Source: Nocardia asteroides
GTDB lineage: Bacteria; Actinomycetota; Actinomycetes; Mycobacteriales; Mycobacteriaceae
Assembly: GCF_900637185.1 (NCBI RefSeq)
Contig: NZ_LR134352.1
Location: 2,346,001-2,410,000, forward strand
Reading direction: 5' to 3'
Length of the DNA: 64,000 nucleotides
Shown one piece after another: positions 1-64,000 of the stretch (within the stretch, counting starts at the first letter, position 1; the number at the start of each line of letters is the position of its first letter). A program made the position numbers and the translations under genes. The notes beneath the pieces are model-generated. The model was not told where the DNA came from. It ran no database searches and was given only the letters and a program-made list of their open reading frames with translations.

Positions 1-384
1 GAAGTAGGGGTCGAGCAGTTCGAGGCCGAGGTCAGGGTTGAGTACGAGCCCTTTGCCGATGCCGGCCAATTGGAGGGTGTCGAGGGCAGTACTGATGTCG
101 GTCGCGGCATCGACGTGGAAGCAGACCCGGTCGGCCCCGATCTCGATGAGGTCGTCGATGTAGCGCTCGGGTTCGAGGGTTTGCAGGTGGACCTCGAGCG
201 GCAGGGACGTGTGGTGGCGGATGGCGGCGACGGTGCGCATGCCGAAGCTGATCGCGGGCGTGTAGTGACCGTCCATGATGTCGAGGTGAAGGTATTTGGC
301 GGTGCTGGCTGCGACGCTGTCGATGGCGTCGCGCAGCGCGAGAGGGTCAGCGCCGATCAGTGCCGGGGCGATGGACACGGTCAT
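1..384 (-). CDS. rpe: Ribulose-phosphate 3-epimerase, 3' end outside window
   Basis: This is the N-terminal 128 residues of a TIM-barrel pentulose-5-phosphate 3-epimerase, which interconverts ribulose 5-phosphate and xylulose 5-phosphate. The translation opens MTVSIAPALIGADPL and continues with HLDIMDGHYTPAISFG, the metal-binding signature of the family (usual form LDVMDGHFVPN). The ATG at 384 overlaps the stop of the aminotransferase gene (381-383), so it is translationally coupled and is the last visible gene of the minus-strand operon. Beside a sedoheptulose-7-phosphate cyclase it probably helps supply C7 sugar phosphate rather than serving general metabolism; that role is inferred. The gene is cut off by the window edge. 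Confidence 0.9.
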   Translation of the reverse strand, partial: MTVSIAPALIGADPLALRDAIDSVAASTAKYLHLDIMDGHYTPAISFGMRTVAAIRHHTSLPLEVHLQTLEPERYIDDLIEIGADRVCFHVDAATDISTALDTLQLAGIGKGLVLNPDLGLELLDPYF

Positions 385-1499
385 GCGAGGGCCTCCTGGG
401 AGTCGGTGATTGCGGTGGTCAGGCGGGCACAGACGAAGTCGACATCTGCTGGTGACAAGTCCGGCCGGATCGGCAAGCACAGGGTGTCGGCTGCCTGATG
501 GTCGGCATGGGGGTAGGTGCCGTCGAACCGGTAGCGCGCGAACGCGGGCTGGCGGTGAACGGGGACGGGGTAGCGGATGACGGCATCGATGCCGTCCGAG
601 CGCAGCCGTGCGAGCACTGCATCGCGATGCGGCACGGCGACCTGGTACAGGTGATAGACGTGGTCGCCGGGGTCTTGTATCGGCGGTGGAACCGTGATGG
701 CGGGGTGGGTCAGGGTGCGGGTGTATCGGGCGGCGAGGGTGCGGCGTTGGGCGTTCCAGCCGTCGAGAAGGTCGAGTTTGGCGTCGAGGACGATGGCTTG
801 GATCGCATCGAGTTTGGAGTTCACCCCGAGAGCGACGTGGTTGCCCTGGCCGTGCTGTCCGAGGCCACGCAGGACCCTGATCGTGTGGGCGATCTCGGGG
901 TTGTCGGTGACGACGGCTCCGGCGTCGCCAGCCGCGGCGAGGTTCTTGCTCGGATGGAAGCTGAACGCGGCGGCAGCGCCGAAGGTGCCGACCCGCCTGC
1001 CAGCCCAGGTCGCTCCGACGGCTTGGGCGCAGTCCTCCACGACGGGAATCTGGTGGCGGGCGGCGATTGTCGTGATCCGGTCCATGTCGAGGCTGCGGCC
1101 GAACAGGTGGACCGCGAGGATCGCTCTCGTGTCCGGCCCGCACGCCGCGTCGAGCGCATCGAGATCCATCAGGTAGGTATCGGGTTCGCAGTCGACCAGC
1201 ACCGGTGTCGCCCCGACGGCGGCGATCGCCAGAGCTGTGGCGTGGAAGGTATTCGCGACGGTGACGACTTCATCGCCCGACCCGAGACCTAGTGCGATCA
1301 AAGCGAGGGTCAGCGCGTCGGTGCCGGTGTTGACGCCGATCGCGTGGGCAGCGCCGAGGTAGTCGGCGAAGCGCTGTTCGAAGCGGATGACTGTTTCACC
1401 GAGGATGTAATCCCCGGAGGCCAGCGCACCTCGGATCTGGTCGGCGGTCGCGGGCAGGTCGGCGAACTGGGCGAGGTAGTTGTAACGGGGAATCTTCAT
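381..1499 (-). CDS. DegT/DnrJ/EryC1-type PLP aminotransferase
   Basis: A 372-residue sugar/cyclitol aminotransferase of the AHBA-synthase-like family. The PLP lysine is K185 in SFHPSKNL, and VEDCAQAVGA (about 154-163) is the conserved cofactor-ring motif. NTGTDAL near residue 57 is the usual phosphate-binding segment. The start at 1499 was chosen because its ATG overlaps the preceding dehydrogenase stop (ATGA) and the protein then begins MKIPRYNY, as in relatives; a longer frame to 1646 only adds arginine-rich shadow sequence. Next to a C7-cyclitol synthase and two dehydrogenases it most likely transaminates a keto-cyclitol, giving the nitrogen of a C7N aminocyclitol. The substrate cannot be told from sequence. 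Confidence 0.9.
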   Translation of the reverse strand: MKIPRYNYLAQFADLPATADQIRGALASGDYILGETVIRFEQRFADYLGAAHAIGVNTGTDALTLALIALGLGSGDEVVTVANTFHATALAIAAVGATPVLVDCEPDTYLMDLDALDAACGPDTRAILAVHLFGRSLDMDRITTIAARHQIPVVEDCAQAVGATWAGRRVGTFGAAAAFSFHPSKNLAAAGDAGAVVTDNPEIAHTIRVLRGLGQHGQGNHVALGVNSKLDAIQAIVLDAKLDLLDGWNAQRRTLAARYTRTLTHPAITVPPPIQDPGDHVYHLYQVAVPHRDAVLARLRSDGIDAVIRYPVPVHRQPAFARYRFDGTYPHADHQAADTLCLPIRPDLSPADVDFVCARLTTAITDSQEALA

Positions 1500-2572
1500 C
1501 ACGACTCCAGGGGGACGGGTGGACGGATCTGCACGATCGTTTTGCCGAGTCCGCCGTGGGCAGCACTGGCGGTGAGATGGTCGGCAGCGGCGTCGAGGTC
1601 GAGGACTTGTGTGGTCAGTCGCTTGACGCACATCGACGGTGACCACCCGGCATCGGGGGCTTGCTGCAACAGGGCCAGGGCGGTGTGGAAATCGGCGCGG
1701 TTGGCTCCGTGAGTGCCCGCCAGGTGGTACCGCTGGCTCGAACCGGAGAGTTGAGTGTCTTCGGTTCGGCGCACCTGGTCGATGTCGATGGTGCCCAGCC
1801 GGTCACCGGGCTGTGTACCTGCGAAGAGCATCAGCAATCCGTCGTCGGCGAGCATGTCCATGCAGGTCGCCAGCACCTGTGGTGTGGCGGTGGCGGTGGC
1901 GACCACGATGCGCTGAAACGGTGGCCGGTGTTGGCGGGATTCGAAGGCCGAGGAGGACAAGGCGTGGCGGCGGCGCAGGAACACCAGACGCGGGCCGCTG
2001 GGATTGAGCAGGACGCTCTTGTGGCCGGTGGCGGTGAGGACCGCGCTGATCAACGTTCCGGCCATGCCCGCGCCGTACACCGCGACTGTGGTCTCGGGCG
2101 CCAGCGCGAGGTCCGCGGTGACGGTGTGCAGCCGGGTGGCACAGTGCACCGCGCACGCCAGCGGTTCGGCGAACACCGCCACCTGATCGGGCAACCCGGC
2201 CGGGACGGGTACCAGCGCGGCACGCAGTTGGTGGGAGTCGCCGGTGAGCTCGACCAGTTCAGCGAATCCCGACGTCCGGTGCTCCAGCTGTGGGTGCGGA
2301 TCGAACGCCACCGTGCGCCCCCGTAGGTCTGCCAAGGCCGGGGTGGTGTCGAGGACGCTGCCGATGATCTCGTGGCCGAAGTCGCGGCGGCCGAAACGGG
2401 TACCGCTGATCTCGCGCAGATCCGAGCGGCACACACCGACTACTCGTGGCGCCAGAACAACCTTTCCGGTGGCGAGCACCGACGATGCACCGGCAACTGT
2501 GGCGGTGGTGAGGAAAGCGGTGTGGTCATGGTGCTCGATACGCCGGTAGGTCGTGGTCAGATGAGTGGTCAT
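1499..2572 (-). CDS. MDR-family (zinc alcohol/polyol) dehydrogenase
   Basis: A 357-residue medium-chain dehydrogenase. The N-terminal catalytic domain carries GVCRSDL (zinc-ligand cysteine region) and FGHEIIGSV (zinc-ligand histidine/glutamate). AVFAEPLACAVH matches the glutamate-proline helix of polyol dehydrogenases, and VAVYGAGMAGTL is the dinucleotide-binding glycine motif. The four-cysteine structural zinc lobe is not visible. The ATG overlaps the stop of the upstream dehydrogenase by 4 bp. It probably oxidises or reduces a ring hydroxyl of a cyclitol, like AcbL-type enzymes, but sorbitol- or threonine-type chemistry cannot be excluded. It is only distantly similar to the adjacent dehydrogenase, so the pair may act at different ring positions. 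Confidence 0.82.
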   Translation of the reverse strand: MTTHLTTTYRRIEHHDHTAFLTTATVAGASSVLATGKVVLAPRVVGVCRSDLREISGTRFGRRDFGHEIIGSVLDTTPALADLRGRTVAFDPHPQLEHRTSGFAELVELTGDSHQLRAALVPVPAGLPDQVAVFAEPLACAVHCATRLHTVTADLALAPETTVAVYGAGMAGTLISAVLTATGHKSVLLNPSGPRLVFLRRRHALSSSAFESRQHRPPFQRIVVATATATPQVLATCMDMLADDGLLMLFAGTQPGDRLGTIDIDQVRRTEDTQLSGSSQRYHLAGTHGANRADFHTALALLQQAPDAGWSPSMCVKRLTTQVLDLDAAADHLTASAAHGGLGKTIVQIRPPVPLES

Positions 2573-3681
2573 CGGACCGCCTCAAGGTGATCAGCGACCG
2601 TGGTCGACAGGTCGGCGTCGCGCGCACGCTCCGACATGGTCAGGTCGACGACGACCTTGACGTGCTCGCCGAAAGGTCGTTCGCCTCGGGCCATGGCCGG
2701 CATCCGCGAGGCGGCTTCTTCGAGCGAGATCACGTGGCTGATGAGCCTGCCGAATCTGGTTGGAGCCGCGAGGAGATGCTGCTGGGCTCGGACGAGGTGG
2801 GCGGGTGATGTTCCGCGATGACCGGTCACCCACACCCGCTTGCCAGCGGTGGGGAACACCTGGACGGAGTCGTAGCCGGAGGAGCGCCCGCAGACGTTGG
2901 CACGTCGGACGGCCGACAAGTCGATGCCGGGCAGCGCCGGGTGCCGCAGCCCGGCGGGGATGCCACCGAACAGGTCGAGCATGCCCTTGTCGACGAGGCT
3001 GGCGGTTGCCGCGCGGATGGCCGTGACGGTCGCCTCGCGCGGCAAGCACACGAGCGCGCCGTGGACGCTGGCCGGTGGTATCCGATTGGTGAGGGTGCTC
3101 GCGGGCAGCACGCCGAGCTGCTCGATGTAGCGAAGTCGCTCGCGGCGTGGGTGGACCAGTTGCATCCGGTATCCGAGGTCCTCGCCCAGCATCGCCACCA
3201 GCAGGGCCGCCGAACCGCTGCCGAAGACCGCGACCGTCCCGGCCGGGCGCAAATGCACGCGCATCAGATCCCACGCGTACAGGGCGGTGGCGGTGGGTTC
3301 GACCAGCGCGCCGAGGTCGAGCGGAAGGGCCTCGTGCGCGGCGACGACTCCGCAGGGGAGTCCGGTGGGCACGTAGTCGCGCAGGATGCCGTCGTAGCTG
3401 TGGCCCAAGATCACGTCCTGGTCGTTCGGGTTGACGGGATTGAAGATCTCGCAGCCTCGTTTGTCCGGGTTGAAGGCGAGACCTTCGTGGCCCAGGATCG
3501 TGGCGCGGTCCGACCGTGCGCCGCGTTGCATCTGTAAGTCGGTGCCACAGACACCAACTCGCAGGACACGGCGGGCCGTGGGTGGTTCGCAGGTGCAGGG
3601 CACAGGTGTGTGCTGCAGGCGCAGTTCATCGCCGCTGCGGACGAGGGCGCGGTTGACGGCGCTGGTGTCGGTGGCGCTCAT
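2569..3681 (-). CDS. MDR-family dehydrogenase, second of the operon
   Basis: A 370-residue medium-chain dehydrogenase. VGVCGTDLQM supplies the catalytic zinc cysteine, ILGHEGL and ILGHSYDG are two conserved-looking GH segments, LVEPTATALYAW is the EP helix, and VAVFGSGSAALL is the Rossmann glycine motif. The true start is the ATG at 3681, overlapping the cyclase stop (ATGA); the open frame extends upstream to 3960 but only as an antisense-like shadow of the cyclase. Expected role: NAD(P)-dependent redox of the cyclitol before transamination. The substrate is unknown and the order of action relative to the other dehydrogenase is a guess. Confidence 0.82.
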   Translation of the reverse strand: MSATDTSAVNRALVRSGDELRLQHTPVPCTCEPPTARRVLRVGVCGTDLQMQRGARSDRATILGHEGLAFNPDKRGCEIFNPVNPNDQDVILGHSYDGILRDYVPTGLPCGVVAAHEALPLDLGALVEPTATALYAWDLMRVHLRPAGTVAVFGSGSAALLVAMLGEDLGYRMQLVHPRRERLRYIEQLGVLPASTLTNRIPPASVHGALVCLPREATVTAIRAATASLVDKGMLDLFGGIPAGLRHPALPGIDLSAVRRANVCGRSSGYDSVQVFPTAGKRVWVTGHRGTSPAHLVRAQQHLLAAPTRFGRLISHVISLEEAASRMPAMARGERPFGEHVKVVVDLTMSERARDADLSTTVADHLEAVR

Positions 3682-4805
3682 GCGGTGCACAGTTCGTTGT
3701 GGAACGGACGCACGACATCGGCTGCGGTGGCCAGCTCGGTCGCGGCGATGTCCTGGGCGAAGATCGCGGTGCCGATCTTGGTGAGCAGCGGGATGTTCTG
3801 GTTGCCGTCGCGGTGGCGGATCGAGTCCGACAATCCCGCTCGCAACATGTCGTCGGTGATGCAGGTATGGCTCAGTGGCAGCCCGACCCGGGCCATCAAT
3901 GTCAGGATGCGGCCCAGGCATTCGTCGTCGATGAGCTGACGTCGCTGGGCGAGCACGCACGACAGCGCGATGTCGATGGCGACCGCTTCACCGTGGTAGA
4001 GCTTCGGTTTCGCCGCCAGCTCGAACGAGGGGCTGAAGGTGTGGCCGAAGTCGGGCAGTCGGGCGAGGTTGTCCTCCCACAGGTTCGGTTCCAGTTCCTC
4101 GACGATCGCGGTGATCGCGGCGTCGATGATCGGACCGCTCACGGTGGTGTTGGCAGCGAAACCGGAGGCGGTGGTCCATTCCCGCTCGATCCGGTCGAAC
4201 AGGCCGCTGTCTTTGACCAGTGCGATCTTGAGGATCTCGGCCATTCCGTTGGAGATCTGACGGTCGGGCAGCGTCGCGAGGAAGCTGGGGTCGACGATGG
4301 TCTCGCTCGAGGCGTAGTAGGTGCCGAGCCGGTTCTTGCGGCCGTTGAAGTTGATCCCGGTCTTGACTCCCACGGCGGCGTCGACCATCCCCAGCAGGGT
4401 GGTCGGCACTCGGACATAGGGCACGCCGCGGCGGTAGATGCTCGCGGCGAAGCCGACGACGTCGGTGAGGACTCCACCGCCGAGGGCGACGACGGCATCG
4501 CGGCGCCGGCTGAGTCCGAACTTGTCGTACTCGCGGATGATCCGGCTCACCGTTTCGGAGTTCTTGGTGCGCTCGGTGGTTTCGATCGGTACGACGGTGC
4601 AGTTCGAGGTGTAGGTGTCGAAGTAGGCGAGGATCTGGTCGCCGACAAAGCTCATGACCGTCGAGTCGACGAAGACCAGGGTGCGGCGATTGCCGATACC
4701 CACGGCGTCGGCCAGGTCGCTGTTGTCAGGGTCGAGGCAGTCTCGTGTCCGTCGGATTCGGTAGCAGACTTGTTGTGTTGCGGCGACACCCCAGATGCGG
4801 TCCAT
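3678..4805 (-). CDS. Sedoheptulose-7-phosphate cyclase (2-epi-5-epi-valiolone synthase type)
   Basis: A 375-residue member of the dehydroquinate-synthase superfamily. GGGVLTDVVGF (109-119), the stretch from PTTLLGM to VGVKTGIN (134-152), GRKNRLGTYY and NGMAEILKIALV (186-197) are the NAD- and metal-binding core. The pattern NGRKNRLG plus PDFGHTFSP, where DHQ synthase has a GHTFGHAxE motif, points to the sedoheptulose-phosphate cyclases (AcbC, ValA, CetA) rather than to shikimate-pathway DHQ synthase. The enzyme would turn sedoheptulose 7-phosphate into 2-epi-5-epi-valiolone or an epimer. The start at ATG 4805, one base after the kinase stop, gives the family length. Which cyclase subtype it is cannot be settled without aligning active-site residues. 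Confidence 0.88.
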   Translation of the reverse strand: MDRIWGVAATQQVCYRIRRTRDCLDPDNSDLADAVGIGNRRTLVFVDSTVMSFVGDQILAYFDTYTSNCTVVPIETTERTKNSETVSRIIREYDKFGLSRRRDAVVALGGGVLTDVVGFAASIYRRGVPYVRVPTTLLGMVDAAVGVKTGINFNGRKNRLGTYYASSETIVDPSFLATLPDRQISNGMAEILKIALVKDSGLFDRIEREWTTASGFAANTTVSGPIIDAAITAIVEELEPNLWEDNLARLPDFGHTFSPSFELAAKPKLYHGEAVAIDIALSCVLAQRRQLIDDECLGRILTLMARVGLPLSHTCITDDMLRAGLSDSIRHRDGNQNIPLLTKIGTAIFAQDIAATELATAADVVRPFHNELCTA

Positions 4806-4806
4806 G

Positions 4807-5877
4807 TCAGTGATTCCTTCCCCCGGGCCGGGCGGTTGCGAGCAGTGATTGCGTGCGAGCGAAGAGCCCGGCACCCCGAAGTGGGTCGAGCCCATCGGAT
4901 TCCAGGCGCGTGATCCGGTCGCGAAAGACGGTGGGCTGGTGCGTGGAAACGAGGTAGAGACCGTCCGCTTCCAGGCAGCGGTACATGCTGTTCATGTAGT
5001 GATTGGCGAGGGTGTCGACGACCCCGCCGGACAGGAACACATGGTCGATGTGGGGATCGATGGCCAGTAGGTACAGCAGTGCCCGTGCCAGTGGCGCGGT
5101 CACCGAGTCCAGGAACGCCTTCGCGTGCGGATTGTTGGCCTCGAGTGCGCATCGCAGTCGCGTCAGCGGCGGATCGGTGGTGGCCTCAGCGCCGACGATG
5201 CTTGCCAGCTGTGTCAGCTGTCGGTCGATCGCCTTCCCCGCGGCGAGGGCGGAGACGTGCCCGACAGCTCCGCAGTCGCAGACCGAGGGTTCGGTCGACA
5301 GTGGCGCGGTGACGGCGGCTGGCAGGTGCCCGATCTCGCCTTGAGTCCCGTGTATACGGTCGAGCACTACCTCGCCGGATTCGATGTCGATGGTGCGCGC
5401 GGCGATGCCGCTGCTGACCGTCACCGCCGCAACGGTTTTGAGGTTCATGGCGCGGACCTCGGGCCTGCGGGTGATGGCCAGCGCGAGACTGGTCACGTCG
5501 TTGACCACCCACCACCGGGTCCGTGGTTCGTTCTCGCACAGCACGGCTTGCAGATCGAACGGGTCGGCGCTGTCGCCCCACAGCGGGGCGCTGGCCAGGA
5601 TCTGTCCGGTGTGCCCGTTGGTGGCGGCACCGATCGAGATCCCTACGTCCACGACATCGGGATGGATTTCGAGCAGTCGACGGGTCTGGGTGAGGAGAAA
5701 CTGCACCATCAGCTCGCGCAGGGTGGCGGTGTTGCTCCCGGTACCGGCCTTCGTCACCGCCGGGTGCCGGTCCTGATCGGTGAGCTCACCGGACGGTGAC
5801 AAGACCGCCAGACGCCACCATGTCCCGCCGAGATCGAACACGATCACCGAGCGGCTATCGCCTGCTACGTCTTTCAT
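4807..5877 (-). CDS. ROK-family sugar/cyclitol kinase
   Basis: A 356-residue ROK kinase. FDLGGTWWRLAVL is the N-terminal ATP phosphate-1 motif, GISIGAATNG and WVVNDVTSLAL correspond to substrate and catalytic-Asp regions, and GEIGHL followed by CDCGAVGH is the ROK zinc signature, with the last usual cysteine replaced by His. Start at ATG 5877, immediately after the 6-phosphogluconolactonase stop. ROK kinases named AcbM and ValC phosphorylate C7 cyclitols in acarbose and validamycin pathways, so a cyclitol 7-kinase role fits this operon. A glucokinase feeding the pentose-phosphate route is the main alternative, since both flanking ends of the operon encode pentose-phosphate enzymes. Confidence 0.8.
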   Translation of the reverse strand: MKDVAGDSRSVIVFDLGGTWWRLAVLSPSGELTDQDRHPAVTKAGTGSNTATLRELMVQFLLTQTRRLLEIHPDVVDVGISIGAATNGHTGQILASAPLWGDSADPFDLQAVLCENEPRTRWWVVNDVTSLALAITRRPEVRAMNLKTVAAVTVSSGIAARTIDIESGEVVLDRIHGTQGEIGHLPAAVTAPLSTEPSVCDCGAVGHVSALAAGKAIDRQLTQLASIVGAEATTDPPLTRLRCALEANNPHAKAFLDSVTAPLARALLYLLAIDPHIDHVFLSGGVVDTLANHYMNSMYRCLEADGLYLVSTHQPTVFRDRITRLESDGLDPLRGAGLFARTQSLLATARPGGRNH

Positions 5878-5878
5878 T

Positions 5879-6571
5879 TCACACCTGGCCTGGGTGAGCT
5901 GCGGCGTCGGCCAGGACATACCCGTCCTGGCCGAGTACGACAGCGGCCGATACCGGTGCAGCGCCCGGCGCGGGGTTGAGGATTGCCGCCAGCGCCGCGC
6001 TCTTGCTGGTCCCGGTGGCCAGCAGGATTCGAGTCGGCACGGCGCGGAGATAGGCCAGGCCGAGGCTGACTCGCTGCTGGCCGTGGTAGGTCGTGGCGAT
6101 CACCCGCTGGCATACGCCTTCGGGGCGAGCGTGGTCGAAGATCGAGGCCGTGTGGCCGTCGGTTCCCAAACCGAGCACCGCGATGTCGGGACCACCCTCG
6201 GCGCGCAGTCTAGCCAGTTGTTCGTCATACGCTGCAGCGGTTGTGTGACCAGTGCAGCTCGCCCGAATCGGGTACCAGGTAGCGCGATGGCCCGGGTCGG
6301 TCAGTCCCAACGCCGTCTCGATCGGCTTCGCTGATCGGTCGGTTGGCTCCGGTGTCATTCGCTCGTCGGTTTGAACAAAAACCACTCTGGCCCAGTCGAT
6401 ATCGCGCGCGGCTAGCTCTCGGTAGGTTGCGACCGGCGTCGTTCCACCGGCAACAGCGATAAGACATTCACCAGTCTTCTCGATCGCTGAATGAATTTGT
6501 GTGGCAATTAGATCGGCGGCTGCCGAGGCCAAACCGGCGGGTGTTTCACGGAACATGTATGTCAACGGCAT
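5879..6571 (-). CDS. pgl: 6-phosphogluconolactonase
   Basis: A 230-residue DevB/Pgl protein that hydrolyses 6-phosphogluconolactone. AVAGGTTPVATY is the substrate-phosphate loop, FVQTDERMTP the conserved DER motif, and VLGLGTDGHTASIF the family signature with catalytic His. It is the first gene of the minus-strand operon and has a strong ribosome binding site (AGGAGGT, 6575-6582 on the reverse strand) 6 bp before the ATG. A stand-alone paralog at the head of a secondary-metabolite-like operon suggests it boosts flux through the oxidative pentose-phosphate pathway toward sedoheptulose 7-phosphate. No glucose-6-phosphate dehydrogenase is visible next to it. Confidence 0.9.
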   Translation of the reverse strand: MPLTYMFRETPAGLASAAADLIATQIHSAIEKTGECLIAVAGGTTPVATYRELAARDIDWARVVFVQTDERMTPEPTDRSAKPIETALGLTDPGHRATWYPIRASCTGHTTAAAYDEQLARLRAEGGPDIAVLGLGTDGHTASIFDHARPEGVCQRVIATTYHGQQRVSLGLAYLRAVPTRILLATGTSKSAALAAILNPAPGAAPVSAAVVLGQDGYVLADAAAHPGQV

Positions 6572-6733
6572 GAGTACCTCCTGGGTCGAGAGATGACGAA
6601 GATCAACGTGGGCGGGGGCATGGCCTGCCGCGACGGGTTCCGGCTCGCAGGTCGTCTATTCGGGTAGTCGTCCGATGGCGGCATAGGCGCTCAGGTCCGA
6701 GTCGGCCGACACCAACGACACCGATGCACGGCG

Positions 6734-7099
6734 CTATTGAGGGGTCGTCGAGGCGCGTGAGGTCACTCGGGCGCCGATGAGTGCCCGCAGTGTGGCGATG
6801 GTTGCGGTGTCGTGTGGGGCGAGGGTGTGGCCGGTGAGCTGACTGGCGGTGATCTGTCCCGCGTCGAGTAGCCGGTCCACGAGCTTGTCGAGTTCCTCGG
6901 GTGTGGGCGGGTGGTGTTCGTGCCAGGCCAGCCAGCCTTCGGGACCGTCTGCTTTTCTGGGTGGGGGTGGGCCACCGGCGGCGAGCCTGTCGGCTTGTGC
7001 GGTCTTTCCGGCGCGGCGCAGGAAATCAAGGTGTGCGTAGTACCGCTGTTGTTCGGTTCCTTGGTCGTCGTAGTCGGTGTTGTCTCGGTCCCAGCCCAT
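6734..7099 (-). CDS. Hypothetical protein, 121 aa
   Basis: An acidic soluble protein of 121 residues, not recognised. It starts MGWDRDNTDYDDQGT and contains a Pro-rich stretch (GGPPPPRKADG) and two short helical segments. The last third resembles no known motif. It is co-oriented with the aminocyclitol operon and lies 162 bp upstream of it; that gap must hold the operon promoter if the operon is transcribed separately. No membrane segment or signal peptide. Codon use and GC at third positions are like the neighbours, so it is probably real. Confidence 0.6.
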   Translation of the reverse strand: MGWDRDNTDYDDQGTEQQRYYAHLDFLRRAGKTAQADRLAAGGPPPPRKADGPEGWLAWHEHHPPTPEELDKLVDRLLDAGQITASQLTGHTLAPHDTATIATLRALIGARVTSRASTTPQ

Positions 7100-7136
7100 C
7101 GCTGTCGCCCCGTTTCTCTGTTCGGTTTTCGGTGTC

Positions 7137-7931
7137 TTACCGCTGGTGTCGCTGTCCTACGGCGGCGTAGGCGGCGAGGTCATGTTTGAGGGGGTGTTGT
7201 GGTTTGAGAGCGGGGACGCGGGTGATGGGATGCCATCGGTGCGGTGCGATCAGGCCGGGGTGCAGGAGTTGGTAAGGGGCGAGCATGGTGGCGAGGGTGT
7301 CGCGGTCGCGGGGGTGGTAGGCGATGCCGTGGTGGCCCAGTTCCCGTGCTGATGCGCCGATGGCGTGGGCGAAGACGTCGTCGGTGATGTGGCTGAACAC
7401 GATCCAGGTACCGGGCGGGAGCCCTGCTGTCAGTTCCGCGAGCAGGGTGGGGGCCTCGGGCAGGTGCTCGGCGGTGCCGGAAAGGCAGACCGCAAACGGG
7501 GCGTTGAGGTCGAATACGGCGGCGATCTTGTCCAGAACAGCTGCGGTGTCGGTGATGTCGAGCAGGGCGAAGTGGCGGTTCGGGTTCGTTGCCAGCAAGG
7601 CCCGTGCGTGGACAGCGACGAGGGGGTCGTTGTCGAGGTAGAGAACGCGAGCAGACTCGCCGCGGTGCGTGGCGGCATCACCGACATCGGGAGGCATCGC
7701 AATGCCGCATCCGAGGTCGACATACTGGTGCACGGCGTGTTCGCTACTGAGGTAGTCCACGGCGCGCAGCAGGAACCGTCGTCCCTCACGCAGTGCGACG
7801 ACGAACCTGTTGCTGATGTTGGCTGCGACGAGACCATCGATCTCGTAGTTGTCCTTGCCGCCGAGCAGCTTGTTGACGACGCGGGCGCTGCTGGGCATGT
7901 TGTGTCGCAGCGCGACCTCGTGATTGGTCAT
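7137..7931 (-). CDS. SAM-dependent methyltransferase, DUF574 type
   Basis: A 264-residue protein of the actinobacterial S-adenosylmethionine methyltransferase family formerly DUF574 (Methyltransf_19). The opening segment (PSSARVVNKLLGGKDNYEID) corresponds to the family hallmark ARVYDYxLGGKDNF. QYVDLGCGIAMPP is the SAM-binding glycine loop and ARVLYLDNDPLVAVHA the acidic loop that would hold the ribose. The ATG at 7931 has an upstream GGAG. The frame is open to 8489 but that part is antisense-like Arg-rich shadow of the next gene. These proteins usually sit beside DUF5753/DUF397 regulators, as here; their substrate is unknown. Confidence 0.85.
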   Translation of the reverse strand: MTNHEVALRHNMPSSARVVNKLLGGKDNYEIDGLVAANISNRFVVALREGRRFLLRAVDYLSSEHAVHQYVDLGCGIAMPPDVGDAATHRGESARVLYLDNDPLVAVHARALLATNPNRHFALLDITDTAAVLDKIAAVFDLNAPFAVCLSGTAEHLPEAPTLLAELTAGLPPGTWIVFSHITDDVFAHAIGASARELGHHGIAYHPRDRDTLATMLAPYQLLHPGLIAPHRWHPITRVPALKPQHPLKHDLAAYAAVGQRHQR

Positions 7932-8044
7932 GTCGACCAACTCCAGTGGTGAGAGGGGGCTGCCGGGCCCGACTGCTCCCAGCCGTGACGAGGGATACGG
8001 CCTAGCGGGGACGGGGTCGGGGCCCGGGCAGCGGGTCGGATGGT

Positions 8045-8656
8045 TCAGATGCCGGGGCCGACGTGCTCGGCCAACGCCCGGTCGAGCAGGGCGCGGGCGT
8101 GTTCGCCGTAGACGGCCTGGTCGGCGAGCAGCTCGAAGGTGCGCAGTGCGAGGGCGATCTCGTCGGCGCCGGTGGTCTCGACGGATCCGGTGACTGTCTC
8201 GATCGCGACGCCGGATTCGTCGTGGATCACGAAGTTGTCGGCTTGGCCGATGAATTCGGCATCGAGGGGGATGATGCCGATGTCGAGGTTGTCGCGCTGG
8301 GTGAGGATGTCGCCGAGTTGGCGGATCTGTGCCGCCATGACCGCGTGGCTTCCGACGGTGCGGCGCAGCGCGGCTTCGCCGATGAGCAGGTGGAAGCGGT
8401 GCCCGGGCGCGTCGAGAACGGCCTGGCGCTGCATGCGTGCCGCCGCGGTTGCCTCGCTGTCGTCGGGCAGGCCGAGCACGGCGGTGCATTTGGCGAGGAT
8501 GGCGCGGGCGTAGTCGAGGGTCTGGAGCAGGCCGGGCAGGATTTCGGGGCTGTGGCTGCGCTGATATTTGGTGTCGGACTCGATGTCGATCAGGCTGCGC
8601 TGCAAGGTTTCCAGGCCGCTGTTGTCGGTCGCGTCGTACCAGCTGGAGTAGGACAT
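8045..8656 (-). CDS. DUF5753-domain protein without helix-turn-helix
   Basis: A 203-residue protein consisting almost only of the DUF5753 ligand/sensor domain of actinobacterial XRE regulators (Scr1-family antitoxin-like). Recognisable segments are the first helix LQRSLIDIESDTKYQRSHS, LPGLLQTLDYARAIL, LIGEAALRRTVG, and QRDNLDIGIIPLDAEF. Usually an about 70-residue HTH precedes this domain; here the ATG at 8656 has a good GAAAGG site 8 bp upstream and no HTH is encoded before it, so the protein cannot bind DNA by the usual route. It could be a remnant, or a stand-alone partner of another regulator in the region. Confidence 0.8.
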   Translation of the reverse strand: MSYSSWYDATDNSGLETLQRSLIDIESDTKYQRSHSPEILPGLLQTLDYARAILAKCTAVLGLPDDSEATAAARMQRQAVLDAPGHRFHLLIGEAALRRTVGSHAVMAAQIRQLGDILTQRDNLDIGIIPLDAEFIGQADNFVIHDESGVAIETVTGSVETTGADEIALALRTFELLADQAVYGEHARALLDRALAEHVGPGI

Positions 8657-8737
8657 TGTCTAACCTTTCAGTTGCTTTCAGTGGTTGAGGGAATCCCGTG
8701 GGAGTCCAACGGGTGTGGTCGGTAGCGCTCGGTGAGC

Positions 8738-8778
8738 GCCCCCGGAGGCGCGGGGGTGTTGGGGCGGCCTCCGGGGGC
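8738..8778. terminator. GC-rich hairpin, probable terminator
   Basis: Perfect 12-bp inverted repeat (GCCCCCGGAGGC at 8738-8749 with its complement at 8767-8778) and a 17-nt loop. It lies between the minus-strand genes 8858-9394 and 8045-8656, so it would end transcription from the former. No T-run follows. Confidence 0.55.
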
Positions 8779-8857
8779 GGTTCCCCACCCTCGGGTCGAC
8801 CGGCCGGTTGCCCGGTCGGTGTGATGGCCCGAGGTATCCAGGTGGTCTACGCGCTGG

Positions 8858-9394
8858 TCATGCGCGGGCGATAGAGCTGATGAGCGTCAGTTCTCCGACG
8901 GTGCGGGTGGTGATGATCTGGCGAGGCGCATAGGGCTCGCTGTCGGGGTGGTACTCGGTGACGGTGACTGCCCAGAGGTCGGCGTCGCCAATCCGTTCGA
9001 GTGGCGAGATGGTCACACAGTGGTAGGTGTCGGCGGGTACGGCGTCGATCCCTGCCTGCAACTTGCCACTCGGGCCGACGAGGGCGTCGGCAGTCAGGAA
9101 TCGGCGTGCCTGCTCGGCGGAGCGCTGGACGTAGTAGGCGTGGTTGAACCCCAGGATCGCGGCCGGGCCGTTCGAGAAGTCGCCGGGACCAGAGCCTGTG
9201 ACTACCCCGGCCGGCGAGGTCGTGCTCGGGCAGTCGATGCCGCGCTGCTGGGCGTGGATGCCAGGCGCGAGCACGGTCAGAGTGATGACGAACAGGACCG
9301 TGGACACGACGGCCGCACCGATGCCGAAGGCGATCAGGTGCCGGTCGCGGCGGGTTGCGGGTGACGGTTCGGGTGTGTCGAACTCGGCGTACAT
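8858..9394 (-). CDS. Membrane-anchored extracytoplasmic protein, paralog of the gene at 18872
   Basis: A 178-residue protein with a short cytoplasmic N-terminus, one transmembrane helix (about residues 23-47, including VVSTVLFVITLTVLAPGI) and an outside domain of about 110 residues. The segment AAILGFNHAYYVQRSA and the later YHCVTISPLERIGDAD closely parallel the product of 18872-19621 (SFEAAYYIHRDA; RHCVAITPIAPTTAN), so the two share one domain, possibly DUF8176. Such proteins are common in actinobacterial integrative elements, but no function is known to me. Start ATG 9394 has GAAGGA upstream. Confidence 0.75.
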   Translation of the reverse strand: MYAEFDTPEPSPATRRDRHLIAFGIGAAVVSTVLFVITLTVLAPGIHAQQRGIDCPSTTSPAGVVTGSGPGDFSNGPAAILGFNHAYYVQRSAEQARRFLTADALVGPSGKLQAGIDAVPADTYHCVTISPLERIGDADLWAVTVTEYHPDSEPYAPRQIITTRTVGELTLISSIARA

Positions 9395-9424
9395 GGGTTC
9401 CTTCGAGGTGGAGGGGCTGTTGGG

Positions 9425-9458
9425 GCCCCGGAGTCGCCGGGAAGCAACTCCGGGGCCG
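9425..9458. terminator. Hairpin between gene 9557 and gene 8858
   Basis: An 11-bp perfect stem (GGCCCCGGAGT at 9425-9435, complement at 9448-9458) with a 12-nt loop lies directly downstream of the three-gene minus-strand operon 10454-9557. It is a likely terminator or processing site without a clear T-tract. Confidence 0.5.
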
Positions 9459-9556
9459 CCTCGGCACCGGGGCCACGGCCGAGGAGACGTCGCGGGTATC
9501 TCGCCGGGGCACGTGCGGAGGCCATTTGGGTGGTCAGAGAGCCGCGCGGTCGCGGC

Positions 9557-9778
9557 TCAGGGCTGGAGATAGAGGCGTTCGGCGGGCAAGCGCGGCAGTC
9601 CGGCGCAAGTGCCGGGCTCCACGGTGACGGTTCCGGGGCGGTGGGCGGCCACGTCGCAGACGAACACCAGCGCGGCGGTCAGACAGGCGACGAATTCCAT
9701 TCGGACACTGGAAATCAGGACTGAGAGTCGGACGTCGGGTTCGTCTGGGCACGGCGACCGATTGCTGTCGGGTGTCAT
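9557..9778 (-). CDS. Small membrane-associated protein, 73 aa
   Basis: A 73-residue ORF whose ATG at 9778 overlaps the stop of the preceding gene by the ATGA arrangement, which supports real translation. It has a hydrophobic helix (MEFVACLTAALVFVCDVAA, about 27-45) and a Pro/Cys-containing tail. Not recognised. It forms the end of a coupled three-gene set (10454-9557) ahead of a terminator-like hairpin. Confidence 0.55.
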   Translation of the reverse strand: MTPDSNRSPCPDEPDVRLSVLISSVRMEFVACLTAALVFVCDVAAHRPGTVTVEPGTCAGLPRLPAERLYLQP

Positions 9779-10257
9779 TTCCGATCCGTCCGGGGTAGGA
9801 GTGCTCGGGCGCATTCGATCACCACTTCGCCGGAGGGCCGGAATGTGCCGGTCGCCGGGGAGATCCAGGTGCGGATCATCAGCTGGTCCGGTACCGGGGA
9901 GGGCAGGGCGATGTCTCCGTCGCGGATGACCACCACCCGGGCGTTCCGCAGCTGCGCGACTTCGGCAGGGTCGGCGATGGGCCGCATGTCGGCTCGCACC
10001 AAGAACGTCCACATTCCCGCGCTGGGGTGGCCGATGATCGACAGCGGAGCGACACCGCGCAGATCGAGGCTGTTCTTGACCTGTTGCGCCAGTCCGGTCG
10101 GCATCATCACCGCCCCGACGAGAGACCCGGCCTTCATCGTGATCCGCCCCGTCTGAGGGTCGACCACGGTCGGCAGCGAGCACATGCGACGGTAGAACTC
10201 GCACCGGCTGTGGGGAGACTCGGTGAACGGCTGCACCGGCGTGCTGATCGGCGTCAT
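9775..10257 (-). CDS. Hypothetical protein, 160 aa
   Basis: A 160-residue soluble protein, middle gene of a three-gene set with ATGA overlaps on both sides (start at 10257 overlaps the stop at 10254, and its own stop overlaps the start at 9778). The centre reads MWTFLVRADMRPIAD and the end RTWISPATGTFRPSG. The pattern of short beta strands and a proline-rich loop faintly recalls small proteins found next to DNA primase-polymerase genes of actinobacterial elements, but I cannot name a family. No transmembrane segment. Confidence 0.65.
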   Translation of the reverse strand: MTPISTPVQPFTESPHSRCEFYRRMCSLPTVVDPQTGRITMKAGSLVGAVMMPTGLAQQVKNSLDLRGVAPLSIIGHPSAGMWTFLVRADMRPIADPAEVAQLRNARVVVIRDGDIALPSPVPDQLMIRTWISPATGTFRPSGEVVIECARALLPRTDRK

Positions 10258-10454
10258 CGCAACTCCCCGGACGGTTCGGCCACGCTGGTGACCCATCCGG
10301 CGATCGTCATCGCGTCGAGCTGCCGGACCAGAGTCGACAGTGTGCAATCGAAGCCGTGGGTGATCTCGGGATTGGCGAGGGCGCCGGCCGACTCACCCAC
10401 GTCGGCCTGTCTCGCCGCGGACTGGGGTGAGTTCGGCTCGTTGCTGCCGTTCAT
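10254..10454 (-). CDS. Small protein, 66 aa
   Basis: A 66-residue ORF opening the three-gene set. It has a strong GGGAGG ribosome binding site 7 bp upstream of ATG 10454, and its stop overlaps the next start. The C-terminal half (TLSTLVRQLDAMTIAGWVTS) is predicted helical. Not recognised. The divergent HTH regulator gene at 10648 shares its 193-bp upstream region, which suggests control by that regulator. Confidence 0.5.
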   Translation of the reverse strand: MNGSNEPNSPQSAARQADVGESAGALANPEITHGFDCTLSTLVRQLDAMTIAGWVTSVAEPSGELR

Positions 10455-10584
10455 GCGCGGCCTCCCTGAGGGCTTTCCAACGTCGAGGGAAGTCGGATCG
10501 GGCGGTTGCGCCTCGGCCTCCCACGAAAACGGGTTCCTGCTGAAAATCGTGGCCCGCCAGCGGTATCGGGAGGAACCGCAGAGT

Positions 10585-10606
10585 GTTGGCGTAGCGTTGG
10601 CGTACC
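10585..10606. promoter_or_regulatory. Direct repeat GTTGGCGTA in divergent promoter region
   Basis: Two copies of GTTGGCGTA (10585-10593 and 10596-10604) are spaced one helical turn (11 bp) apart, 44 bp before the HTH regulator start and between divergent transcription units. Tandem half-sites on one DNA face are typical of operators; the likely binder is the product of 10648. No experiment backs this. Confidence 0.4.
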
Positions 10607-10647
10607 GTAGGCATTTCCCAGTTCAGGAGCGGGAATGAGGGGGCCGA

Positions 10648-12060
10648 ATGATACGAGGGCGGGCATGGACCGGCTTCGAAGCAGCCGTGCTGCAAGAGGC
10701 CATGAGACTGCCGATCCGGCAGTTCGCCACGATGCTCGGAATCGAAACCACCACGGTCAGCAATTGGAAGGTGGGACTGAGCGCGGTCAAACTCCGCGCG
10801 CAGACCCAATCGATCCTGGACACCGCCTACGCCCAACGTGCAACCCCGGAAGACCGGGAACGGTTCGAGCAGATTGTGGCCGAAGGAGAAGCCGCGTGGC
10901 GAGCACGGCACCCGAAAGCTGCGCGTAGAAGCAAATCTGGCTCGAACGCCGGTGTGCCCAGTGCTGACATGGCCCCGGCCCTTGAGTCAGCGTTGGTGAG
11001 AACGGATGTTCCGCTGGCCGGGGGCAATGACTACTCCGTGCCGACACCTAACCTCGCACCGATCAGCAGTTCGGTGCTGGTCGGGACCGATCACCCGGCA
11101 ATCGATGTGTTGGAAGTGGAAGAGGCTGCGGCATTGATGCGAACGCGGGCTGCGCCGAGTTCCCTCCGCAGTTTCGCTGCCGTGACCGATCTGCTGGCTG
11201 GTCAGCGTCAGAGTTTGGCACCGGATGCGTTGATCGGCCCGATCGAGGCCCACCGAGATGCTGTCGCGTCGTTGTTTCGAGCTGCGACCGACGATGTGAT
11301 CAAGCGGCGGGCGGGGGCGCTGCTGGGCGAGACATCCGTTGTGGCGAGCCGGGTGTGGAGCGCCATCGGTGACCGGTCGATGGCACTGACCCATGCCGCG
11401 TTTGCCCGAAAGCTTGCAGACCAGCTCCAGGACAAAACGATGGGCGGTATCGCACGAATTTTCGAAAGCAATCTCCGGTCAGATGCGGCGACATTGATCA
11501 GTTCGGACGGTGACGTGGTCATCGGGCTCCGAGTACTCAATGAGGCAGCCGGTCTCTCCGCCTTCTTGCCACCTGCGGCGCGAGCACGGATCGGTGCTGA
11601 GCAGGCGCAGGCTTATGCGGTGCTGGACTTGCGGGATGAATGCGAGGAAGCGTTGACTCGCGCCCAGCGCGCCGCGGAGAGCATCGATGAAGATGACCGC
11701 TCCGGCCTGTTCAGCGACTGGAACAGCACCCGGATCCAAGTCTATGTCGGCACCTGCCAGCTCCTGCTCGGGCAACCGAAACGCGCTATCGCCGCCCTTA
11801 CCGCCGCGCAGGACTCGCCTGATATGGACAGCCCTAACGTCGCGCTGGCGGCGCGCGTCGACCTAGCCAGCGCGTACGCGCTGTCAGGAGAGCTGGACGA
11901 GGGTTGCAGGGTGCTCGGTGAGACCTACGAGGATCTGGCGACCATGGGCAATCGTCGTGGACTCGAACGTGCGCAATGTGCTATCGAGAGGATGGCTCCC
12001 TGGCAGAACGAAAAGCCGGTCCTCGCTTTGATGGAGCGAGTAGGCGAAATCTCCACCTAG
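10648..12060 (+). CDS. HTH transcriptional regulator with C-terminal TPR-like region
   Basis: A 470-residue protein. Residues about 12-45 (EAAVLQEAMRLPIRQFATML, then GIETTTVSNWKVG) form an XRE-like helix-turn-helix. After a linker the remainder (about 150-470) is all helical with repeated alanine-rich pairs such as LTHAAFARKLADQL and ARVDLASAYALSGELDEGC, resembling tetratricopeptide repeats. This layout is common in actinobacterial regulators beside element or phosphatase genes. Start ATG 10648 follows a GAGGGGG stretch. Its TAG stop shares the CTAG palindrome with the convergent HAD gene. It probably regulates itself and the divergent small-gene operon. Confidence 0.8.
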   Translation: MIRGRAWTGFEAAVLQEAMRLPIRQFATMLGIETTTVSNWKVGLSAVKLRAQTQSILDTAYAQRATPEDRERFEQIVAEGEAAWRARHPKAARRSKSGSNAGVPSADMAPALESALVRTDVPLAGGNDYSVPTPNLAPISSSVLVGTDHPAIDVLEVEEAAALMRTRAAPSSLRSFAAVTDLLAGQRQSLAPDALIGPIEAHRDAVASLFRAATDDVIKRRAGALLGETSVVASRVWSAIGDRSMALTHAAFARKLADQLQDKTMGGIARIFESNLRSDAATLISSDGDVVIGLRVLNEAAGLSAFLPPAARARIGAEQAQAYAVLDLRDECEEALTRAQRAAESIDEDDRSGLFSDWNSTRIQVYVGTCQLLLGQPKRAIAALTAAQDSPDMDSPNVALAARVDLASAYALSGELDEGCRVLGETYEDLATMGNRRGLERAQCAIERMAPWQNEKPVLALMERVGEIST

Positions 12061-12800
12061 CGGTCGAGCTGGGCGGACGATCGGATCGTCTGTACCGAAC
12101 GGATTGCTTCGAGAACCTCGTATGGATCCAGCCGATCCACGACCGCATCCGGCGAGTGTTCCCACAGCTGCTCCGAGCTAATCCGGTGGGCAACCGCGAC
12201 AACTCTGAATCCGGCGTGCCGAGCAGTGGCAATGTCGTTTGCCGCATCGCCGATGATGACGGTCCGCGCGGGCTCAATGGAGTGCCGGTACTTCGCCTTG
12301 TACCGGTCGGCGACGAACGCAGGCAGGTCGAACCGATCACGCGCGTCCGAGCCGAACGCACCGACCTCGAGGTCGAGGTGGGTATCCAGGCCCGCCACGG
12401 CCAGTTTGAATTCTGCCGACACACGCAAGTTCCCCGTGAGCGCCGTCTGGACGTACCCGTGCTCCGCCAAAGTAGCGATCGTTTGGGCGGCACCCGGATA
12501 TGCTGCCTGGTCGCGGGCGAGTTCAGCCTCTCCCTGCTTCATGACCTGCATCAGCACCTCGGCGTACCGACTGAATCCTTCTTCGGCGGTCTCGCTGGTG
12601 ACGCCCGAGGCTATGGCCGTGTCCACGACGATGGACTCATCGGTGTAACCATGTATCCGCGCAGCGGGGAACACGACTGCCGACTCTTCGATGTCGTAGG
12701 TACGGGAGACTGCTCGCCGTAGCCACCGCAAGTCCGCAGGAATGAGCGTGCCGTCCACATCCCAGATGATCAGCCCCGTCCGTGCCTCAGCCATGTTCAT
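12057..12800 (-). CDS. HAD-superfamily phosphatase (phosphoglycolate phosphatase-like)
   Basis: A 247-residue HAD hydrolase. Motif I is IIWDVDGTLIP with nucleophile and acid aspartates, motif II is TALTGN, and motif IV is VIIGDAANDIATARHAG. A helical cap lies between motifs I and II (about 25-110). It probably dephosphorylates a small metabolite. Two starts are possible, ATG 12800 and ATG 12794 (MAEART), with GAGG lying 10 bp before the second. It converges with the HTH regulator and both genes end on the same CTAG. Similar regulator plus phosphatase pairs occur in actinobacteria. Confidence 0.88.
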   Translation of the reverse strand: MNMAEARTGLIIWDVDGTLIPADLRWLRRAVSRTYDIEESAVVFPAARIHGYTDESIVVDTAIASGVTSETAEEGFSRYAEVLMQVMKQGEAELARDQAAYPGAAQTIATLAEHGYVQTALTGNLRVSAEFKLAVAGLDTHLDLEVGAFGSDARDRFDLPAFVADRYKAKYRHSIEPARTVIIGDAANDIATARHAGFRVVAVAHRISSEQLWEHSPDAVVDRLDPYEVLEAIRSVQTIRSSAQLDR

Positions 12801-13015
12801 CGATCCTCGCAGACGGTAGCGGAGCCTGCAGAAGCCAGCGCTGGCGGTGCGACGGTCACGATGGCATTCAGCACCCGAGTTCGGTCAGTCATGAGCCCAT
12901 CATGGCAGTCTGCGGAGGGCATTGCCGGTCTACACCATCACTACGCCTACACGCCGGGCGAGGGTTGCCCGCCTCGCCCGGCGGCGCTCCGATGTGGCTC
13001 GGTGGCCAGGTCGCC

Positions 13016-13783
13016 TCAGGATGCGATGGCGTGTGTGTTGTAGAGGCCGTGGACGGACAGGATCTCGAAACATGCGCCGTATTGGTCGATTTCGAGATTC
13101 AGGTGGATCGGGTGTTCGTTGTCGGGGTGGTGGAGACGCAGTGGCGTCGACCGGTGCGAGTTGTAGCTGACCTGTAGGGGTGTGGAGTCCCATGCGGCTC
13201 GGAACTCGGGGTTGTTGCGCAGTGTCTGGAACAGTGCTTGTGCTCGGGGTGCGTCGCGGTAGCGGCCGAGCGAGGCGCGCAGGCGGCGGATGTGGTGGAG
13301 CAGGTGTTCGTGCCAGTCCTCGACGAGGTCGCGGGCGGTGGGTGAGCACATCCACCGCCCGATGTTGTGGTCGGCGTCGTCGAGGCCGGGCATGATCCGG
13401 TAGAAGACCTTGTTGCCGTGTAGGACGTTCTGGAGTGGGTCGAGGTAGGCGCCCATGACCTCGCATTGGTCGAGGTAGTCGAGGTGGTGATGGACTCCCT
13501 GATCGGTGAGGTACTGACGCAGGCCGGTGAGCGGGGGTAGCTCGGCGGAGGGGCGAAGCAGGTCTTGCAGGTGGCGCTGTTGAGTGGGGGTGAGGTCGAA
13601 GAAGGCGAACAGTCCCTTCTTCAGCTTGGGTCCTGGCTGGGTGCGGTTCTGGATGACCTCGTTGAGGCGGGAAATGCTGAATCCTGCTTTGTTGGCGGTG
13701 GACTCGCGGGATAGCTGGCGCTTGTGGCGCAGGAACTCCACGGTGTCGTGGAAGTCGGGCATCCCGGATAGCACGAGGGACAT
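13016..13783 (-). CDS. MmyB-like XRE transcriptional regulator
   Basis: A 255-residue regulator. The N-terminal HTH reads FLRHKRQLSRESTANKAGFS plus ISRLNEVIQNRTQPG (about 15-50). From about residue 85 the MmyB-type ligand-binding domain follows (QCEVMGAYLDPLQNVLHGN, VEDWHEHLLHHIRRLRASLG, AWDSTPLQVSYNSHR). Start ATG 13783 was chosen over an upstream frame to 13840 because it follows directly on the stop of a 42-codon ORF. Its paralog lies just upstream at 13985-14818. MmyB proteins bind small ligands in Streptomyces; the ligand here is unknown. Confidence 0.85.
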   Translation of the reverse strand: MSLVLSGMPDFHDTVEFLRHKRQLSRESTANKAGFSISRLNEVIQNRTQPGPKLKKGLFAFFDLTPTQQRHLQDLLRPSAELPPLTGLRQYLTDQGVHHHLDYLDQCEVMGAYLDPLQNVLHGNKVFYRIMPGLDDADHNIGRWMCSPTARDLVEDWHEHLLHHIRRLRASLGRYRDAPRAQALFQTLRNNPEFRAAWDSTPLQVSYNSHRSTPLRLHHPDNEHPIHLNLEIDQYGACFEILSVHGLYNTHAIAS

Positions 13784-13784
13784 G

Positions 13785-13913
13785 TCAGTTGTCTCGCTTC
13801 TGCGGCGGGATGAGGACGATGTCGACGCCGAGCGCAGCACAGGGTGCCGGTGGCTGGTTGAGGACGTCCGGATCGGCTCCGCGATGGCGGGTGCGCTGAG
13901 GGATGCCGTTCAT
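13785..13913 (-). CDS. Small ORF of 42 aa between two MmyB regulators
   Basis: A 42-codon ORF with a good AAAGGAGT site 6 bp upstream of ATG 13913; its stop is one base before the ATG of the downstream MmyB regulator, a spacing typical of translational coupling. The product starts MNGIPQRTRHRGADPD and ends ALGVDIVLIPPQKRDN. It has no recognisable domain. It may be a leader peptide that couples or regulates the downstream regulator, or a small effector. Confidence 0.4.
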   Translation of the reverse strand: MNGIPQRTRHRGADPDVLNQPPAPCAALGVDIVLIPPQKRDN

Positions 13914-13984
13914 GGCGATACTCCTTTGTTCGGTTGTGCTCCTCCGGGACATCCGGGGGAGAGGTCGTGGGTGCGGTGGAAAGG

Positions 13985-14818
13985 TCAGATGCTGCGAGGC
14001 CCCTCGCACGGGTCGGGATAGACGAAGCAGAACCGCAGGTCGGGAGGACCTTCCGCCCCGACGCCGAGGTGGATGCGGATGGTGCATTCTTCGCCGGTGT
14101 CGGGATCACGTACCTGCATGGGGTGCACGGTTTTGTGGCCGTAGGCGACCTCGGTGCTGCCGGTCCACAACTGCCGGAAAGGCGCTGCTGCGCTGAGTGT
14201 CTCGTGCAGGTCCCGTGCACGGGCACTGTGGCGGTAGATGCCGAACTTCACGCGCAGGGACGCGACCATGTACGCGGCGGCGGCATCCCAGTGCACAACG
14301 CACGGCTCGGCGGTGGGTGTGGTGCTGCCGGGGTGGAAGAACCACTGGCTGAGGTTATTGTCGTAGTCGGCGAGGTCGGGCAGCTCTGCGCGGAAGCGTT
14401 CGTTGGCGTAGACCACGTTCCACAAGGGGTCGAGATACGCGCCGACCCAGCCTCGTTCATCGAGGCGGCGCAACGTCGTGTGGTGCTCGCAGGCAACGGG
14501 GCGGGCTCGTAGCTCCTCGATCGAAGGCAGCGGTGTCGGTGGTTCGGCGAGTTCGCGGGTGTGGCGGGCCTGGGATTTGTCGAGTTCGTAGCCGGTGATG
14601 ATCTGTTCGAGAACGGTCGGGGAGGCCGGGTGGGTGCCGAGTTCGATCTTCTTGATCAGGTCCTCGCTGACCTGGATTCGGCCGGCGGCCTCGGATCGGA
14701 TGAGTCCGTGGTGCTCGCGGATCTGGCGGATCCATCGTCCCAGGTCGGGTAGCTCTGATGTGGTGCGGCGGGCCATGCCTCGCCGCGGTCGTCGGGTCGG
14801 GCGGGTCCTCCGGTTCAT
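13985..14818 (-). CDS. MmyB-like XRE transcriptional regulator, paralog of 13016-13783
   Basis: A 277-residue regulator. An Arg-rich N-terminus (1-18) precedes an XRE HTH (WIRQIREHHGLIRSEAAGRI followed by QVSEDLIKKIELGTHPAS, about 29-66). The MmyB ligand-binding domain follows (RGWVGAYLDPLWNVVYANE, MVASLRVKFGIYRHSARA, GHKTVHPMQVRDPDTG). AGGAGGGG lies 8 bp before ATG 14818. It is the first gene of a minus-strand set with the 42-aa ORF and the second MmyB protein. The 390-bp region upstream carries repeated TTTTCTTACCTGT elements that could be its operator. Confidence 0.85.
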   Translation of the reverse strand: MNRRTRPTRRPRRGMARRTTSELPDLGRWIRQIREHHGLIRSEAAGRIQVSEDLIKKIELGTHPASPTVLEQIITGYELDKSQARHTRELAEPPTPLPSIEELRARPVACEHHTTLRRLDERGWVGAYLDPLWNVVYANERFRAELPDLADYDNNLSQWFFHPGSTTPTAEPCVVHWDAAAAYMVASLRVKFGIYRHSARARDLHETLSAAAPFRQLWTGSTEVAYGHKTVHPMQVRDPDTGEECTIRIHLGVGAEGPPDLRFCFVYPDPCEGPRSI

Positions 14819-15208
14819 GTGTCAAGCCCCTCCTATTTCAGTCTTCCGTCACCCCTCCACCACGCGATAGGTTGAAGGGTTAACTCCCCCGAGTTGATTA
14901 ACTTCTACCAGAAAGGGAACAGCCCGGCCACCGATCATTCACTGTGACCTGGCTGACAATTAGCTACGGACCTCCGCGAGGGGCGCGCGGAGTATTCTGG
15001 CCACCCTTTCTCCGATGCGGGACACCCGCCGGAAAATTTCTTTGGTGACGCTTTTCTTACCTGTTTCGCCGATCCTTGCAGGCCACCGCGCGTTTGCGCA
15101 GGGGTAAGGAAAACGGCACCGATTTTCTTACCTGTCAAAAGGCTGGCGCACCAGGCGGTTTCGGGGTTTTGATGGTGGAGTACCGCACCTCCTCCGAAAG
15201 GGAAACTC
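14819..15208. promoter_or_regulatory. Divergent intergenic region with repeated TTTTCTTACCTGT element
   Basis: This 390-bp gap between the MmyB regulator and the 35-aa peptide gene contains two exact copies of the 13-mer TTTTCTTACCTGT (15052-15064 and 15123-15135) and an inverted near-copy, GGTAAGGAAAA (15103-15113). It is locally AT-richer than its surroundings. The arrangement suggests operator sites for one of the two adjacent MmyB regulators, controlling divergent transcription. No convincing -35/-10 pair was identified by eye. Confidence 0.5.
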
Positions 15209-15316
15209 GTGGATCCGTACTCGATCGTCTCGTTCCTCAACATCGGCGCGTCGTTGCTGTCGAACGTGCTGGCCATCGCGTCACAGGTCGCCGCGCTGGC
15301 GCTGCCCTACCTCTGA
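15209..15316 (+). CDS. Hydrophobic 35-residue peptide
   Basis: A GTG-initiated 35-codon ORF preceded by GAAAGGGA at 6 bp. After a short MDPYSI start the peptide is one continuous hydrophobic helix (VSFLNIGASLLSNVLAIASQ, then VAALALPYL) with no charged residue after Asp2. It is followed by two hairpins, which suggests a short independent transcript. It could be a small membrane peptide, a holin- or toxin-like peptide, or, by analogy with the 45-57-residue PorA/PorH proteins of Corynebacterium, a mycomembrane peptide. These are guesses; only the ORF, its ribosome binding site and the hairpins are seen. Confidence 0.5.
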   Translation: MDPYSIVSFLNIGASLLSNVLAIASQVAALALPYL

Positions 15317-15328
15317 GGCAGACCTCGC

Positions 15329-15348
15329 AGCTCTAATTCATTAGAGCT
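15329..15348. terminator. Hairpin after the 35-aa peptide gene
   Basis: Perfect 8-bp stem AGCTCTAA/TTAGAGCT with a TTCA tetraloop, 12 bp after the peptide stop. Confidence 0.5.
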
Positions 15349-15357
15349 TTCACCGGG

Positions 15358-15384
15358 CTCCCGGCTGCGGCGTGCAGCCGGGAG
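15358..15384. terminator. Strong GC hairpin, probable terminator
   Basis: An 11-bp perfect stem (CTCCCGGCTGC at 15358-15368, complement at 15374-15384) with a 5-nt loop immediately follows the first hairpin, isolating the peptide gene from the operon starting at 15470. Confidence 0.6.
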
Positions 15385-15469
15385 AGCCGGAGAAATGTAC
15401 TGCACAATGCAGTACCTAAATTCGCCATTCATCTAGTTCTATTTCTGACCCCCGAAGGGGTGATTTGCC

Positions 15470-16381
15470 ATGCCCAAAACAGGACGCAATTCCTCGGCTG
15501 CCGCGCCGCTCGATCCCGCCGGTGCCTGCGTGCAGGCTCGCGGTTCCCGTCTGACCTATGGCGGGCGGATGCTGTGGGGTGGCCGCCTGGTCGCTGCCAG
15601 CACGGTGCCGGTGCTGATGGTGCTGGCCGCTACGAACGCGAGCGCGATGACGACACTCGCCCCGATCGCGGACCAGCCCGGCGTGACCGCTCCGGCACAG
15701 CCCGGAACCGACGCTCCCGCACCGCCTCCGGCCCCTGCTGTGCCCGAACCCACCGTCTACCAGGAACAACCGCCCGAGATCCGCAATGGCCCGGCTCCGC
15801 GTCCGGAGCCGTCCCCGGCTCCCGCGCCGCCGGTGTACGTCATGGAGTTGCACTCGCCGGAGCCGGTGGAGCCGGTCGCGCCGATCGAACCGCCGCCGGA
15901 CACGATCCGGATCGGTCAAGCCCAGTTTGCCGAACCGGACTGGCTGCCGCCGGAAGTCGGCGACACGATCAACAACGTCTCCGCCGACCTCGAAGCCCAG
16001 GCCGCTACCTTCCTCGACAGCGTCGGCCTCCCGGCCGGGCGTTCGGACCGGGTCGCCGGTGCCACCGTCGCCGGGGCCGGTGCCGGGGGAGCGATCGGCG
16101 GTGCACTCGCCGGTGCTCCCGCCGCCGCTGTCGGTGCCGTGGTCGGCGGGCTCGCCGGAGGAACAATCGGCGGCATCGCCGGAGCTGCGCTCGGCACGGT
16201 GATCGCCGTGCCGGTGATCGGCACCATCACCTCCGGCGTCGCCGGTACCGCGTTGGGTGCCGCGGCCGGGGCCGCTGCTGGCGCGGTGGTGGCAGGTGCG
16301 CCTGCCGCCGCGCTGGGCGCACTTGTCGGTGGCACGGTCGGCGCGGGCTTCGGCGCGGGTGTGGGGGTCGGGCAGCCATGA
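15470..16381 (+). CDS. Exported Pro-rich glycine-zipper protein
   Basis: A 303-residue protein. A long N-terminal segment with a hydrophobic core (RLVAASTVPVLMVLAATNAS, about 39-58) looks like a signal peptide or anchor. A Pro/Glu-rich linker (about 70-150) and a short helical part (VGDTINNVSADLEAQAATFL) follow. Residues about 185-303 are a glycine-zipper region with many GxxxG steps, e.g. GGAIGGALAGAPAAAVGAVV. Glycine zippers insert into or span membranes, so an envelope channel or scaffold role is possible. AAGGGG lies 9 bp before the ATG, and the stop overlaps the cutinase start (ATGA). Confidence 0.75.
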   Translation: MPKTGRNSSAAAPLDPAGACVQARGSRLTYGGRMLWGGRLVAASTVPVLMVLAATNASAMTTLAPIADQPGVTAPAQPGTDAPAPPPAPAVPEPTVYQEQPPEIRNGPAPRPEPSPAPAPPVYVMELHSPEPVEPVAPIEPPPDTIRIGQAQFAEPDWLPPEVGDTINNVSADLEAQAATFLDSVGLPAGRSDRVAGATVAGAGAGGAIGGALAGAPAAAVGAVVGGLAGGTIGGIAGAALGTVIAVPVIGTITSGVAGTALGAAAGAAAGAVVAGAPAAALGALVGGTVGAGFGAGVGVGQP

Positions 16382-17628
16382 CCGGCCTACGCCTGCTCAC
16401 CACCACAACCGTCGCCGCCGCCACCTTCGTCGCTGCCCTCGGCCCCACGAACGCGGGCCCAGCGACAGCGCAACCCGAGCTCGTCGGCCTGAGCTGCCCG
16501 GCCCTGTGGGTCCTCGGTGTGCAGGGCACGTCCGAGTCCTCACCGGGCGCGTCCGAGACCGCCGACTCCGGGATGCTCGGTCACCTGCTCGGCCCGGTCG
16601 CCGCCGACGACCCGAGTCTGGTGGCGCGCTCCTACATCAGCTATCCAGCGTCGTTCGGCGGCGCACCGGGCACCGGGGGCGGCACCGCCCCGTACGCGGC
16701 TTCGGCCAGTGCGGGACTGAACACACTCCTGTCCGAGTCCGAGCGTGTTGCTGCGATCTGCCCCGGGACCTCCCAGGCGATCGTCGGCTATTCCCAAGGC
16801 GCGCAAGTCGCTTCGGGGTTCGCGCAGATGGTGGGGGCCGGGGAAGGCCCTGTGGCGGCTGCGCGAGTCGCCGCGGTGATCCTGTACTCCGACCCCGACC
16901 GTGCCCCGGGCTCGCCCGTGATCGCGGGCCGCCCCGGGCAGACGAGCCCGGACCCGGCCCCCGGCACGAGCGGCGCGGCGGTGTCGCGAGTGAACCTGAG
17001 TACCGCCGTCGCCTCCGGTGGCGGGATCGCCACCACCTCCGGTGTCGACTACGGGGCGCTCACCGGCCGGGTCACCGACATCTGCGTCGAGGGCGATCTC
17101 AGCTGCGCGGCACCCGACCACGCCGCCCTGCTTCGGATCGCCGCCCAGCTCGCCGCCCAGGCCGACTTGCGCGACCCCATCGCCGCCGTCGGATCCATCC
17201 AGAACCTGCTGTCGGGCGCGCTCGGTGACGCCTGGACCTCATTGGTGCTCAACGACTTTCAGACTGGGCCCGGCACCGTCGCGTATGTGCCCGCGGCGAG
17301 TCTGGCGCAGCGGCTCATCGATGCCGCCGACTCCCGCACCCCGGCACCGGGCCCAGATGAGACAGCCGCCGCGACCGCGCGTTGGGCCGAGATCACGGCC
17401 ACCGTCGCCAGTAACCCGCTGACCACGCTGCCGCCGCTCGCGGCCGGACTGTCGGCCGCGTGGGGCCAGCTCGTGTCCGACCACGCGGACCTGATCAATC
17501 CTGCGGTGTTGCTGCGCTACACCGACATTCCCGCCCGCCACACCGGCTACGCCGCGAACGGGACCATCGCCAGCGGGGCCGCGTGGCTGACCGCCGCTGC
17601 CCACGACCTCGCCGGGAGCCCCTCATGA
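16378..17628 (+). CDS. Secreted cutinase-family esterase
   Basis: A 416-residue protein with a signal peptide (LLTTTTVAAATFVAALGPTNA). The cutinase domain starts at CPALWVLGVQGTSESSPG and has the nucleophile elbow VGYSQGAQVA with Ser139. ICVEGDLSCAAPDHAALL supplies the disulfide, the catalytic Asp and a following His, so this copy looks catalytically competent. The C-terminal about 150 residues are helical and unlike cutinases. Cutinase-like proteins of mycolate-producing actinobacteria act on envelope or host lipids. It overlaps both neighbours by ATGA, making a tightly coupled three-gene operon. Confidence 0.85.
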   Translation: MTGLRLLTTTTVAAATFVAALGPTNAGPATAQPELVGLSCPALWVLGVQGTSESSPGASETADSGMLGHLLGPVAADDPSLVARSYISYPASFGGAPGTGGGTAPYAASASAGLNTLLSESERVAAICPGTSQAIVGYSQGAQVASGFAQMVGAGEGPVAAARVAAVILYSDPDRAPGSPVIAGRPGQTSPDPAPGTSGAAVSRVNLSTAVASGGGIATTSGVDYGALTGRVTDICVEGDLSCAAPDHAALLRIAAQLAAQADLRDPIAAVGSIQNLLSGALGDAWTSLVLNDFQTGPGTVAYVPAASLAQRLIDAADSRTPAPGPDETAAATARWAEITATVASNPLTTLPPLAAGLSAAWGQLVSDHADLINPAVLLRYTDIPARHTGYAANGTIASGAAWLTAAAHDLAGSPS

Positions 17629-18767
17629 CCATCAGCGACTTCCACCAGACACCGATCCTGCGCGAAGGCGTTCGCCCAGGTGACATCGTGCGCGCCCGAC
17701 CCGTCTTCGTTCCGCAGCTGGCGGGCGCGGCCGGGGCGTGGCAACTCGTCTACGTCACCACCGATTCGCGGTCTCAGCCGATCGCGGCCTCGGCGATCGT
17801 CTGCATCCCCGAGGCCAAGCCGAAACCGGGAACCGGAGCGATTCTGCTCTATTGCCCACCGTTTCGCGGATTGGGCGGCCATTGCGCGCCCTCGCAGCTG
17901 CTCGCTACCGGGACCGAGTACGACCTCGCCGGCATCGATGCCGCGCTCACGCGAGGCTGGGTCGTCGCCATCCCCGACGGGCAGGGACTCGGCGCGGGCA
18001 CCGGCCCGCACACCTTCCTCGCCGCCCGCGCCGCCGGTGCCAAACCGGTCCTCGACCTGGCTCGTGCGGTCTACCGCGCCTCGGACCTGGACCTGCCGGT
18101 CGCGCCGGTGGTCGCGTGGGGATACGCCGACGGCGGCCGGATCGCAGCGGTGGCGGGGGAGCTGCAGCGCTGGTACGCCCCGGAGATCGACCTGCGCGGC
18201 GTCGCTGCCGGAGCAGTCTTCTCCGACCTGGCGGTCCTGGCCCCGCTGGTCGGCCGGGGCACCCGCACCGGTCTGGCCGGGTTGGCGTTCGCCGGGCTGA
18301 TCGGGTTGTCTCACGCCTACAACCAGCTCCCGCTGCGGCACGTGCTCAACGAAGCGGGTCTCGTCGCTGCTGCCGAGGCACGACACCTCACCGTCGTCGA
18401 ACTCTTGCAGCGCTTTCCCGAGCCGCTGGCGCATTGGTGCCGTGAGCCCGATCCGTGGAACGACCACTGGTGGCGGCGGGTTCTCGCGTTGGAGTCGCTG
18501 GCGCACGTGAAATCCGATGTGCCCCTGCACCTCTACCATGGCGAACTCGACCTGATCGTGCCGGTCCGCGCCGGACGCAAGGCGCTGATCGCCTACCGAC
18601 AGCGCGGCACGACGGTGGACTGGCGCGAGTACGACGGCGACCACCGCAGCACCGCGCACTGGGCCATCTCCGATGTCCTGGCCCGGCTCACCACCGACAT
18701 CGCCAACGGTCCCGTGTCCCAACCGATCCCGGCACCGGCCGAGGCCGAAGTGCGGCCCAGCGCGTGA
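17625..18767 (+). CDS. Secretory-lipase-like alpha/beta hydrolase lacking nucleophile Ser
   Basis: A 380-residue protein resembling the actinobacterial secretory lipase family (LIP). LLYCPPFRGLGGHCAPSQLL corresponds to the lid/oxyanion region, WVVAIPDGQGLGAG to the conserved PDY/DGxG segment, and LYHGELDLIVPV and YDGDHRST to the acid and histidine motifs. The nucleophile elbow, normally GYSxGG, reads GYADGG with Ala168 (GCC), so normal lipase chemistry should be absent. No signal peptide was seen, unlike family members. The start at 17625 overlaps the cutinase stop by ATGA. It is a candidate pseudoenzyme working with the cutinase. Confidence 0.78.
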   Translation: MTISDFHQTPILREGVRPGDIVRARPVFVPQLAGAAGAWQLVYVTTDSRSQPIAASAIVCIPEAKPKPGTGAILLYCPPFRGLGGHCAPSQLLATGTEYDLAGIDAALTRGWVVAIPDGQGLGAGTGPHTFLAARAAGAKPVLDLARAVYRASDLDLPVAPVVAWGYADGGRIAAVAGELQRWYAPEIDLRGVAAGAVFSDLAVLAPLVGRGTRTGLAGLAFAGLIGLSHAYNQLPLRHVLNEAGLVAAAEARHLTVVELLQRFPEPLAHWCREPDPWNDHWWRRVLALESLAHVKSDVPLHLYHGELDLIVPVRAGRKALIAYRQRGTTVDWREYDGDHRSTAHWAISDVLARLTTDIANGPVSQPIPAPAEAEVRPSA

Positions 18768-18792
18768 GCCACCCCTGACCCCTCCGGGGAAC

Positions 18793-18835
18793 CCTGCCCG
18801 CACCCCGCAACCCCCCTTCCCGGGGTGCGGGCAGG
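18793..18835. terminator. Hairpin ending the envelope operon
   Basis: A 15-bp perfect stem (CCTGCCCGCACCCCG at 18793-18807, complement at 18821-18835) with a 13-nt C-rich loop, 25 bp after the lipase-like stop. Confidence 0.65.
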
Positions 18836-18871
18836 CCCCGGAGACATCTGACCCGAGGCGAGGCGAGATGA

Positions 18872-19621
18872 ATGCCGAGGTACCCGCACAACCCACCTGA
18901 GAACGAGGACGACGGCGCCGAAGCCTGGGTCGACCTGCCCCAGACTCTTCCGGACCTGCGGCTCGTCGCCGACACCGGCTCCGGCCATGACCTCGACGAG
19001 TCAGACGAGCCACTCCTACCGGAGGAGTTCTGGTTCAACCGGATACGCAAGACTCCCGGCACGGCCGACGCCGCCCGTGTTCCCCGGTGGGGGACCGGTC
19101 TTGCGGACCGGCTGCCGCGCGGTGCCTGGGCCGCGCTGGCGGCCACTGTCGCCGTCCTGGCCGGGGTCCTGCTGGTGCCGACCGAGGAGACCGGCGACAC
19201 CGGCGCGCAGGTGCCGTCCACGGCCGCCCCGCCCAGCTCGAGCACCACGGTTTCGGGTCCGTGCACCGGGCTCACCGGAGAGGTGGTCACCGAAAGCGCC
19301 GGTGACCCCGCCACCCTGGCCGGGGTCATCGCCTCTTTCGAGGCCGCCTACTACATCCACCGCGATGCGGCGCGCGCGATGCCGTTGCTCGCACCGGAGA
19401 GCGGGATCACCTTCGAGGGCCTCGCCGCGGGCATCGCCTCCGTCCCACCCGGCACCCGCCACTGCGTCGCGATCACCCCGATCGCCCCGACCACCGCCAA
19501 CGTCCACATCGCCGAGATTCGCCCCGACCGCACACGGACCGACTACCTCCAGCTGATCAACACCCGCCCCGCCGAAACCGGTGGCGCGTTGCTGATCTCC
19601 AACGTCCAAAAACAGGGATAG
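18872..19621 (+). CDS. Membrane-anchored extracytoplasmic protein
   Basis: A 249-residue protein. The N-terminal about 85 residues are acidic and cytoplasmic, one transmembrane helix follows (WAALAATVAVLAGVLLVP), and the C-terminal about 150 residues face outside with a Thr/Ser-rich stalk. The outer domain (IASFEAAYYIHRDAARAMPL; RHCVAITPIAPTTANVHIAE) is homologous to that of the 8858-9394 product. Paralogs with this layout are common in actinobacterial conjugative elements. An ATG at 18868 in another frame gives only 10 codons and is ignored. The next gene starts 11 bp downstream, so the two are co-transcribed. Confidence 0.75.
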   Translation: MPRYPHNPPENEDDGAEAWVDLPQTLPDLRLVADTGSGHDLDESDEPLLPEEFWFNRIRKTPGTADAARVPRWGTGLADRLPRGAWAALAATVAVLAGVLLVPTEETGDTGAQVPSTAAPPSSSTTVSGPCTGLTGEVVTESAGDPATLAGVIASFEAAYYIHRDAARAMPLLAPESGITFEGLAAGIASVPPGTRHCVAITPIAPTTANVHIAEIRPDRTRTDYLQLINTRPAETGGALLISNVQKQG

Positions 19622-19632
19622 GAAACCCATCG

Positions 19633-21420
19633 ATGAGGCCGCAGGCGCCGTACCTGATCGCCGTCGCCGGACTGAGCTCGCGCGCAGGGACCACCACGAC
19701 CACCGTCGCGCTCGCCCACACCTGGCCCGGCCCCGAAACCGCGCTCATCGTCGAAGCCGACCCCGCAGGCGGCCAGCTCGCCGAAATGGTCGGCGCGGAC
19801 CCGCATCTCGGCTCGGCGAGCCTAGCCCGCCGAAGCGCCCTCGGCCTGCCCGTCACCCCGGAACTCCTGGCCCAGCACGTGCAGTATCTGCCCGGCGGGC
19901 AGGCGTTCCTGGCCGCGCCGCCCGGGCACGACCCCGACGATCCGGTTCCGGCCGCTGCGCTGCTGACCGATCCGGACCGGGGCTGGCGCGGGCTCGGCGC
20001 GACGATATTCGCCGATTGCGGTGTCCCCGAGCCAGGCTCACCCGCGCATCCGGTGATCGCCGCCGCCGACGCCGCCTTGTTCGTGGTCCGCGCCGAGCAC
20101 ATCGATCCCGGGCCCGCCGCGCAGCGGGTCCTCGATCTCACCCGCCGTCGACGCCCTCGGGGCATCGTGGTCATCGGCGGCAGCCGCGCCTATATCGACG
20201 CGATCGGGTTCCCGGTCGTGGGAGAGTTGCCCGCCTCCCGCGCCGGTGCCCGTGCCCTGCTGACCGGCCGCCGCACACGCCAGCACCTGATCCCGCCCGC
20301 GCGCGGCACCATCATCGACGTGGAGATCCAGCTGCGCCGCTACGAACACTCCGGCCAGTTCGACCCACCTCGCGCGGCCCCTGCGGTCCGCCAGGACCGC
20401 CGCAGACGCCGCGGCGAGGACGGTCCGAGGATCTACAGCATCGACCCCGCCACCGTGCCTACACCGCGCCCTCGTCTACGCGAGCCCGTGGTGGTGGACA
20501 TCGCTGAGACCATCGCAGCACCGTCCTCTGAGTCTGTGCTCGCGGTTGAGGCCGAGGATGCCGGCCAACTCGCGGAGAGCGACCTCGCCGCGGCGCCTGA
20601 GCCGATCCCGCACCCCGAGACCGACACCACCGATACTGCGCCGGTGCCGACACCGGCCGACGGTGCACCCGCGCTGACGGTGCGGGTCTTCGGGCCCACC
20701 CGAATCTTCTGGCACGACGCGGAATCCGGTGAGAGCGTGGAGATCACCACGCAGCTGCAGCCGCGTGCCCGCGAACTGGTGGCCGTGCTCGCCCTGCATC
20801 CCGAAGGGCTGCCACGACAGCAGCTGATCGAGCTGTTGTGGGGCCAGCGACCCGGACACCGGGGCGGCAGCGCGCTGGCGAACACGTTGAGCCGCCTACG
20901 CGCCGCGCTGGGCACCGCCACCGGCGGGCAGATCACCGACGCACTCGCCGAGGACCGCACCCAGGTCCGGCTCTCGGGCCACCTCGGCGTCGACTACTGG
21001 GACTTCAACGCGGCGGTAGCGCAACGCCGCCACGCCCGCAGTGACACCGAGCAGACCGACGCCGCTCGCCGCATCGCTGCCCTGGCCACGAGCGAACTGG
21101 CCAGCGACCTCACCGACACCTGGGTTCAATCCATCCGTGAATCGGCGCGACGCACCTCGCTCAACGCCCTGAGCTGGCTGGCCACCCGCAACACTGACGA
21201 CCCCCGCGCCACCCTGGGAATGCTCGAAACCACTGTCGAGAACGACCCCTACAACGAAGCGGTCTGGCACGACCTCCTGCGTTTGCACGCCCGCCTCGGT
21301 GAAACCGCCGCACTCGCCCGCACCTACAGCCTTCTGACGCGGAGACTCGCCGAAATCGGCCAGACTCCGAGTCAGGAAACCCGACAGCTTCTCGCAACGC
21401 TCCGCCGCGCCAAGAAATAG
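19633..21420 (+). CDS. P-loop-like N-terminal domain fused to BTAD/SARP-type domain
   Basis: A 595-residue two-part protein. Residues 1-210 resemble ParA/MinD-type ATPases (IAVAGLSSRAGTTTTTVALA in place of the deviant Walker A, LIVEADPAGGQLA, IFADCGVP), but the P-loop lacks the usual GKT lysine. Residues about 350-595 match bacterial transcriptional activator domains: LTVRVFGPTRIFW, LQPRARELVAVLALHPEGL, QQLIELLWGQRPG (winged helix), then TPR-like helices ending RRLAEIGQTPSQETRQLL. The linker is Pro/Asp-rich. Its function in the element is unknown; it may couple partitioning or transfer to transcription. Confidence 0.78.
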   Translation: MRPQAPYLIAVAGLSSRAGTTTTTVALAHTWPGPETALIVEADPAGGQLAEMVGADPHLGSASLARRSALGLPVTPELLAQHVQYLPGGQAFLAAPPGHDPDDPVPAAALLTDPDRGWRGLGATIFADCGVPEPGSPAHPVIAAADAALFVVRAEHIDPGPAAQRVLDLTRRRRPRGIVVIGGSRAYIDAIGFPVVGELPASRAGARALLTGRRTRQHLIPPARGTIIDVEIQLRRYEHSGQFDPPRAAPAVRQDRRRRRGEDGPRIYSIDPATVPTPRPRLREPVVVDIAETIAAPSSESVLAVEAEDAGQLAESDLAAAPEPIPHPETDTTDTAPVPTPADGAPALTVRVFGPTRIFWHDAESGESVEITTQLQPRARELVAVLALHPEGLPRQQLIELLWGQRPGHRGGSALANTLSRLRAALGTATGGQITDALAEDRTQVRLSGHLGVDYWDFNAAVAQRRHARSDTEQTDAARRIAALATSELASDLTDTWVQSIRESARRTSLNALSWLATRNTDDPRATLGMLETTVENDPYNEAVWHDLLRLHARLGETAALARTYSLLTRRLAEIGQTPSQETRQLLATLRRAKK

Positions 21421-22167
21421 AGTCCTATGTGGCCCGGATATTACCGCTCGCGCTGATTGTCGATTACTGTAGAAATCGGTATTCCGATCGTTTCCGAAAC
21501 GGCATTCAGCACGTTCGGGGTGTTGCTCTGTTCAATTCAAGAATTGCTGAAAAGGCCGTATTCATGCGCCGGGTATTTCATTGCTATTTGCGAGGGTGGA
21601 GCTCCCTTTTGCCTGAGTGGCTCGATGAGAAATTATCCATGCGATGTTCCATGGCGAGATTCGATGCATGATTCAGTGCGAGGATTGGAACGACGCACCC
21701 TGTCTGCATGAAATAGCAGGTCAGCGGGCAAATATCTGGGCGGATATCGGCGGGGATTGTCTATACACAAAGATGTATAGACATGCTCGGGCGGTGTCTG
21801 ACGCCTGGTTCTCTGTGACCTCTCGCGTCTGCCTACCTGTTCGGTTGCTTCCTTTCCTCGCCCCCTTCTCGCCTTCCTATTGCTTATCATCTCTCCATTC
21901 TTTCCAGTCTTTTCCGGCCGAGGCGTGGCCTGGCTGGCGAGCGCATGTCCGCGCCGCGTTTCCGTATTGCCTAGCCGGACTCGCCATTGTCCGGAAAAAT
22001 TCCGGAAAATTGAGCGCTTTTCGGGGTTGTGAGGCTGTTCGAGGTCGAGCTAGCGTCGACCCCGTTCCCGGAATTCGCCGGGAAATTCGCAGAAATCCGA
22101 ATGGCGGCCACGCCGCACGTATGCCGGAAACCGGCGCGAATTCGGAACGGAAATTGCAGGAGTCACG
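21421..22167. promoter_or_regulatory. AT-richer regulatory region upstream of the MoxR operon
   Basis: This 747-bp gap contains no ORF with convincing codon bias. At 21732-21747 lies the palindrome-like ATATCTGGGCGGATAT, one base different from ATATCCGGGCGGATAT in the iteron region (37033-37048). At 21758-21783 lies a perfect 10-bp inverted repeat (TGTCTATACA, 6-nt spacer, TGTATAGACA). Both are probable protein-binding sites about 390 bp before the MoxR start. The base composition is visibly lower in GC than the flanks. Confidence 0.55.
21758..21783. repeat. Perfect inverted repeat, operator-like
   Basis: TGTCTATACA and TGTATAGACA are separated by CAAAGA. A 26-bp dyad of this type in an otherwise GC-rich genome is typical of a repressor operator. 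The cognate regulator is not identified. Confidence 0.6.
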
Positions 22168-23388
22168 ATGCCCGCCACCACCGCCCCCGCCGCCCCGACC
22201 ACTACCACCCCGGCCCCGGCCGCCGGTCGCCTGCCCAACGGCGAACTTCGCCGTATGGTGGCCGCCGCGCTGGCCGCCGACCCCGTTCGCGAACAGTCGC
22301 CCCGGGAAATCGCCACCGGGCTCGGCCGGTCCTCCGGTGCGGTCGGCAACGCGCTCGAGGCGTTGACCGCCGCCGGGCACGCTGAACGCACCTCGGCCGC
22401 GCCCCGCCGCTACCGCGCCACCTCCACCACGGCCACCGCCGCCGCCCCGGCCGCCGCCCCGGCCCCGGCCGTGCCTGCCACCCCGGCGGCCCCGGCCCCC
22501 AGCAAGCCGAAACCGGCCCGCCGCCGCACCAAGAAAACCGCCACCCCGGCCCCGGCCCCGGCCGCGCCCGCCGCCCCGGCGGCCCCGGCCCGCACGGGTA
22601 ACACGGTGGCCCGGCCGAACGGGCAGGACTACCACCTGCGCAAGCTCGCCGGGCGCGCGGATGTGGATGTGTTGCAGACGATGCGCGCAGCCGAGGTTCC
22701 GGTGCTGCTGTACGGCCCGCCCGGCACCGGGAAGACCTCGCTCATCGAGGCCGCCTACGGGGACCTGCTGACGGTGCAGGGCGACGGGGACACCACGGTC
22801 GCCGATTTCGTAGGCGAGTACACCCAAACCCCGGACGGCCGTTTCGTTTTCATGGACGGCCCCCTCGTCCGCGCGATGAAAGAGGGCCGGGTGCTGTTCA
22901 TCGATGACGCGACCCTCATCTCCCCGACCGTGCTCGCGGCGGTGTATCCCGCGATGGACGGCCGTAAAGAGCTGGTAGTCAAAGCCACCGGCGAGGTGGT
23001 CAAAGCCGAGCCCGGTTTCTTTGTGGTAGCCGGGCACAACCCCGGCGTGCACGGGGCCATCCTGTCCGACGCGCTGAGTTCGCGGTTCGCGTTCCAGGTG
23101 CAGGTGGTCAGCGACCTCGACCTCGCCACCCAGCTCGGCGTGGAACGGCGCGCGGTGAAAGTGGCCCGCGAGCTGGCCGCACGGCAGGCCAAGGGCGAGG
23201 TCGGGTGGGCCCCGCAACTGCGCGAGCTGCTGGCGTTCCGCAAGATCGCCGCCGCCACCGACCCCGACACCGCCATGGCCAACCTCCTCGGGGCCGCCCC
23301 GGAAGAGGACCGCGAGGTGGTGGCCGCCGTGATGCGGACCGTGTGCGGCACCACCCACACCCCGCTCGCCCTCGGCCCCCGCCTCTGA
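22168..23388 (+). CDS. MoxR-family AAA+ ATPase with N-terminal winged helix
   Basis: A 406-residue protein. Residues about 20-85 are a winged helix (LRRMVAAALAADPVREQS, EIATGLGRSSGAVGNALEAL), an Ala/Pro-rich low-complexity linker spans about 88-150, and the AAA+ core follows. Walker A is GPPGTGKT at 183-190, Walker B VLFIDDA with Asp246-Asp247, and sensor 1 is FFVVAGHNP with DALSSRF as the arginine-finger region. MoxR ATPases remodel partners with VWA domains through their MIDAS; the next gene encodes such a protein. The ATG at 22168 follows GCAGGAG at 6 bp. The winged helix is unusual for MoxR and reappears in the product of 27181. Confidence 0.88.
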   Translation: MPATTAPAAPTTTTPAPAAGRLPNGELRRMVAAALAADPVREQSPREIATGLGRSSGAVGNALEALTAAGHAERTSAAPRRYRATSTTATAAAPAAAPAPAVPATPAAPAPSKPKPARRRTKKTATPAPAPAAPAAPAAPARTGNTVARPNGQDYHLRKLAGRADVDVLQTMRAAEVPVLLYGPPGTGKTSLIEAAYGDLLTVQGDGDTTVADFVGEYTQTPDGRFVFMDGPLVRAMKEGRVLFIDDATLISPTVLAAVYPAMDGRKELVVKATGEVVKAEPGFFVVAGHNPGVHGAILSDALSSRFAFQVQVVSDLDLATQLGVERRAVKVARELAARQAKGEVGWAPQLRELLAFRKIAAATDPDTAMANLLGAAPEEDREVVAAVMRTVCGTTHTPLALGPRL

Positions 23389-23430
23389 CCACCCGCCACC
23401 CGCCCGCACGCACGAAAGGTATTGCCCGCC

Positions 23431-25251
23431 ATGACCGGCCACGTGATCACCGCCGCCGCCCCCGCCCCCGCTAGCCCCGCCGCGCCCGCTACCCCGGGCA
23501 CCGGCACCGCTTCCGCCCCGGCCGCCGCCGGGGCGGGGGCGGCCCCCGCCGCGCCTGCCACCCCCGCCCCGGCATCGGTACCCGTCACCGGGGGATGGGC
23601 CACCCTGTCCGCCGCCATGACCGCCGAGGTTCCGCCGATCGCCGACCGTGACGACTTGACGGTGAGCATCGCCCCCGGTGCCGCGTTCGGGCACCCGGCG
23701 GTGTTCGTGCCAGCACTGCGCGCCATCGAACTCGACGGTTCACACCTGAAAATCGACCCGGCCGACGCGCACCCGGCCCGCAACAGTGACCGCAACAACT
23801 ACCCGGCGGTGTGGGGCGCGCTCGTGCACGAGTGCGCGCACGCCAAACACTCGGTATGGCGGGCCCCGCTGCTGGCGCACCCGGAGGTAGTGAAGGCGGC
23901 GAAATTGCTCGAGGAGTCGCGCATCGAGGCCGCCCAGATTCGCCGCCGCCCCGATGACCGTCATTGGTTGCGCGCCAGCGCCACCGAGATCGTGATCGGC
24001 GACAACGGCGGCGCGACCGCCGCCGCCCACCTCCCGCGCACCACCTACGCCGCCGCCCACAACGCCGCCCTCGTGCTGGGACGGATCGACGCCGGGGTGC
24101 TGGAAGAGTCCGAGTGCGCGCCGCTGCTGGGCGAGCTCGAGTCCATCCTCGGCACAGACACCCTCGCCAAACTGCGGGCGATCTGGCGTGAGGCCCACAC
24201 GGTGGCCGATGCCGACACCGCCGCCATGCTCGAGCTCGGGCGGCGCTGGTTCGACATCGTGGGCCCCGAACCGCACGCCACACCGGTACCGAGCTCGCCG
24301 TTGGGCGCGGCCATCGCTGCCACCGCCGCCGCCATCGCCCGCGAGGTCGCGGCGAACCCGGTTCCCGCCGACCCGGCCGAGTCCGCCGCCGCCGCTCGCC
24401 AGGCTGCCGCCGCCACTGCCGAAGAGGCACAACAGATGGCCGAGCATGTGTTCGGCGACGATGCGGCATCGGGCATCTCGCGCACCGTGGCCCGCACCCG
24501 CACCCCGCTGACCACGGAACAGACCGCCGCGCGTGTGCTGGCCCGCGCGCTGGACACCGCCGCCGCCCGCGAACGTGCCACGGTGAAAACGACCTCGGTG
24601 GTGCCGCCGGGGCGGGTGCGGATGCGCGGTGTGCTGGCCAGGCAGGCCCAGCTCGCGGCCGGTGCCATCCCGACCGCCGAACCGTTCACCCGCACCGCCC
24701 GCAAAACGAGCCCGCACCCGCCGCTGCGGGTCGGCATCGCGTGCGACGTGTCCTCCTCGATGAGCGCGTTCGCCGCGCCGGTGTCCTCTGCCGCGTGGAT
24801 CATCGCCCGCGCCGCCGAGCTGGCCGCAATGCCCGCCACCACCGCGACCGTGACTTTCGGCGCGACGGTGGCCCCCATCACCTACCCGGGCACCGCCCCC
24901 GCCCAGGTCAGCGAGTTCGGTTGCCCGGACAAATACCACGCCCTCGGTGCTGCGACGTTCGCCCTCGACGGGGCCCTGGGTCTGTCGCGGCCCGGCGCGA
25001 CCCGGCTGCTGGTCGTCATCTCCGACGGCATCTTCCGAACCCACGAACGTGAGTCCGCCCAGCGCCGACTCGACGCCGTGCGCGCGGCCGGGTGCGCGGT
25101 GCTGTGGCTGGCACCGAACACGGGCAAACGCCCCGGTCGGCCGGGGGCCCCGACTCCGCTGAACGGGGCGACCGTGCACGTGGTCACCGACCCGGCCACC
25201 ACCGCCACCGCGATCGCCCGCGCCATCACTGCCGCCGTGCGCGCCGCCTAG
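23431..25251 (+). CDS. VWA-domain protein with HExxH metallopeptidase-like motif
   Basis: A 606-residue partner for the MoxR ATPase. After an Ala/Pro-rich N-terminus (1-45), GALVHECAHAKHS carries the zincin motif HECAH (133-137), in a region similar in layout to CobT/VWA peptidase-like proteins. Residues about 430-600 are a von Willebrand A domain with MIDAS DVSSSM (Asp439), a TFGATVAP strand and LVVISDGIF. The ATG at 23431 is preferred over a TTG at 23422 because CGAAAGG lies at ribosome-binding distance from it. MoxR plus VWA pairs work as chelatase-like or remodelling machines; the HExxH motif raises the possibility of proteolysis. The target is unknown. Confidence 0.82.
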   Translation: MTGHVITAAAPAPASPAAPATPGTGTASAPAAAGAGAAPAAPATPAPASVPVTGGWATLSAAMTAEVPPIADRDDLTVSIAPGAAFGHPAVFVPALRAIELDGSHLKIDPADAHPARNSDRNNYPAVWGALVHECAHAKHSVWRAPLLAHPEVVKAAKLLEESRIEAAQIRRRPDDRHWLRASATEIVIGDNGGATAAAHLPRTTYAAAHNAALVLGRIDAGVLEESECAPLLGELESILGTDTLAKLRAIWREAHTVADADTAAMLELGRRWFDIVGPEPHATPVPSSPLGAAIAATAAAIAREVAANPVPADPAESAAAARQAAAATAEEAQQMAEHVFGDDAASGISRTVARTRTPLTTEQTAARVLARALDTAAARERATVKTTSVVPPGRVRMRGVLARQAQLAAGAIPTAEPFTRTARKTSPHPPLRVGIACDVSSSMSAFAAPVSSAAWIIARAAELAAMPATTATVTFGATVAPITYPGTAPAQVSEFGCPDKYHALGAATFALDGALGLSRPGATRLLVVISDGIFRTHERESAQRRLDAVRAAGCAVLWLAPNTGKRPGRPGAPTPLNGATVHVVTDPATTATAIARAITAAVRAA

Positions 25252-25393
25252 ACCCCCGGGGCCCCGGGCGCACACCGCGCCCGGGGCACCCGGGACCGGG
25301 CCGCTACCGGTCACCGGCGCGGCCCTCCCATCACCCACCAACACCCCTACCCGCCCCGCCCGGGGCGGCAACGACAAGGAGGCTTCACCATGA
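25231..25393 (+). repeat. Diverged direct repeat, copy 1 (VWA gene 3' end plus leader)
   Basis: This covers the last codons of the VWA gene, a GC hairpin and the leader up to the ribosome binding site of the next gene. It is repeated with divergence at 25992-26162. Shared blocks include GCCGCCGT-CGCGCC, CCCGGGCGC, GGGGCACCCGG, GACCGGGCCG, CACCGGCGCGGCCC and CATCACCCACC. It is evidence of an old local duplication. Confidence 0.75.
25261..25287. terminator. Hairpin after the VWA gene
   Basis: An 11-bp perfect stem GCCCCGGGCGC (25261-25271) and complement (25277-25287) with loop ACACC, 9 bp after the VWA stop. A weaker version exists in repeat copy 2. It may attenuate transcription or stabilise the MoxR-VWA mRNA, because co-oriented genes continue downstream. 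Confidence 0.5.
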
Positions 25394-25926
25394 CCGACAA
25401 CACCGCTACCGACCAGACCCCCACCGACACCGACACCCGAGGCGAGGTGGTTTGCCCGATCGAGGTCGGCGACGAGGTAACGGGCCTCAACAACCGCACT
25501 TGGCGCGGCGTTGTGCTCCAGGTTTTCGACCACCACGTTCCCGAGTGTGTGATCGAAACCGACACCGGCGGGAGAGGTTTCGCCGCCCCGTGGTCGCTTG
25601 TGCCTGCACACCAGGACCCCTCGGCGCAGTGGCTCGATCGGATGCGCGCCTACCGGGATGCCAAACGCGACGAAGCGCTCGACCGGCTTCGCAGTGACCA
25701 GGAAGAACTCGCCGAAGCGGCGGAAACCCTCGCCGAGCGCCTGACTGAGATCGCGGCCACGCTGCGCACGGGCCGCTTCCGCGACCCTGAGGACGAGGAT
25801 CCCATCGAGCACGAGGGAACCAGCATCGATGACGGTCTCGGCCATCTCGCCGAAACCCGGCAGAACCTCATCGACAGCGGCCTGCTCTCACCCCCGGAGA
25901 TCCGGCAGTACCTCGACTTCGACTGA
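25390..25926 (+). CDS. Hypothetical protein with coiled-coil segment, 178 aa
   Basis: A 178-residue acidic protein with AAGGAGG at 8 bp before the ATG. Residues about 17-75 form a beta-rich part (VCPIEVGDEVTGLNNRTWRG, VVLQVFDHHVPECVIETD), perhaps a small barrel. Residues about 80-130 are a probable coiled coil (AYRDAKRDEALDRLRSDQEE, LAEAAETLAERLTEIAATL). Not recognised. It lies between the VWA gene and further small genes in the same direction and is probably part of the same transcription unit. Confidence 0.7.
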   Translation: MTDNTATDQTPTDTDTRGEVVCPIEVGDEVTGLNNRTWRGVVLQVFDHHVPECVIETDTGGRGFAAPWSLVPAHQDPSAQWLDRMRAYRDAKRDEALDRLRSDQEELAEAAETLAERLTEIAATLRTGRFRDPEDEDPIEHEGTSIDDGLGHLAETRQNLIDSGLLSPPEIRQYLDFD

Positions 25927-25991
25927 ACCGGTCATAGCTCGACGGATGGCACAAGCGCGGGCGAATCAACCTGCTGAGTCGACTCGAACCC

Positions 25992-26162
25992 GCCGCCGTA
26001 CGCGCCATACGCGCCACCTAAACCCCGGGTGCCCCGGGCGCGCAGCACGCCCCCGGGGCACCCGGACCGGGCCGACATCGGCCACCGGCGCGGCCCAACC
26101 ATCACCCACCCCGCCCACCCCGTCCCGCACCCCGGGGCGGCAACCACACAGGAGACACCGTG
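25992..26162 (+). repeat. Diverged direct repeat, copy 2
   Basis: This is the second copy of 25231-25393, including a fossil of the VWA 3' end (GCCGCCGTACGCGCC ... CACCTAA), the imperfect hairpin and a leader ending in GGAG before a GTG start. It implies that the gene at 25390 sits between the two copies of a duplicated segment. Confidence 0.75.
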
Positions 26163-26471
26163 ACCGATCCCGCGATTCCCACCACCGCCGCGCTCGACGC
26201 GATCTACGTGATCGCCAACGCCGTCACCGGCGACCAGTTCGTCATCTACGGACTCGGACCGCACGACGAGCGCGGCATGTACACCGTGGCGCACGTGACC
26301 GGCGGCACCGGCGGCTACGCCGCCCCGCGTATCCACCTCGTGCACCCCGACGACATCGCCGCCTACGCCGCCGGTGCCGCCGACCGATTGCGCCGGGGTG
26401 CGCACGGGCACGCCGCGACGGTGTGGCTCGACCGCACCACCGGCCCCCTGCACGCGCGCCTGACTCGATGA
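26160..26471 (+). CDS. Hypothetical protein, 103 aa
   Basis: A GTG-initiated 103-residue protein with AGGAG upstream. It is beta-rich (AIYVIANAVTGDQFVIYGLG) and ends with a basic helix (AADRLRRGAHGHAATVWLDR). The start MTDPAIPTT resembles the MTDNTATDQT start of the gene at 25390, probably because the leader and start region were duplicated together. Function not recognised; no membrane segment. Confidence 0.55.
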   Translation: MTDPAIPTTAALDAIYVIANAVTGDQFVIYGLGPHDERGMYTVAHVTGGTGGYAAPRIHLVHPDDIAAYAAGAADRLRRGAHGHAATVWLDRTTGPLHARLTR

Positions 26472-26511
26472 ACCCGCCAGCACCCCAACCGAACCCGAAC
26501 AGGAGCACCTC

Positions 26512-26859
26512 ATGAAAGACACTCGCACCCACGACGAGGACGGCGTCATCAAACCGGGAGCCAAACTCAGCGGCAACGCCTACGTCGTGGTGAGGCTGCG
26601 CGACCGCGACCACCCGCCCGGCCGGATCCTGCTGGTACGCAACCCGCGCCGCTGCCACCACGGCTACACCCTCTGCGTCGAGTGCGCCGACAGCTGGGAA
26701 CTCGACCACCACGTGGACTACGAGCTGACCGGCGGCGGGCGACGGCTACGCGAGGCCCTCGACACCCAGCGTGCCGCACCCACGAGCAACGAGCCCGCCG
26801 AGGACGACACCGGCGAGCCCGGCACCGATACGGCCGACTCGTCGCTGGCGCACCCGTGA
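26512..26859 (+). CDS. Hypothetical protein with CxxC-type motif, 115 aa
   Basis: A 115-residue protein with AGGAG 7 bp before the ATG. The central part RRCHHGYTLCVECADSW has two histidines and three cysteines (C-HH, CVEC) that could bind zinc. The C-terminus is acidic and disordered (EPAEDDTGEPGTDTADS). Not recognised. It is co-directional with the MoxR operon. Confidence 0.6.
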   Translation: MKDTRTHDEDGVIKPGAKLSGNAYVVVRLRDRDHPPGRILLVRNPRRCHHGYTLCVECADSWELDHHVDYELTGGGRRLREALDTQRAAPTSNEPAEDDTGEPGTDTADSSLAHP

Positions 26860-27180
26860 CCGACTCGGGCGTCGAGTCCGCGCGACTCGCGCGCCACAGT
26901 GCCCGCGGCGAGGCCGCCGGCGCGAGGCGCCCTCGCATCTCTTGAGCTGAATGATGCGAGGCGAATTCCATTCGCGCCGAGGCCATTACGGAATCGGACG
27001 AGAGGAATTCGGGACCGGAACCAATTTCGACATTCCGCTTGACATCACACGCCCTATCGAGCGGTCATGGAAACCGGAACGGCACCGACCACCCGGGGAA
27101 ATCGCCCCGATCGGTGCGCATCCCGTCCCCACCCAGGGACGTCACGAATTCACCAAACCCATTTGTTGGAAGGAAATCCC
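26860..27180. other. Intergenic leader of the triple winged-helix gene
   Basis: A 321-bp gap. It contains a weak dyad CTCGCATC ... GATGCGAG and a TTGACA hexamer at 27039-27044 that could be a -35 element, although no good -10 lies 17 bp downstream. GC content dips locally around 26950-27060. Nothing with coding character was seen. Confidence 0.35.
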
Positions 27181-28329
27181 ATGTCGAAAACCAAGAACGC
27201 CGCCGTGGCCACGGAAACGGCCGCACCCGCCCCGGAACACGGTTCGCGGTCGGGTGTCGTGCCGGTGCTGCGCCGCGACAGCATCCGGGCGTTGTGGGCG
27301 GCGCTGCGGGCCCACCCCGACAGCACCACCGCCGCGCTGGCCGACATCGCCGGGATCGGCCTGTCGACCGCGCGGCGTCTGCTGGCTCAGTGGGAAACCG
27401 CCGGGTGCGCACAGTCGCACACCGACCCCGAATCGCCCCGGGCCGCCAAGACCTGGACCCAGGGCACGGGCGCACCCGCCACCATCGAACCGGACCCGGC
27501 CCCCGCCGCGCCCGCCGACACGGACCCGGCCGAACCCGCCACGCCGGAACCGGTTTCGCCGGAGACGGCCGAACCGGTCGCATCGTCTCCCGAAACCCCC
27601 GAGCCCGCACCTGAACCCGCCACCGTGACGGCGGCGGAAGTGCCCGCGCTGCACAGCGCCGAGGCACGGGCGCTGTGGGAGGCGCTGGAAACCCACCCCG
27701 CCAGCACCACCGCCGAGCTGGCGCAACTCGCAGTCATCGGGACCATTCCCGTGCGGCATCTGCTGACCGAGTGGGAACTCGCCGGGGCCGTGTGGGCGGC
27801 CACCGATCCGAGCAAGCCTCGGGCCGGGAAGCGCTGGACCGCCGGGGCGAAACCCGAACCGGCCCCGGCCGCGCCCGCCGTGACCGAAGTGGCGGACACC
27901 GCACCGGCCGAACCGGATCCCGCACCGGCCGAACCGGCGACCCCGGAACCGGTTGTGCCCGAACCGGCCGCGCCTGCCGAGCAGGCGGCCCCGGCCGACC
28001 CCGCGCCCGACACCACGGCGGAGATGGCGGTAGGTGCCCCCACGGGCGACGAACCCGCCACCGTGGCCCCGGAACCCCCGGCGGCGGCCGACAACACGGC
28101 TACGGCGGACGAGGAGTCGACGGTGGAACGCCTGCCCGCCGGTGCGCTGCGGGGACAGGTCGAGGACTTCCTGCACGAAAACCCCGGAAAGGAGTTCACC
28201 CCACACCAGATCGGTAAAGCCCTGGCCCGCTCCAGCGGCGCGGTCCACAACGCCCTGGTCAAGTTGACCGATGGCGGGACCGCACGCCAGACCAGCACGG
28301 CCCCCAAGAAATTCACCCTCGCGTCCTGA
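27181..28329 (+). CDS. Triple winged-helix protein with Pro/Ala linkers
   Basis: A 382-residue protein with three winged-helix-like modules separated by long Ala/Pro/Glu linkers. Module 1 is about 31-95 (IRALWAALRAHPDSTTAALA). Module 2 is about 158-222 (ARALWEALETHPASTTAELA) and is a clear repeat of module 1. Module 3 is the C-terminal about 65 residues (LRGQVEDFLHENPGKEFTPH, IGKALARSSGAVHNALVKL), homologous to the N-terminal module of the MoxR ATPase at 22168. GGAAGGAAATCCC precedes the ATG. It probably binds DNA or acts as an adaptor for the MoxR complex. No enzyme motif is visible. Confidence 0.78.
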   Translation: MSKTKNAAVATETAAPAPEHGSRSGVVPVLRRDSIRALWAALRAHPDSTTAALADIAGIGLSTARRLLAQWETAGCAQSHTDPESPRAAKTWTQGTGAPATIEPDPAPAAPADTDPAEPATPEPVSPETAEPVASSPETPEPAPEPATVTAAEVPALHSAEARALWEALETHPASTTAELAQLAVIGTIPVRHLLTEWELAGAVWAATDPSKPRAGKRWTAGAKPEPAPAAPAVTEVADTAPAEPDPAPAEPATPEPVVPEPAAPAEQAAPADPAPDTTAEMAVGAPTGDEPATVAPEPPAAADNTATADEESTVERLPAGALRGQVEDFLHENPGKEFTPHQIGKALARSSGAVHNALVKLTDGGTARQTSTAPKKFTLAS

Positions 28330-28348
28330 CAACTGGGCGATGCCGGAA

Positions 28349-28373
28349 TCCCCGGAGGGCTTAGCTCCGGGGA
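28349..28373. terminator. Hairpin after the triple winged-helix gene
   Basis: A 9-bp stem (TCCCCGGAG at 28349-28357, complement at 28365-28373) with loop GGCTTAG, 20 bp after the stop. Confidence 0.5.
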
Positions 28374-28420
28374 GTCCGACACCGCCCTCTCAATCTAACC
28401 CCTGAGAAAGGTGCTCGACT

Positions 28421-28894
28421 ATGTACTCCACCCCAACCCCCAAGGTCCTCGCCTCGGCTCTGTACCAGGTGTACGCCGAGTCCAGCCACGCCCCCGACAG
28501 CCTCGAGCTGTGGATCGCCATCGCCGACAAGGCCGTGCGGGAGCTGCAAATGCCGGTGCTGGTGTCGCTGGTGCCGTGGGTGCCGATCGCGCTGCGCTAC
28601 GAGAAGGTGACCACCGACGGCGAGTTCTTCCCGCACACCGGGTCGGTGCGGATCATGACCGGCCCGCTGACCGGCACCCTGTACCGCGACGCGGAGACCG
28701 CCGCCCGCGAGGTGGTCGTGGCCACCCTGAACGAGCTGATCGACCACGGCACCACCAGCGACGACAACAGCGGCGACAGCGGCGGCGGTGAGCAGATCGA
28801 CGGCGCGCCCACGCCGTTGCCGTCGTGGCGGTTCCGCGACAAGGGGACCCCGCCCGCGTTCACCCCGCGCGCGGTGCCCCCGCTCATCTCCTGA
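28421..28894 (+). CDS. Hypothetical protein, 157 aa
   Basis: A 157-residue protein. A helical N-terminus (VLASALYQVYAESSHAPDSL), a hydrophobic segment (VLVSLVPWVPIALRY) and a disordered acidic/Gly-rich part (TTSDDNSGDSGGGEQ) are visible. Not recognised. GAGAAAGG lies upstream of the ATG. It is the last plus-strand gene before a strong bidirectional terminator. Confidence 0.6.
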   Translation: MYSTPTPKVLASALYQVYAESSHAPDSLELWIAIADKAVRELQMPVLVSLVPWVPIALRYEKVTTDGEFFPHTGSVRIMTGPLTGTLYRDAETAAREVVVATLNELIDHGTTSDDNSGDSGGGEQIDGAPTPLPSWRFRDKGTPPAFTPRAVPPLIS

Positions 28895-28912
28895 CCCGCC
28901 TACCCGCTGAAA

Positions 28913-28953
28913 CGGCCCGTGGTGCCGAGCATTCCGCTCGGCACCACGGGCCG
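28913..28953. terminator. Strong bidirectional terminator
   Basis: An 18-bp perfect stem (28913-28930 with 28936-28953; arms include GTGGTGCCGAGC) and loop ATTCC, followed by CTTTCTG. It lies between convergent genes 28421-28894 and 28984-30435. Confidence 0.8.
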
Positions 28954-28983
28954 CTTTCTGTGCGCTGTGCGGGACGGCGCGGG

Positions 28984-30435
28984 CTACTTGCTGCGGTCGA
29001 TGGCCTGGGTGATCCAGTCGGTCAGCACGGGGGCGGCGGTGGTGTATCCGGTGGCGTCGAACGCGCCCGTGTGGCCGTCCTGGGCGGCCGGAACGGCGGT
29101 CCCCGTGCCGGTGGCGCTGTCCGCTGTGCCCGTTCCGGCGGTGGTGGCGGTGTAGGTGTTGGTCAGGGTGGGGAACTGCTGGCCGGTGAACGCTGCGGCG
29201 GCGGCGGAGACGAGATCGGCGGCGACCGGTGCCAGCTCGGTCAGAGTCAGCACGGCCGCCACCGGGTCACCATCGGCGAGGAATTCCACGGCGGTCCAGG
29301 CGATCTCCTGCGCGCGGCCGACATCGGTGGCGATGCGGGAGATGTCGAGTCCGGCCAGGACACCGACGATCTCGGCGGCGATCGTCGCGACCCCGGTGGT
29401 GTCCAGCGGCGCGGCCAGCGCCAGAGCCCGCGCGATCAGGCGCAGGTCGAGTCCATCGGCCAGCTCGACCAGCGGGGCGAACTGGTTGTTGAGGTCACCG
29501 GAGACGCGGTGTACGCCGCGCACGTCGGCGGCGGTGACCAGTCCGGGTAGTTGGGCGAGGTCGGCCACGATCGCGGGCACGTTCGCGGTGAAGCTGGCGA
29601 GTCCGTTCAGCACGGTGACTACCTGGGCCAGAACCTGGGACACGCTGATCTGCCCGGTCGAGGACGAGCCGATGCTGATGGTCGGTGTGCTCGTCGTGGG
29701 GGCGGGGAGTCTCGTTGTGGTGGTAGGGGAGGTGGCGTCGGTCGGAGCCGAGCCGGACGTGGCGGTGGCCGAGGTGGCGGTGGTGAGGGCGCGGCTCACC
29801 GCGGCGAGGACGGGCGAGGACTCGGCGGTGGTCGAGCAGTAGCTGTCACCGTCGAGGCACAGCGTGCGGACCCGATCGGTCAGCTCGCCGAAGCCCTTCG
29901 TGCGTGGCCCGGTGACACCCTGCCCAGAGACCGGGGTACCGAGCTGGGCGGTGGTGGAGTCGCGGCGCGGGTCCGAGACGAGCGCGACAGCGACGACCCG
30001 AGAGGCCGGAATCGGACCCCCTCGATTGCCGAGGGTGGTGGCGAGGTCGCCGGTGACCTCGGCGCCCTGGCCGTAGCCGGCCAAAACGACTCGGGTGTCC
30101 GAGCACAGCCCCTTCATCCCCGCGGAGAGGTCCGCGCCGCTCACCGAACCCGCGCCGGTGGAGGGCGCGAGCGTACGGACCTCGATGTCGGTGCCGTAAC
30201 GCGTCGTCAGGGACTCCCCGAGCTGGGTGAGGATCCCGTTCGTGCTTTGCCCGATGGTAGGGGTCGTCTCGTAGGTGCCCGGTGCCAGCAGCGCGGTCCA
30301 GCGCGGGCACTTGGTACCGGTGCGGTCGGGTGTGGGTTCTGCGGCGGCGACACCGGCTGTCACAGTGGTCGCGGCGATGACCGCGCACAACGCCGCGTGG
30401 GCGTTGCGGCGGAGCTGGGAGCTGTTGCGGTGCAT
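28984..30435 (-). CDS. Exported cutinase-like protein lacking catalytic Ser and His
   Basis: A 483-residue protein with a signal peptide (ALCAVIAATTVTAGVAAA). The cutinase-like fold is seen from CPRWTALLAPGTYE; the nucleophile elbow reads LAGYGQGAEV with Gly122 (GGC) instead of Ser. The C-terminal triad segment LCLDGDSYCSTTAESS keeps the disulfide and Asp but shows no His. It is therefore a probable pseudoenzyme. A Thr/Ser/Pro-rich linker (about 220-260) leads to a long helical tail ending QAIDRSK. It is the last gene of the leftward transfer operon and may shape or bind the donor envelope. Confidence 0.8.
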   Translation of the reverse strand: MHRNSSQLRRNAHAALCAVIAATTVTAGVAAAEPTPDRTGTKCPRWTALLAPGTYETTPTIGQSTNGILTQLGESLTTRYGTDIEVRTLAPSTGAGSVSGADLSAGMKGLCSDTRVVLAGYGQGAEVTGDLATTLGNRGGPIPASRVVAVALVSDPRRDSTTAQLGTPVSGQGVTGPRTKGFGELTDRVRTLCLDGDSYCSTTAESSPVLAAVSRALTTATSATATSGSAPTDATSPTTTTRLPAPTTSTPTISIGSSSTGQISVSQVLAQVVTVLNGLASFTANVPAIVADLAQLPGLVTAADVRGVHRVSGDLNNQFAPLVELADGLDLRLIARALALAAPLDTTGVATIAAEIVGVLAGLDISRIATDVGRAQEIAWTAVEFLADGDPVAAVLTLTELAPVAADLVSAAAAAFTGQQFPTLTNTYTATTAGTGTADSATGTGTAVPAAQDGHTGAFDATGYTTAAPVLTDWITQAIDRSK

Positions 30436-30465
30436 GGTGTGTTCTCCGTTCAGGTGAGGGACTGG

Positions 30466-31473
30466 TCAGGACGCGGCGCGGGAGTCGTCGTGGGCGGACG
30501 TGGGTCTGCGGGCGGCGTAGAAGTCGTCGCCGCTCCACCGGTAGGGCGAGACCTGGACGGGCTCGTTGAAGGTCGGCGCGTGCACCATCTGGCCCGCGCC
30601 GAGATAGATCCCGACGTGATGGACGTCGGCGGCAGTGCCGTAGAAGACGAGATCGCCCGGGACGAGCTGGTCCTCGGATACCGGTGTGCCGGTGTGGACC
30701 TGGTCGTAGGTGGTGCGGGGAATGGAGATGCCTGCGGCGCGGTAGGCGGCTTGGGTGAGTCCGGAGCAGTCCCAGCCGCCGTTCACCTCGGGCCCGTTGC
30801 CACCCCACACATACGGCAAGCCGAGTTGCGCGCAGGCGAACGAGATCACCTGCGCGGCTGTCGGGTTCGTCGGTGAGGTGGTGTCGCAGTCGCCGCCGGA
30901 GGTGTCGGGCGTGGTGGTCCGGTAGCGGGCGGCCTGGTCGAGGACGTCGCGCACGTACCAGTCGGCGTGGTTGTAGGCGAAGATCGCGCTGTACATGTCG
31001 GCGGGCGCACCGGAGTCGCACAGGTAGAACGCGGCGGCGTGGATGGCGTCGGAGGGGTTGTAGCGCGAGGGCGGATTCGCGCCACCAGCGGGCAGGGGAT
31101 GGCGCGAGACAACGGAGTCGAACGTCGGGGCGAGGAACTGCATCGGTCCACCGGCCCCGGAGGCGTTTTCGCCCGAGGAGACGCCGGGCAGGGTGGAGCG
31201 GCCGTGGTCGGTTTCGATCTTGCCGATCGCGGCGAGCACGCTCCAGTCCAGGCCGGGGCAGTCTCCGGCGGCGGCTTGGTAGAGCACGAGCATCTCGGCC
31301 GGGATGTCTTGCTGTGCTTCGGTGCTCGGGGTCGAGCCGGTGCCGGTCGAGGCTCCCGGGGTAGGTGCGGTGAGCGACTGGTCGAACACCACGATGGCGC
31401 TGACCACGGTCGCGATGACGACCGTGAGGAACACGAACGCGCCGAACCCTGCCCCGAGCGCCTTGACCAGCAT
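30466..31473 (-). CDS. Bifunctional peptidoglycan hydrolase (transglycosylase + NlpC/P60)
   Basis: A 335-residue protein with an N-terminal transmembrane helix (FGAFVFLTVVIATVVSAIVV). A lytic transglycosylase-like domain (about 70-200) has the catalytic Glu in AAIGKIETDHG, and GPMQFLAPTF. An NlpC/P60 endopeptidase domain (about 215-320) has Cys in GGWDCSGLTQ, His in DVHHVGIYLG and the YVWGG start. This is the VirB1-like wall-opening enzyme of Gram-positive type IV secretion. Start ATG 31473 follows the replication-relaxation gene by 7 bp. Confidence 0.9.
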   Translation of the reverse strand: MLVKALGAGFGAFVFLTVVIATVVSAIVVFDQSLTAPTPGASTGTGSTPSTEAQQDIPAEMLVLYQAAAGDCPGLDWSVLAAIGKIETDHGRSTLPGVSSGENASGAGGPMQFLAPTFDSVVSRHPLPAGGANPPSRYNPSDAIHAAAFYLCDSGAPADMYSAIFAYNHADWYVRDVLDQAARYRTTTPDTSGGDCDTTSPTNPTAAQVISFACAQLGLPYVWGGNGPEVNGGWDCSGLTQAAYRAAGISIPRTTYDQVHTGTPVSEDQLVPGDLVFYGTAADVHHVGIYLGAGQMVHAPTFNEPVQVSPYRWSGDDFYAARRPTSAHDDSRAAS

Positions 31474-31480
31474 CGTCAGC

Positions 31481-32524
31481 TCACCAGGACTCGTAGGTCG
31501 GTGGCTGTGGGGGTGGCGGGGACAGAGTGACGATGCCGCTCTGCGGTGCCCAGCCCGGGTCGGGTTCGCTGTCGGGCTCGGGTGGGGTGCGCCGGGGCCA
31601 CGCGGTGGCGAGCTGGTGTAGGTGTCGCCTTCGAGAGCCGTTGGCGGCGTTGGCGGCGTTGGCGTCCAGGGGCAGCCAGACCTGGTCGGCGGGACTGGCC
31701 TCAAGGGTGGGGGCGAGGAGTTCGGCGGCGGCGGTGGCCACGGGCACGGCCTCGGGGTCGGGGAGCCGTTCCCAGGTCCGGTGCAGCGCCGCGCGGGCTT
31801 TGGTCTCGCGGGCGACGCTCGGCACCCAGAGCAGCACGGGGGCGACGACGCCGGTGGTGCGAGCTAGTTCGGCGTAGCCGGTGAGTTTCGCCGCAACCCG
31901 CGACAGCGCCGTGGTGCTCTCCAGGTCGTACTCGAGATAGAAGTCGAGCACATCCTCGGCGTGGGCGTAGCGGCCGAAGGCGTCGGGGCGGGCGAGGTCG
32001 CCCCACAAACGCTCGCAGCGGGTCTGCGACCACCATGCCTGGACCTGGGCGGGGTTGCCGCGCTGGTCGAGGGCGGGGTGGGTGATCAGGGCGGTGAACC
32101 ATTCGGCGACGCCGAGGGTGTGGGTCAGGTGCAGGCTGTGGCCGATGGCGAGGGCACGCTGATGCTGGTAGCCCAGCTCGCGCACCGTGATCCCGGCTTC
32201 CGCGGCGAGCACGCCTGCCCCGGCCGGTGCGAGTACCCAGTGCATCGGCGCGCTGCCCTCGGTGCGCCATGGCCGGAAACGGTCCACGACGCCGTAGCGG
32301 TGCAGCAGGTTCAGTCGCCGCAGCGCGATGGGCTGAGTGGGGAAGGCCAGGCTGGTGAGCTGGTTGGTGGTCAGGACGCGGTGCTCGTGCAGCATCCGCA
32401 GGATCCAGCGGTCGCGCTCGGTCAACCGGGAGACGAGCGCGGTGCTGTCGAGCGGCCGGGGCCGGGTCCGGTTGTCGGGGCGGGGACGCCGGTTGTCTGC
32501 CTGCTGGGCGGGACGGGAGAGCAT
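31481..32524 (-). CDS. Replication-relaxation family protein
   Basis: A 347-residue protein matching the Replic_Relax family found on Gram-positive plasmids and conjugative elements. A winged helix lies at about 30-90 (LTERDRWILRMLHEHRVLTT, RRLNLLHRYGVVDRFRP). A conserved core follows (HSLHLTHTLGVAEWFTAL; ARPDAFGRYAHAEDVLDFYL), containing acidic and His residues. The family is linked to plasmid replication and DNA relaxation, so this is the best candidate for the element's initiator/relaxase-like protein and for binding the iterons at 36949-37171; that link is inferred. Start ATG 32524. Confidence 0.82.
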   Translation of the reverse strand: MLSRPAQQADNRRPRPDNRTRPRPLDSTALVSRLTERDRWILRMLHEHRVLTTNQLTSLAFPTQPIALRRLNLLHRYGVVDRFRPWRTEGSAPMHWVLAPAGAGVLAAEAGITVRELGYQHQRALAIGHSLHLTHTLGVAEWFTALITHPALDQRGNPAQVQAWWSQTRCERLWGDLARPDAFGRYAHAEDVLDFYLEYDLESTTALSRVAAKLTGYAELARTTGVVAPVLLWVPSVARETKARAALHRTWERLPDPEAVPVATAAAELLAPTLEASPADQVWLPLDANAANAANGSRRRHLHQLATAWPRRTPPEPDSEPDPGWAPQSGIVTLSPPPPQPPTYESW

Positions 32525-32585
32525 CGGTGGCACAACCTTTCTCGGAACGAACAGACGGGCGGTGGCGGAGCTGTCGGTGGTCGGG

Positions 32586-35051
32586 TCACTCGTCGCGGTC
32601 CGGGCGGGTGTCGGTGAGGCGGGCGCGAGCGGCGGCAGCGATCTCCCGGGCACGCCCGGGGATCGGCGGGTCCAGCGGCCGGGTGGTGAGGGTGAACGGT
32701 CTGGCGTTGCGGCCGTCGACCAGCAGGCGGGCGGCTGCGTGGAAGGCGTCGAGGTGAGACAGGTCGTGCTCGGACAGCCACGGGTCGGTGTGGCGGGCCA
32801 GATCGCGCGCGTCGTCGGGCGACACGGCGAAGACGATCTTGTTGCGCGCGTTGGCCGAGATGCCGTCACGCAGTTCGCGCGAGAGCTGGCCCAAGTTCTG
32901 ATGCGCCAGGAGCAAGGAGAGCCGGAGTCCGCGGGCTTCGGCGAGCATGTCCTCGATCGGCGTGCTCAAGTTGAGGAAGTTCTGCGCCTCGTCGAGCACG
33001 AGCGCGGCGTCAGGCCGGTCAGCGGCGGCGACCCGGGCTCTGGCGGTCACTGCCTGCCATGTACGCGCGACCAGCAGTGACCCGACCAGTCGGGAGGTCT
33101 CCTCGCCGAGTGAGCCTTTCGGCAATCGGGCCAGGCAGATGCCGCCGTGGTCGAGGATGTCGCCGAAGTCCACGGTCGAGGGGCCACCGGCGATGGCCGC
33201 GCGCACGAACGGGCGCAGCAGGAACGCCCTCAGCTTGTTCAGTAGGGGGCCGGTGAGCTGGGCGCGGCCGGTGTCGGAGAGTTGCTCGTAGGAGTCCCAG
33301 AACCCGCGCAGGACCGGATCGGCGGTGGTGCGGGTGACCCGGGACCGGAACGCACCCTCGGTGAGCAGGCGGGGCAGGTCGGCCAGGGTCGCGGTCCCGG
33401 GCTGCGCGCACAAGGTGAGCAGGCTCGCGCGCATGATGTCGTCGGTGCGCGGCCCCCACCACTGGTGAAAGATCCGGCGGAAAACTGTGGTCAGGTTGTC
33501 GACCGCGAGATCCATCCCCGCGCGCCCGATCCGGCCGATGTCGAGCGGATTCACACACGGCGGAGCACTGGATGCGTCGGCGTCGAAGAGCACCACCCGC
33601 TCACCCATGCGCGACGGCAGCCTCGACAAGACATCGGTGACGAGGTCGCCTTTCGGGTCGATCACGATCACCCCGCGCCCCGCCTCGGCGTCATCGAGGA
33701 TCGTGCGCGCCAGCAGCGTGGATTTGCCGACCCCGGTCGGGCCGAGGATGTGCAGGTGGTGACGGGCGTCGGAGACTTTCACCGCGACCGGGCGGCGAGT
33801 GCCGGTGTCGGACATCCCCAACGGCTTCGTGAACTCCCCACCGACGGGGATCTCCGGTGCCGGGGACAGCGCGCGGGCTCCGGCGCGCTGCAGGCCCGGT
33901 AGCCCGTCGTCGGTGGGCAGATGGGCGATCGTGGCCAGCTCGGGCACCGACAACACATCCCCACGCCCGAGACGCCGCTCCCGGATCAACCGCTGAAGGC
34001 GGAAGAGTCGACGGCGACGCCGGTAGTAGTTGTGATCGGTGCACGCCCCGAACGTCGTGGCTAGAGCATCGGCGCGCCCGCGCGCCACCGCTCGCGCTTG
34101 GGCTGTCGAGTCGATCTCGGCGGGGTCGGTGGAGACCGGGATCGAGGCGGCATAGCGGACGACCGTCTCCCAATGCGCCCCTCGCGCTTTGGCCGCTGCC
34201 GCGCGGGCGGCGGCACTGTATTCCAGGGAGGTCTGCCGGTCGGTGCCCCGCGCGCTCCCCACCCCGGTGGCGGTGCGGGAGGCGCGACCGGTGCTCGAGC
34301 CGGGAGTGAGAAGGTCGAGGGCCTCGCGCAGCAGTCCCGCCGCGACACCGGCCCGGGCACCCGTGCTCGCCGCGGAGCGGGTGGCGCGGGCGACGCGGCG
34401 GCCGGTGACCGGGCGGGCGAGGATCTGCACGCACACTGCGTGACCGGGGCCCAGATCGTCGGCGGCGGTGATCAGGTTGCGCACCAGATCACCGGAGTGA
34501 TCGGTGCTCAGCGGGAGTCCCTCGTGGCGCCCGAGGCGCAGCTCGCCTCCGGCCACAATCCGCCGGATCCCTTTGACCGGGTTCGGCAGCGGGGGCCGGG
34601 CGGGTTCGGCTGTGTCGGTGTGCGCGCCGGGCCACGCCGAGGCGACAGCCCGCTCGATCAACCCGGGCGGAACCGTGCCCGGCACCCACAGCCGGATCGC
34701 CGCGCCTTCCTCGGGGGTGACGGTATACTCGAACCCCAGATGTGGCTGCCCCAGCAGCGTTCTCGCCCATGCTGGGCGGAGCTGGCCGATGAGGTGTGCC
34801 CAGAAGGTCAGTGCGCCTTTGGCGTCGACCTCCGGTGGGGTGAGCACGGTGATCTGGCGGGCACGCGCACTCAGCCGGCCTCGCCGCCACCGAACCGTGA
34901 GCCGTACCGCGGCGAGCACCGCGACACCGACCGCGACCAGAAACAGAGCATCGGCGGACACGAGGGCGTGTTCGAGAGCGTCGCGGAGGTCGGCCACGGC
35001 CCGGCTGGGCGCGAGAAGCGCCCGGCCCAGCCATCCCTGCTCGGGATTCAC
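32586..35051 (-). CDS. VirD4/TraD-like type IV coupling ATPase
   Basis: An 821-residue protein. A membrane segment lies near the N-terminus (ADALFLVAVGVAVLAAVRL, about 34-52). The motor domain has Walker A GPTGVGKS (437-444, Lys443), IVIDPKGDLV and Walker B ALVLDEAQNFLNL. The C-terminal half has the type IV DNA-transfer ATPase pattern (LLLAHQNLGQL, ARNKIVFAVSPDDA). It would dock the DNA-protein substrate and pump DNA. The GTG at 35051 overlaps the methyltransferase stop (GTGA), so the start is by coupling. Confidence 0.9.
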   Translation of the reverse strand: MNPEQGWLGRALLAPSRAVADLRDALEHALVSADALFLVAVGVAVLAAVRLTVRWRRGRLSARARQITVLTPPEVDAKGALTFWAHLIGQLRPAWARTLLGQPHLGFEYTVTPEEGAAIRLWVPGTVPPGLIERAVASAWPGAHTDTAEPARPPLPNPVKGIRRIVAGGELRLGRHEGLPLSTDHSGDLVRNLITAADDLGPGHAVCVQILARPVTGRRVARATRSAASTGARAGVAAGLLREALDLLTPGSSTGRASRTATGVGSARGTDRQTSLEYSAAARAAAAKARGAHWETVVRYAASIPVSTDPAEIDSTAQARAVARGRADALATTFGACTDHNYYRRRRRLFRLQRLIRERRLGRGDVLSVPELATIAHLPTDDGLPGLQRAGARALSPAPEIPVGGEFTKPLGMSDTGTRRPVAVKVSDARHHLHILGPTGVGKSTLLARTILDDAEAGRGVIVIDPKGDLVTDVLSRLPSRMGERVVLFDADASSAPPCVNPLDIGRIGRAGMDLAVDNLTTVFRRIFHQWWGPRTDDIMRASLLTLCAQPGTATLADLPRLLTEGAFRSRVTRTTADPVLRGFWDSYEQLSDTGRAQLTGPLLNKLRAFLLRPFVRAAIAGGPSTVDFGDILDHGGICLARLPKGSLGEETSRLVGSLLVARTWQAVTARARVAAADRPDAALVLDEAQNFLNLSTPIEDMLAEARGLRLSLLLAHQNLGQLSRELRDGISANARNKIVFAVSPDDARDLARHTDPWLSEHDLSHLDAFHAAARLLVDGRNARPFTLTTRPLDPPIPGRAREIAAAARARLTDTRPDRDE

Positions 35052-36064
35052 GCGGCCACCGATCCCGGGCCGGTGATCTCGGTGTTCGGCAGAGTCGCCG
35101 CGCTGCCGAACGGGAACCGGCCCGCGCGACGGCGTCCGGTCGCCTCGGTGGCTTCGGGCTTGTGCAGGATGATGACGTCCTCGTGGGCGATGAGGTGCAT
35201 CGGCAGCCCGGCCGCGCGCTGCTTGACAATGAAGTCGCGCTGGAAGAACGAGCTGCGGGCGATGAGTTCGCCGTCGGTGAGGCGGCCCAGCAAGGCCACG
35301 CACCGCTCCACCGGGACCAGCCCGGCCAGCTCGCCGCAGGTGTAGAGGTGGGCGGGCAGCGGCACGAGTTCGGCGTGCTGCCGCCACGGTCGCGCGGTGA
35401 TCACCACATACCCACCGGGCGCGAGGTATTCGGCGGCTCCGGCCAGGATCTTGGTGAACCCGGACAGCAGTCTGCCGAGGCCGACGTTGGCGAGGTTGCC
35501 GCGATCCAGCACCGCGCCGTAGCGGTGGTTGGACTTCAGCACCGGGTCTTTGCGGTTGGCGCGTACGTGCCCGTGCAAGCTGTCGCCGTAAGGAGGAGAA
35601 GTGATGACGAGCTTCGCCTGACCGCGTAGCTCGGCCGGGATCAGATCACCCAGCTTGCGGGCATCGCCGTGGAAGACGTCCGCGGCGAGATCGATCCCGG
35701 CCTCACGAGCGAGCTCGATGTTGGTGCGCGCCAGCTCCGCCCACCGCGACTCGTACTCCACACCCACCGCGCGGCGGCCCAGATGCAGGGACTCGACGAG
35801 GGTGGTGCCAATCCCGCACATCGGGTCGAGCACGAGGTCCCCGGGCCGGGTGTAGGTGTTCACGGCGTGGGCGACGATGGCGGGGAACATCTTCGCGGGA
35901 TGGGCGGTGCTGTCGGGGTGATAGCGGCCCCGCCGCTGCGCGGTGGGCGCGGTCTGCGCGGTGGCCCACACCGACACCGGCGCGACCGCCGGGCCGGTCT
36001 GTGCGGGGGTGCCGGAGTCGATGTCGGCGGTGGCGGTGGCGGTGGTGGTCGGTTCGAGAGTCAT
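35048..36064 (-). CDS. DNA N4/N6-type methyltransferase
   Basis: A 338-residue DNA methylase. VLDPMCGIGTTL (SAM loop, 78-89) and catalytic ITSPPYGDS (154-162) place it in the N4-cytosine/N6-adenine class, in beta order typical of solitary methylases. VVITARPWRQHAELVPLP follows. The start at ATG 36064 is favoured by AAGGAC 8 bp upstream; a longer start at 36121 overlaps the upstream gene and has no ribosome binding site. No restriction endonuclease is adjacent. It may protect the element from host restriction or mark its origin. Confidence 0.85.
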   Translation of the reverse strand: MTLEPTTTATATADIDSGTPAQTGPAVAPVSVWATAQTAPTAQRRGRYHPDSTAHPAKMFPAIVAHAVNTYTRPGDLVLDPMCGIGTTLVESLHLGRRAVGVEYESRWAELARTNIELAREAGIDLAADVFHGDARKLGDLIPAELRGQAKLVITSPPYGDSLHGHVRANRKDPVLKSNHRYGAVLDRGNLANVGLGRLLSGFTKILAGAAEYLAPGGYVVITARPWRQHAELVPLPAHLYTCGELAGLVPVERCVALLGRLTDGELIARSSFFQRDFIVKQRAAGLPMHLIAHEDVIILHKPEATEATGRRRAGRFPFGSAATLPNTEITGPGSVAA

Positions 36065-36113
36065 CGGGGCGTCCTTCGCGTGAGAGTTGCGGTGGGGCAG
36101 AGGGCGGATGGGC

Positions 36114-36758
36114 TCAGCCATGGGCGGGCTGGAGGAAGACGAAGACGTCGGTGTGCGCGACGGTGTGGCGCGCGTTGCCCGAGGGAGCCGGGGTGGGAGT
36201 CGCGGTGACGATCTGCCCGGAGATGGGGGCGGCGATGATGTGCTGGAGGTAGAGCAGATCGGCGGCTTGAGCGGCAGCCACGACCGATCCGGCCGGGTCG
36301 AACAGGATCCCGGAGTCGCTGTGTCGGCAGCGGGAGATAACGACCAGCAACCCGCCCATCGCGAGGACTTCGGTCGCGAGAGCGGTGATGTGCTCGGCGG
36401 CGGCGATCGGGTCGAGATGATCGGCGAGCAGGCTCGCGACGACCAGATCCACCGGCTCGCCCGTCAACGTTTGGTTGGCGGGGGCGTCGAGTCCGTGGCG
36501 TCCCAGATCGCCGATCGTGGACAGTGCGGCGGCGGTGTCGGGCTCGATGATCCGCAACGCCCCTCGGGTGACGGGGGCGGGCCAACCGAGCAGCATCACT
36601 CGCGCGCCGGGCGCGGAGAATTCGGTGATCGTGTGGACCAGAGCCCGATCGGGCCAACGGTCGTCGGGATCGAGCGGCTCGGACCCCAGCGCCCACAGGG
36701 TCGAGGGGACGCGCACGGCGGCGGAGGTGGAACGGGGTCGGCGGGAACTGGCGGGCAT
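36114..36758 (-). CDS. Methyltransferase-fold-like element protein, 214 aa
   Basis: A 214-residue protein heading the leftward transfer operon, with AGGAGG before ATG 36758. The order of elements resembles a Rossmann methyltransferase (FSAPGARVMLLGWP; GEPVDLVVASLLADHLDP; TEVLAMGGLLVVISRCR) but the first glycine motif is weak and no catalytic motif is seen. In similar elements such a protein precedes the DNA methylase, perhaps as a partner subunit. Function uncertain. Confidence 0.65.
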   Translation of the reverse strand: MPASSRRPRSTSAAVRVPSTLWALGSEPLDPDDRWPDRALVHTITEFSAPGARVMLLGWPAPVTRGALRIIEPDTAAALSTIGDLGRHGLDAPANQTLTGEPVDLVVASLLADHLDPIAAAEHITALATEVLAMGGLLVVISRCRHSDSGILFDPAGSVVAAAQAADLLYLQHIIAAPISGQIVTATPTPAPSGNARHTVAHTDVFVFLQPAHG

Positions 36759-36948
36759 TGTGGCCTCCTGAGCGAGAGAGCGGTGTGTACTCGCTTACTT
36801 CCGCCAAAAAGCCGAAATCGGGACACGGGTGCCCGATATTTTTTCTGAGAATTTCCTGAGGCTGAAAATTGGGCCCGGGGAAGGCGGTCCGTTCACTGGG
36901 GTTAAGAATTTTTTTGAGAATTTTTGTGCTGGGTTGCCGATGAGGTGT

Positions 36949-37003
36949 TGCGCACTATCCGGAAACTATCTGAAACATATCCGGTTCATATCCTGGCTCT
37001 ATC
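36949..37003 (-). repeat. 11-bp iteron array, left arm (5 units, minus strand)
   Basis: Read on the minus strand there are five contiguous 11-mers: GATAGAGCCAG, GATATGAACCG, GATATGTTTCA, GATAGTTTCCG, GATAGTGCGCA. Each begins GATA. The 28-bp part at 36966-36993 is an inverted copy of 37105-37132 with three mismatches. Confidence 0.8.
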
Positions 37004-37032
37004 CGCACCTTCACAAGTGCAGGTAGGAGTAC

Positions 37033-37048
37033 ATATCCGGGCGGATAT
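37033..37048. repeat. Central palindrome ATATCCGGGCGGATAT
   Basis: 7-bp arms ATATCCG/CGGATAT around GG, lying between the two iteron arrays. A copy with one mismatch occurs at 21732-21747. Confidence 0.7.
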
Positions 37049-37105
37049 CCGGTGGTCTGGTGGCGGCGTGGCGAGCGATAGCGAAATATTCGCCAATCCG
37101 CGCAG

Positions 37106-37171
37106 GATATGACTTGGATATGTTTCAGATAGGGTTTGGATAGGGTTTGGATGCGTTTCGGATATGGGTGC
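37106..37171 (+). repeat. 11-bp iteron array, right arm (6 units, plus strand)
   Basis: Six contiguous 11-mers on the plus strand: GATATGACTTG, GATATGTTTCA, GATAGGGTTTG (twice), GATGCGTTTCG, GATATGGGTGC. The array points opposite to the left arm and ends 50 bp before the GTG of the next gene. The 11-bp period puts every site on one DNA face. Confidence 0.82.
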
Positions 37172-37221
37172 GAGGTGTCCTTGCGAGGTCGGAAGTTCTC
37201 GACCGAACAAGGAGATCTGTA

Positions 37222-38148
37222 GTGACGAATTCACACGTAGCGACATATGCGGGACCGGGCGGAAAGCCGGGCTCGCCGCTGGCGGTGGTGTGGGCGGGCT
37301 TCGACCGGATGGCCGCCGAAACCCTGCCCGCCGACCCGCGCCCGGTGCCTACCTCGCAGCCCGACCCCGCCACCCCGGTGCCGACGTGGGGGCAGTTGCG
37401 CGAGCGGCTGTGGCACCCGGCCACCCCGATGGCAGAGGTCGACACGATCTGGGTGTGGCTTCTGCAACGGGTCCGCGCCCAGGAGGCTGACGCGATGCTC
37501 GTCTGCGCTGGGCTGGCCGCGCCGATGCTGTCGCGGACCGCCAGTGAGTGCGTGACCTCGAGCCACACCGTCCGCCACGACATCGAGTCCGAAATCCTGA
37601 CCGCGTTCCTGGCCCATCTCCCGCGCGTCGGCCTGGACCAGCCGGGGGTATGGCATCGGCTGCGTTGGGGTGCCTACCGTGCGGCTCTCGCGGCGGCAAC
37701 TGGTCAGCGAACCAGCGTGACCATCGTCGGAGACCTCGACCGTGACCTGGCTGCGCTGGGGGAGCAGGGCCAGGCGATGGTGTCGGAGCCGGGGCACCCC
37801 GAAACGGTGCTGGCCGATGCCGTGGCCGCTGGAGTGATCTCCGCCGACGCGGCCGAACTCATCGCCGCGTCACGGTGGGAGGGCCGGTCACTGACCGCCT
37901 TGGCCGCTGAACGTGGTGTGTCGCTGTGGAAGTTGCGCAAGCAGCGGCCCCGCGCCGAACGCGCTCTGCTCGCATGGCTGAACGACCGTGCCCGCGACGT
38001 CGATCCCGAGCGCACCAGCCCGGTCGAGGCGGCGGCGGTCACCGCCCTCGCACCACCGGATCGGTCACCGCGGCGAGGTCGCCGGCCGAACCGGCACTCG
38101 GTCACTCCAGCACCGTCGAGCATCGAGCACGGGCAGGTGGCGGCATGA
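37222..38148 (+). CDS. HTH (sigma-70 region 4-like) element protein, 308 aa
   Basis: A 308-residue soluble protein, first gene of the rightward transfer operon. AAGGAG lies 7 bp before the GTG. Residues about 215-265 (ADAAELIAASRWEGRSLTAL, AAERGVSLWKLRKQRPRAERAL) form a helix-turn-helix like sigma region 4. The N-terminal part is helical and acidic, and the C-terminus is basic and disordered. It could regulate the divergent promoters, perhaps by binding the iterons 50 bp upstream. The stop overlaps the pilin-like gene start (ATGA). Confidence 0.7.
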   Translation: MTNSHVATYAGPGGKPGSPLAVVWAGFDRMAAETLPADPRPVPTSQPDPATPVPTWGQLRERLWHPATPMAEVDTIWVWLLQRVRAQEADAMLVCAGLAAPMLSRTASECVTSSHTVRHDIESEILTAFLAHLPRVGLDQPGVWHRLRWGAYRAALAAATGQRTSVTIVGDLDRDLAALGEQGQAMVSEPGHPETVLADAVAAGVISADAAELIAASRWEGRSLTALAAERGVSLWKLRKQRPRAERALLAWLNDRARDVDPERTSPVEAAAVTALAPPDRSPRRGRRPNRHSVTPAPSSIEHGQVAA

Positions 38149-38543
38149 ACACCAACCAGGGACATCTCGACCAGACGACGCCACGGTCAGCTCGGCGCGC
38201 GCGGCATTGGCTGCGGGTGCTCGCGGTCGCGGCCACGAGCATGGTGCTGCTGGTACTGATCACCGGATCCGCTTCGGCGACACCACCGAACACCGATGTG
38301 CTGGCCATCGCCTCGTCGTTGGGGGAGGTCATCGACAACGCCCGCAACTGGCTGGTGGGCATCCTGGCCGGGCTGGCGACGTTGTTCTTGACCATCGCCG
38401 GAGCCCGCTACCTGCTCGGCGGCGGCGACCCCAGCGAGATCGAGAAAGCCAAAACCGCCTTCCGCGCCGCGTGCCTGGGATACGCGCTGGCGATGCTGGC
38501 CCCGGTCATCGTCGCCGTGCTCAAGTCCATCATCGGAGCCTGA
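38145..38543 (+). CDS. TrbC/VirB2-like pilin or small T4SS membrane protein
   Basis: A 132-residue protein. A signal peptide-like segment (VLAVAATSMVLLVLITGSASA) is followed by two hydrophobic helices (LVGILAGLATLFLTIAGARY; ACLGYALAMLAPVIVAVLKS). Size, the two-helix topology and the position before the TrbL-like gene match VirB2/TrbC-type proteins of actinobacterial type IV secretion. The start overlaps the upstream stop. Confidence 0.82.
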   Translation: MNTNQGHLDQTTPRSARRARHWLRVLAVAATSMVLLVLITGSASATPPNTDVLAIASSLGEVIDNARNWLVGILAGLATLFLTIAGARYLLGGGDPSEIEKAKTAFRAACLGYALAMLAPVIVAVLKSIIGA

Positions 38544-38545
38544 CC

Positions 38546-40417
38546 GTGACCACCTCGGCCCAGGCACCCCCGGCACCCGCCCGGTTCACACCGGCCGCAC
38601 GCATCGCTGCCGCCAGCGCAGCGGCGGTGCTCGCCGCGGTCCTGATCGCGCTCACCAGTTCCGCCGATGCCGCCGCCCAACCCGCCACCCCAACACCGGC
38701 CCCGCCGGTGACCACCGCACCGGCCACACCCGCCCCGACAACCCCTCCACCGACCACCACAACCCCACGCCGTTGGGTGACACCACCCTCGACCACCACC
38801 CCACCGACAACGACCGCGCCCGGCACGACAACGGCACCCGGATCCGGTTCTGGCTCGGGGTCGGCGGAGTGCGGGGTCACCAACATCAACGGTTGTGTGG
38901 AGAACGCCGTCGACGGGTTCTTCCAGCGGATCGTGGAGACCTCGCTCAACCCGCTGCTGGAACTGCTCTCGCACACCCTGCTCACCACACCCGAACCCGG
39001 GGAGATACCCGAGATCGGGGCTCTGTGGAATCAGTCGTGGCAGATCGTGGTCGCGCTCTACGTCCTGGTCGTGATGGCCGCAGGTGTGCTGTTGATGATG
39101 CGCGAGACCGTCCAAACCCAATGGTCCATCCGCGAACTCGCCCCCCGCTTGGTGATCGGGTTCGCGGCCGGGGGATTGAGCATGATGATCGCCACCGCCG
39201 GAATCGGTTTCGCCAACACCCTCGCCGGTGCACTGGCCGGAGACGGTGTCGACTCCGGATCGGCCGCCGACGCGCTGTCCGAGCTCGCATTCACCAGCCA
39301 CCAGAGCCGAGGCGTGTTCGTGCTGCTGCAACTGGCGCTGTCGGTGATGCTGTTGGTGCTGCTCATCTCCTACGTCGTGCGGGTCACGATCACGATCCTG
39401 CTCATCGTGGGCGCGCCCCTGGCGTTGATGTGTCACGGGCTGCCCGGCCTCGACGGCATCGCCCGCTGGTGGTGGCGCTCCTTCGCCGCGTGCCTGGCGA
39501 TCCAGGTCGTGCAATCACTGACCTTGGTGACCGTCCTACGGGTCCTGCTCACCCCCGGCGGCTGGCACCTCTTCGGCCCCGACACCAACGAGATCGCCGA
39601 CCTCACCGTCGCTTTGGCGTTGATGTTCGTCCTGATCAAAACACCGATGTGGCTGTTGTCGGTGCTCAAGATCGGGCAAGGCCGCTCGTTCCTCGGGTCG
39701 ATCGTGCGCGGGTTCATCGCCTACAAAACCCTCGGCATGCTCAAAGGAGCCACCTCGAGCAGCGCCCGTACCGCTGCCTCGGGGGCATCGGCACGGCGAC
39801 CTCCTCGCCCTGCCCGCGCCCCACGAGCACCTCGCACCGCCGCCAGCAGTGGGCCGCCCGATCCGTACGCGCGGGTGCGCTCGACACGAGACGGGCAGCT
39901 CATGCTGCCCCTGGAAGGAGTCCGCCGGGTCGCCAGGCAACCTAGCCCAACACCGGCCGAGGCGACCGGCACTCCACCGCCGCGTCCCACCCGGTCGGCG
40001 AGGGGACGCCAGCTCGCGCTCGACTTCACTCCGCCGGACCCGTACCGGGGGATCCGCGCCGGGGCCGGGGGACAGTACCCACTCCCGATCCCCGTGCGCC
40101 GCGTCCGCACGACACCGGCGGCCCCGGCCCCGCCACCGGAACGCCCCACCCCTCGACGGCGGACCGAACAGCTCGCCTTCGACTTCACCGAACCCACCCC
40201 GCCCGACCCGTACGCGCGTCTTCGCCCGACGCGCAGCGGCCAGTACCCGCTGCCGTTCCCCGTCACCCGGGTCAAACCCGCCCCACCGCCACCGAACCCA
40301 CCACCACCCGCACCGGCCCCGGCACGTCCGGCGGGGCGGCAGCTGCATCTGCCAATGCCCGATCTGCCCGTGCGCCGCCGCGCGCCTCGCGCCCCGAGAG
40401 GAGGAAACCTCCAGTGA
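38546..40417 (+). CDS. TrbL/VirB6-like conjugation membrane protein with repeat tail
   Basis: A 623-residue protein, GTG start 2 bp after the previous stop. A first hydrophobic helix (AAAVLAAVLIALTSSADAAA) and a Thr/Pro-rich stretch precede a core of about six membrane helices (about 165-415), e.g. IVVALYVLVVMAAGVLLMM and VMLLVLLISYVVRVTITILL. The cytoplasmic tail (about 430-623) is Pro/Arg-rich and contains imperfect repeats with QLALDFT/QLAFDFT, PPDPYxxxR and GQYPLPxPVxRV. It would form the inner-membrane channel; the repeat tail is unusual. Confidence 0.82.
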   Translation: MTTSAQAPPAPARFTPAARIAAASAAAVLAAVLIALTSSADAAAQPATPTPAPPVTTAPATPAPTTPPPTTTTPRRWVTPPSTTTPPTTTAPGTTTAPGSGSGSGSAECGVTNINGCVENAVDGFFQRIVETSLNPLLELLSHTLLTTPEPGEIPEIGALWNQSWQIVVALYVLVVMAAGVLLMMRETVQTQWSIRELAPRLVIGFAAGGLSMMIATAGIGFANTLAGALAGDGVDSGSAADALSELAFTSHQSRGVFVLLQLALSVMLLVLLISYVVRVTITILLIVGAPLALMCHGLPGLDGIARWWWRSFAACLAIQVVQSLTLVTVLRVLLTPGGWHLFGPDTNEIADLTVALALMFVLIKTPMWLLSVLKIGQGRSFLGSIVRGFIAYKTLGMLKGATSSSARTAASGASARRPPRPARAPRAPRTAASSGPPDPYARVRSTRDGQLMLPLEGVRRVARQPSPTPAEATGTPPPRPTRSARGRQLALDFTPPDPYRGIRAGAGGQYPLPIPVRRVRTTPAAPAPPPERPTPRRRTEQLAFDFTEPTPPDPYARLRPTRSGQYPLPFPVTRVKPAPPPPNPPPPAPAPARPAGRQLHLPMPDLPVRRRAPRAPRGGNLQ

Positions 40418-43287
40418 GCACCATCGTGCGCATTCCCGCCGACGTCGACCGCTCCGACCGGCTCCTCGGTCCCTTCACCGCCCGCCAACTCGCCGTCCTC
40501 GCCACCACAGCCGTCCTGCTGTATTCGACCTGGGCCGCCGCCCGAACCGTGCTGGCTCTGCCGGTGTTCGCCGTCGCCGCTGCTCTGGTGTTCGTCGTCG
40601 TCGCGGTCGCGGTGCTCACCCGCCGCGACGGCTTGTCAGCCGACCTGCTGCTCGTGGCAGCGATCCGCCACCGCCTTCGGCCGCACCGCCTGGCCAGGAC
40701 CCGCGTTCAGGCCCACCCGAAATGGATCTCCCGTCGCAGCACCAGAACCCGCTCGCAACCGCCGACACCGGCTCTGTTGACCGCGCAAGCGGCGCGACTC
40801 CCGAAGTCGGTGTCTGCCAGCAGTGGGGGAGGCGGTGACGTCGCCGTGATCGACCTCGGCGCCGACGGCCTCGCTGTTCTCGCGGTCGCCGGGACCCTCA
40901 ACCTGTCGCTGCGGACCCCAGCCGAACAAGACAGCCTCGTCGGCCAACTCGCGGGCTGGCTGCACACCCTGCGCCAACCCGTGCAGATCCTGGTGCGCTC
41001 GGCGCGGCTGGACCTGACCGAACACATCACCGGCCTGCACACCGCCGCATCCCAGATGTCGGCCGACCTCGCCGCGGCAGCCCTCGACCACGCCGACCAC
41101 CTCGCCGACCTGGCCGCCCGCGAAGACCCGGTGCACCGGCAAGTCCTGCTGATCTGGCGCGAACAGACCGCGTCCCTCGCTTCCACCGGATTGCGTGCAC
41201 GGCTGCCCGGCCGGAAACAGGCTCAGCGCACGCTCTCGGGTGGCGCGCGCCGCGCCGCCGAGTCCCGGCTCCTGCGCCGGATGAACGAAGCCGCCGATGT
41301 CCTGCACCCACTGGGAATCTCGGTCACCGCACTCGACAACGACGCCGCCACCGCCGTCCTGACCAGCTGCACCAACCCCGAGAGCCTCGTCTCGCCCGCC
41401 GCCGACATCACCACCGCCGACACCGTGATCACCACCGACCCCGACACCCCGACCCCGGACCCGTTCGCCGGGGAAGGACTCGACCGGTTCGCCCCGGAGT
41501 CCCTCACCATCGGCACCCGGCACCTCGAAATCGGATCTGACTGGAGTGCGACCCTCGCAGTCACCGGATACCCGCGCGAGGTGACGGCCGGCTGGCTCGC
41601 ACCACTTCTCTCGCACCCTGGGCGAGTCGAGGTCGCCGTGCACGTCGAGCCCGTCGACCCGGCCACCGCCGCCACCCGGCTGCGCCGCCAGCAGGCCCGC
41701 CTCGAATCCTCCCGGATGCATGATCTCGGCCGGGGCCGCCTGACCGACCCGCAGGTCGACGTCGCCGTCGAGGACGCCGCAGACCTCTCGGCCCGCGTCG
41801 CCCGCGCCGAGGCACGCCTGTTCCGGGTCGGGGTGTATCTCACCGTGCACGCCGCTTCGGAAACCGAACTGGCCGACGAGGTGGCCGCAGTGCGGGCGCT
41901 GGCGGCGAGCCTGCTTGTGGACACCTGCACCCTGTCCTACCGGGCAGCTCAAGCCTGGGTGACCACGTTGCCTCTCGGGCTCGACTTGATCCGGGTCCAG
42001 CGGACTTTCGACACCACCGCCCTCGCCGCGGCATTCCCCTTCGACTCACCCCAACTCCCCGCCGTCGACCCCGCCCAGGCTGCCCGACCCCAGGGAGTCC
42101 TATACGGCCGCGACGCCGCGTCGGGGTTGTTGTTCGTGGACCGTTTCGGGCATGAGGCGCACAACCACAACCTCGTCGTGCTGGGACGTTCGGGCGCGGG
42201 CAAGTCGTATCTGGTCAAAACCGAGATCCTTCGGGCGTTGTATCGCGGGATCGAGCAGGTCGTGATCGATCCCGAAGACGAATACCGCCGCCTCGCCGAG
42301 TCCGTGGGCGGCACCCACATCCGCCTCGGCGCACCCGGGGTGCGGCTCAACCCGTTCGATCTGGAAGTCCACACCCGATCCGACGGCCGCCGCAGCGCAC
42401 CAGCCGATGGGCTCACCCGACGCAAGCTGTTCTGCCACACCCTGATCCAGGTGCTGCTGGGAAACCAGAACGCCGCGCAACGGGCGGCCCTGGACGCCGC
42501 GCTGGCAGCCACCTACACCGCCGCCGGGATCACCGACGACCCCACCACCTGGACCCTGCCCGCGCCCACGCTGAGCGGACTGCGTGATCAGCTCGGCCAG
42601 CTCGGCACACCCGCTGGGGCCGAGCTGGCTGCCGGGCTGCACCCCTACACCGGGCAGGGAGCCTATGCCGGGCTGCTCGACGGGCCCACCACCACCGAAC
42701 CCGAGGGTGGGCTGATCGTGTTCTCGCTGCGGGAGCTGCCCGACGAGCTGAAAACCATCGGCACCCTGCTCGTGCTGGACCTCACCTGGAGGCGGGTATC
42801 GAACCCAGGCCAGCGTCGGCCTCGCATGATCACCGTGGACGAGGCATGGCTACTGCTGCGCGAACCTGCCGGAGCCGCATTCCTGTTCCGAGCGGCGAAG
42901 AGCTTCCGCAAACACTGGGCCGGACTCACCGTCGCCACCCAGGACTGCGCGGATGTGCTCTCGACCGATCTGGGGCGCGCGATCATCTCCAATGCCGCGA
43001 CCCAGATCCTGCTGCGCCAGGCACCTCAAGCCATCGACGAGGTCGCCACCGCCTTCCACCTCTCCGACGGCGAGCAACAGTTCCTCCTCTCCGCCGCACG
43101 CGGTTCGGGACTTCTCGCGGTCGGCGGCGACCGCGCGGTATTCGGGTCGCTGGCCTCGGCCACCGAGAACGCGCTCATCACCACCGATCCCGGCGAACTA
43201 GCAGCGGCCACGGAATCGCAGGACACCGAAGTCGGCATCGACTCCGACGAGACGGCCCACGAAACAGTCGACCGATGGGCGGCGTGA
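40414..43287 (+). CDS. PrgI-VirB4 fusion, conjugation ATPase
   Basis: A 957-residue protein, GTG start overlapping the TrbL stop (GTGA). Residues 1-95 are PrgI-like, with two membrane helices (LAVLATTAVLLYSTWAA; LPVFAVAAALVFVVVAVAVL). Residues about 130-540 are the VirB4 N-terminal region. The ATPase core has Walker A GRSGAGKS (591-598), VVIDPEDEYR, Walker B RMITVDEAWLLL and GLTVATQDCADVL. It powers assembly and transfer. PrgI and VirB4 are more often separate genes; a fusion also occurs in some actinobacterial elements. Confidence 0.9.
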   Translation: MSTIVRIPADVDRSDRLLGPFTARQLAVLATTAVLLYSTWAAARTVLALPVFAVAAALVFVVVAVAVLTRRDGLSADLLLVAAIRHRLRPHRLARTRVQAHPKWISRRSTRTRSQPPTPALLTAQAARLPKSVSASSGGGGDVAVIDLGADGLAVLAVAGTLNLSLRTPAEQDSLVGQLAGWLHTLRQPVQILVRSARLDLTEHITGLHTAASQMSADLAAAALDHADHLADLAAREDPVHRQVLLIWREQTASLASTGLRARLPGRKQAQRTLSGGARRAAESRLLRRMNEAADVLHPLGISVTALDNDAATAVLTSCTNPESLVSPAADITTADTVITTDPDTPTPDPFAGEGLDRFAPESLTIGTRHLEIGSDWSATLAVTGYPREVTAGWLAPLLSHPGRVEVAVHVEPVDPATAATRLRRQQARLESSRMHDLGRGRLTDPQVDVAVEDAADLSARVARAEARLFRVGVYLTVHAASETELADEVAAVRALAASLLVDTCTLSYRAAQAWVTTLPLGLDLIRVQRTFDTTALAAAFPFDSPQLPAVDPAQAARPQGVLYGRDAASGLLFVDRFGHEAHNHNLVVLGRSGAGKSYLVKTEILRALYRGIEQVVIDPEDEYRRLAESVGGTHIRLGAPGVRLNPFDLEVHTRSDGRRSAPADGLTRRKLFCHTLIQVLLGNQNAAQRAALDAALAATYTAAGITDDPTTWTLPAPTLSGLRDQLGQLGTPAGAELAAGLHPYTGQGAYAGLLDGPTTTEPEGGLIVFSLRELPDELKTIGTLLVLDLTWRRVSNPGQRRPRMITVDEAWLLLREPAGAAFLFRAAKSFRKHWAGLTVATQDCADVLSTDLGRAIISNAATQILLRQAPQAIDEVATAFHLSDGEQQFLLSAARGSGLLAVGGDRAVFGSLASATENALITTDPGELAAATESQDTEVGIDSDETAHETVDRWAA

Positions 43288-43484
43288 ACCCGCCTCCGCT
43301 GCCCGCTCCGTCGCCAGCGGCGGAATCGTTGCCGGGGGACGGTGGCCGGTCAAGGACCACGCCGCGCCGGTCCGCGCGTCTACCCCGCCAGAACGGCGCT
43401 GGCCGCCGGATGCCGTGGTTCGGCATCCCGGGTGGGGATGCGGGCGGTCATGGCGGCAGAAACGGTGCAAGAGAAGACATTTGA
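43284..43484 (+). CDS. Small basic Pro/Gly-rich ORF coupled to virB4
   Basis: A 66-residue ORF whose GTG overlaps the VirB4 stop (GTGA), the same arrangement used throughout this operon. The product is rich in Pro, Gly and Arg (NPPPLPAPSPAAESLPGDGG ...) with no recognisable domain. The remaining gap to 43623 holds only a 6-bp hairpin (CACACG 43579-43584, CGTGTG 43594-43599). It may be a spurious ORF in GC-rich DNA. Confidence 0.35.
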   Translation: MNPPPLPAPSPAAESLPGDGGRSRTTPRRSARLPRQNGAGRRMPWFGIPGGDAGGHGGRNGAREDI

Positions 43485-43623
43485 CGCCGTGGCCGCTACG
43501 GAGCGTTCATGGACCCCGCTGCACAGGGATCCGGACGGTTCCCGAGACGTGCCACAACCCACCAAACAGCCACCACCGCACACGTTTTCGGAGCGTGTGG
43601 TAGCCGGAGAAGGAGAACGATCC

Positions 43624-43911
43624 ATGGACGAGGAATTCTCGGATGAGGCCGTGGTGATCCCGCTGAACAAGCGCGCTCGCCGCTCGCACACCGGCGACGA
43701 GGTGCCGGGGCACGTCGACGCCCGCGTGGGTGAACTGACGGCCTCGTTCCAGATCCGCTACGTCAGCGGGGCCGAGGCCGAACATGTCGCCGACCGGCAA
43801 GCCCGCGCGATCTCGGCGCTGCTGCGCTGGCTCGACAGCCACGACCCGGCCCCCGCCGAGCTGGTCGATCTCGACGCCATCACCGCCGACGGTGAGCAGG
43901 AGGCGGCATGA
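43624..43911 (+). CDS. Small acidic protein preceding the recombinase, 95 aa
   Basis: A 95-residue protein with AAGGAGAA 9 bp before ATG 43624; the frame is open further upstream but without coding character. An acidic N-terminus (MDEEFSDEAVVIPLN), a basic patch (KRARRSHT) and a helical part (AEHVADRQARAISALLRWLD) are seen. The stop overlaps the recombinase start (ATGA). Strict coupling suggests a recombination accessory factor (directionality factor-like) or regulator; this is inferred from position only. Confidence 0.6.
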   Translation: MDEEFSDEAVVIPLNKRARRSHTGDEVPGHVDARVGELTASFQIRYVSGAEAEHVADRQARAISALLRWLDSHDPAPAELVDLDAITADGEQEAA

Positions 43912-45788
43912 GCCTGCCCGCATTCGCCGGATCCGACAGCCCGGACCTGCTCGGGATGGGCGGCTCGTCCCCGGTCCCGGTGGCGGTGTTCCTGCGCACC
44001 TCGACCCGGGATTTGCAGGACCCCACGTTGTCGCTGCCGCGCCAGCTCGACAACTGCCGCAAGGTGCTGCCGAACGGGTTCGTGATCGTCGCGTTCTTCT
44101 ACGACGTCGAATCCTCCCGCAAAGACCTCGAACTGCGTGGCCTGGGCAGCGCGCACGAGGCGTTCGACATCCCCATCCCGCGTGACGGCGGTTTGGCCGA
44201 TCTGATGGCCGAAGCCCGCCACCCCAATCGCCGGTTCGAAGCGGTCGTGGTCGAGGAGATCGAACGCGCCGCCCGGTGGACCCACCAGTCCACCCAGCTC
44301 GAACACGAGCTGGAAAAGGTCGGGGTGCCACTGTTTGCCGCCGACGAGGGACCGATCTCGCTGTCGGAGAAACGTGCCACCCAGATCCTCGTGCGCCGCA
44401 TGAAACAAGGTGTCGCCGAATGGTTCCTGCGTCACACCCTCGAACAATCGTGGGAGGGATTCCGCGAACACGCCAAACAGGGCTGGAACATCGGCAAAGC
44501 CTGCCACGGCTACCGCAACGAGAAACTCCCACACCCTGTCGCCGCGAAACGCGAGGAGGGCCGCACCAAATCCCGGCTCGTCGTGGACCCCGAACGCGCA
44601 CCCGCCGTGGTGCGGATCTTCCAGCTGCGTCACGACGAGAACCTCGCCTACCAGGTGATCGCCGAACGGCTCAACACCGACCCCGACCGCTACCCGCCCC
44701 CGCAACCCAACAGCGGCAAACGCGCCCGGGGCCGCTGGTCGGGGTCCTCGGTCCGCGAGATCCTGATCAACCCCAAATACACCGGCTACATGGTGTGGAA
44801 CCGGCGCGCCAGCAAGAAAGGCGGCGCGCTCGTCCCGCCCGAGAAATGGGTGTGGTCACCCGAGCCCACCCACGAACCCCTGGTCACCCGCGCGGTGTGG
44901 GACGCGGTGCAAAACAACAGGACCACCCGCCAGGGGTCGCGGATGAGCGTGAAGAACACCCACCCCGACACCTACCGCACCTACGTGCTGCGCTCGTTCG
45001 TCCACCACCAGCAGTGCAACAAGAGGATGTTCGGCAAAACCCGCAAGGGCTACGGCTACTACACCTGCCAACCCAAACTCGACCTCGTCGGCAAACCCGA
45101 GGAATACGCCGACCACCCCCGCTCGGTGTACGTGCGCGAAGACAGGCTCCTCGACTGCGTCGAGACGTTCTTCAACGAACGCGTCTTCGGTCCCGACCGC
45201 GCGACCCTGCTGCGCCATCAACTACGCGGGCAGTCCTCGAGCAAGGGCCACGACCTCGAGCAGCGGGCCGCCGCGATCCACAAGACCCTCACCGACATCG
45301 CCCGACGACAGGACAACCTGCTCGCCGAGCTGGAATCCCGCCCCATCACCGGCGGCGACGAGCTGTCCGACGCCTGGGCCGAACGGTTGCGTCGCCGCTA
45401 CACCGAACTCGAACAGCAACGCCGCACCAAAAACGCCGAGCTGGAGACCCTGCGTGAACAAGCCGCCCGCCAGCAACCCGACGAACCCGCTCTCCTGGAC
45501 CACCTGCCCCGGCTAACGCTGCATCTCACCCGCGCCCCCGACGTCCTGCAACGCGACCTGTACGAGGCGTTCGGCATCAAGATCGTCTACGACCACACCG
45601 GCAAACACGTGACCATCTACGCCACGCTGACCGAAGAAACACTCCCCGACGCCGCCACAGCCGCCGCACCGCTGACCCCCGCTACAACCCCCGAAACGGG
45701 GCCCGTACCGCCACCAGCGCACAGCGGCGGCGGTACGGGGCTACCCGGCACGCCACGGGAAACCGCTACTACAGTTGCCCATGTTCTT
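43908..45788 (+). CDS. Large serine recombinase (integrase), no stop inside the element
   Basis: The N-terminal resolvase domain has catalytic Ser32 in FLRTSTRD followed by LPRQLDNC and the VVVEEIERAARW strand. The recombinase domain follows (YRNEKLPHP, RGRWSGSSVREILINPKYTG). A zinc-ribbon segment (HHQQCNKRMF, YGYYTC), a coiled coil (ARRQDNLLAELESR, RRRYTELEQQRRTKNAELE) and a Pro/Ala-rich tail complete it. About 627 residues lie before the tRNA-Arg gene. The frame has no stop here: it runs on through the tRNA (antisense) and stays open to 47897. The given end is the tRNA boundary, not a stop codon. It would catalyse integration/excision at this tRNA. Confidence 0.85.
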
Positions 45789-45790
45789 CG

Positions 45791-45864
45791 TGCCCCCGGC
45801 AGGAATCGAACCTGCGACCTAGGGATTAGAAGGCCCTTGCTCTATCCAACTGAGCTACGGAGGC
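45791..45864 (-). tRNA. tRNA-Arg (UCU)
   Basis: Read on the minus strand, the cloverleaf folds as acceptor GCCTCCG/CGGGGGC, D-arm GCTC-AGTTGGATA-GAGC, anticodon loop CTTCTAA with anticodon TCT, T-arm GCAGG-TTCGATT-CCTGC and discriminator A at 45791. The anticodon stem closes with a C-T mismatch at 31-39. The 3' end points at the recombinase gene, so the tRNA 3' half is the probable attachment site, still functional after integration. CCA is not encoded. Confidence 0.95.
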
Positions 45865-46002
45865 AGTGGCATCCACCTTGGCCGAACTCGGCCCCGGTGT
45901 CCAGCGCGAAAAGTATAGCGACCGACCAGATCTATGGGCGGGGTCGGCGGCGACGACGCCCCATCGGGGCGGCTCGGAGCAGGCCGAACTACCCTCGTGG
46001 TC

Positions 46003-48069
46003 ATGTCGTTATCGCAGGACCCCTCCGCTGGAACCGCCGTGGACGGCGCGCCACCGGCGGAAGCGGGTCGCGTGGCGCCGGCGGGGAACACCGCGCTTTT
46101 CGGTGTGCTGAGTGTCGTCGCGGGTGCGATGGCGGCGGTTGTCGCGGCCATCGTGGTCGGGTTGTCGGCGGCGCAGGCGCTGAGTCTGCTGGGTATACCC
46201 GATCCGGGACCGTTGACAACATATGGCTTGCCCGCGCTGCGCGCGGTGGCCGATCTGGCCGCCGCGGTGACCGTCGGGTCCCTGCTGTTCGCCGCGTTCC
46301 TGCTGCCGCCCCGCGACAGCGGCCTGCTCGAAGCGGGCGGGTATCGGGCGGTGCGCCGCGCCTCCGACGCCGCGCTGGTCTGGGCGGCGTGCGCGGCGCT
46401 GCTGGTGCCGTTGACCGTCTCCGACACCACGGGCCAGCCGGTGGGCGACATCTGGCGGCCCGAGGTGCTGTGGCCGGTGATCACGCAGGTCGAGGTGGCG
46501 GGCGCCTGGCGCACGACCACCCTGTTCGCGCTGATCGTGGCCATCGGCTGCCGGCTGGCGCTGCGCTGGGGCTGGACGCCGCTGCTGCTGGCGGGTTCGC
46601 TGATCACGATGATGCCGCTGGCGCTGACCGGGCATTCGTCCTCCGGTGGCGCCCACGACGTGGCCACCAACTCGCTGATCCTGCACATGGTCGCCGCCGC
46701 GGTGTGGGTCGGTGGCCTGATCGCCGTGCTCGCCAACGCGCTGCGCGGCGGCGCGGGCACCGATGTCGCCGCGCGGCGGTTCTCGGTGTTCGCGACGATC
46801 GCCTTCGTGGTGATCGGGCTCAGCGGCGTGATCAACGCCTGGGTTCGGGTGCCCGCGGGCGACCTGTTCGACACCACCTACGGCAAGCTCGTCCTCGCCA
46901 AGGCGGCGGCCCTGCTGGTCCTGGGCGTGCTCGGCTTCCTGCAGCGCCGGGCCGCGCTGCCCGCGCTCGCCGCGGACCCGCGCGATCGGACGGCGCTGAT
47001 CCGCTTCGCCGGGGTGGAGATGCTGATCTTCGCGGCCACCATCGGCCTGGCCGTCGGTCTGGGCCGCACCCCGCCGCCACCGCCCACCTCGATCCCCACG
47101 CCCGTCGAGGTGGAACTGGGCTACACGCTGGCCGGGCCGCCGACGGTGAGCAGGCTGCTGTTCGACTGGCGCTTCGACCTGATCTTCGGCACCTTGGCGA
47201 TCGTCCTCGCGGCCCTGTACCTGCTGGGGGTGTATCGCCTGCGCAAGCGCGGCGACGCCTGGCCGATCGGGCGCACCATCGCCTGGTGCAGCGGCTGCCT
47301 GGTGCTGCTGCTGGCCACGTCCTCGGGTGTCGGCCGGTATTCGCCCGCCATGTTCAGCGTGCACATGGGCGCGCACATGGCACTGTCGATGCTGGCGCCG
47401 ATCCTGCTCGCCCTCGGCGGCGCGGTGACGCTGGCGCTGCGCGCGCTGCCGCCCGCGGGCAAGGGCGGGGTGCCCGGCCCGCGCGAGTGGATCCTGGCCG
47501 CGGTGCACAACCCGGTCTCCCGGTTCCTCACCCAGCCGGTGGTCGCGTCGATCATCTTCGTCGCCGGCTTCTACGCGCTGTACCTGGGCGGGATCTTCGA
47601 CGCCACCGTCGACTCGCACGCCGCGCACCTGATGATGAACGCGCACTTCCTGCTCAGCGGCTACCTGTTCTACTGGGTGGTGATCGGCATCGATCCCAAG
47701 CCGCGCGAGGTGGCGCCGCTGACCAAGCTGGGCATGGTCTTCGGCACGCTGCCGTTCCACGCGTTCTTCGGCATCGCGCTGATGAGCATGACGACCGTGC
47801 TCGGCGGCTGGTTCTACCGCACGCTCGGTCTCGGCTGGAACATCGACCTGCTGGCCGACCAGCGCAACGGCGGCAGTTTCGCCTGGGCCAGCGGTGAGGT
47901 GCCGCTGGTGGTGGTGATGCTGGCCCTGCTGATCCAGTGGTCGCGCAGCGATCAGCGGCTGGCCAAGCGCACCGACCGCGCCGCCGACCGCGACAACGAC
48001 GCCGACCTGTCCGCTTACAACGCGATGTACGCCGAACTGGCGCGTCGTGACGGCGAGGTGCGCCGGTGA
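46003..48069 (+). CDS. CopD/CtaG-like cytochrome c oxidase assembly membrane protein
   Basis: A 688-residue polytopic protein. The N-terminal half has a CopD-type copper-resistance fold (AVWVGGLIAVLANAL; His in LTGHSSSG). The C-terminal half is the caa3-type oxidase assembly (CtaG) domain, with MFSVHMGAHMALSMLAPILL, SHAAHLMMNAHFLLSGYLF and GTLPFHAFFGIALMSM, whose His/Met residues could bind copper. About 15 membrane helices. The fused architecture resembles Rv0102 of mycobacteria. The start at ATG 46003 (MSLSQDP) is preferred to 45934. Role: copper insertion or assembly of cytochrome oxidase. First chromosomal gene right of the element. Confidence 0.85.
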   Translation: MSLSQDPSAGTAVDGAPPAEAGRVAPAGNTALFGVLSVVAGAMAAVVAAIVVGLSAAQALSLLGIPDPGPLTTYGLPALRAVADLAAAVTVGSLLFAAFLLPPRDSGLLEAGGYRAVRRASDAALVWAACAALLVPLTVSDTTGQPVGDIWRPEVLWPVITQVEVAGAWRTTTLFALIVAIGCRLALRWGWTPLLLAGSLITMMPLALTGHSSSGGAHDVATNSLILHMVAAAVWVGGLIAVLANALRGGAGTDVAARRFSVFATIAFVVIGLSGVINAWVRVPAGDLFDTTYGKLVLAKAAALLVLGVLGFLQRRAALPALAADPRDRTALIRFAGVEMLIFAATIGLAVGLGRTPPPPPTSIPTPVEVELGYTLAGPPTVSRLLFDWRFDLIFGTLAIVLAALYLLGVYRLRKRGDAWPIGRTIAWCSGCLVLLLATSSGVGRYSPAMFSVHMGAHMALSMLAPILLALGGAVTLALRALPPAGKGGVPGPREWILAAVHNPVSRFLTQPVVASIIFVAGFYALYLGGIFDATVDSHAAHLMMNAHFLLSGYLFYWVVIGIDPKPREVAPLTKLGMVFGTLPFHAFFGIALMSMTTVLGGWFYRTLGLGWNIDLLADQRNGGSFAWASGEVPLVVVMLALLIQWSRSDQRLAKRTDRAADRDNDADLSAYNAMYAELARRDGEVRR

Positions 48070-49043
48070 GCGGACGCGGTGTGCCTGCGCCCGAATCGAC
48101 CTCTCGCGCCGAACCGCCCCGCGTGCTCCGCACCGACGTGCGGTCGGCGCGGCGCAGACTGGCCGGGCGGGTCCGCAAGACCCCGGTGTTCCACACCAGC
48201 GTGGACGGGCCCGACGGTCCGGTGCCGGTCTCGCTGAAGCTGGAGTTCCTGCAGCACGGCGGCACGTTCAAGGTGCGCGGCGCGCTCAACGCGCTGCTGG
48301 CCGCGGGCGAGCAGGCCGACCATGTCGTGGTGGCCTCCGGCGGCAATGCCGGGATCGCGGTGGCGTTGGCCGCGGCGCAGCTGGGCAAGGCCTGCACGGT
48401 GGTGGTGCCCGAGTCGGCGCCGCACACCAAGGTCGCCGCGATGTGGGCGCACGGCGCCGAGGTGCTCTGGCACGGCACCAGCTACGCCGAGGCGCAGCGC
48501 CGGGCCGTCACCCTGGCGGACGAGCGGGGCGCCGTCCAGCTGCACGCCTACGACATGCCCGCGGTGGTCGCCGGCGCCGGTGTCATCGGGCTGGAGCTGG
48601 AGGAACAGGTGCGCGGCAGGCCGCCGGTGCTGGCCGCGGTCGGCGGCGGTGGCCTCATCGCCGGGCTGGGCGCCGCGCTGGGCAAGCGCAGGCAGATCGT
48701 CGGCATCGAGTCCGAGCACACTCCGGCGCTGTCGGCCGCGCTCGCGGCGGGACGGCCCGTCGAGGTGGGCGTGCAGCCCAGGCCCACCGAACTGCTGTGC
48801 GCCACCCGGGTCGGCGACATCGCGTTCGACATCGCCCGCCGCCACCGCATGCCCGCCCTCGCGGTGGCCGACGACGCCATCGGCCGGGCCCGCGAATACC
48901 TGTGGCGCGAATTCCGCGTGGTCGTGGAGCTCGAGGGCGCCGCCGCCCTGGCCGCCGTCCAGAGCGGCGTCTACCGCCCCGACCCCGGGGTCCGCCCGAT
49001 CGTCGTCCTCTGCGGCGCGAACACCGAACTCCCCGTCCTCTGA
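48066..49043 (+). CDS. PLP-dependent threonine/serine dehydratase family protein
   Basis: A 325-residue fold-type II PLP enzyme. Lys69 in GGTFKVRGA binds the cofactor; ASGGNAGIAVALAAA and AAVGGGGLIAGLGAAL bind the phosphate. Like threonine deaminase/serine racemase relatives without the ACT regulatory domain. The GTG at 48066 overlaps the upstream stop (GTGA). The exact substrate (Thr, Ser or hydroxyaspartate) is open. The 252-bp gap that follows carries no recognisable gene. Confidence 0.85.
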   Translation: MSGRGVPAPESTSRAEPPRVLRTDVRSARRRLAGRVRKTPVFHTSVDGPDGPVPVSLKLEFLQHGGTFKVRGALNALLAAGEQADHVVVASGGNAGIAVALAAAQLGKACTVVVPESAPHTKVAAMWAHGAEVLWHGTSYAEAQRRAVTLADERGAVQLHAYDMPAVVAGAGVIGLELEEQVRGRPPVLAAVGGGGLIAGLGAALGKRRQIVGIESEHTPALSAALAAGRPVEVGVQPRPTELLCATRVGDIAFDIARRHRMPALAVADDAIGRAREYLWREFRVVVELEGAAALAAVQSGVYRPDPGVRPIVVLCGANTELPVL

Positions 49044-49295
49044 CACGCGGTGCGGAATATTTCGGGGCGGGTGGGCGCTGTACCACCGGCTTCCGGGGAG
49101 GATGTGGGTGAGTATGCATCCACCCCGGTGACTGCCGTACCCTCTACGACCGCGGCGGATTCCCTCCCGGCGCGATCGCCGGTTGCGGTGCCGATCGACG
49201 GCACACCCGCGCGGGTCGACGCCTGAGGGCTGGTCCGCGGCACCCGGCCCGCTCCGCATCTCACCCCCGTTACCCGCACCGATAGGCTTCCGTAT

Positions 49296-50972
<1,677 letters not shown>

Positions 50973-50987
50973 GCCGCGGTTTGCCAC

Positions 50988-51033
50988 GACGGCCCGGCGG
51001 GATGATCGACACCGATCGACCCGCCGGGCCGTC
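50988..51033. terminator. Terminator-like hairpin after ettA
   Basis: A 14-bp perfect stem (GACGGCCCGGCGGG at 50988-51001, complement at 51020-51033), 16 bp after the stop. The 18-nt loop can pair further through GATCGA/CCGATC. Confidence 0.7.
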
Positions 51034-51218
51034 GGCGTCTGGCGTGCGAAAAGTGCTGGTAGCGGCGAACTCCCGGATGTTCACCGACGGTTCGCCAAGT
51101 TACCGGCGCGGCAAGCGCTGATTCCCTGCGCGTGTCCAACTGGCCCGGGCTAGTCTCGAATTTGCGTCACCTGAGTTGCGGAATCGAAGCGAACCAAATC
51201 CATGGGAGTGGGCGAACG

Positions 51219-54200
51219 ATGACGGTCTCGTCGGAAATGTCGAGCGCGGCGTGGGCCGCGGGAATGCCGCAGAGCTTGCGCGGTGATCTCGCGACACTCG
51301 AAGGGGCGTATTTCCGACACGTCGACGCCGGTGACGCGGACTTCCCGGTCACCGGCATCAACCAGATCTTCCGGCGACATATGGAACTGGCCGCCGAACG
51401 GCCCGCGGGCACGGCGCTGGTGCGGGTCCACCATCCCGACGACGGGTCGGAGATGGGCGCGGCGGTGCAGCTGGTCACCGACGACATGCCGCTGCTGGTC
51501 GAGTCGATCACCGCGGCGCTGAGCCGGATGCAGGTGAGCGTCACCGAGGTCATCCACCCGATCTTCGAGGTCACCCGCGACGCCGCGGGCGTGCTGGTCG
51601 GCGCGGCGCCGCACGAGGTGGACGGCAACGGCGCGACGGGCCTGCCGGAATCGTGGATGCACCTGCAGCTGCACCCGTCGACCACCCGGGCCCAGCTCGA
51701 CCACATCGAGCGCACCCTGCCCGAGGTGCTCGCCGACGTCCGCCAGGTCATCGACGACACCGAGGCGATGACCCAGGTCCAGAGTTCGCTGGCCGACCAG
51801 CTCGACCGCACCGCGGGCGCGGGCTCGGCCCCGTTCCCGGCCGCCGACCTGGCCGAATGCGCGCAGCTGCTGCGCTGGCTGGCCCGCGGCAACTTCACCC
51901 TGCTCGGCTACGCGCGCTACCGCCGCGACACCCAGCACGGCCACACTGTGTCGACGCCGGTGGCGGGCGCCAGCCTCGGCGTGCTGCGCGCCGACATCGG
52001 CACCGACTTCCAGGTGCCGATCAACGGGGGCGACCGCCCGCTGCTGATGCTCACCCAGGGCCTGGTCCGCGCGACCGTGCACCGGTCGGTGTACCCGTAC
52101 TTCGTCGGTGTCGCCGATGTCGACGACGCGGGCGCCGTGGTCGGCGTGCACCTGTTCATCGGGGTGTTCACCGTGAGCGCGGTGCACGAGAACGTGCTCG
52201 ACATCCCGGTGATCAACACCAGGGTGCGCACCGCGATCGAGGCGGCGGGCTTCGACAAGGACTCGTTCTCCGGGCAGGCGATGCTCGAGGTGATCGAGTC
52301 CTTCCCGCGCACCGAGCTGTTCTCCGCCGACACCGAGGCGATGCGCCGCACCGCGGTGGCCGTGCTCGGCGTCGGCCTGCGCAGGCAGGTGCGGCTGTTC
52401 CTGCGCAACGACAACTACGGCCGCTTCGTGGCCTGCATGGTGTACCTGCCGCGCGATCGCTACACCACCGCGGTGCGCCTGCACATGCAGGAGATCCTGG
52501 TCCGCGAACTCGGCGGCGCCGACATCGACTACTCCGCGCGGGTGAGCGAAAGCGAGCTCGCCAGTGTGTATTTCACGGTGACGCTGCCCGCCGACGCCAC
52601 CGCGGCGCCGGACACCTCCGAGGAGAACCGGCTGCGCCTGCAGGGCCTGCTCAACGCGGCCAGCCACACCTGGGGCGACCGGATCGACAACGCGGTCGCC
52701 GGCTCCACCGCGCTGGATCCCGCCGTGGTGACGCGGTATTCGGACGCCTTCCCCGAAAGCTACAAGGAGGACTTCGGTCCCGTCCGCGCCCTCGCCGACA
52801 TCGGCAGGCTGGAGCGCCTCACCGAGGGCGGCATCGACCAGTACCTGTACCGCAAGGCCGAGGCCGCGCCGGGCTCCTGGCGGTTCAGCCTGTACATCGC
52901 CGGCTCCGGGGTGTCGCTGAGCCAGGTGCTGCCGGTGCTGCAGAGCCTCGGCGTCGAGGTCGTGGACGAGCGGCCCTACCAGCTGGAACTCGACAGCGGC
53001 GCCGAGCGCTGGATCTACGACTTCGGCCTGCTGGCCCGGCCGGAGCTGCTGCGCAACGCCCTCGGCGGCGACCTCGACGCCGCGCTGCTCGAGCGGGACG
53101 GGCACGAGGACGAGCTGCACACCCGGTTCACCGACGCCGTCGAAGCGGTCTGGTACGGGCGTGCCGAAGCCGACAGCCTCAACGAACTGGTGCTGCGGGC
53201 GGGGCTGCCGTGGCGCTCGGTCGCGATCCTGCGCGCGTACGCCAAGTACCTGCAGCAGGCCGGATTCCCCTACAGCCAGGTCAATATTGCGCGCGTGCTG
53301 CTGGCCCACCCCGAGGTGGCCCGCTGCTTCGTCGACCTGTTCGCCGCCCGGTTCGACCCCGACACCGTGTCGGCCGAGGCCGCCGCCGAGCTCGAGCAGT
53401 CGGTCCGGGCCGGCATCGACGAGGTGGTCAGCATGGACGCCGACCGCATCCTGCGCGCCATCCTCGGGCTGATCAAGGCGACCCTGCGCACCAACTACTA
53501 CATCCTCGACGCCGAGGGCCGCCCGCGCGACTACCTGTCGTTCAAGGTGGAGCCGCGCGAGATCGCCGAATTGCCCAAGCCCCGGCCGCAATTCGAGATC
53601 TTCGTGTACTCGCCCCGGGTCGAGGGCGTGCACCTGCGGTTCGGCTCGGTGGCCCGCGGTGGCCTGCGCTGGTCGGACCGGCTCGAGGATTTCCGCACCG
53701 AGATCCTCGGCCTGGTGAAGGCGCAGGCGGTGAAGAACGCGGTGATCGTGCCGGTCGGCGCGAAGGGCGGCTTCGTGGTGAAGATGCCGCCCGCCGCCAC
53801 CGGTGACCCCGGCGTCGACCGGCAGGCGAGCATCGCCGAGGGCGTCGCCTGCTACCGCACCTTCATCTCCGGCCTGCTCGACGTCACCGACAATGTCGAC
53901 CTCGCCACCGGCGCGGTGCTGCCGCCCGCGCGGGTGGTCCGGCGCGACGACGACGACACCTACCTGGTGGTCGCCGCCGACAAGGGCACCGCCAGTTTCT
54001 CCGACATCGCCAACGACGTGGCCACCCGCTACGGCTTCTGGCTCGGCGACGCGTTCGCCTCCGGCGGCTCGGCGGGCTACGACCACAAGGCCATGGGCAT
54101 CACCGCCAAGGGCGCGTGGGAGGCGGTCAAGCGCCACTTCCGCGAGATGGGCATCGACACCCAGAGCCAGGACTTCACCGTCGTCGGCGTCGGCGACATG

Positions 54201-56099
54201 AGCGGTGACGTGTTCGGCAACGGCATGCTGCTCTCGCACCACATCCGGCTGGTCGCCGCCTTCGACCACCGGCACATCTTCCTCGACCCGAACCCCGACG
54301 CCGCCACCTCCTACGCCGAGCGGCAGCGGCTGTTCGCGCTGCCGCGGTCCTCGTGGGCCGACTACGACCGCGCCCTGATCAGCGCCGGCGGCGGCGTGTT
54401 CGAGCGCACCGTCAAGTCGGTGCCGATCTCGCCACAGGTCAGGGCCGTGCTGGGCCTGCCCGATGCGGTGCAGGCGCTCACCCCGCCGGAACTGGTGCGC
54501 GCGATCCTGCTGGCCCCGGTGCAGCTGCTGTGGAACGGCGGCATCGGCACCTACATCAAGGCCAGCACCGAGTCCAATGCCGACGTCGGCGACAAGTCCA
54601 ACGACGCGGTGCGGGTGGACGGAAATCAGTTGCGGGTCAAGGTGATCGGCGAGGGCGGCAATCTGGGCGCCACCGCGCTGGGCCGGATCGAGTTCTCCCG
54701 GGGCGGCGGCAAGATGAACACCGACGCGCTGGACAACTCGGCCGGCGTCGACTGCTCCGACCACGAGGTCAACATCAAGGTGCTGCTCGACGGCGTGGTG
54801 AGCTCGGGCGCGCTGCCCGCGGCCGAGCGCAATCCGCTGCTGGCCTCGATGACCGACGAGGTCGCGCGGATGGTGTTGCAGGACAACGTCGATCAGAACG
54901 TGCTGATCGGTATCGCGCGCACCGACGCACCGCAGATGGCGAGCGTGCACGCCCGCGTCATCGACGATCTCGAACAGCGCCGCGGCCTGGACCGCGAGCT
55001 CGAGGCACTGCCGTCCGACGCGGAACTGAAGCGGCGGGACGAGGAGGGCCGTGGCCTCACCTCGCCCGAACTGGCCAACCTGCTCGCCCACGTCAAGCTC
55101 GGGCTCAAGGCCGACCTGCTCGACACCGACCTGCCCGACAGCGCCTACTTCGCGCGCAGGCTGCCGATGTACTTCCCGACGCCGCTGCGCGAGCGGTTCG
55201 GCGTCGCGATCAAGAAACACCGGCTGCGCCGCGAGATCGTCACCACGATGATCGTCAACGAGGTGGTCGACTACGGCGGGATCACCTACGCGCACCGGCT
55301 CAGTGAGGAGGTCGGGGCCAGTACCTCCGACACCGTGCGCGCGTTCGCCGCGGCCACCGAGATCTTCGAACTGCGCGACGTGTGGACCCGGATCCGTAGC
55401 GCCGACGCCCCGGCCGGGGTGTGCGATCTGCTGGAACTGGAGTCCAAGCGGACGCTGGACCGGGCCTCGCGCTGGCTGCTGAGCAACCGGCCGCAGCCGA
55501 TCGCCGTCGGCGCCGAGATCAACCGCTACCACCGCCGGGTGCAGGAACTGGCGCCGCAGGTGCCGGGCTGGCTGCGCGGCCATCACGTCACCTCGCTCAC
55601 CCAGGGCGCGGCCGAGCTGATCGCCCGCGGCGCGCCGACCGAGCTGGCCACCGAGGTGTTCGGGCTGCTGAGCCTGTACCCGCTGCTCGACGTGGTCGAC
55701 ATCGCCGACATCGCCGACCGCGACGGCGCCGAGGTGGGCGCGCTGTACTACGCGCTCAACGAGCACCTCAAGATCGACTGGCTGCTCGAGGCGGTCAGCC
55801 ACCTGGAACGCGGCGATCGCTGGCACGCGCTGGCCCGGCTCGCGTTGCGCGACGACATGTACGGTTCGCTGCGCTCGCTCACCCTGGATGTGCTGTCCGC
55901 GGGTGACCCGGAGGAGACCGCCGACGAGAAAATTGCATACTGGGAGTCGAAAAACCAGTCCCGGCTGGGTCGTGCGCGCGCGGCACTGTCGGAACTGTTC
56001 GAGTCCGGGACCCACGACCTCGCCACACTGTCGGTCGCCGCGCGACAGGTGCGGAGCATGGTGAGCGGGGTGGGCGCCCAATCGGAGGTACCACGGTGA
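51219..56099 (+). CDS. gdh: Large NAD-dependent glutamate dehydrogenase
   Basis: A 1626-residue enzyme of the giant (L_180) NAD-glutamate dehydrogenase family, which deaminates glutamate to 2-oxoglutarate. The long N-terminal region contains ACT-like segments (about 70-420). The catalytic domain (about 790-1250) has GSVARGGLRWSDR, the substrate lysine region GAKGGFVVKMP, the Rossmann motif VVGVGDMSGDVFGNGMLLS and IGEGGNLGATALGRIEFSR. ATG 51219 with GGGAG upstream is the start; the frame is open to 51132. In mycobacteria this enzyme is controlled by GarA. Its stop overlaps the thioesterase GTG, so they are coupled. Confidence 0.96.
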   Translation: MTVSSEMSSAAWAAGMPQSLRGDLATLEGAYFRHVDAGDADFPVTGINQIFRRHMELAAERPAGTALVRVHHPDDGSEMGAAVQLVTDDMPLLVESITAALSRMQVSVTEVIHPIFEVTRDAAGVLVGAAPHEVDGNGATGLPESWMHLQLHPSTTRAQLDHIERTLPEVLADVRQVIDDTEAMTQVQSSLADQLDRTAGAGSAPFPAADLAECAQLLRWLARGNFTLLGYARYRRDTQHGHTVSTPVAGASLGVLRADIGTDFQVPINGGDRPLLMLTQGLVRATVHRSVYPYFVGVADVDDAGAVVGVHLFIGVFTVSAVHENVLDIPVINTRVRTAIEAAGFDKDSFSGQAMLEVIESFPRTELFSADTEAMRRTAVAVLGVGLRRQVRLFLRNDNYGRFVACMVYLPRDRYTTAVRLHMQEILVRELGGADIDYSARVSESELASVYFTVTLPADATAAPDTSEENRLRLQGLLNAASHTWGDRIDNAVAGSTALDPAVVTRYSDAFPESYKEDFGPVRALADIGRLERLTEGGIDQYLYRKAEAAPGSWRFSLYIAGSGVSLSQVLPVLQSLGVEVVDERPYQLELDSGAERWIYDFGLLARPELLRNALGGDLDAALLERDGHEDELHTRFTDAVEAVWYGRAEADSLNELVLRAGLPWRSVAILRAYAKYLQQAGFPYSQVNIARVLLAHPEVARCFVDLFAARFDPDTVSAEAAAELEQSVRAGIDEVVSMDADRILRAILGLIKATLRTNYYILDAEGRPRDYLSFKVEPREIAELPKPRPQFEIFVYSPRVEGVHLRFGSVARGGLRWSDRLEDFRTEILGLVKAQAVKNAVIVPVGAKGGFVVKMPPAATGDPGVDRQASIAEGVACYRTFISGLLDVTDNVDLATGAVLPPARVVRRDDDDTYLVVAADKGTASFSDIANDVATRYGFWLGDAFASGGSAGYDHKAMGITAKGAWEAVKRHFREMGIDTQSQDFTVVGVGDMSGDVFGNGMLLSHHIRLVAAFDHRHIFLDPNPDAATSYAERQRLFALPRSSWADYDRALISAGGGVFERTVKSVPISPQVRAVLGLPDAVQALTPPELVRAILLAPVQLLWNGGIGTYIKASTESNADVGDKSNDAVRVDGNQLRVKVIGEGGNLGATALGRIEFSRGGGKMNTDALDNSAGVDCSDHEVNIKVLLDGVVSSGALPAAERNPLLASMTDEVARMVLQDNVDQNVLIGIARTDAPQMASVHARVIDDLEQRRGLDRELEALPSDAELKRRDEEGRGLTSPELANLLAHVKLGLKADLLDTDLPDSAYFARRLPMYFPTPLRERFGVAIKKHRLRREIVTTMIVNEVVDYGGITYAHRLSEEVGASTSDTVRAFAAATEIFELRDVWTRIRSADAPAGVCDLLELESKRTLDRASRWLLSNRPQPIAVGAEINRYHRRVQELAPQVPGWLRGHHVTSLTQGAAELIARGAPTELATEVFGLLSLYPLLDVVDIADIADRDGAEVGALYYALNEHLKIDWLLEAVSHLERGDRWHALARLALRDDMYGSLRSLTLDVLSAGDPEETADEKIAYWESKNQSRLGRARAALSELFESGTHDLATLSVAARQVRSMVSGVGAQSEVPR

Positions 56100-56560
56100 C
56101 GAGCTCGCCGAAGACAGCCACGGCCGGGGCGAACCTGGTTCTGCCCCAGCGCTTTCACGCCAAGGTCGAGATCCGCTGGTCGGACATGGACGTGTTCCAG
56201 CACGTCAACCACGCGCGGATGGTGACCCTGCTGGAAGAGGCGCGGATCCCGTGGCTGTTCGACGACGACAAGCCGACGGCCTCGATGGGACGGCAGGGCT
56301 GTGTGCTGGTGGACCTGCACGTGAAGTACCGGGGTCAGCTCCGGCACGAGGACACGCCGCTCGACATCGCCATGTGGGTCAAGCAGCTGCGCGCGGTCGA
56401 TTTCACCATCGGCTACGAGGTGCGGGCCAACGGCGCCGCCCCGGATTCGCCGCCGGCGGTCACCGCGACCACGCAGCTCGCCGCGTTCGACATCGAGACA
56501 CAGCGGCTGCGCAGGCTCCTCGACACCGAACGTGACTACCTGGCGCTGTGGCGGGCCTGA
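56096..56560 (+). CDS. Hotdog-fold acyl-CoA thioesterase
   Basis: A 154-residue 4HBT-family protein. VEIRWSDMDVFQHVNHARMV holds the catalytic Asp and the first helix, and VLVDLHVKYRGQLRHEDT the central strands. It hydrolyses acyl-CoA thioesters; the chain preference is unknown. The GTG overlaps the gdh stop. It corresponds in position to Rv2475c. It is an unusual partner for glutamate dehydrogenase, but the pairing is conserved in mycolate producers. Confidence 0.88.
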   Translation: MTSSPKTATAGANLVLPQRFHAKVEIRWSDMDVFQHVNHARMVTLLEEARIPWLFDDDKPTASMGRQGCVLVDLHVKYRGQLRHEDTPLDIAMWVKQLRAVDFTIGYEVRANGAAPDSPPAVTATTQLAAFDIETQRLRRLLDTERDYLALWRA

Positions 56561-56564
56561 GTTC

Positions 56565-57236
56565 GTGAGTTCCGAACAGCGGGTGCTGTACACGCCCGAC
56601 CCGGCCGAACGCGAGAACCTGGCGACGTTCCTGACCCGCGCCATCCGGCTCGACGACGCCGCCGTCGTCCGGTTGCGGCGGCGGGGATCGAGTCTGGTGT
56701 CCGCCTGGGTGGCCACCGGTTTCGAGACGCTCGCGGTGCGGACGGTGACCGCCGAGCTCGGCGTCGACGACGTCACCGTCGGCGCCGACACGGTGCTCGC
56801 CGGGCTGCGCACGGGCCATCCGGTCGACCTCGGCTATTCGATGGACTCGGCCTGGCGCGGTGCCCTGCCGCCCACCGAGGGCTTCACCCACGTCGACGAC
56901 GTGCCCGCCCGCGCCCTGGTGGAACTGGCCGAGCGCGGCGCCGACCTGGCTCGCGAGCACGGTGGCGCGCACGGCCCGCCCGCATCGCTGCTCGACCAGT
57001 CGGTGCTCACCGTGACCGGCGCCGACGATCTCGCCGTCGAAGTGCCGATGCGTGTGGTCTTCGCGTTGACCGCCATGGACTTCATCCCGCACGCGGGGGA
57101 GAAGGCCGAATCCCGCCGGATCCAGCCGACCGAGCTGGTGCGGGTGCGGGCCACGCGCACCTGGTTGCGGCTCGATGCCCGCTACGGCTCGGTGGCCCGC
57201 CGCCTGGGTGGTGGAATTCCCTTGTCGCCCAGCTGA
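56565..57236 (+). CDS. Conserved actinobacterial protein (Rv2474c-like)
   Basis: A 223-residue soluble protein. Start GTG 56565 (VSSEQRVLYTPDPAERENLA), 4 bp after the thioesterase stop, is more natural than 56532. Conserved-looking parts are LTRAIRLDDAAVVRLRRRG, SLVSAWVATGFETLAVRTV and FALTAMDFIPHAGEK. No catalytic motif is recognised. It lies last in the gdh operon and runs convergent into the DinB gene with a 9-bp gap. Function unknown. Confidence 0.75.
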   Translation: MSSEQRVLYTPDPAERENLATFLTRAIRLDDAAVVRLRRRGSSLVSAWVATGFETLAVRTVTAELGVDDVTVGADTVLAGLRTGHPVDLGYSMDSAWRGALPPTEGFTHVDDVPARALVELAERGADLAREHGGAHGPPASLLDQSVLTVTGADDLAVEVPMRVVFALTAMDFIPHAGEKAESRRIQPTELVRVRATRTWLRLDARYGSVARRLGGGIPLSPS

Positions 57237-57245
57237 ATCAGCCGC

Positions 57246-57758
57246 TCACACGCCGGTGGCGCCGTCGATGCGTTCGCGGAGGAGATCGGCGTGGCCGCAG
57301 TGGCGGGCGTACTCGGCGATCATGTGCGTGTAGATCCACCGCAGGCTGACGTTGCCACCCAGGAACGGGGCCGTGTCGTCCAGGGCGCGGGTGGCGCAGT
57401 TGCGGCGGGCCTGGGCGATCTCGTCGTGCCAGATGGTCAGAGCGCGGTCGTACGACGAGTCGGCGGTGAGCTCGAAGCCGCCGTCGTGTCCCGTGGGATC
57501 GGCGTGCGGGTCGTAGATGGGCGGCGCCTGCTCCCCGGCGAGGACGCGGCGGAACCAGTTCCGTTCGACCTCGGCCAGGTGCTGGAGCAGGCCGAGCAGG
57601 GTCAGCGGTGACGGCCCGGCGGCCGCGGTGCGTAGCTGCTCGTCGGTGAGCCCCGCGCACTTCTGCGCCAAGGTGGCGCGGTAGAAGTCCAGCCACCCCT
57701 CCGCGGTCGCGCGCTCGTCGGCCGTCATCGGCGGCGTCGGCCGCTCGTTCGTCGTCAT
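57246..57758 (-). CDS. DinB/DUF664-family protein
   Basis: A 170-residue four-helix-bundle protein of the DinB-like DUF664 family. RATLAQKCAGLTDEQLRT, LLQHLAEVERNWFRRVL and WIYTHMIAEYARHCGHADLL hold the three-His metal triad. Start ATG 57758 (MTTNERPTPPM) fits family members; ATG 57788 gives ten extra residues and has a GAGGG upstream. Proposed roles include mycothiol-dependent or detoxification chemistry. Here it lies between the gdh operon and azlCD. The 167-bp gap to azlD has no gene. Confidence 0.88.
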   Translation of the reverse strand: MTTNERPTPPMTADERATAEGWLDFYRATLAQKCAGLTDEQLRTAAAGPSPLTLLGLLQHLAEVERNWFRRVLAGEQAPPIYDPHADPTGHDGGFELTADSSYDRALTIWHDEIAQARRNCATRALDDTAPFLGGNVSLRWIYTHMIAEYARHCGHADLLRERIDGATGV

Positions 57759-57925
57759 GCGCGACAGGGTGCCAGCAGGGTCGGACATCCCGGCACCCTC
57801 GCCCGGCGCTCCCAGGCCCTCTGACGGTCGATAGGTGAACCGGACGGCAGGGCAGCGGCGCCGCCACCGACCGGGACGCCGGCGAGCAGCGCTGCGTGAG
57901 CGGCGCGGAGCCGGGACCGTCCGGC

Positions 57926-58246
57926 TCAGTGCACGCCGACGAGGCGGAGCAGGGCGGTGGTTGCCGCTGCGGCGAGTACGGTGACCAGCAGCGGGGCTCG
58001 CCGCCACGCGAGGACGCCGCCCACGCCGACGCCCGCGGGCAGGGCCACACCGAGTTCGCCGGAACCGGTCGGCAGAGTGGCGGTCGCCACCAAGGCCGCG
58101 AGCAGGATCAGGGCGCCGGTGTCAAGGAGGTGGATCGTCCTGGCCGACAGGCGAAGCCGATGCCGCAGCGCGGGGCCGGTCCAGCGCAGCGCGTAGGTGC
58201 CGACCGCCAGCGCGAGCATCGCCGGAATCAGGTACGGCGTATTCAT
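57926..58246 (-). CDS. azlD: AzlD-like branched-chain amino acid exporter subunit
   Basis: A 106-residue protein with four hydrophobic helices (LIPAMLALAVGTYALRW; LDTGALILLAALVATATL; LPAGVGVGGVLAWRRAPLLV; TVLAAAATTALLRL), the layout of AzlD. It follows azlC by 31 bp and would form the small subunit of the transporter. Confidence 0.88.
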   Translation of the reverse strand: MNTPYLIPAMLALAVGTYALRWTGPALRHRLRLSARTIHLLDTGALILLAALVATATLPTGSGELGVALPAGVGVGGVLAWRRAPLLVTVLAAAATTALLRLVGVH

Positions 58247-58277
58247 GACACGCGTCCCGCGTATCGATCCGGGAACG

Positions 58278-58979
58278 TCAGCACGGCGAAGCCTCGGCCG
58301 TCTGCTCCGGCGGGCGCAGCGCGAACACCAGCCCCAGCAGCGCGATGAGCACCGGCAACCCGGCGGGCACGAACGGCGCGACGGCCACGGCCAGGCCCGC
58401 GCCGACCAGCACCGGGCGCAGGGTGGCGCGGTCGCGCAGGGCGGGCAGGATCAGGGCCAGCAGGATCACCGGGAACACCGCGTCGAGGCCGAGCGCGGAG
58501 GTGTCGGGGACCAGGGAGCCGAGCGCGGCGCCCAGGGCCGCGCCGAGTGGCCAGCACAGGGCGACGCCGATACCGCACGCCCAGTACGCCGCGCGTTTGC
58601 GGTCCTGGTCTCCGGGGGCGGTCGCGAAGGCCACCGACTCGTCGTTGAGGACGTGGATGCCCAGCACCCGCTGCCAGCCGCGACCGAACACCTCCGGCGC
58701 CGACAGGCCGTACGGCAGGTGCCTGGCGTTGAGCAGCAGCCCGGCGACCACCGCGGCCAGCGGGCTGCCGCCGGCGGCGACGATGCCGAAGAACAGCAGC
58801 TCCGAGCCCCCGGCCAGCACGGTCACCGCCATCACGATCGGCATCCACGCCGGGAACCCGGCCGCGATCGTCGAGGCGCCGTAGGACACCCCGAAGAGGC
58901 CGACGGCCAGGCAGGCCGCGGCCACGGCGGCGACGGTCCGCCGATCCAGTGTTCGCCATATCGAACGCATGTTTCTCAT
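58278..58979 (-). CDS. azlC: AzlC-like branched-chain amino acid exporter
   Basis: A 233-residue membrane protein of the AzlC family: VGLFGVSYGASTIAAGFPAW, VTVLAGGSELLFFGIVAAGG and LLLNARHLPYGLSAPEVF are the family hallmarks, with about six further helices. With azlD it exports branched-chain amino acids or analogues. It is divergent from an XRE-cupin regulator whose ATG is 58 bp away, so that regulator probably controls it. Confidence 0.92.
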   Translation of the reverse strand: MRNMRSIWRTLDRRTVAAVAAACLAVGLFGVSYGASTIAAGFPAWMPIVMAVTVLAGGSELLFFGIVAAGGSPLAAVVAGLLLNARHLPYGLSAPEVFGRGWQRVLGIHVLNDESVAFATAPGDQDRKRAAYWACGIGVALCWPLGAALGAALGSLVPDTSALGLDAVFPVILLALILPALRDRATLRPVLVGAGLAVAVAPFVPAGLPVLIALLGLVFALRPPEQTAEASPC

Positions 58980-59037
58980 AATGAACGGCGCCGGTGGGTA
59001 AAGTCAACGCGAACTCGCCAGCTCCCAGGAGGCGTTG

Positions 59038-59607
59038 ATGGACCGGCAGGACCCGGTCGCCGGACCACCCCAAGCGGTGATCGCGGCGTCGCTGCGGCGC
59101 GAACGCGCCCGCGCAGGTTTGTCGCTGACCGAAGTGGCGAGCCGGGCCGGCGTCGCGAAATCGACGCTGTCCCAACTGGAGTCGGGCACCGGCAATCCCA
59201 GCCTGGAGACCCTGTGGGCGCTGTGCGTCGCGCTGGAGATGCCGTTCTCGCGGCTGCTCGACCCGCCCCGGCCCAACGTCCAGGTGATCCGCGCGGCGGA
59301 GGGCGACCCGGTGCCGTCGGCCGACGCGGACTATCGCGTGACCTTGCTCGCAGCGGGCCAATCGCACACCCGCTGCGACGTCTACCGCATCGCGGCCGAG
59401 CCGGGGCACACCCGGCGCTCGGACCCGCACAACCCCGGCGTCGTCGAGCACGTCGTCCTGGCGGCGGGCCGCGCGCTCGTCGGCCCGGCGGACGAGCCCA
59501 TCGAGATCGGCCCGGGTGACTACGTGCGCTACCTGGGCGACCTTCCGCACATCTTCGAGGCGCTGGAACCGGGCACCTGGGCCTCGATGGTCATCGAGAG
59601 CCCCTGA
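59038..59607 (+). CDS. XRE-cupin transcriptional regulator
   Basis: A 189-residue regulator. The HTH is at about 11-66 (LRRERARAGLSLTEVASRAG, KSTLSQLESGTGNPSLETLW). The C-terminal cupin (about 105-189) has HNPGVVEHVVLAAGRALV and IGPGDYVRYLGDLPHIFEAL. The ATG at 59038 follows CAGGAGG by 5 bp; a TTG at 59035 is too close. Its position divergent from azlCD is the standard context for a local regulator of that exporter. Confidence 0.88.
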   Translation: MDRQDPVAGPPQAVIAASLRRERARAGLSLTEVASRAGVAKSTLSQLESGTGNPSLETLWALCVALEMPFSRLLDPPRPNVQVIRAAEGDPVPSADADYRVTLLAAGQSHTRCDVYRIAAEPGHTRRSDPHNPGVVEHVVLAAGRALVGPADEPIEIGPGDYVRYLGDLPHIFEALEPGTWASMVIESP

Positions 59608-59608
59608 C

Positions 59609-60322
59609 TCAGGCCGCTCCCTCGCCCAGGTACTGCAACCAGAGCGGATCCAGATCGGCGGTGGTGGAGAGCAGCCGCCAGTGCGGGCCCTTGGGGGAGA
59701 CCAGGGGATGGCGCAGCGTCCAGCCGAGCTCGGTCAGCATCTTGTCGGCCTTGCGGTGGTTGCACGGGGCGCAGCTGGCGACGCAGTTCTCCCACGAGTG
59801 TTCGCCGCCGCGGCTGCGCGGGATCACGTGGTCGATGGTCTCGGCCTTGCCGCCGCAGTAGCCACAGCGGTAGCGGTCGCGGTGCATGAGCGCGGCGCGG
59901 GTCATCGGAACCCGGGCGCGATAGGGCACGCGCACATAGGTACGCAGCCGGATGACGGAGGGAATGGCCACTTCGGCGCCCGCCGAATGCAGGATCGGGG
60001 CCTCGGGATCGTCGTGGACCGCGTCGGCCTTGGCGCAGATCAGCAGGACGACGGCGCGGCGCGCGGACAGCGCGGTGAGCGGCTCGTAGGTGGCGTTGAG
60101 GAGGAGGACCCGGCGCTTGCGCCACGCGGCGGCGTCGTGGTCTCCGGCAAGATGCAATGGCGCGGGGAGATGCGGCAGGTCGTGATGACCGGTTGCGCCC
60201 GGATGGTGATCGGACAAGATGTGCAGCGGAATGGCCCCCGAGCCACGGTTGTGGACGTCGGCGGGCTGGAGTTGTCGATGCGCGCGCGCCTCGTGTGACC
60301 GGGCGCCTGGTCGCTGCTTCAT
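59609..60322 (-). CDS. HNH endonuclease family protein
   Basis: A 237-residue protein. RRVLLLNATYEPLTALSARR opens the conserved domain. The C-terminal HNH zinc finger is CGYCGGKAETIDHVIPRSRG with NCVASCAPCNHRKADK (four Cys, His, Asn). The start at ATG 60322 follows GAGG at 8 bp. It corresponds to Rv2469c. A chromosomal housekeeping-like nuclease of unknown role, not a phage terminase context. Confidence 0.85.
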   Translation of the reverse strand: MKQRPGARSHEARAHRQLQPADVHNRGSGAIPLHILSDHHPGATGHHDLPHLPAPLHLAGDHDAAAWRKRRVLLLNATYEPLTALSARRAVVLLICAKADAVHDDPEAPILHSAGAEVAIPSVIRLRTYVRVPYRARVPMTRAALMHRDRYRCGYCGGKAETIDHVIPRSRGGEHSWENCVASCAPCNHRKADKMLTELGWTLRHPLVSPKGPHWRLLSTTADLDPLWLQYLGEGAA

Positions 60323-60510
60323 CGTCGTGACCTCAATTTCATGATTGGCAGGATCATGTGGTATCTGGGGCCGATACTGCCCCCCAGTTGACCATGGTTC
60401 CGCCGGTATTGCACGGCTATTTTTCAAACTTTCCGGTGAACTGTGGTTGAAGGGCCACGCGTTCGTGACCCAGGCTGCCGCCGGGCCGTCCGCCGGGTCG
60501 GCGGGGCACA

Positions 60511-60924
60511 ATGGAGCCCGTGACTTCAGGTGAGCAGACGACGACCTCGTTCTACGCGGCGGTGGGTGGGGCCGAGACCTTCCGCCGCATCGTGTCCGTG
60601 TTCTATCGCGAGGTCGCCGCCGACGAGATCCTGCGCCCGCTCTACCCCGAGGAGGACCTCGGCCCGGCCGAGCGCAGGCTGCGGATGTTCCTCGAACAGT
60701 ACTGGGGCGGTCCGCGCACCTACTCCGACGAGCGTGGGCACCCCCGGCTGCGGATGCGGCACCACCCGTTCGTCATCGGCCCGCTGGAACGCGACGCGTG
60801 GATGCGCTGCATGACGATCGCCGTCGGCGAGATCGAGCCGTCGATCCTGGACGACGAGCATCGCCGGGCGCTGCTGGACTATTTCCAGATGGCCGCGAAC
60901 TCGCTGCAGAACGCGCCCGGCTGA
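60511..60924 (+). CDS. glbO: Truncated haemoglobin O
   Basis: A 137-residue group II truncated haemoglobin. [40 protein letters not shown] and [19 protein letters not shown] (proximal His helix F) are clear. [20 protein letters not shown] carries the E-F region with Tyr/Trp G8. It binds oxygen and may detoxify NO or act at the membrane. A GTG nine bases inside (60520) is an alternative start. Ortholog of Rv2470. Confidence 0.94.
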
Positions 60925-61100
60925 CGGTACGGGTGCCCGGCGTTCGCTGGTGACCGGCCGATGGCGACGCGGTTTCCGGTCGATGCCGGGCTTTACCCCG
61001 GTGTTTCGGCACGGCGTGGCGAACGCTGGCGATTTGCCGGATCGAAAGAAAGTGTCGCGCCGGAGGAATATCCCGGGCAATCTTTGGCAATATTGCGGAT

Positions 61101-62702
61101 GTGACACAGACACCTGCCTCGCCGGTGCCGGGGGAAAACAGCACCGCTCCGTGGTGGAAGACCGCCGTGTTCTATCAGGTTTATCCGCGTTCGTTCGCCG
61201 ACTCCGACGGTGACGGCGTCGGTGACCTGGGCGGCGTCCGCGAGAAGCTCGGGTACCTGGAGCTACTCGGCGTCGACGCGCTGTGGATCTGTCCGGTGAT
61301 GCGCTCGCCGCAGGCCGACGGCGGCTACGACGTGGCCGATCCGCGCGACATCGACCCGCTCTTCGGCGGGCTGGCCGCCTTCGACGAGCTGATCGCCGAG
61401 GCGCACGACCGCGAGATCAAGGTGACCATGGACCTGGTGCCCAACCACACCAGCGTCGAACACCCCTGGTTCACCGCGGCACTGGAAGCGGCGCCGGGCA
61501 GCCCGGAACGGGCCCGCTACCTCTTCCGCGACGGGCGCGGACCCGGGGGCGCCGAACCGCCGAACAACTGGCCCAGCATCTTCGGCGGCCCGGCCTGGAC
61601 GCGGGTCACCGAGCCGGACGGCACGCCCGGCCAGTGGTACCTGCACATCTTCGCGCCCGAACAACCCGACCTGAACTGGGACAATCCCGAGGTCGCCGCC
61701 GATTTCGAGAAGACCCTGCGGTTCTGGCTGGACCGCGGCGTCGACGGTTTCCGCATCGATGTCGCCCACGGCATGGCCAAGCCCGACGGCCTGCCCGACA
61801 TGGCGGTGGTCGAGACCAAGATGCTCGTGCACGACGACGACGATCCGCGCTTCAACAACCCCGGCGTACACGCCATCCACCGCCGCATCCGCGCCGTCGT
61901 CGACGACTACCCGCACGCCGTCTCGATCGGCGAGGTCTGGGTGGACGACAACACCCGCTTCGGCGAATACGTGCGGCCCGACGAACTGCACCTGGCGTTC
62001 AACTTCCGCCTCGCCGAGACCCCGTTCACCGCCGAGGGCGTGCGCGCGGCGATCACTCATTCGATGGAGGCGGTCGCCGGTGTGGGCGCCCCGCCGACGT
62101 GGACTCTGTCCAACCACGACATCGAGCGCGAGGTCACCCGCTACGGCGGCGGCGCGGACGGGGTGGCGCGGGCCAGGGCGATGATGATGGTCGAGCTGGC
62201 GCTGCCCGGTGCGGTGTTCGTCTACAACGGCGCCGAACTCGGCCTGCCCAATGTGGACGATCTGCCCGACGACGCGCTGCGGGATCCGGTGTGGGAGCGC
62301 TCGGGCCACACCGAACGCGGCCGCGACGGCTGCCGGGTGCCGATCCCGTGGGAGGGCGCGAGCACCCCGTTCGGATTCACCGCGGGCACGCCGTGGCTGC
62401 CGATCCCCGCCGAGTGGGCCGACCGCACCGTGGAAGCGCAGCTGGAGACCCTGCACTCGACCCTGTCGCTGTACCGGCTGGCGATCGACTTGCGTGGCAC
62501 GCGTGCGGAATTCGCGGGTGAGCGGCTGGAGTGGTACGGCAGCCCCGACGGCTGCCTGGCGTTCCGCAGGCCGGGTGGGCTGATCTGTGTGCTCAACGCC
62601 TCGGACGGGCCGATCCAGCTGCCGCCGGGCGAGGTGCTGCTGGCCAGCGCGCCGGTCTCCGACGACCGCCTGCCCGCGAACGCGGCGGCCTGGCTGGTGT
62701 GA
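61101..62702 (+). CDS. aglA: GH13 alpha-glucosidase
   Basis: A 533-residue GH13 enzyme. YQVYPRSFADSDGDGVGDLG is the start of the barrel. The nucleophile is Asp220 in DGFRIDVAHG, the acid/base Glu278 in SIGEVWVDD, and the third acid lies in TLSNHDIER. It hydrolyses alpha-1,4/1,6-glucosidic bonds or trehalose-type substrates. GTG start at 61101. Corresponds to Rv2471 (aglA). The 176-bp gap upstream is free of genes. Confidence 0.93.
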   Translation: MTQTPASPVPGENSTAPWWKTAVFYQVYPRSFADSDGDGVGDLGGVREKLGYLELLGVDALWICPVMRSPQADGGYDVADPRDIDPLFGGLAAFDELIAEAHDREIKVTMDLVPNHTSVEHPWFTAALEAAPGSPERARYLFRDGRGPGGAEPPNNWPSIFGGPAWTRVTEPDGTPGQWYLHIFAPEQPDLNWDNPEVAADFEKTLRFWLDRGVDGFRIDVAHGMAKPDGLPDMAVVETKMLVHDDDDPRFNNPGVHAIHRRIRAVVDDYPHAVSIGEVWVDDNTRFGEYVRPDELHLAFNFRLAETPFTAEGVRAAITHSMEAVAGVGAPPTWTLSNHDIEREVTRYGGGADGVARARAMMMVELALPGAVFVYNGAELGLPNVDDLPDDALRDPVWERSGHTERGRDGCRVPIPWEGASTPFGFTAGTPWLPIPAEWADRTVEAQLETLHSTLSLYRLAIDLRGTRAEFAGERLEWYGSPDGCLAFRRPGGLICVLNASDGPIQLPPGEVLLASAPVSDDRLPANAAAWLV

Positions 62703-62774
62703 TCGCGGCGGACACGCGAGCCCGAGGACCGGCCGGAGGATGAACTACTACACAGCATCGTCTACCGTTGGACC

Positions 62775-63053
62775 GTGAGCATTCTCGAGACAGTGCTGAT
62801 CTTCGTCGGCATCCCGGCCGCGATCTACTTCGCGATCGCGGGTTTGTCCTATCTCGGTAAGCCACTGCCCGGTGAGAAGCCGGCCCACTTCGCACTCGGG
62901 CAGAAGTGGACCCACCCGCCGGTGCTGTGGAGCGCTACCGACGAGGTGACCGCCGCTGGTGGTCACCACACCGCCGAGTCGCATGGCAGCCATGCGTCTC
63001 TCGAAGCCGCGAACGCGGAGCTGATCGGAGGCCGGGCAAGTGGCAAGTTCTAA
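62775..63053 (+). CDS. Small single-pass membrane protein, 92 aa
   Basis: A 92-residue protein with one membrane helix at the N-terminus (ILETVLIFVGIPAAIYFAIA) and a short His-rich cytoplasmic part (AAGGHHTAESHGSHASLEAA). GTG start. It overlaps the next gene by 14 bp. Small conserved actinobacterial protein of unknown role; the His-rich tail might bind metal. Confidence 0.72.
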   Translation: MSILETVLIFVGIPAAIYFAIAGLSYLGKPLPGEKPAHFALGQKWTHPPVLWSATDEVTAAGGHHTAESHGSHASLEAANAELIGGRASGKF

Positions 63054-63504
63054 TTGGCCCGCGGTGGTCGAGGCCGACCTGCCGCACGGTGCGGCGCTGA
63101 CCAGCAGCGGTCGCGTCTCCGCGGTGCACGAGTCGGGCACGGTCTTCGACGAGGTGCCGTTCACCGATCGGGAGCGCATCGCCCTGGACAACGCGCTCAC
63201 CGAGGCGACCCGCGCGACCAAGGTCCGCTTCAACATCTACCTCGGTGACCTCGGCAACGATCCGGCGGCCGGTGCCGCGGCGATCCTGCCCGGCACCCCC
63301 GAGGCGGCCGACTCGGTCCTCATCGCGGTCTCCCCGAATCAGCAGGCCATCGAGGTGCTCTCCGGTGCGAACGTGGCCGAGCGGGCCAACGACCGCATCT
63401 GCCAGCTGGGCGTCACCGCCGCGCTGGCGTCGTTCCGTCAGGGCAACCTGATCGACGGCCTGATCTCCGCGGTCCGCGTGATGGCCGCCGCCATCGGCCG
63501 CTAG
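63040..63504 (+). CDS. DUF5130/TPM-like protein
   Basis: A 154-residue protein, GTG start inside the previous gene. The central part FTDRERIALDNALTEATRAT, KVRFNIYLGDLG and VLIAVSPNQQAIEVLSGANV is like the DUF5130 (TPM-related) family that follows aglA/glbO in mycobacteria (Rv2468c). Function unknown. It ends just before a bidirectional terminator. Confidence 0.8.
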   Translation: MASSNWPAVVEADLPHGAALTSSGRVSAVHESGTVFDEVPFTDRERIALDNALTEATRATKVRFNIYLGDLGNDPAAGAAAILPGTPEAADSVLIAVSPNQQAIEVLSGANVAERANDRICQLGVTAALASFRQGNLIDGLISAVRVMAAAIGR

Positions 63505-63517
63505 TCCTCTTCTCCAC

Positions 63518-63556
63518 CGTTCGGCGCGGGCACCCCTGTGGTGCCCGCGCCGAACG
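63518..63556. terminator. Bidirectional terminator
   Basis: A 17-bp perfect stem (63518-63534 with 63540-63556; arm includes GTTCGGCGCGGGCACC) with loop CCTGT, lying between convergent genes 63040-63504 and the AraC-type gene. Confidence 0.85.
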
Positions 63557-63564
63557 TGTTTCGG

Positions 63565-64000
63565 TCACACCCGCGCCCGCCGGTAGGCATCGGGGCTCTG
63601 TCCCGTCCAGCGCTGGAAGGACCGGCGCAGGGTGCGGGCGTCGGCATAGCCCAGGCGCGCCGCGATCGACCCGACGGGCAGGTCGGACTCGCGCAACAGG
63701 CGTTCGGCGCGGTCACGGCGGGCGGCGTCGACCTCCGCGCGCCAGGTGGTGCCCGCCTCGGCCAGCCGTCGCTGGAAGGTACGCGGGCTGGCCGCGAAGC
63801 GGGCCGCGACCGCGCTCAGGTCGAGGGCGCCCGCGGCGAGGTCGTCGAGGATGGCGGCGCGCAGTGCTTCCTCGTAGGTGGGGACGGGAGCGCTGCCGGC
63901 CAGCGCGAGTTCGGCATGCCTGCGGACCAGGGCGCCCAGCTGCGGGTCGCCGCCGGTGGGCAGGGCCGCGGCGTCGAGGAAGGTCAGCTGGGCGTGGGGC
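63565..64000 (-). CDS. AraC-family transcriptional regulator, N-terminus outside window
   Basis: The C-terminal about 144 residues of an AraC-type regulator. The HTH pair reads LDLSAVAARFAASPRTFQRR and VGSIAARLGYADARTLRRSF followed by QRWTGQSPDAYRRARV at the stop (TGA at 63565-63567). The preceding AELALAGSAPVPTYEEALRA belongs to the linker of the arabinose-binding-like family. The start lies beyond 64000. Confidence 0.88.
   Translation of the reverse strand, partial: PHAQLTFLDAAALPTGGDPQLGALVRRHAELALAGSAPVPTYEEALRAAILDDLAAGALDLSAVAARFAASPRTFQRRLAEAGTTWRAEVDAARRDRAERLLRESDLPVGSIAARLGYADARTLRRSFQRWTGQSPDAYRRARV

Follow-up and report, generated by a model that had tools for sequence, protein, structure and literature searches.

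Opposed arrays of 11-bp repeats between the divergent transfer operons of a Nocardia conjugative element keep their layout among relatives while the repeated word changes

In a 64-kb stretch of the Nocardia asteroides chromosome (the window, 64,000 nucleotides) two opposed arrays of 11-bp units lie between the divergent gene clusters of an integrated conjugative element. The arrays are confirmed as a real observation. Relatives of the element keep the layout of the arrays but use other words; the arrays thus probably serve as a control switch whose reader is a neighbouring, sigma-factor-like protein. We take them to be a genuine and conserved site of regulation in a T4SS-type conjugative element; the candidate reader, the product of the first gene of the right operon (gene 37222), is undescribed. 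On balance we favour a multi-site operator: by way of the arrays the 37222 protein would control the two transfer operons as well as itself.

The pitch of both arrays is exactly 11 bp; the bounds given in Table 1 (36950-37004 and 37105-37170) count the G, or A, that precedes GATA. In the left arm TATC starts at positions 36956, 36967, 36978, 36989 and 37000. In the right arm GATA starts at 37106, 37117, 37128, 37139 and 37161, and the unit 37149-37159 has GATG. The preliminary description had reported five GATA units on the minus strand, which was correct, and six on the plus strand, where we count five with GATA and one with GATG. All eleven units approximate GGATAKGNYYY: GAT is invariant, the first G is present in nine of the eleven, the A of the fifth position in ten and the G of the seventh position in eight, and the units end mostly in pyrimidines. 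The inverted repeat of 28 bp with three mismatches noted earlier between the arms was found exactly (36966-36993 versus 37105-37132), and a repeat search extends it to 41 nt with 83% identity. The palindrome that had been noticed between the arms is also there, and it presents the word on both strands. The DNA that separates the left array from the left operon includes an AT-rich stretch (36838-36925) in which the motif TTTTTnTGAGAATTT is repeated (at 36840 and 36909); by eye, Nocardia relatives have similar stretches.

The plus strand of the window has 49 GATA words. Outside the arrays no more than two copies stand in 11-bp phase, and periods of 8-10 and 12-15 bp never gave more than two. In the 6.98-Mb genome three GATA words in 11-bp phase were found only at the arrays and at one isolated match (3146075). 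A two-arm pattern built on the GATA word matched 13 of 148 genomes of the genus, and the control, the same pattern reversed, matched none.

Table 1. Features of the element in and around the arrays (positions in the window)
Feature	Position	Strand	Remark
Replic_Relax (PF13814), left operon	31481..32869	-	family scan
TraG/TraD-like coupling protein, left operon	32586..35387	-	family scan
N6_N4 DNA methyltransferase, left operon	35048..36121	-	family scan
First gene of left operon (36114)	36114..36758	-	214 aa, no family
Left array	36950..37004	-	five 11-bp units, reading toward left operon
Block TTCACAAG..CAGGTAG	37010..37026		between arms; by eye in Nocardia relatives (about TACACAAnnnCTGGTAGA)
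Inverted repeat ATATCCG-GG-CGGATAT	37033..37048		between arms
Right array	37105..37170	+	six 11-bp units, reading toward right operon
GTGTCC box	37175..37180	+	fixed distance from right array in Nocardia
Hairpin TCCTTG..CAAGGA, upper stem GGTCG..CGACC	37178..37213	+	covers Shine-Dalgarno AAGGAG (37209-37214) of 37222
First gene of right operon (37222)	37222..38148	+	308 aa, GTG start; proposed array reader
Small membrane protein, right operon	38145..38543	+	VirB2/TrbC-like by our own reading only
PrgI and VirB4-like ATPase, right operon	40414..43287	+	best NCBIfam model conju_CD1110, below its cut-off
Serine recombinase gene and tRNA-Arg(tct)	43908..45864	tRNA 45790-45864 on -	right edge of element

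An integrase, a relaxase, a coupling protein and a VirB4-type ATPase occur together, which identifies the element as a T4SS-type integrative conjugative element. Its right edge is at the tRNA-Arg, and similarity to the element of a relative stops at 45863, within this tRNA. The arrays had rightly been placed between divergent transfer operons: the operon of the relaxase and the coupling protein is on the left, the channel operon on the right. Replic_Relax is listed among the MobC-type relaxase families in the cited part of PMC5357655. The right operon also encodes a TrbL-like protein, whose score was just below the cut-off. The frame of the serine recombinase is open for 1329 codons (43908-47897), through tRNA-Arg into a CtaG/CopD gene (45934-48069). 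In or near the element there are also a MoxR-like AAA ATPase beside a VWA/CoxE-like protein (22168-25251) and cutinase-family genes (15460-17628 and 28984-30435), the second of which adjoins an NlpC/P60 protein where the left operon ends. The protein of 27067-28329 was considered as a reader of the arrays and rejected; it is variable, and seems to belong with the MoxR/VWA genes.

The family search gave homologs of the 37222 product in 10 of 301 genomes (two of them weak) and the order search in 79 of 397; a scan of species genomes with two short peptide patterns gave 37 loci, all titled Nocardia. Gene 36114 was the divergent partner at all 37 Nocardia loci and at 22 of the 28 other loci examined. 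We looked for conserved 11-mer phasing in 59 distinct upstream regions, of which 31 were Nocardia regions and 28 came from the order search, and found it: in 52 of them, comprising 31/31 Nocardia and 21/28 other regions, an 11-bp array beat all 20 dinucleotide shuffles. The failures were L083, L084, L085, L087, L091, L093 and L097; L081 and L082 passed narrowly. The self-match of the Nocardia regions peaked at lags 11, 22 and 33 (0.359, 0.329 and 0.303, other lags 0.239-0.289). In the non-Nocardia regions the peaks at lags 11 and 22 were weaker (0.309 and 0.295). Among 20 more distant homologs, 19 had no array above 8 shuffles, the exception being L144. The upstream regions of L097, L138, L140 and L143 contain no 11-bp array and have five or six irregularly spaced copies of CTGACA.

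The word itself differs between elements. Grouped by eye, the Nocardia words are GGATA, GGGTG, GGGGG, GGAGG and GGGGA, and those of other elements GGTAC, GTAGTA, GAGGCG, GTGGCG, CTTGTTC and GCTAG. In N. arizonensis W9405 (L031), whose 37222 protein is 100% identical to that of the window, the right array has seven units, exactly one more. The left arm was compared with the right-arm word of its own element in 49 of the 59 regions (dropped were the seven failures, L073, and L072 and L074, in which no left arm was visible). The match had a mean z of 1.32 against a permuted maximum of 0.47 (p=0.0001), and the own word was among the top five of the left arm in 25 of the 49 elements; the poor cases include L077, L080 and L086. 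The words of both arms thus tend to change together between elements.

Downstream of the right array the spacing is kept as well. The box pattern was matched in 28 of the 31 Nocardia regions (L049, L053 and L060 had no match), and in all 28 the stretch 15 bp before the (G/C)TGTCC-type box begins like a unit, with GG in 26 and CG in two. The hairpin over the Shine-Dalgarno sequence has a folding energy of -17.5 kcal/mol (z -2.4; 4 of 200 shuffles were as good). Its conservation was assessed in 41 chosen leaders, namely the window and 40 of the 59 regions, from which near-duplicates (L031, L032, L034, L041, L043, L049, L061, L063, L064, L083, L089) and leaders with a poor hairpin or none (L035, L052, L077, L079, L081, L092, L095, L097) had been removed. 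The seven-pair lower stem was paired in 90.2% of the cells, a value that stands for a favourable set, given the removal of leaders with a poor hairpin or none; 29 cells were changed on both sides, and the covariation was 0.410. None of 500 shuffles reached any of these three values, and a slid control gave at most 0.224. Two other counts were unexceptional against the shuffles: four pairs had double changes (184 of 500), and there were 12 further pair types (189 of 500). The likeliest role of the hairpin is to hold back translation of gene 37222. An Rfam search returned one weak, meaningless match, and a search for promoters by consensus found none. The spacings between the units and the box do not give the usual -35/-10 pair, therefore we do not claim that the units are tandem -35-like words for a true sigma factor.

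Which protein follows the word was examined by comparing seven proteins of the element. In Nocardia 17 of the 31 elements had all seven, and 15 were left after removal of near-duplicates. In these the 37222 product tracked the word best (0.70; partial 0.42, p=0.002). Small partial values were obtained for 36114 (0.26, p=0.040) and for the small membrane protein (0.24, p=0.024). Replic_Relax was the worst of the seven (0.19; partial -0.12). Its distance does not follow the word, and by eye its N-terminal helix has no residue pattern separating GGATA from GGGTG elements. Binding of the arrays by Replic_Relax, one of two possibilities suggested in the preliminary description, is therefore disfavoured; the other, an autoregulatory site of the helix-turn-helix (HTH) protein of 37222, is favoured by this ranking and by the predicted sigma-like model described below. 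In 15 of the 28 non-Nocardia elements the value for 37222 was 0.60 (partial 0.57, p=0.001), and for 36114 it was 0.24 (partial -0.14).

A joint set of 36 elements left out the seven failures, L073, and nine elements without a clear left arm (L075, L077, L079, L080, L081, L086, L090, L092, L095); L072 and L074 were kept. Right-arm partial values were 0.56 for 37222 and 0.35 for 36114 (both p=0.002), left-arm values 0.23 (p=0.002) and 0.12 (p=0.048), respectively. For the 26 Nocardia elements within this set the left-arm values were 0.16 (p=0.024) and 0.03. Thus 37222 leads throughout, and 36114 retains some signal. Even the left arm, which adjoins gene 36114, follows the 37222 product somewhat better. 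That gene 37222 lies next to the arrays is in itself no evidence, because the relatives were found through this gene. The part of the protein involved was compared in 51 elements (the seven failures and L073, which has a stop inside the match, were dropped), or 42 without near-identical ones. Once the N-terminal part is accounted for, the distance of the recognition helix contributes little (0.145, p=0.022; non-significant in either subset); with the helix accounted for, the contribution of the N-terminal part is larger (0.375, p=0.001). Some GGATA and GGGTG elements have an identical recognition helix, and together these results speak against a simple helix code. Judged by these sequence distances, it is the 37222 protein as a whole that follows the word.

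The 37222 product belongs to no Pfam or NCBIfam family, and comparison with the sequences of solved structures gave a single match, an unrelated hydrolase (E=0.4). It is predicted to have a sigma-factor-like fold with an HTH: in the predicted model a segment around residues 69-164 resembles sigma factor region 2 and one around 187-260 resembles region 4, in the right order, although the sequence support for this likeness is weak. In one homolog (L054, 7995-9374) a winged-helix domain of the Replic_Relax type is added at the C-terminus, and L052 appears by eye to be similar. Titles and abstract openings in the literature, with few subscription papers covered, describe neither the arrays nor the 37222 family, and in the available part of a review of Gram-positive conjugation (PMC6540685) neither Nocardia nor direct repeats occur.

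We infer that the 37222 product binds the arrays and acts as their reader, by repression or activation and possibly by bridging. It would bind head to tail through its region 4-like HTH, one subunit per 11-bp unit, so that every subunit would sit on the same face of the helix. As -35 elements do, each arm points toward the operon that it flanks; the promoters would lie at the arms or in the space that separates them. Once bound, and possibly bridged, the arrays would determine the level of the two divergent transfer operons and that of the 37222 protein. The hairpin would keep translation of 37222 low and thereby serve as a second brake.

Several known systems share parts of this design; the statements on them draw on the parts of the cited papers that were available. 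Plasmid R388 has two sets of five 9-bp repeats with two-nucleotide spacing, the stbDRs, around the stb promoter; they are bound by a protein of the stb operon, and deletion of stbA raised transfer about 50-fold (PMC3098194). Two repeat sets and a pitch of 11 bp are common to both, but R388 is a plasmid, and in the Nocardia element the sets face in opposite directions and relatives use different words. Binding of direct repeats by a sigma-like HTH has a precedent in ArdK of R388 (PMC9723621; PDB 7bca). ArdK, a KorA family protein of 102 residues, binds a two-copy repeat whose spacing varies between plasmids (PMC9723621), in contrast to the 308 residues of the 37222 product, the arrays of 5-7 units and the pitch fixed at 11 bp. 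With ECF-type sigma factors (SigL, SigR, SigmaE) the 37222 product shares the predicted order of region 2-like and region 4-like domains, and the units resemble -35 elements in their orientation toward the gene; the sequence support is weak, however, the 37222 product has an extra N-terminal segment, and 11-bp tandem arrays are no -35/-10 promoter.

In the ParR/parC system the R1 repeats are also 11 bp, and related plasmids differ in the repeat word, which fixes specificity (PMC9426499). ParR, however, is a ribbon-helix-helix protein, ParMRC sites vary in both sequence and spacing whereas the spacing here is fixed, and no ParM was seen. BldC (PMC5859096) and RdfS (PMC11963761) are HTH proteins that form head-to-tail oligomers on DNA. 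BldC occupies about one turn per molecule on smeA-sffA (PMC5859096), and RdfS, a protein of an integrative conjugative element (ICE), controls ICE excision and transfer (PMC11963761). Both differ from the system described here in belonging to winged-HTH families, whose sites have 9-bp repeats or lack a clear consensus.

Other functions of the arrays were weighed against control by the 37222 protein. We consider it unlikely that they are an accessory site of the relaxosome, in or beside oriT, where the reader would make the DNA ready for the relaxase or link it to the secretion channel. Their place between the relaxase/coupling-protein operon and the channel operon would suit this, as would the constant distance to a conserved box, after which a hairpin comes, and the stb operon of R388, which has the same repeat pitch, adjoins oriT and encodes StbA, a protein affecting conjugation (available part of PMC3098194). 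But a hairpin over the Shine-Dalgarno sequence fits translation control better, Replic_Relax tracks the word worst, and no nic site was identified. Quite improbable, in our estimate, are repeats that act in RNA: transcripts would start between the arms, and a protein on the repeats of the leader RNA would switch the Shine-Dalgarno hairpin, following a TRAP-like logic. The inversion of the arms, which puts each in sense for its own operon, and the covarying hairpin at a fixed distance after the right array are in line with such a mechanism. Helical phasing on DNA, however, predicts just such a strict 11-bp pitch across as many as seven units, the left arm of the window has by eye no such hairpin at the same distance, and the candidate reader looks like a DNA-binding protein.

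Even less probable is a centromere-like partition site, where the reader would pair or position the excised element like ParR on parC or StbA on the stbDRs. The R1 ParR site reportedly consists of ten repeats flanking a promoter. Two repeat sets around a promoter are likewise the layout of the R388 stbDRs, and R1 ParR requires 11-bp repeats (cited parts of PMC3098194 and PMC9426499), but eight neighbouring proteins had no Pfam match to ParM or ParR, and the nearest candidate ATPase (19633-21420, P-loop by eye), 15 kb away, scores as a BTAD regulator. The preliminary description had thought of an oriV. With the internally repeated AT-rich stretch beside the left arm as unwinding element, the arrays do look like iterons, but the claim is unsupported and we regard it as very unlikely: the intergenic region has no match in 72,556 plasmids, the one partial protein match is on a 2.8-Mb replicon, no known replication initiator besides Replic_Relax was recognised among the window proteins scanned, and the element is integrated.

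A more specific form of control by the 37222 protein is conceivable, though we hold it as rather doubtful: a highly divergent, element-encoded sigma-like factor would read tandem -35-like words at 11-bp pitch in two opposed arms, a filament operator, with word and reader rewritten together. If this were true, the scaffold (pitch, arms, and the distances to box and hairpin) would be held while each conjugative element had its own address for transfer control. Two co-resident GGATA elements in four of the 13 genomes matched by the two-arm pattern (G314, G328, G343 and G397, counted by eye) speak against strictly private words; they also argue against the word as a strict exclusion label of the incompatibility type, an idea rejected on this ground although co-resident elements often differ.

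How conjugation is controlled in actinobacterial elements that have a true type IV channel has been little studied; the available part of one survey (PMC3218068) counts 17 putative elements of this type versus 144 of the FtsK type. The elements described here form a natural series, in which the operator word varies and the geometry is constant, beside an undescribed candidate reader with a predicted sigma-like fold. This series would allow one to test how the specificity of a DNA-binding protein and of its repeated site change jointly, and the arrays together with gene 37222 offer a handle on what switches such elements on.
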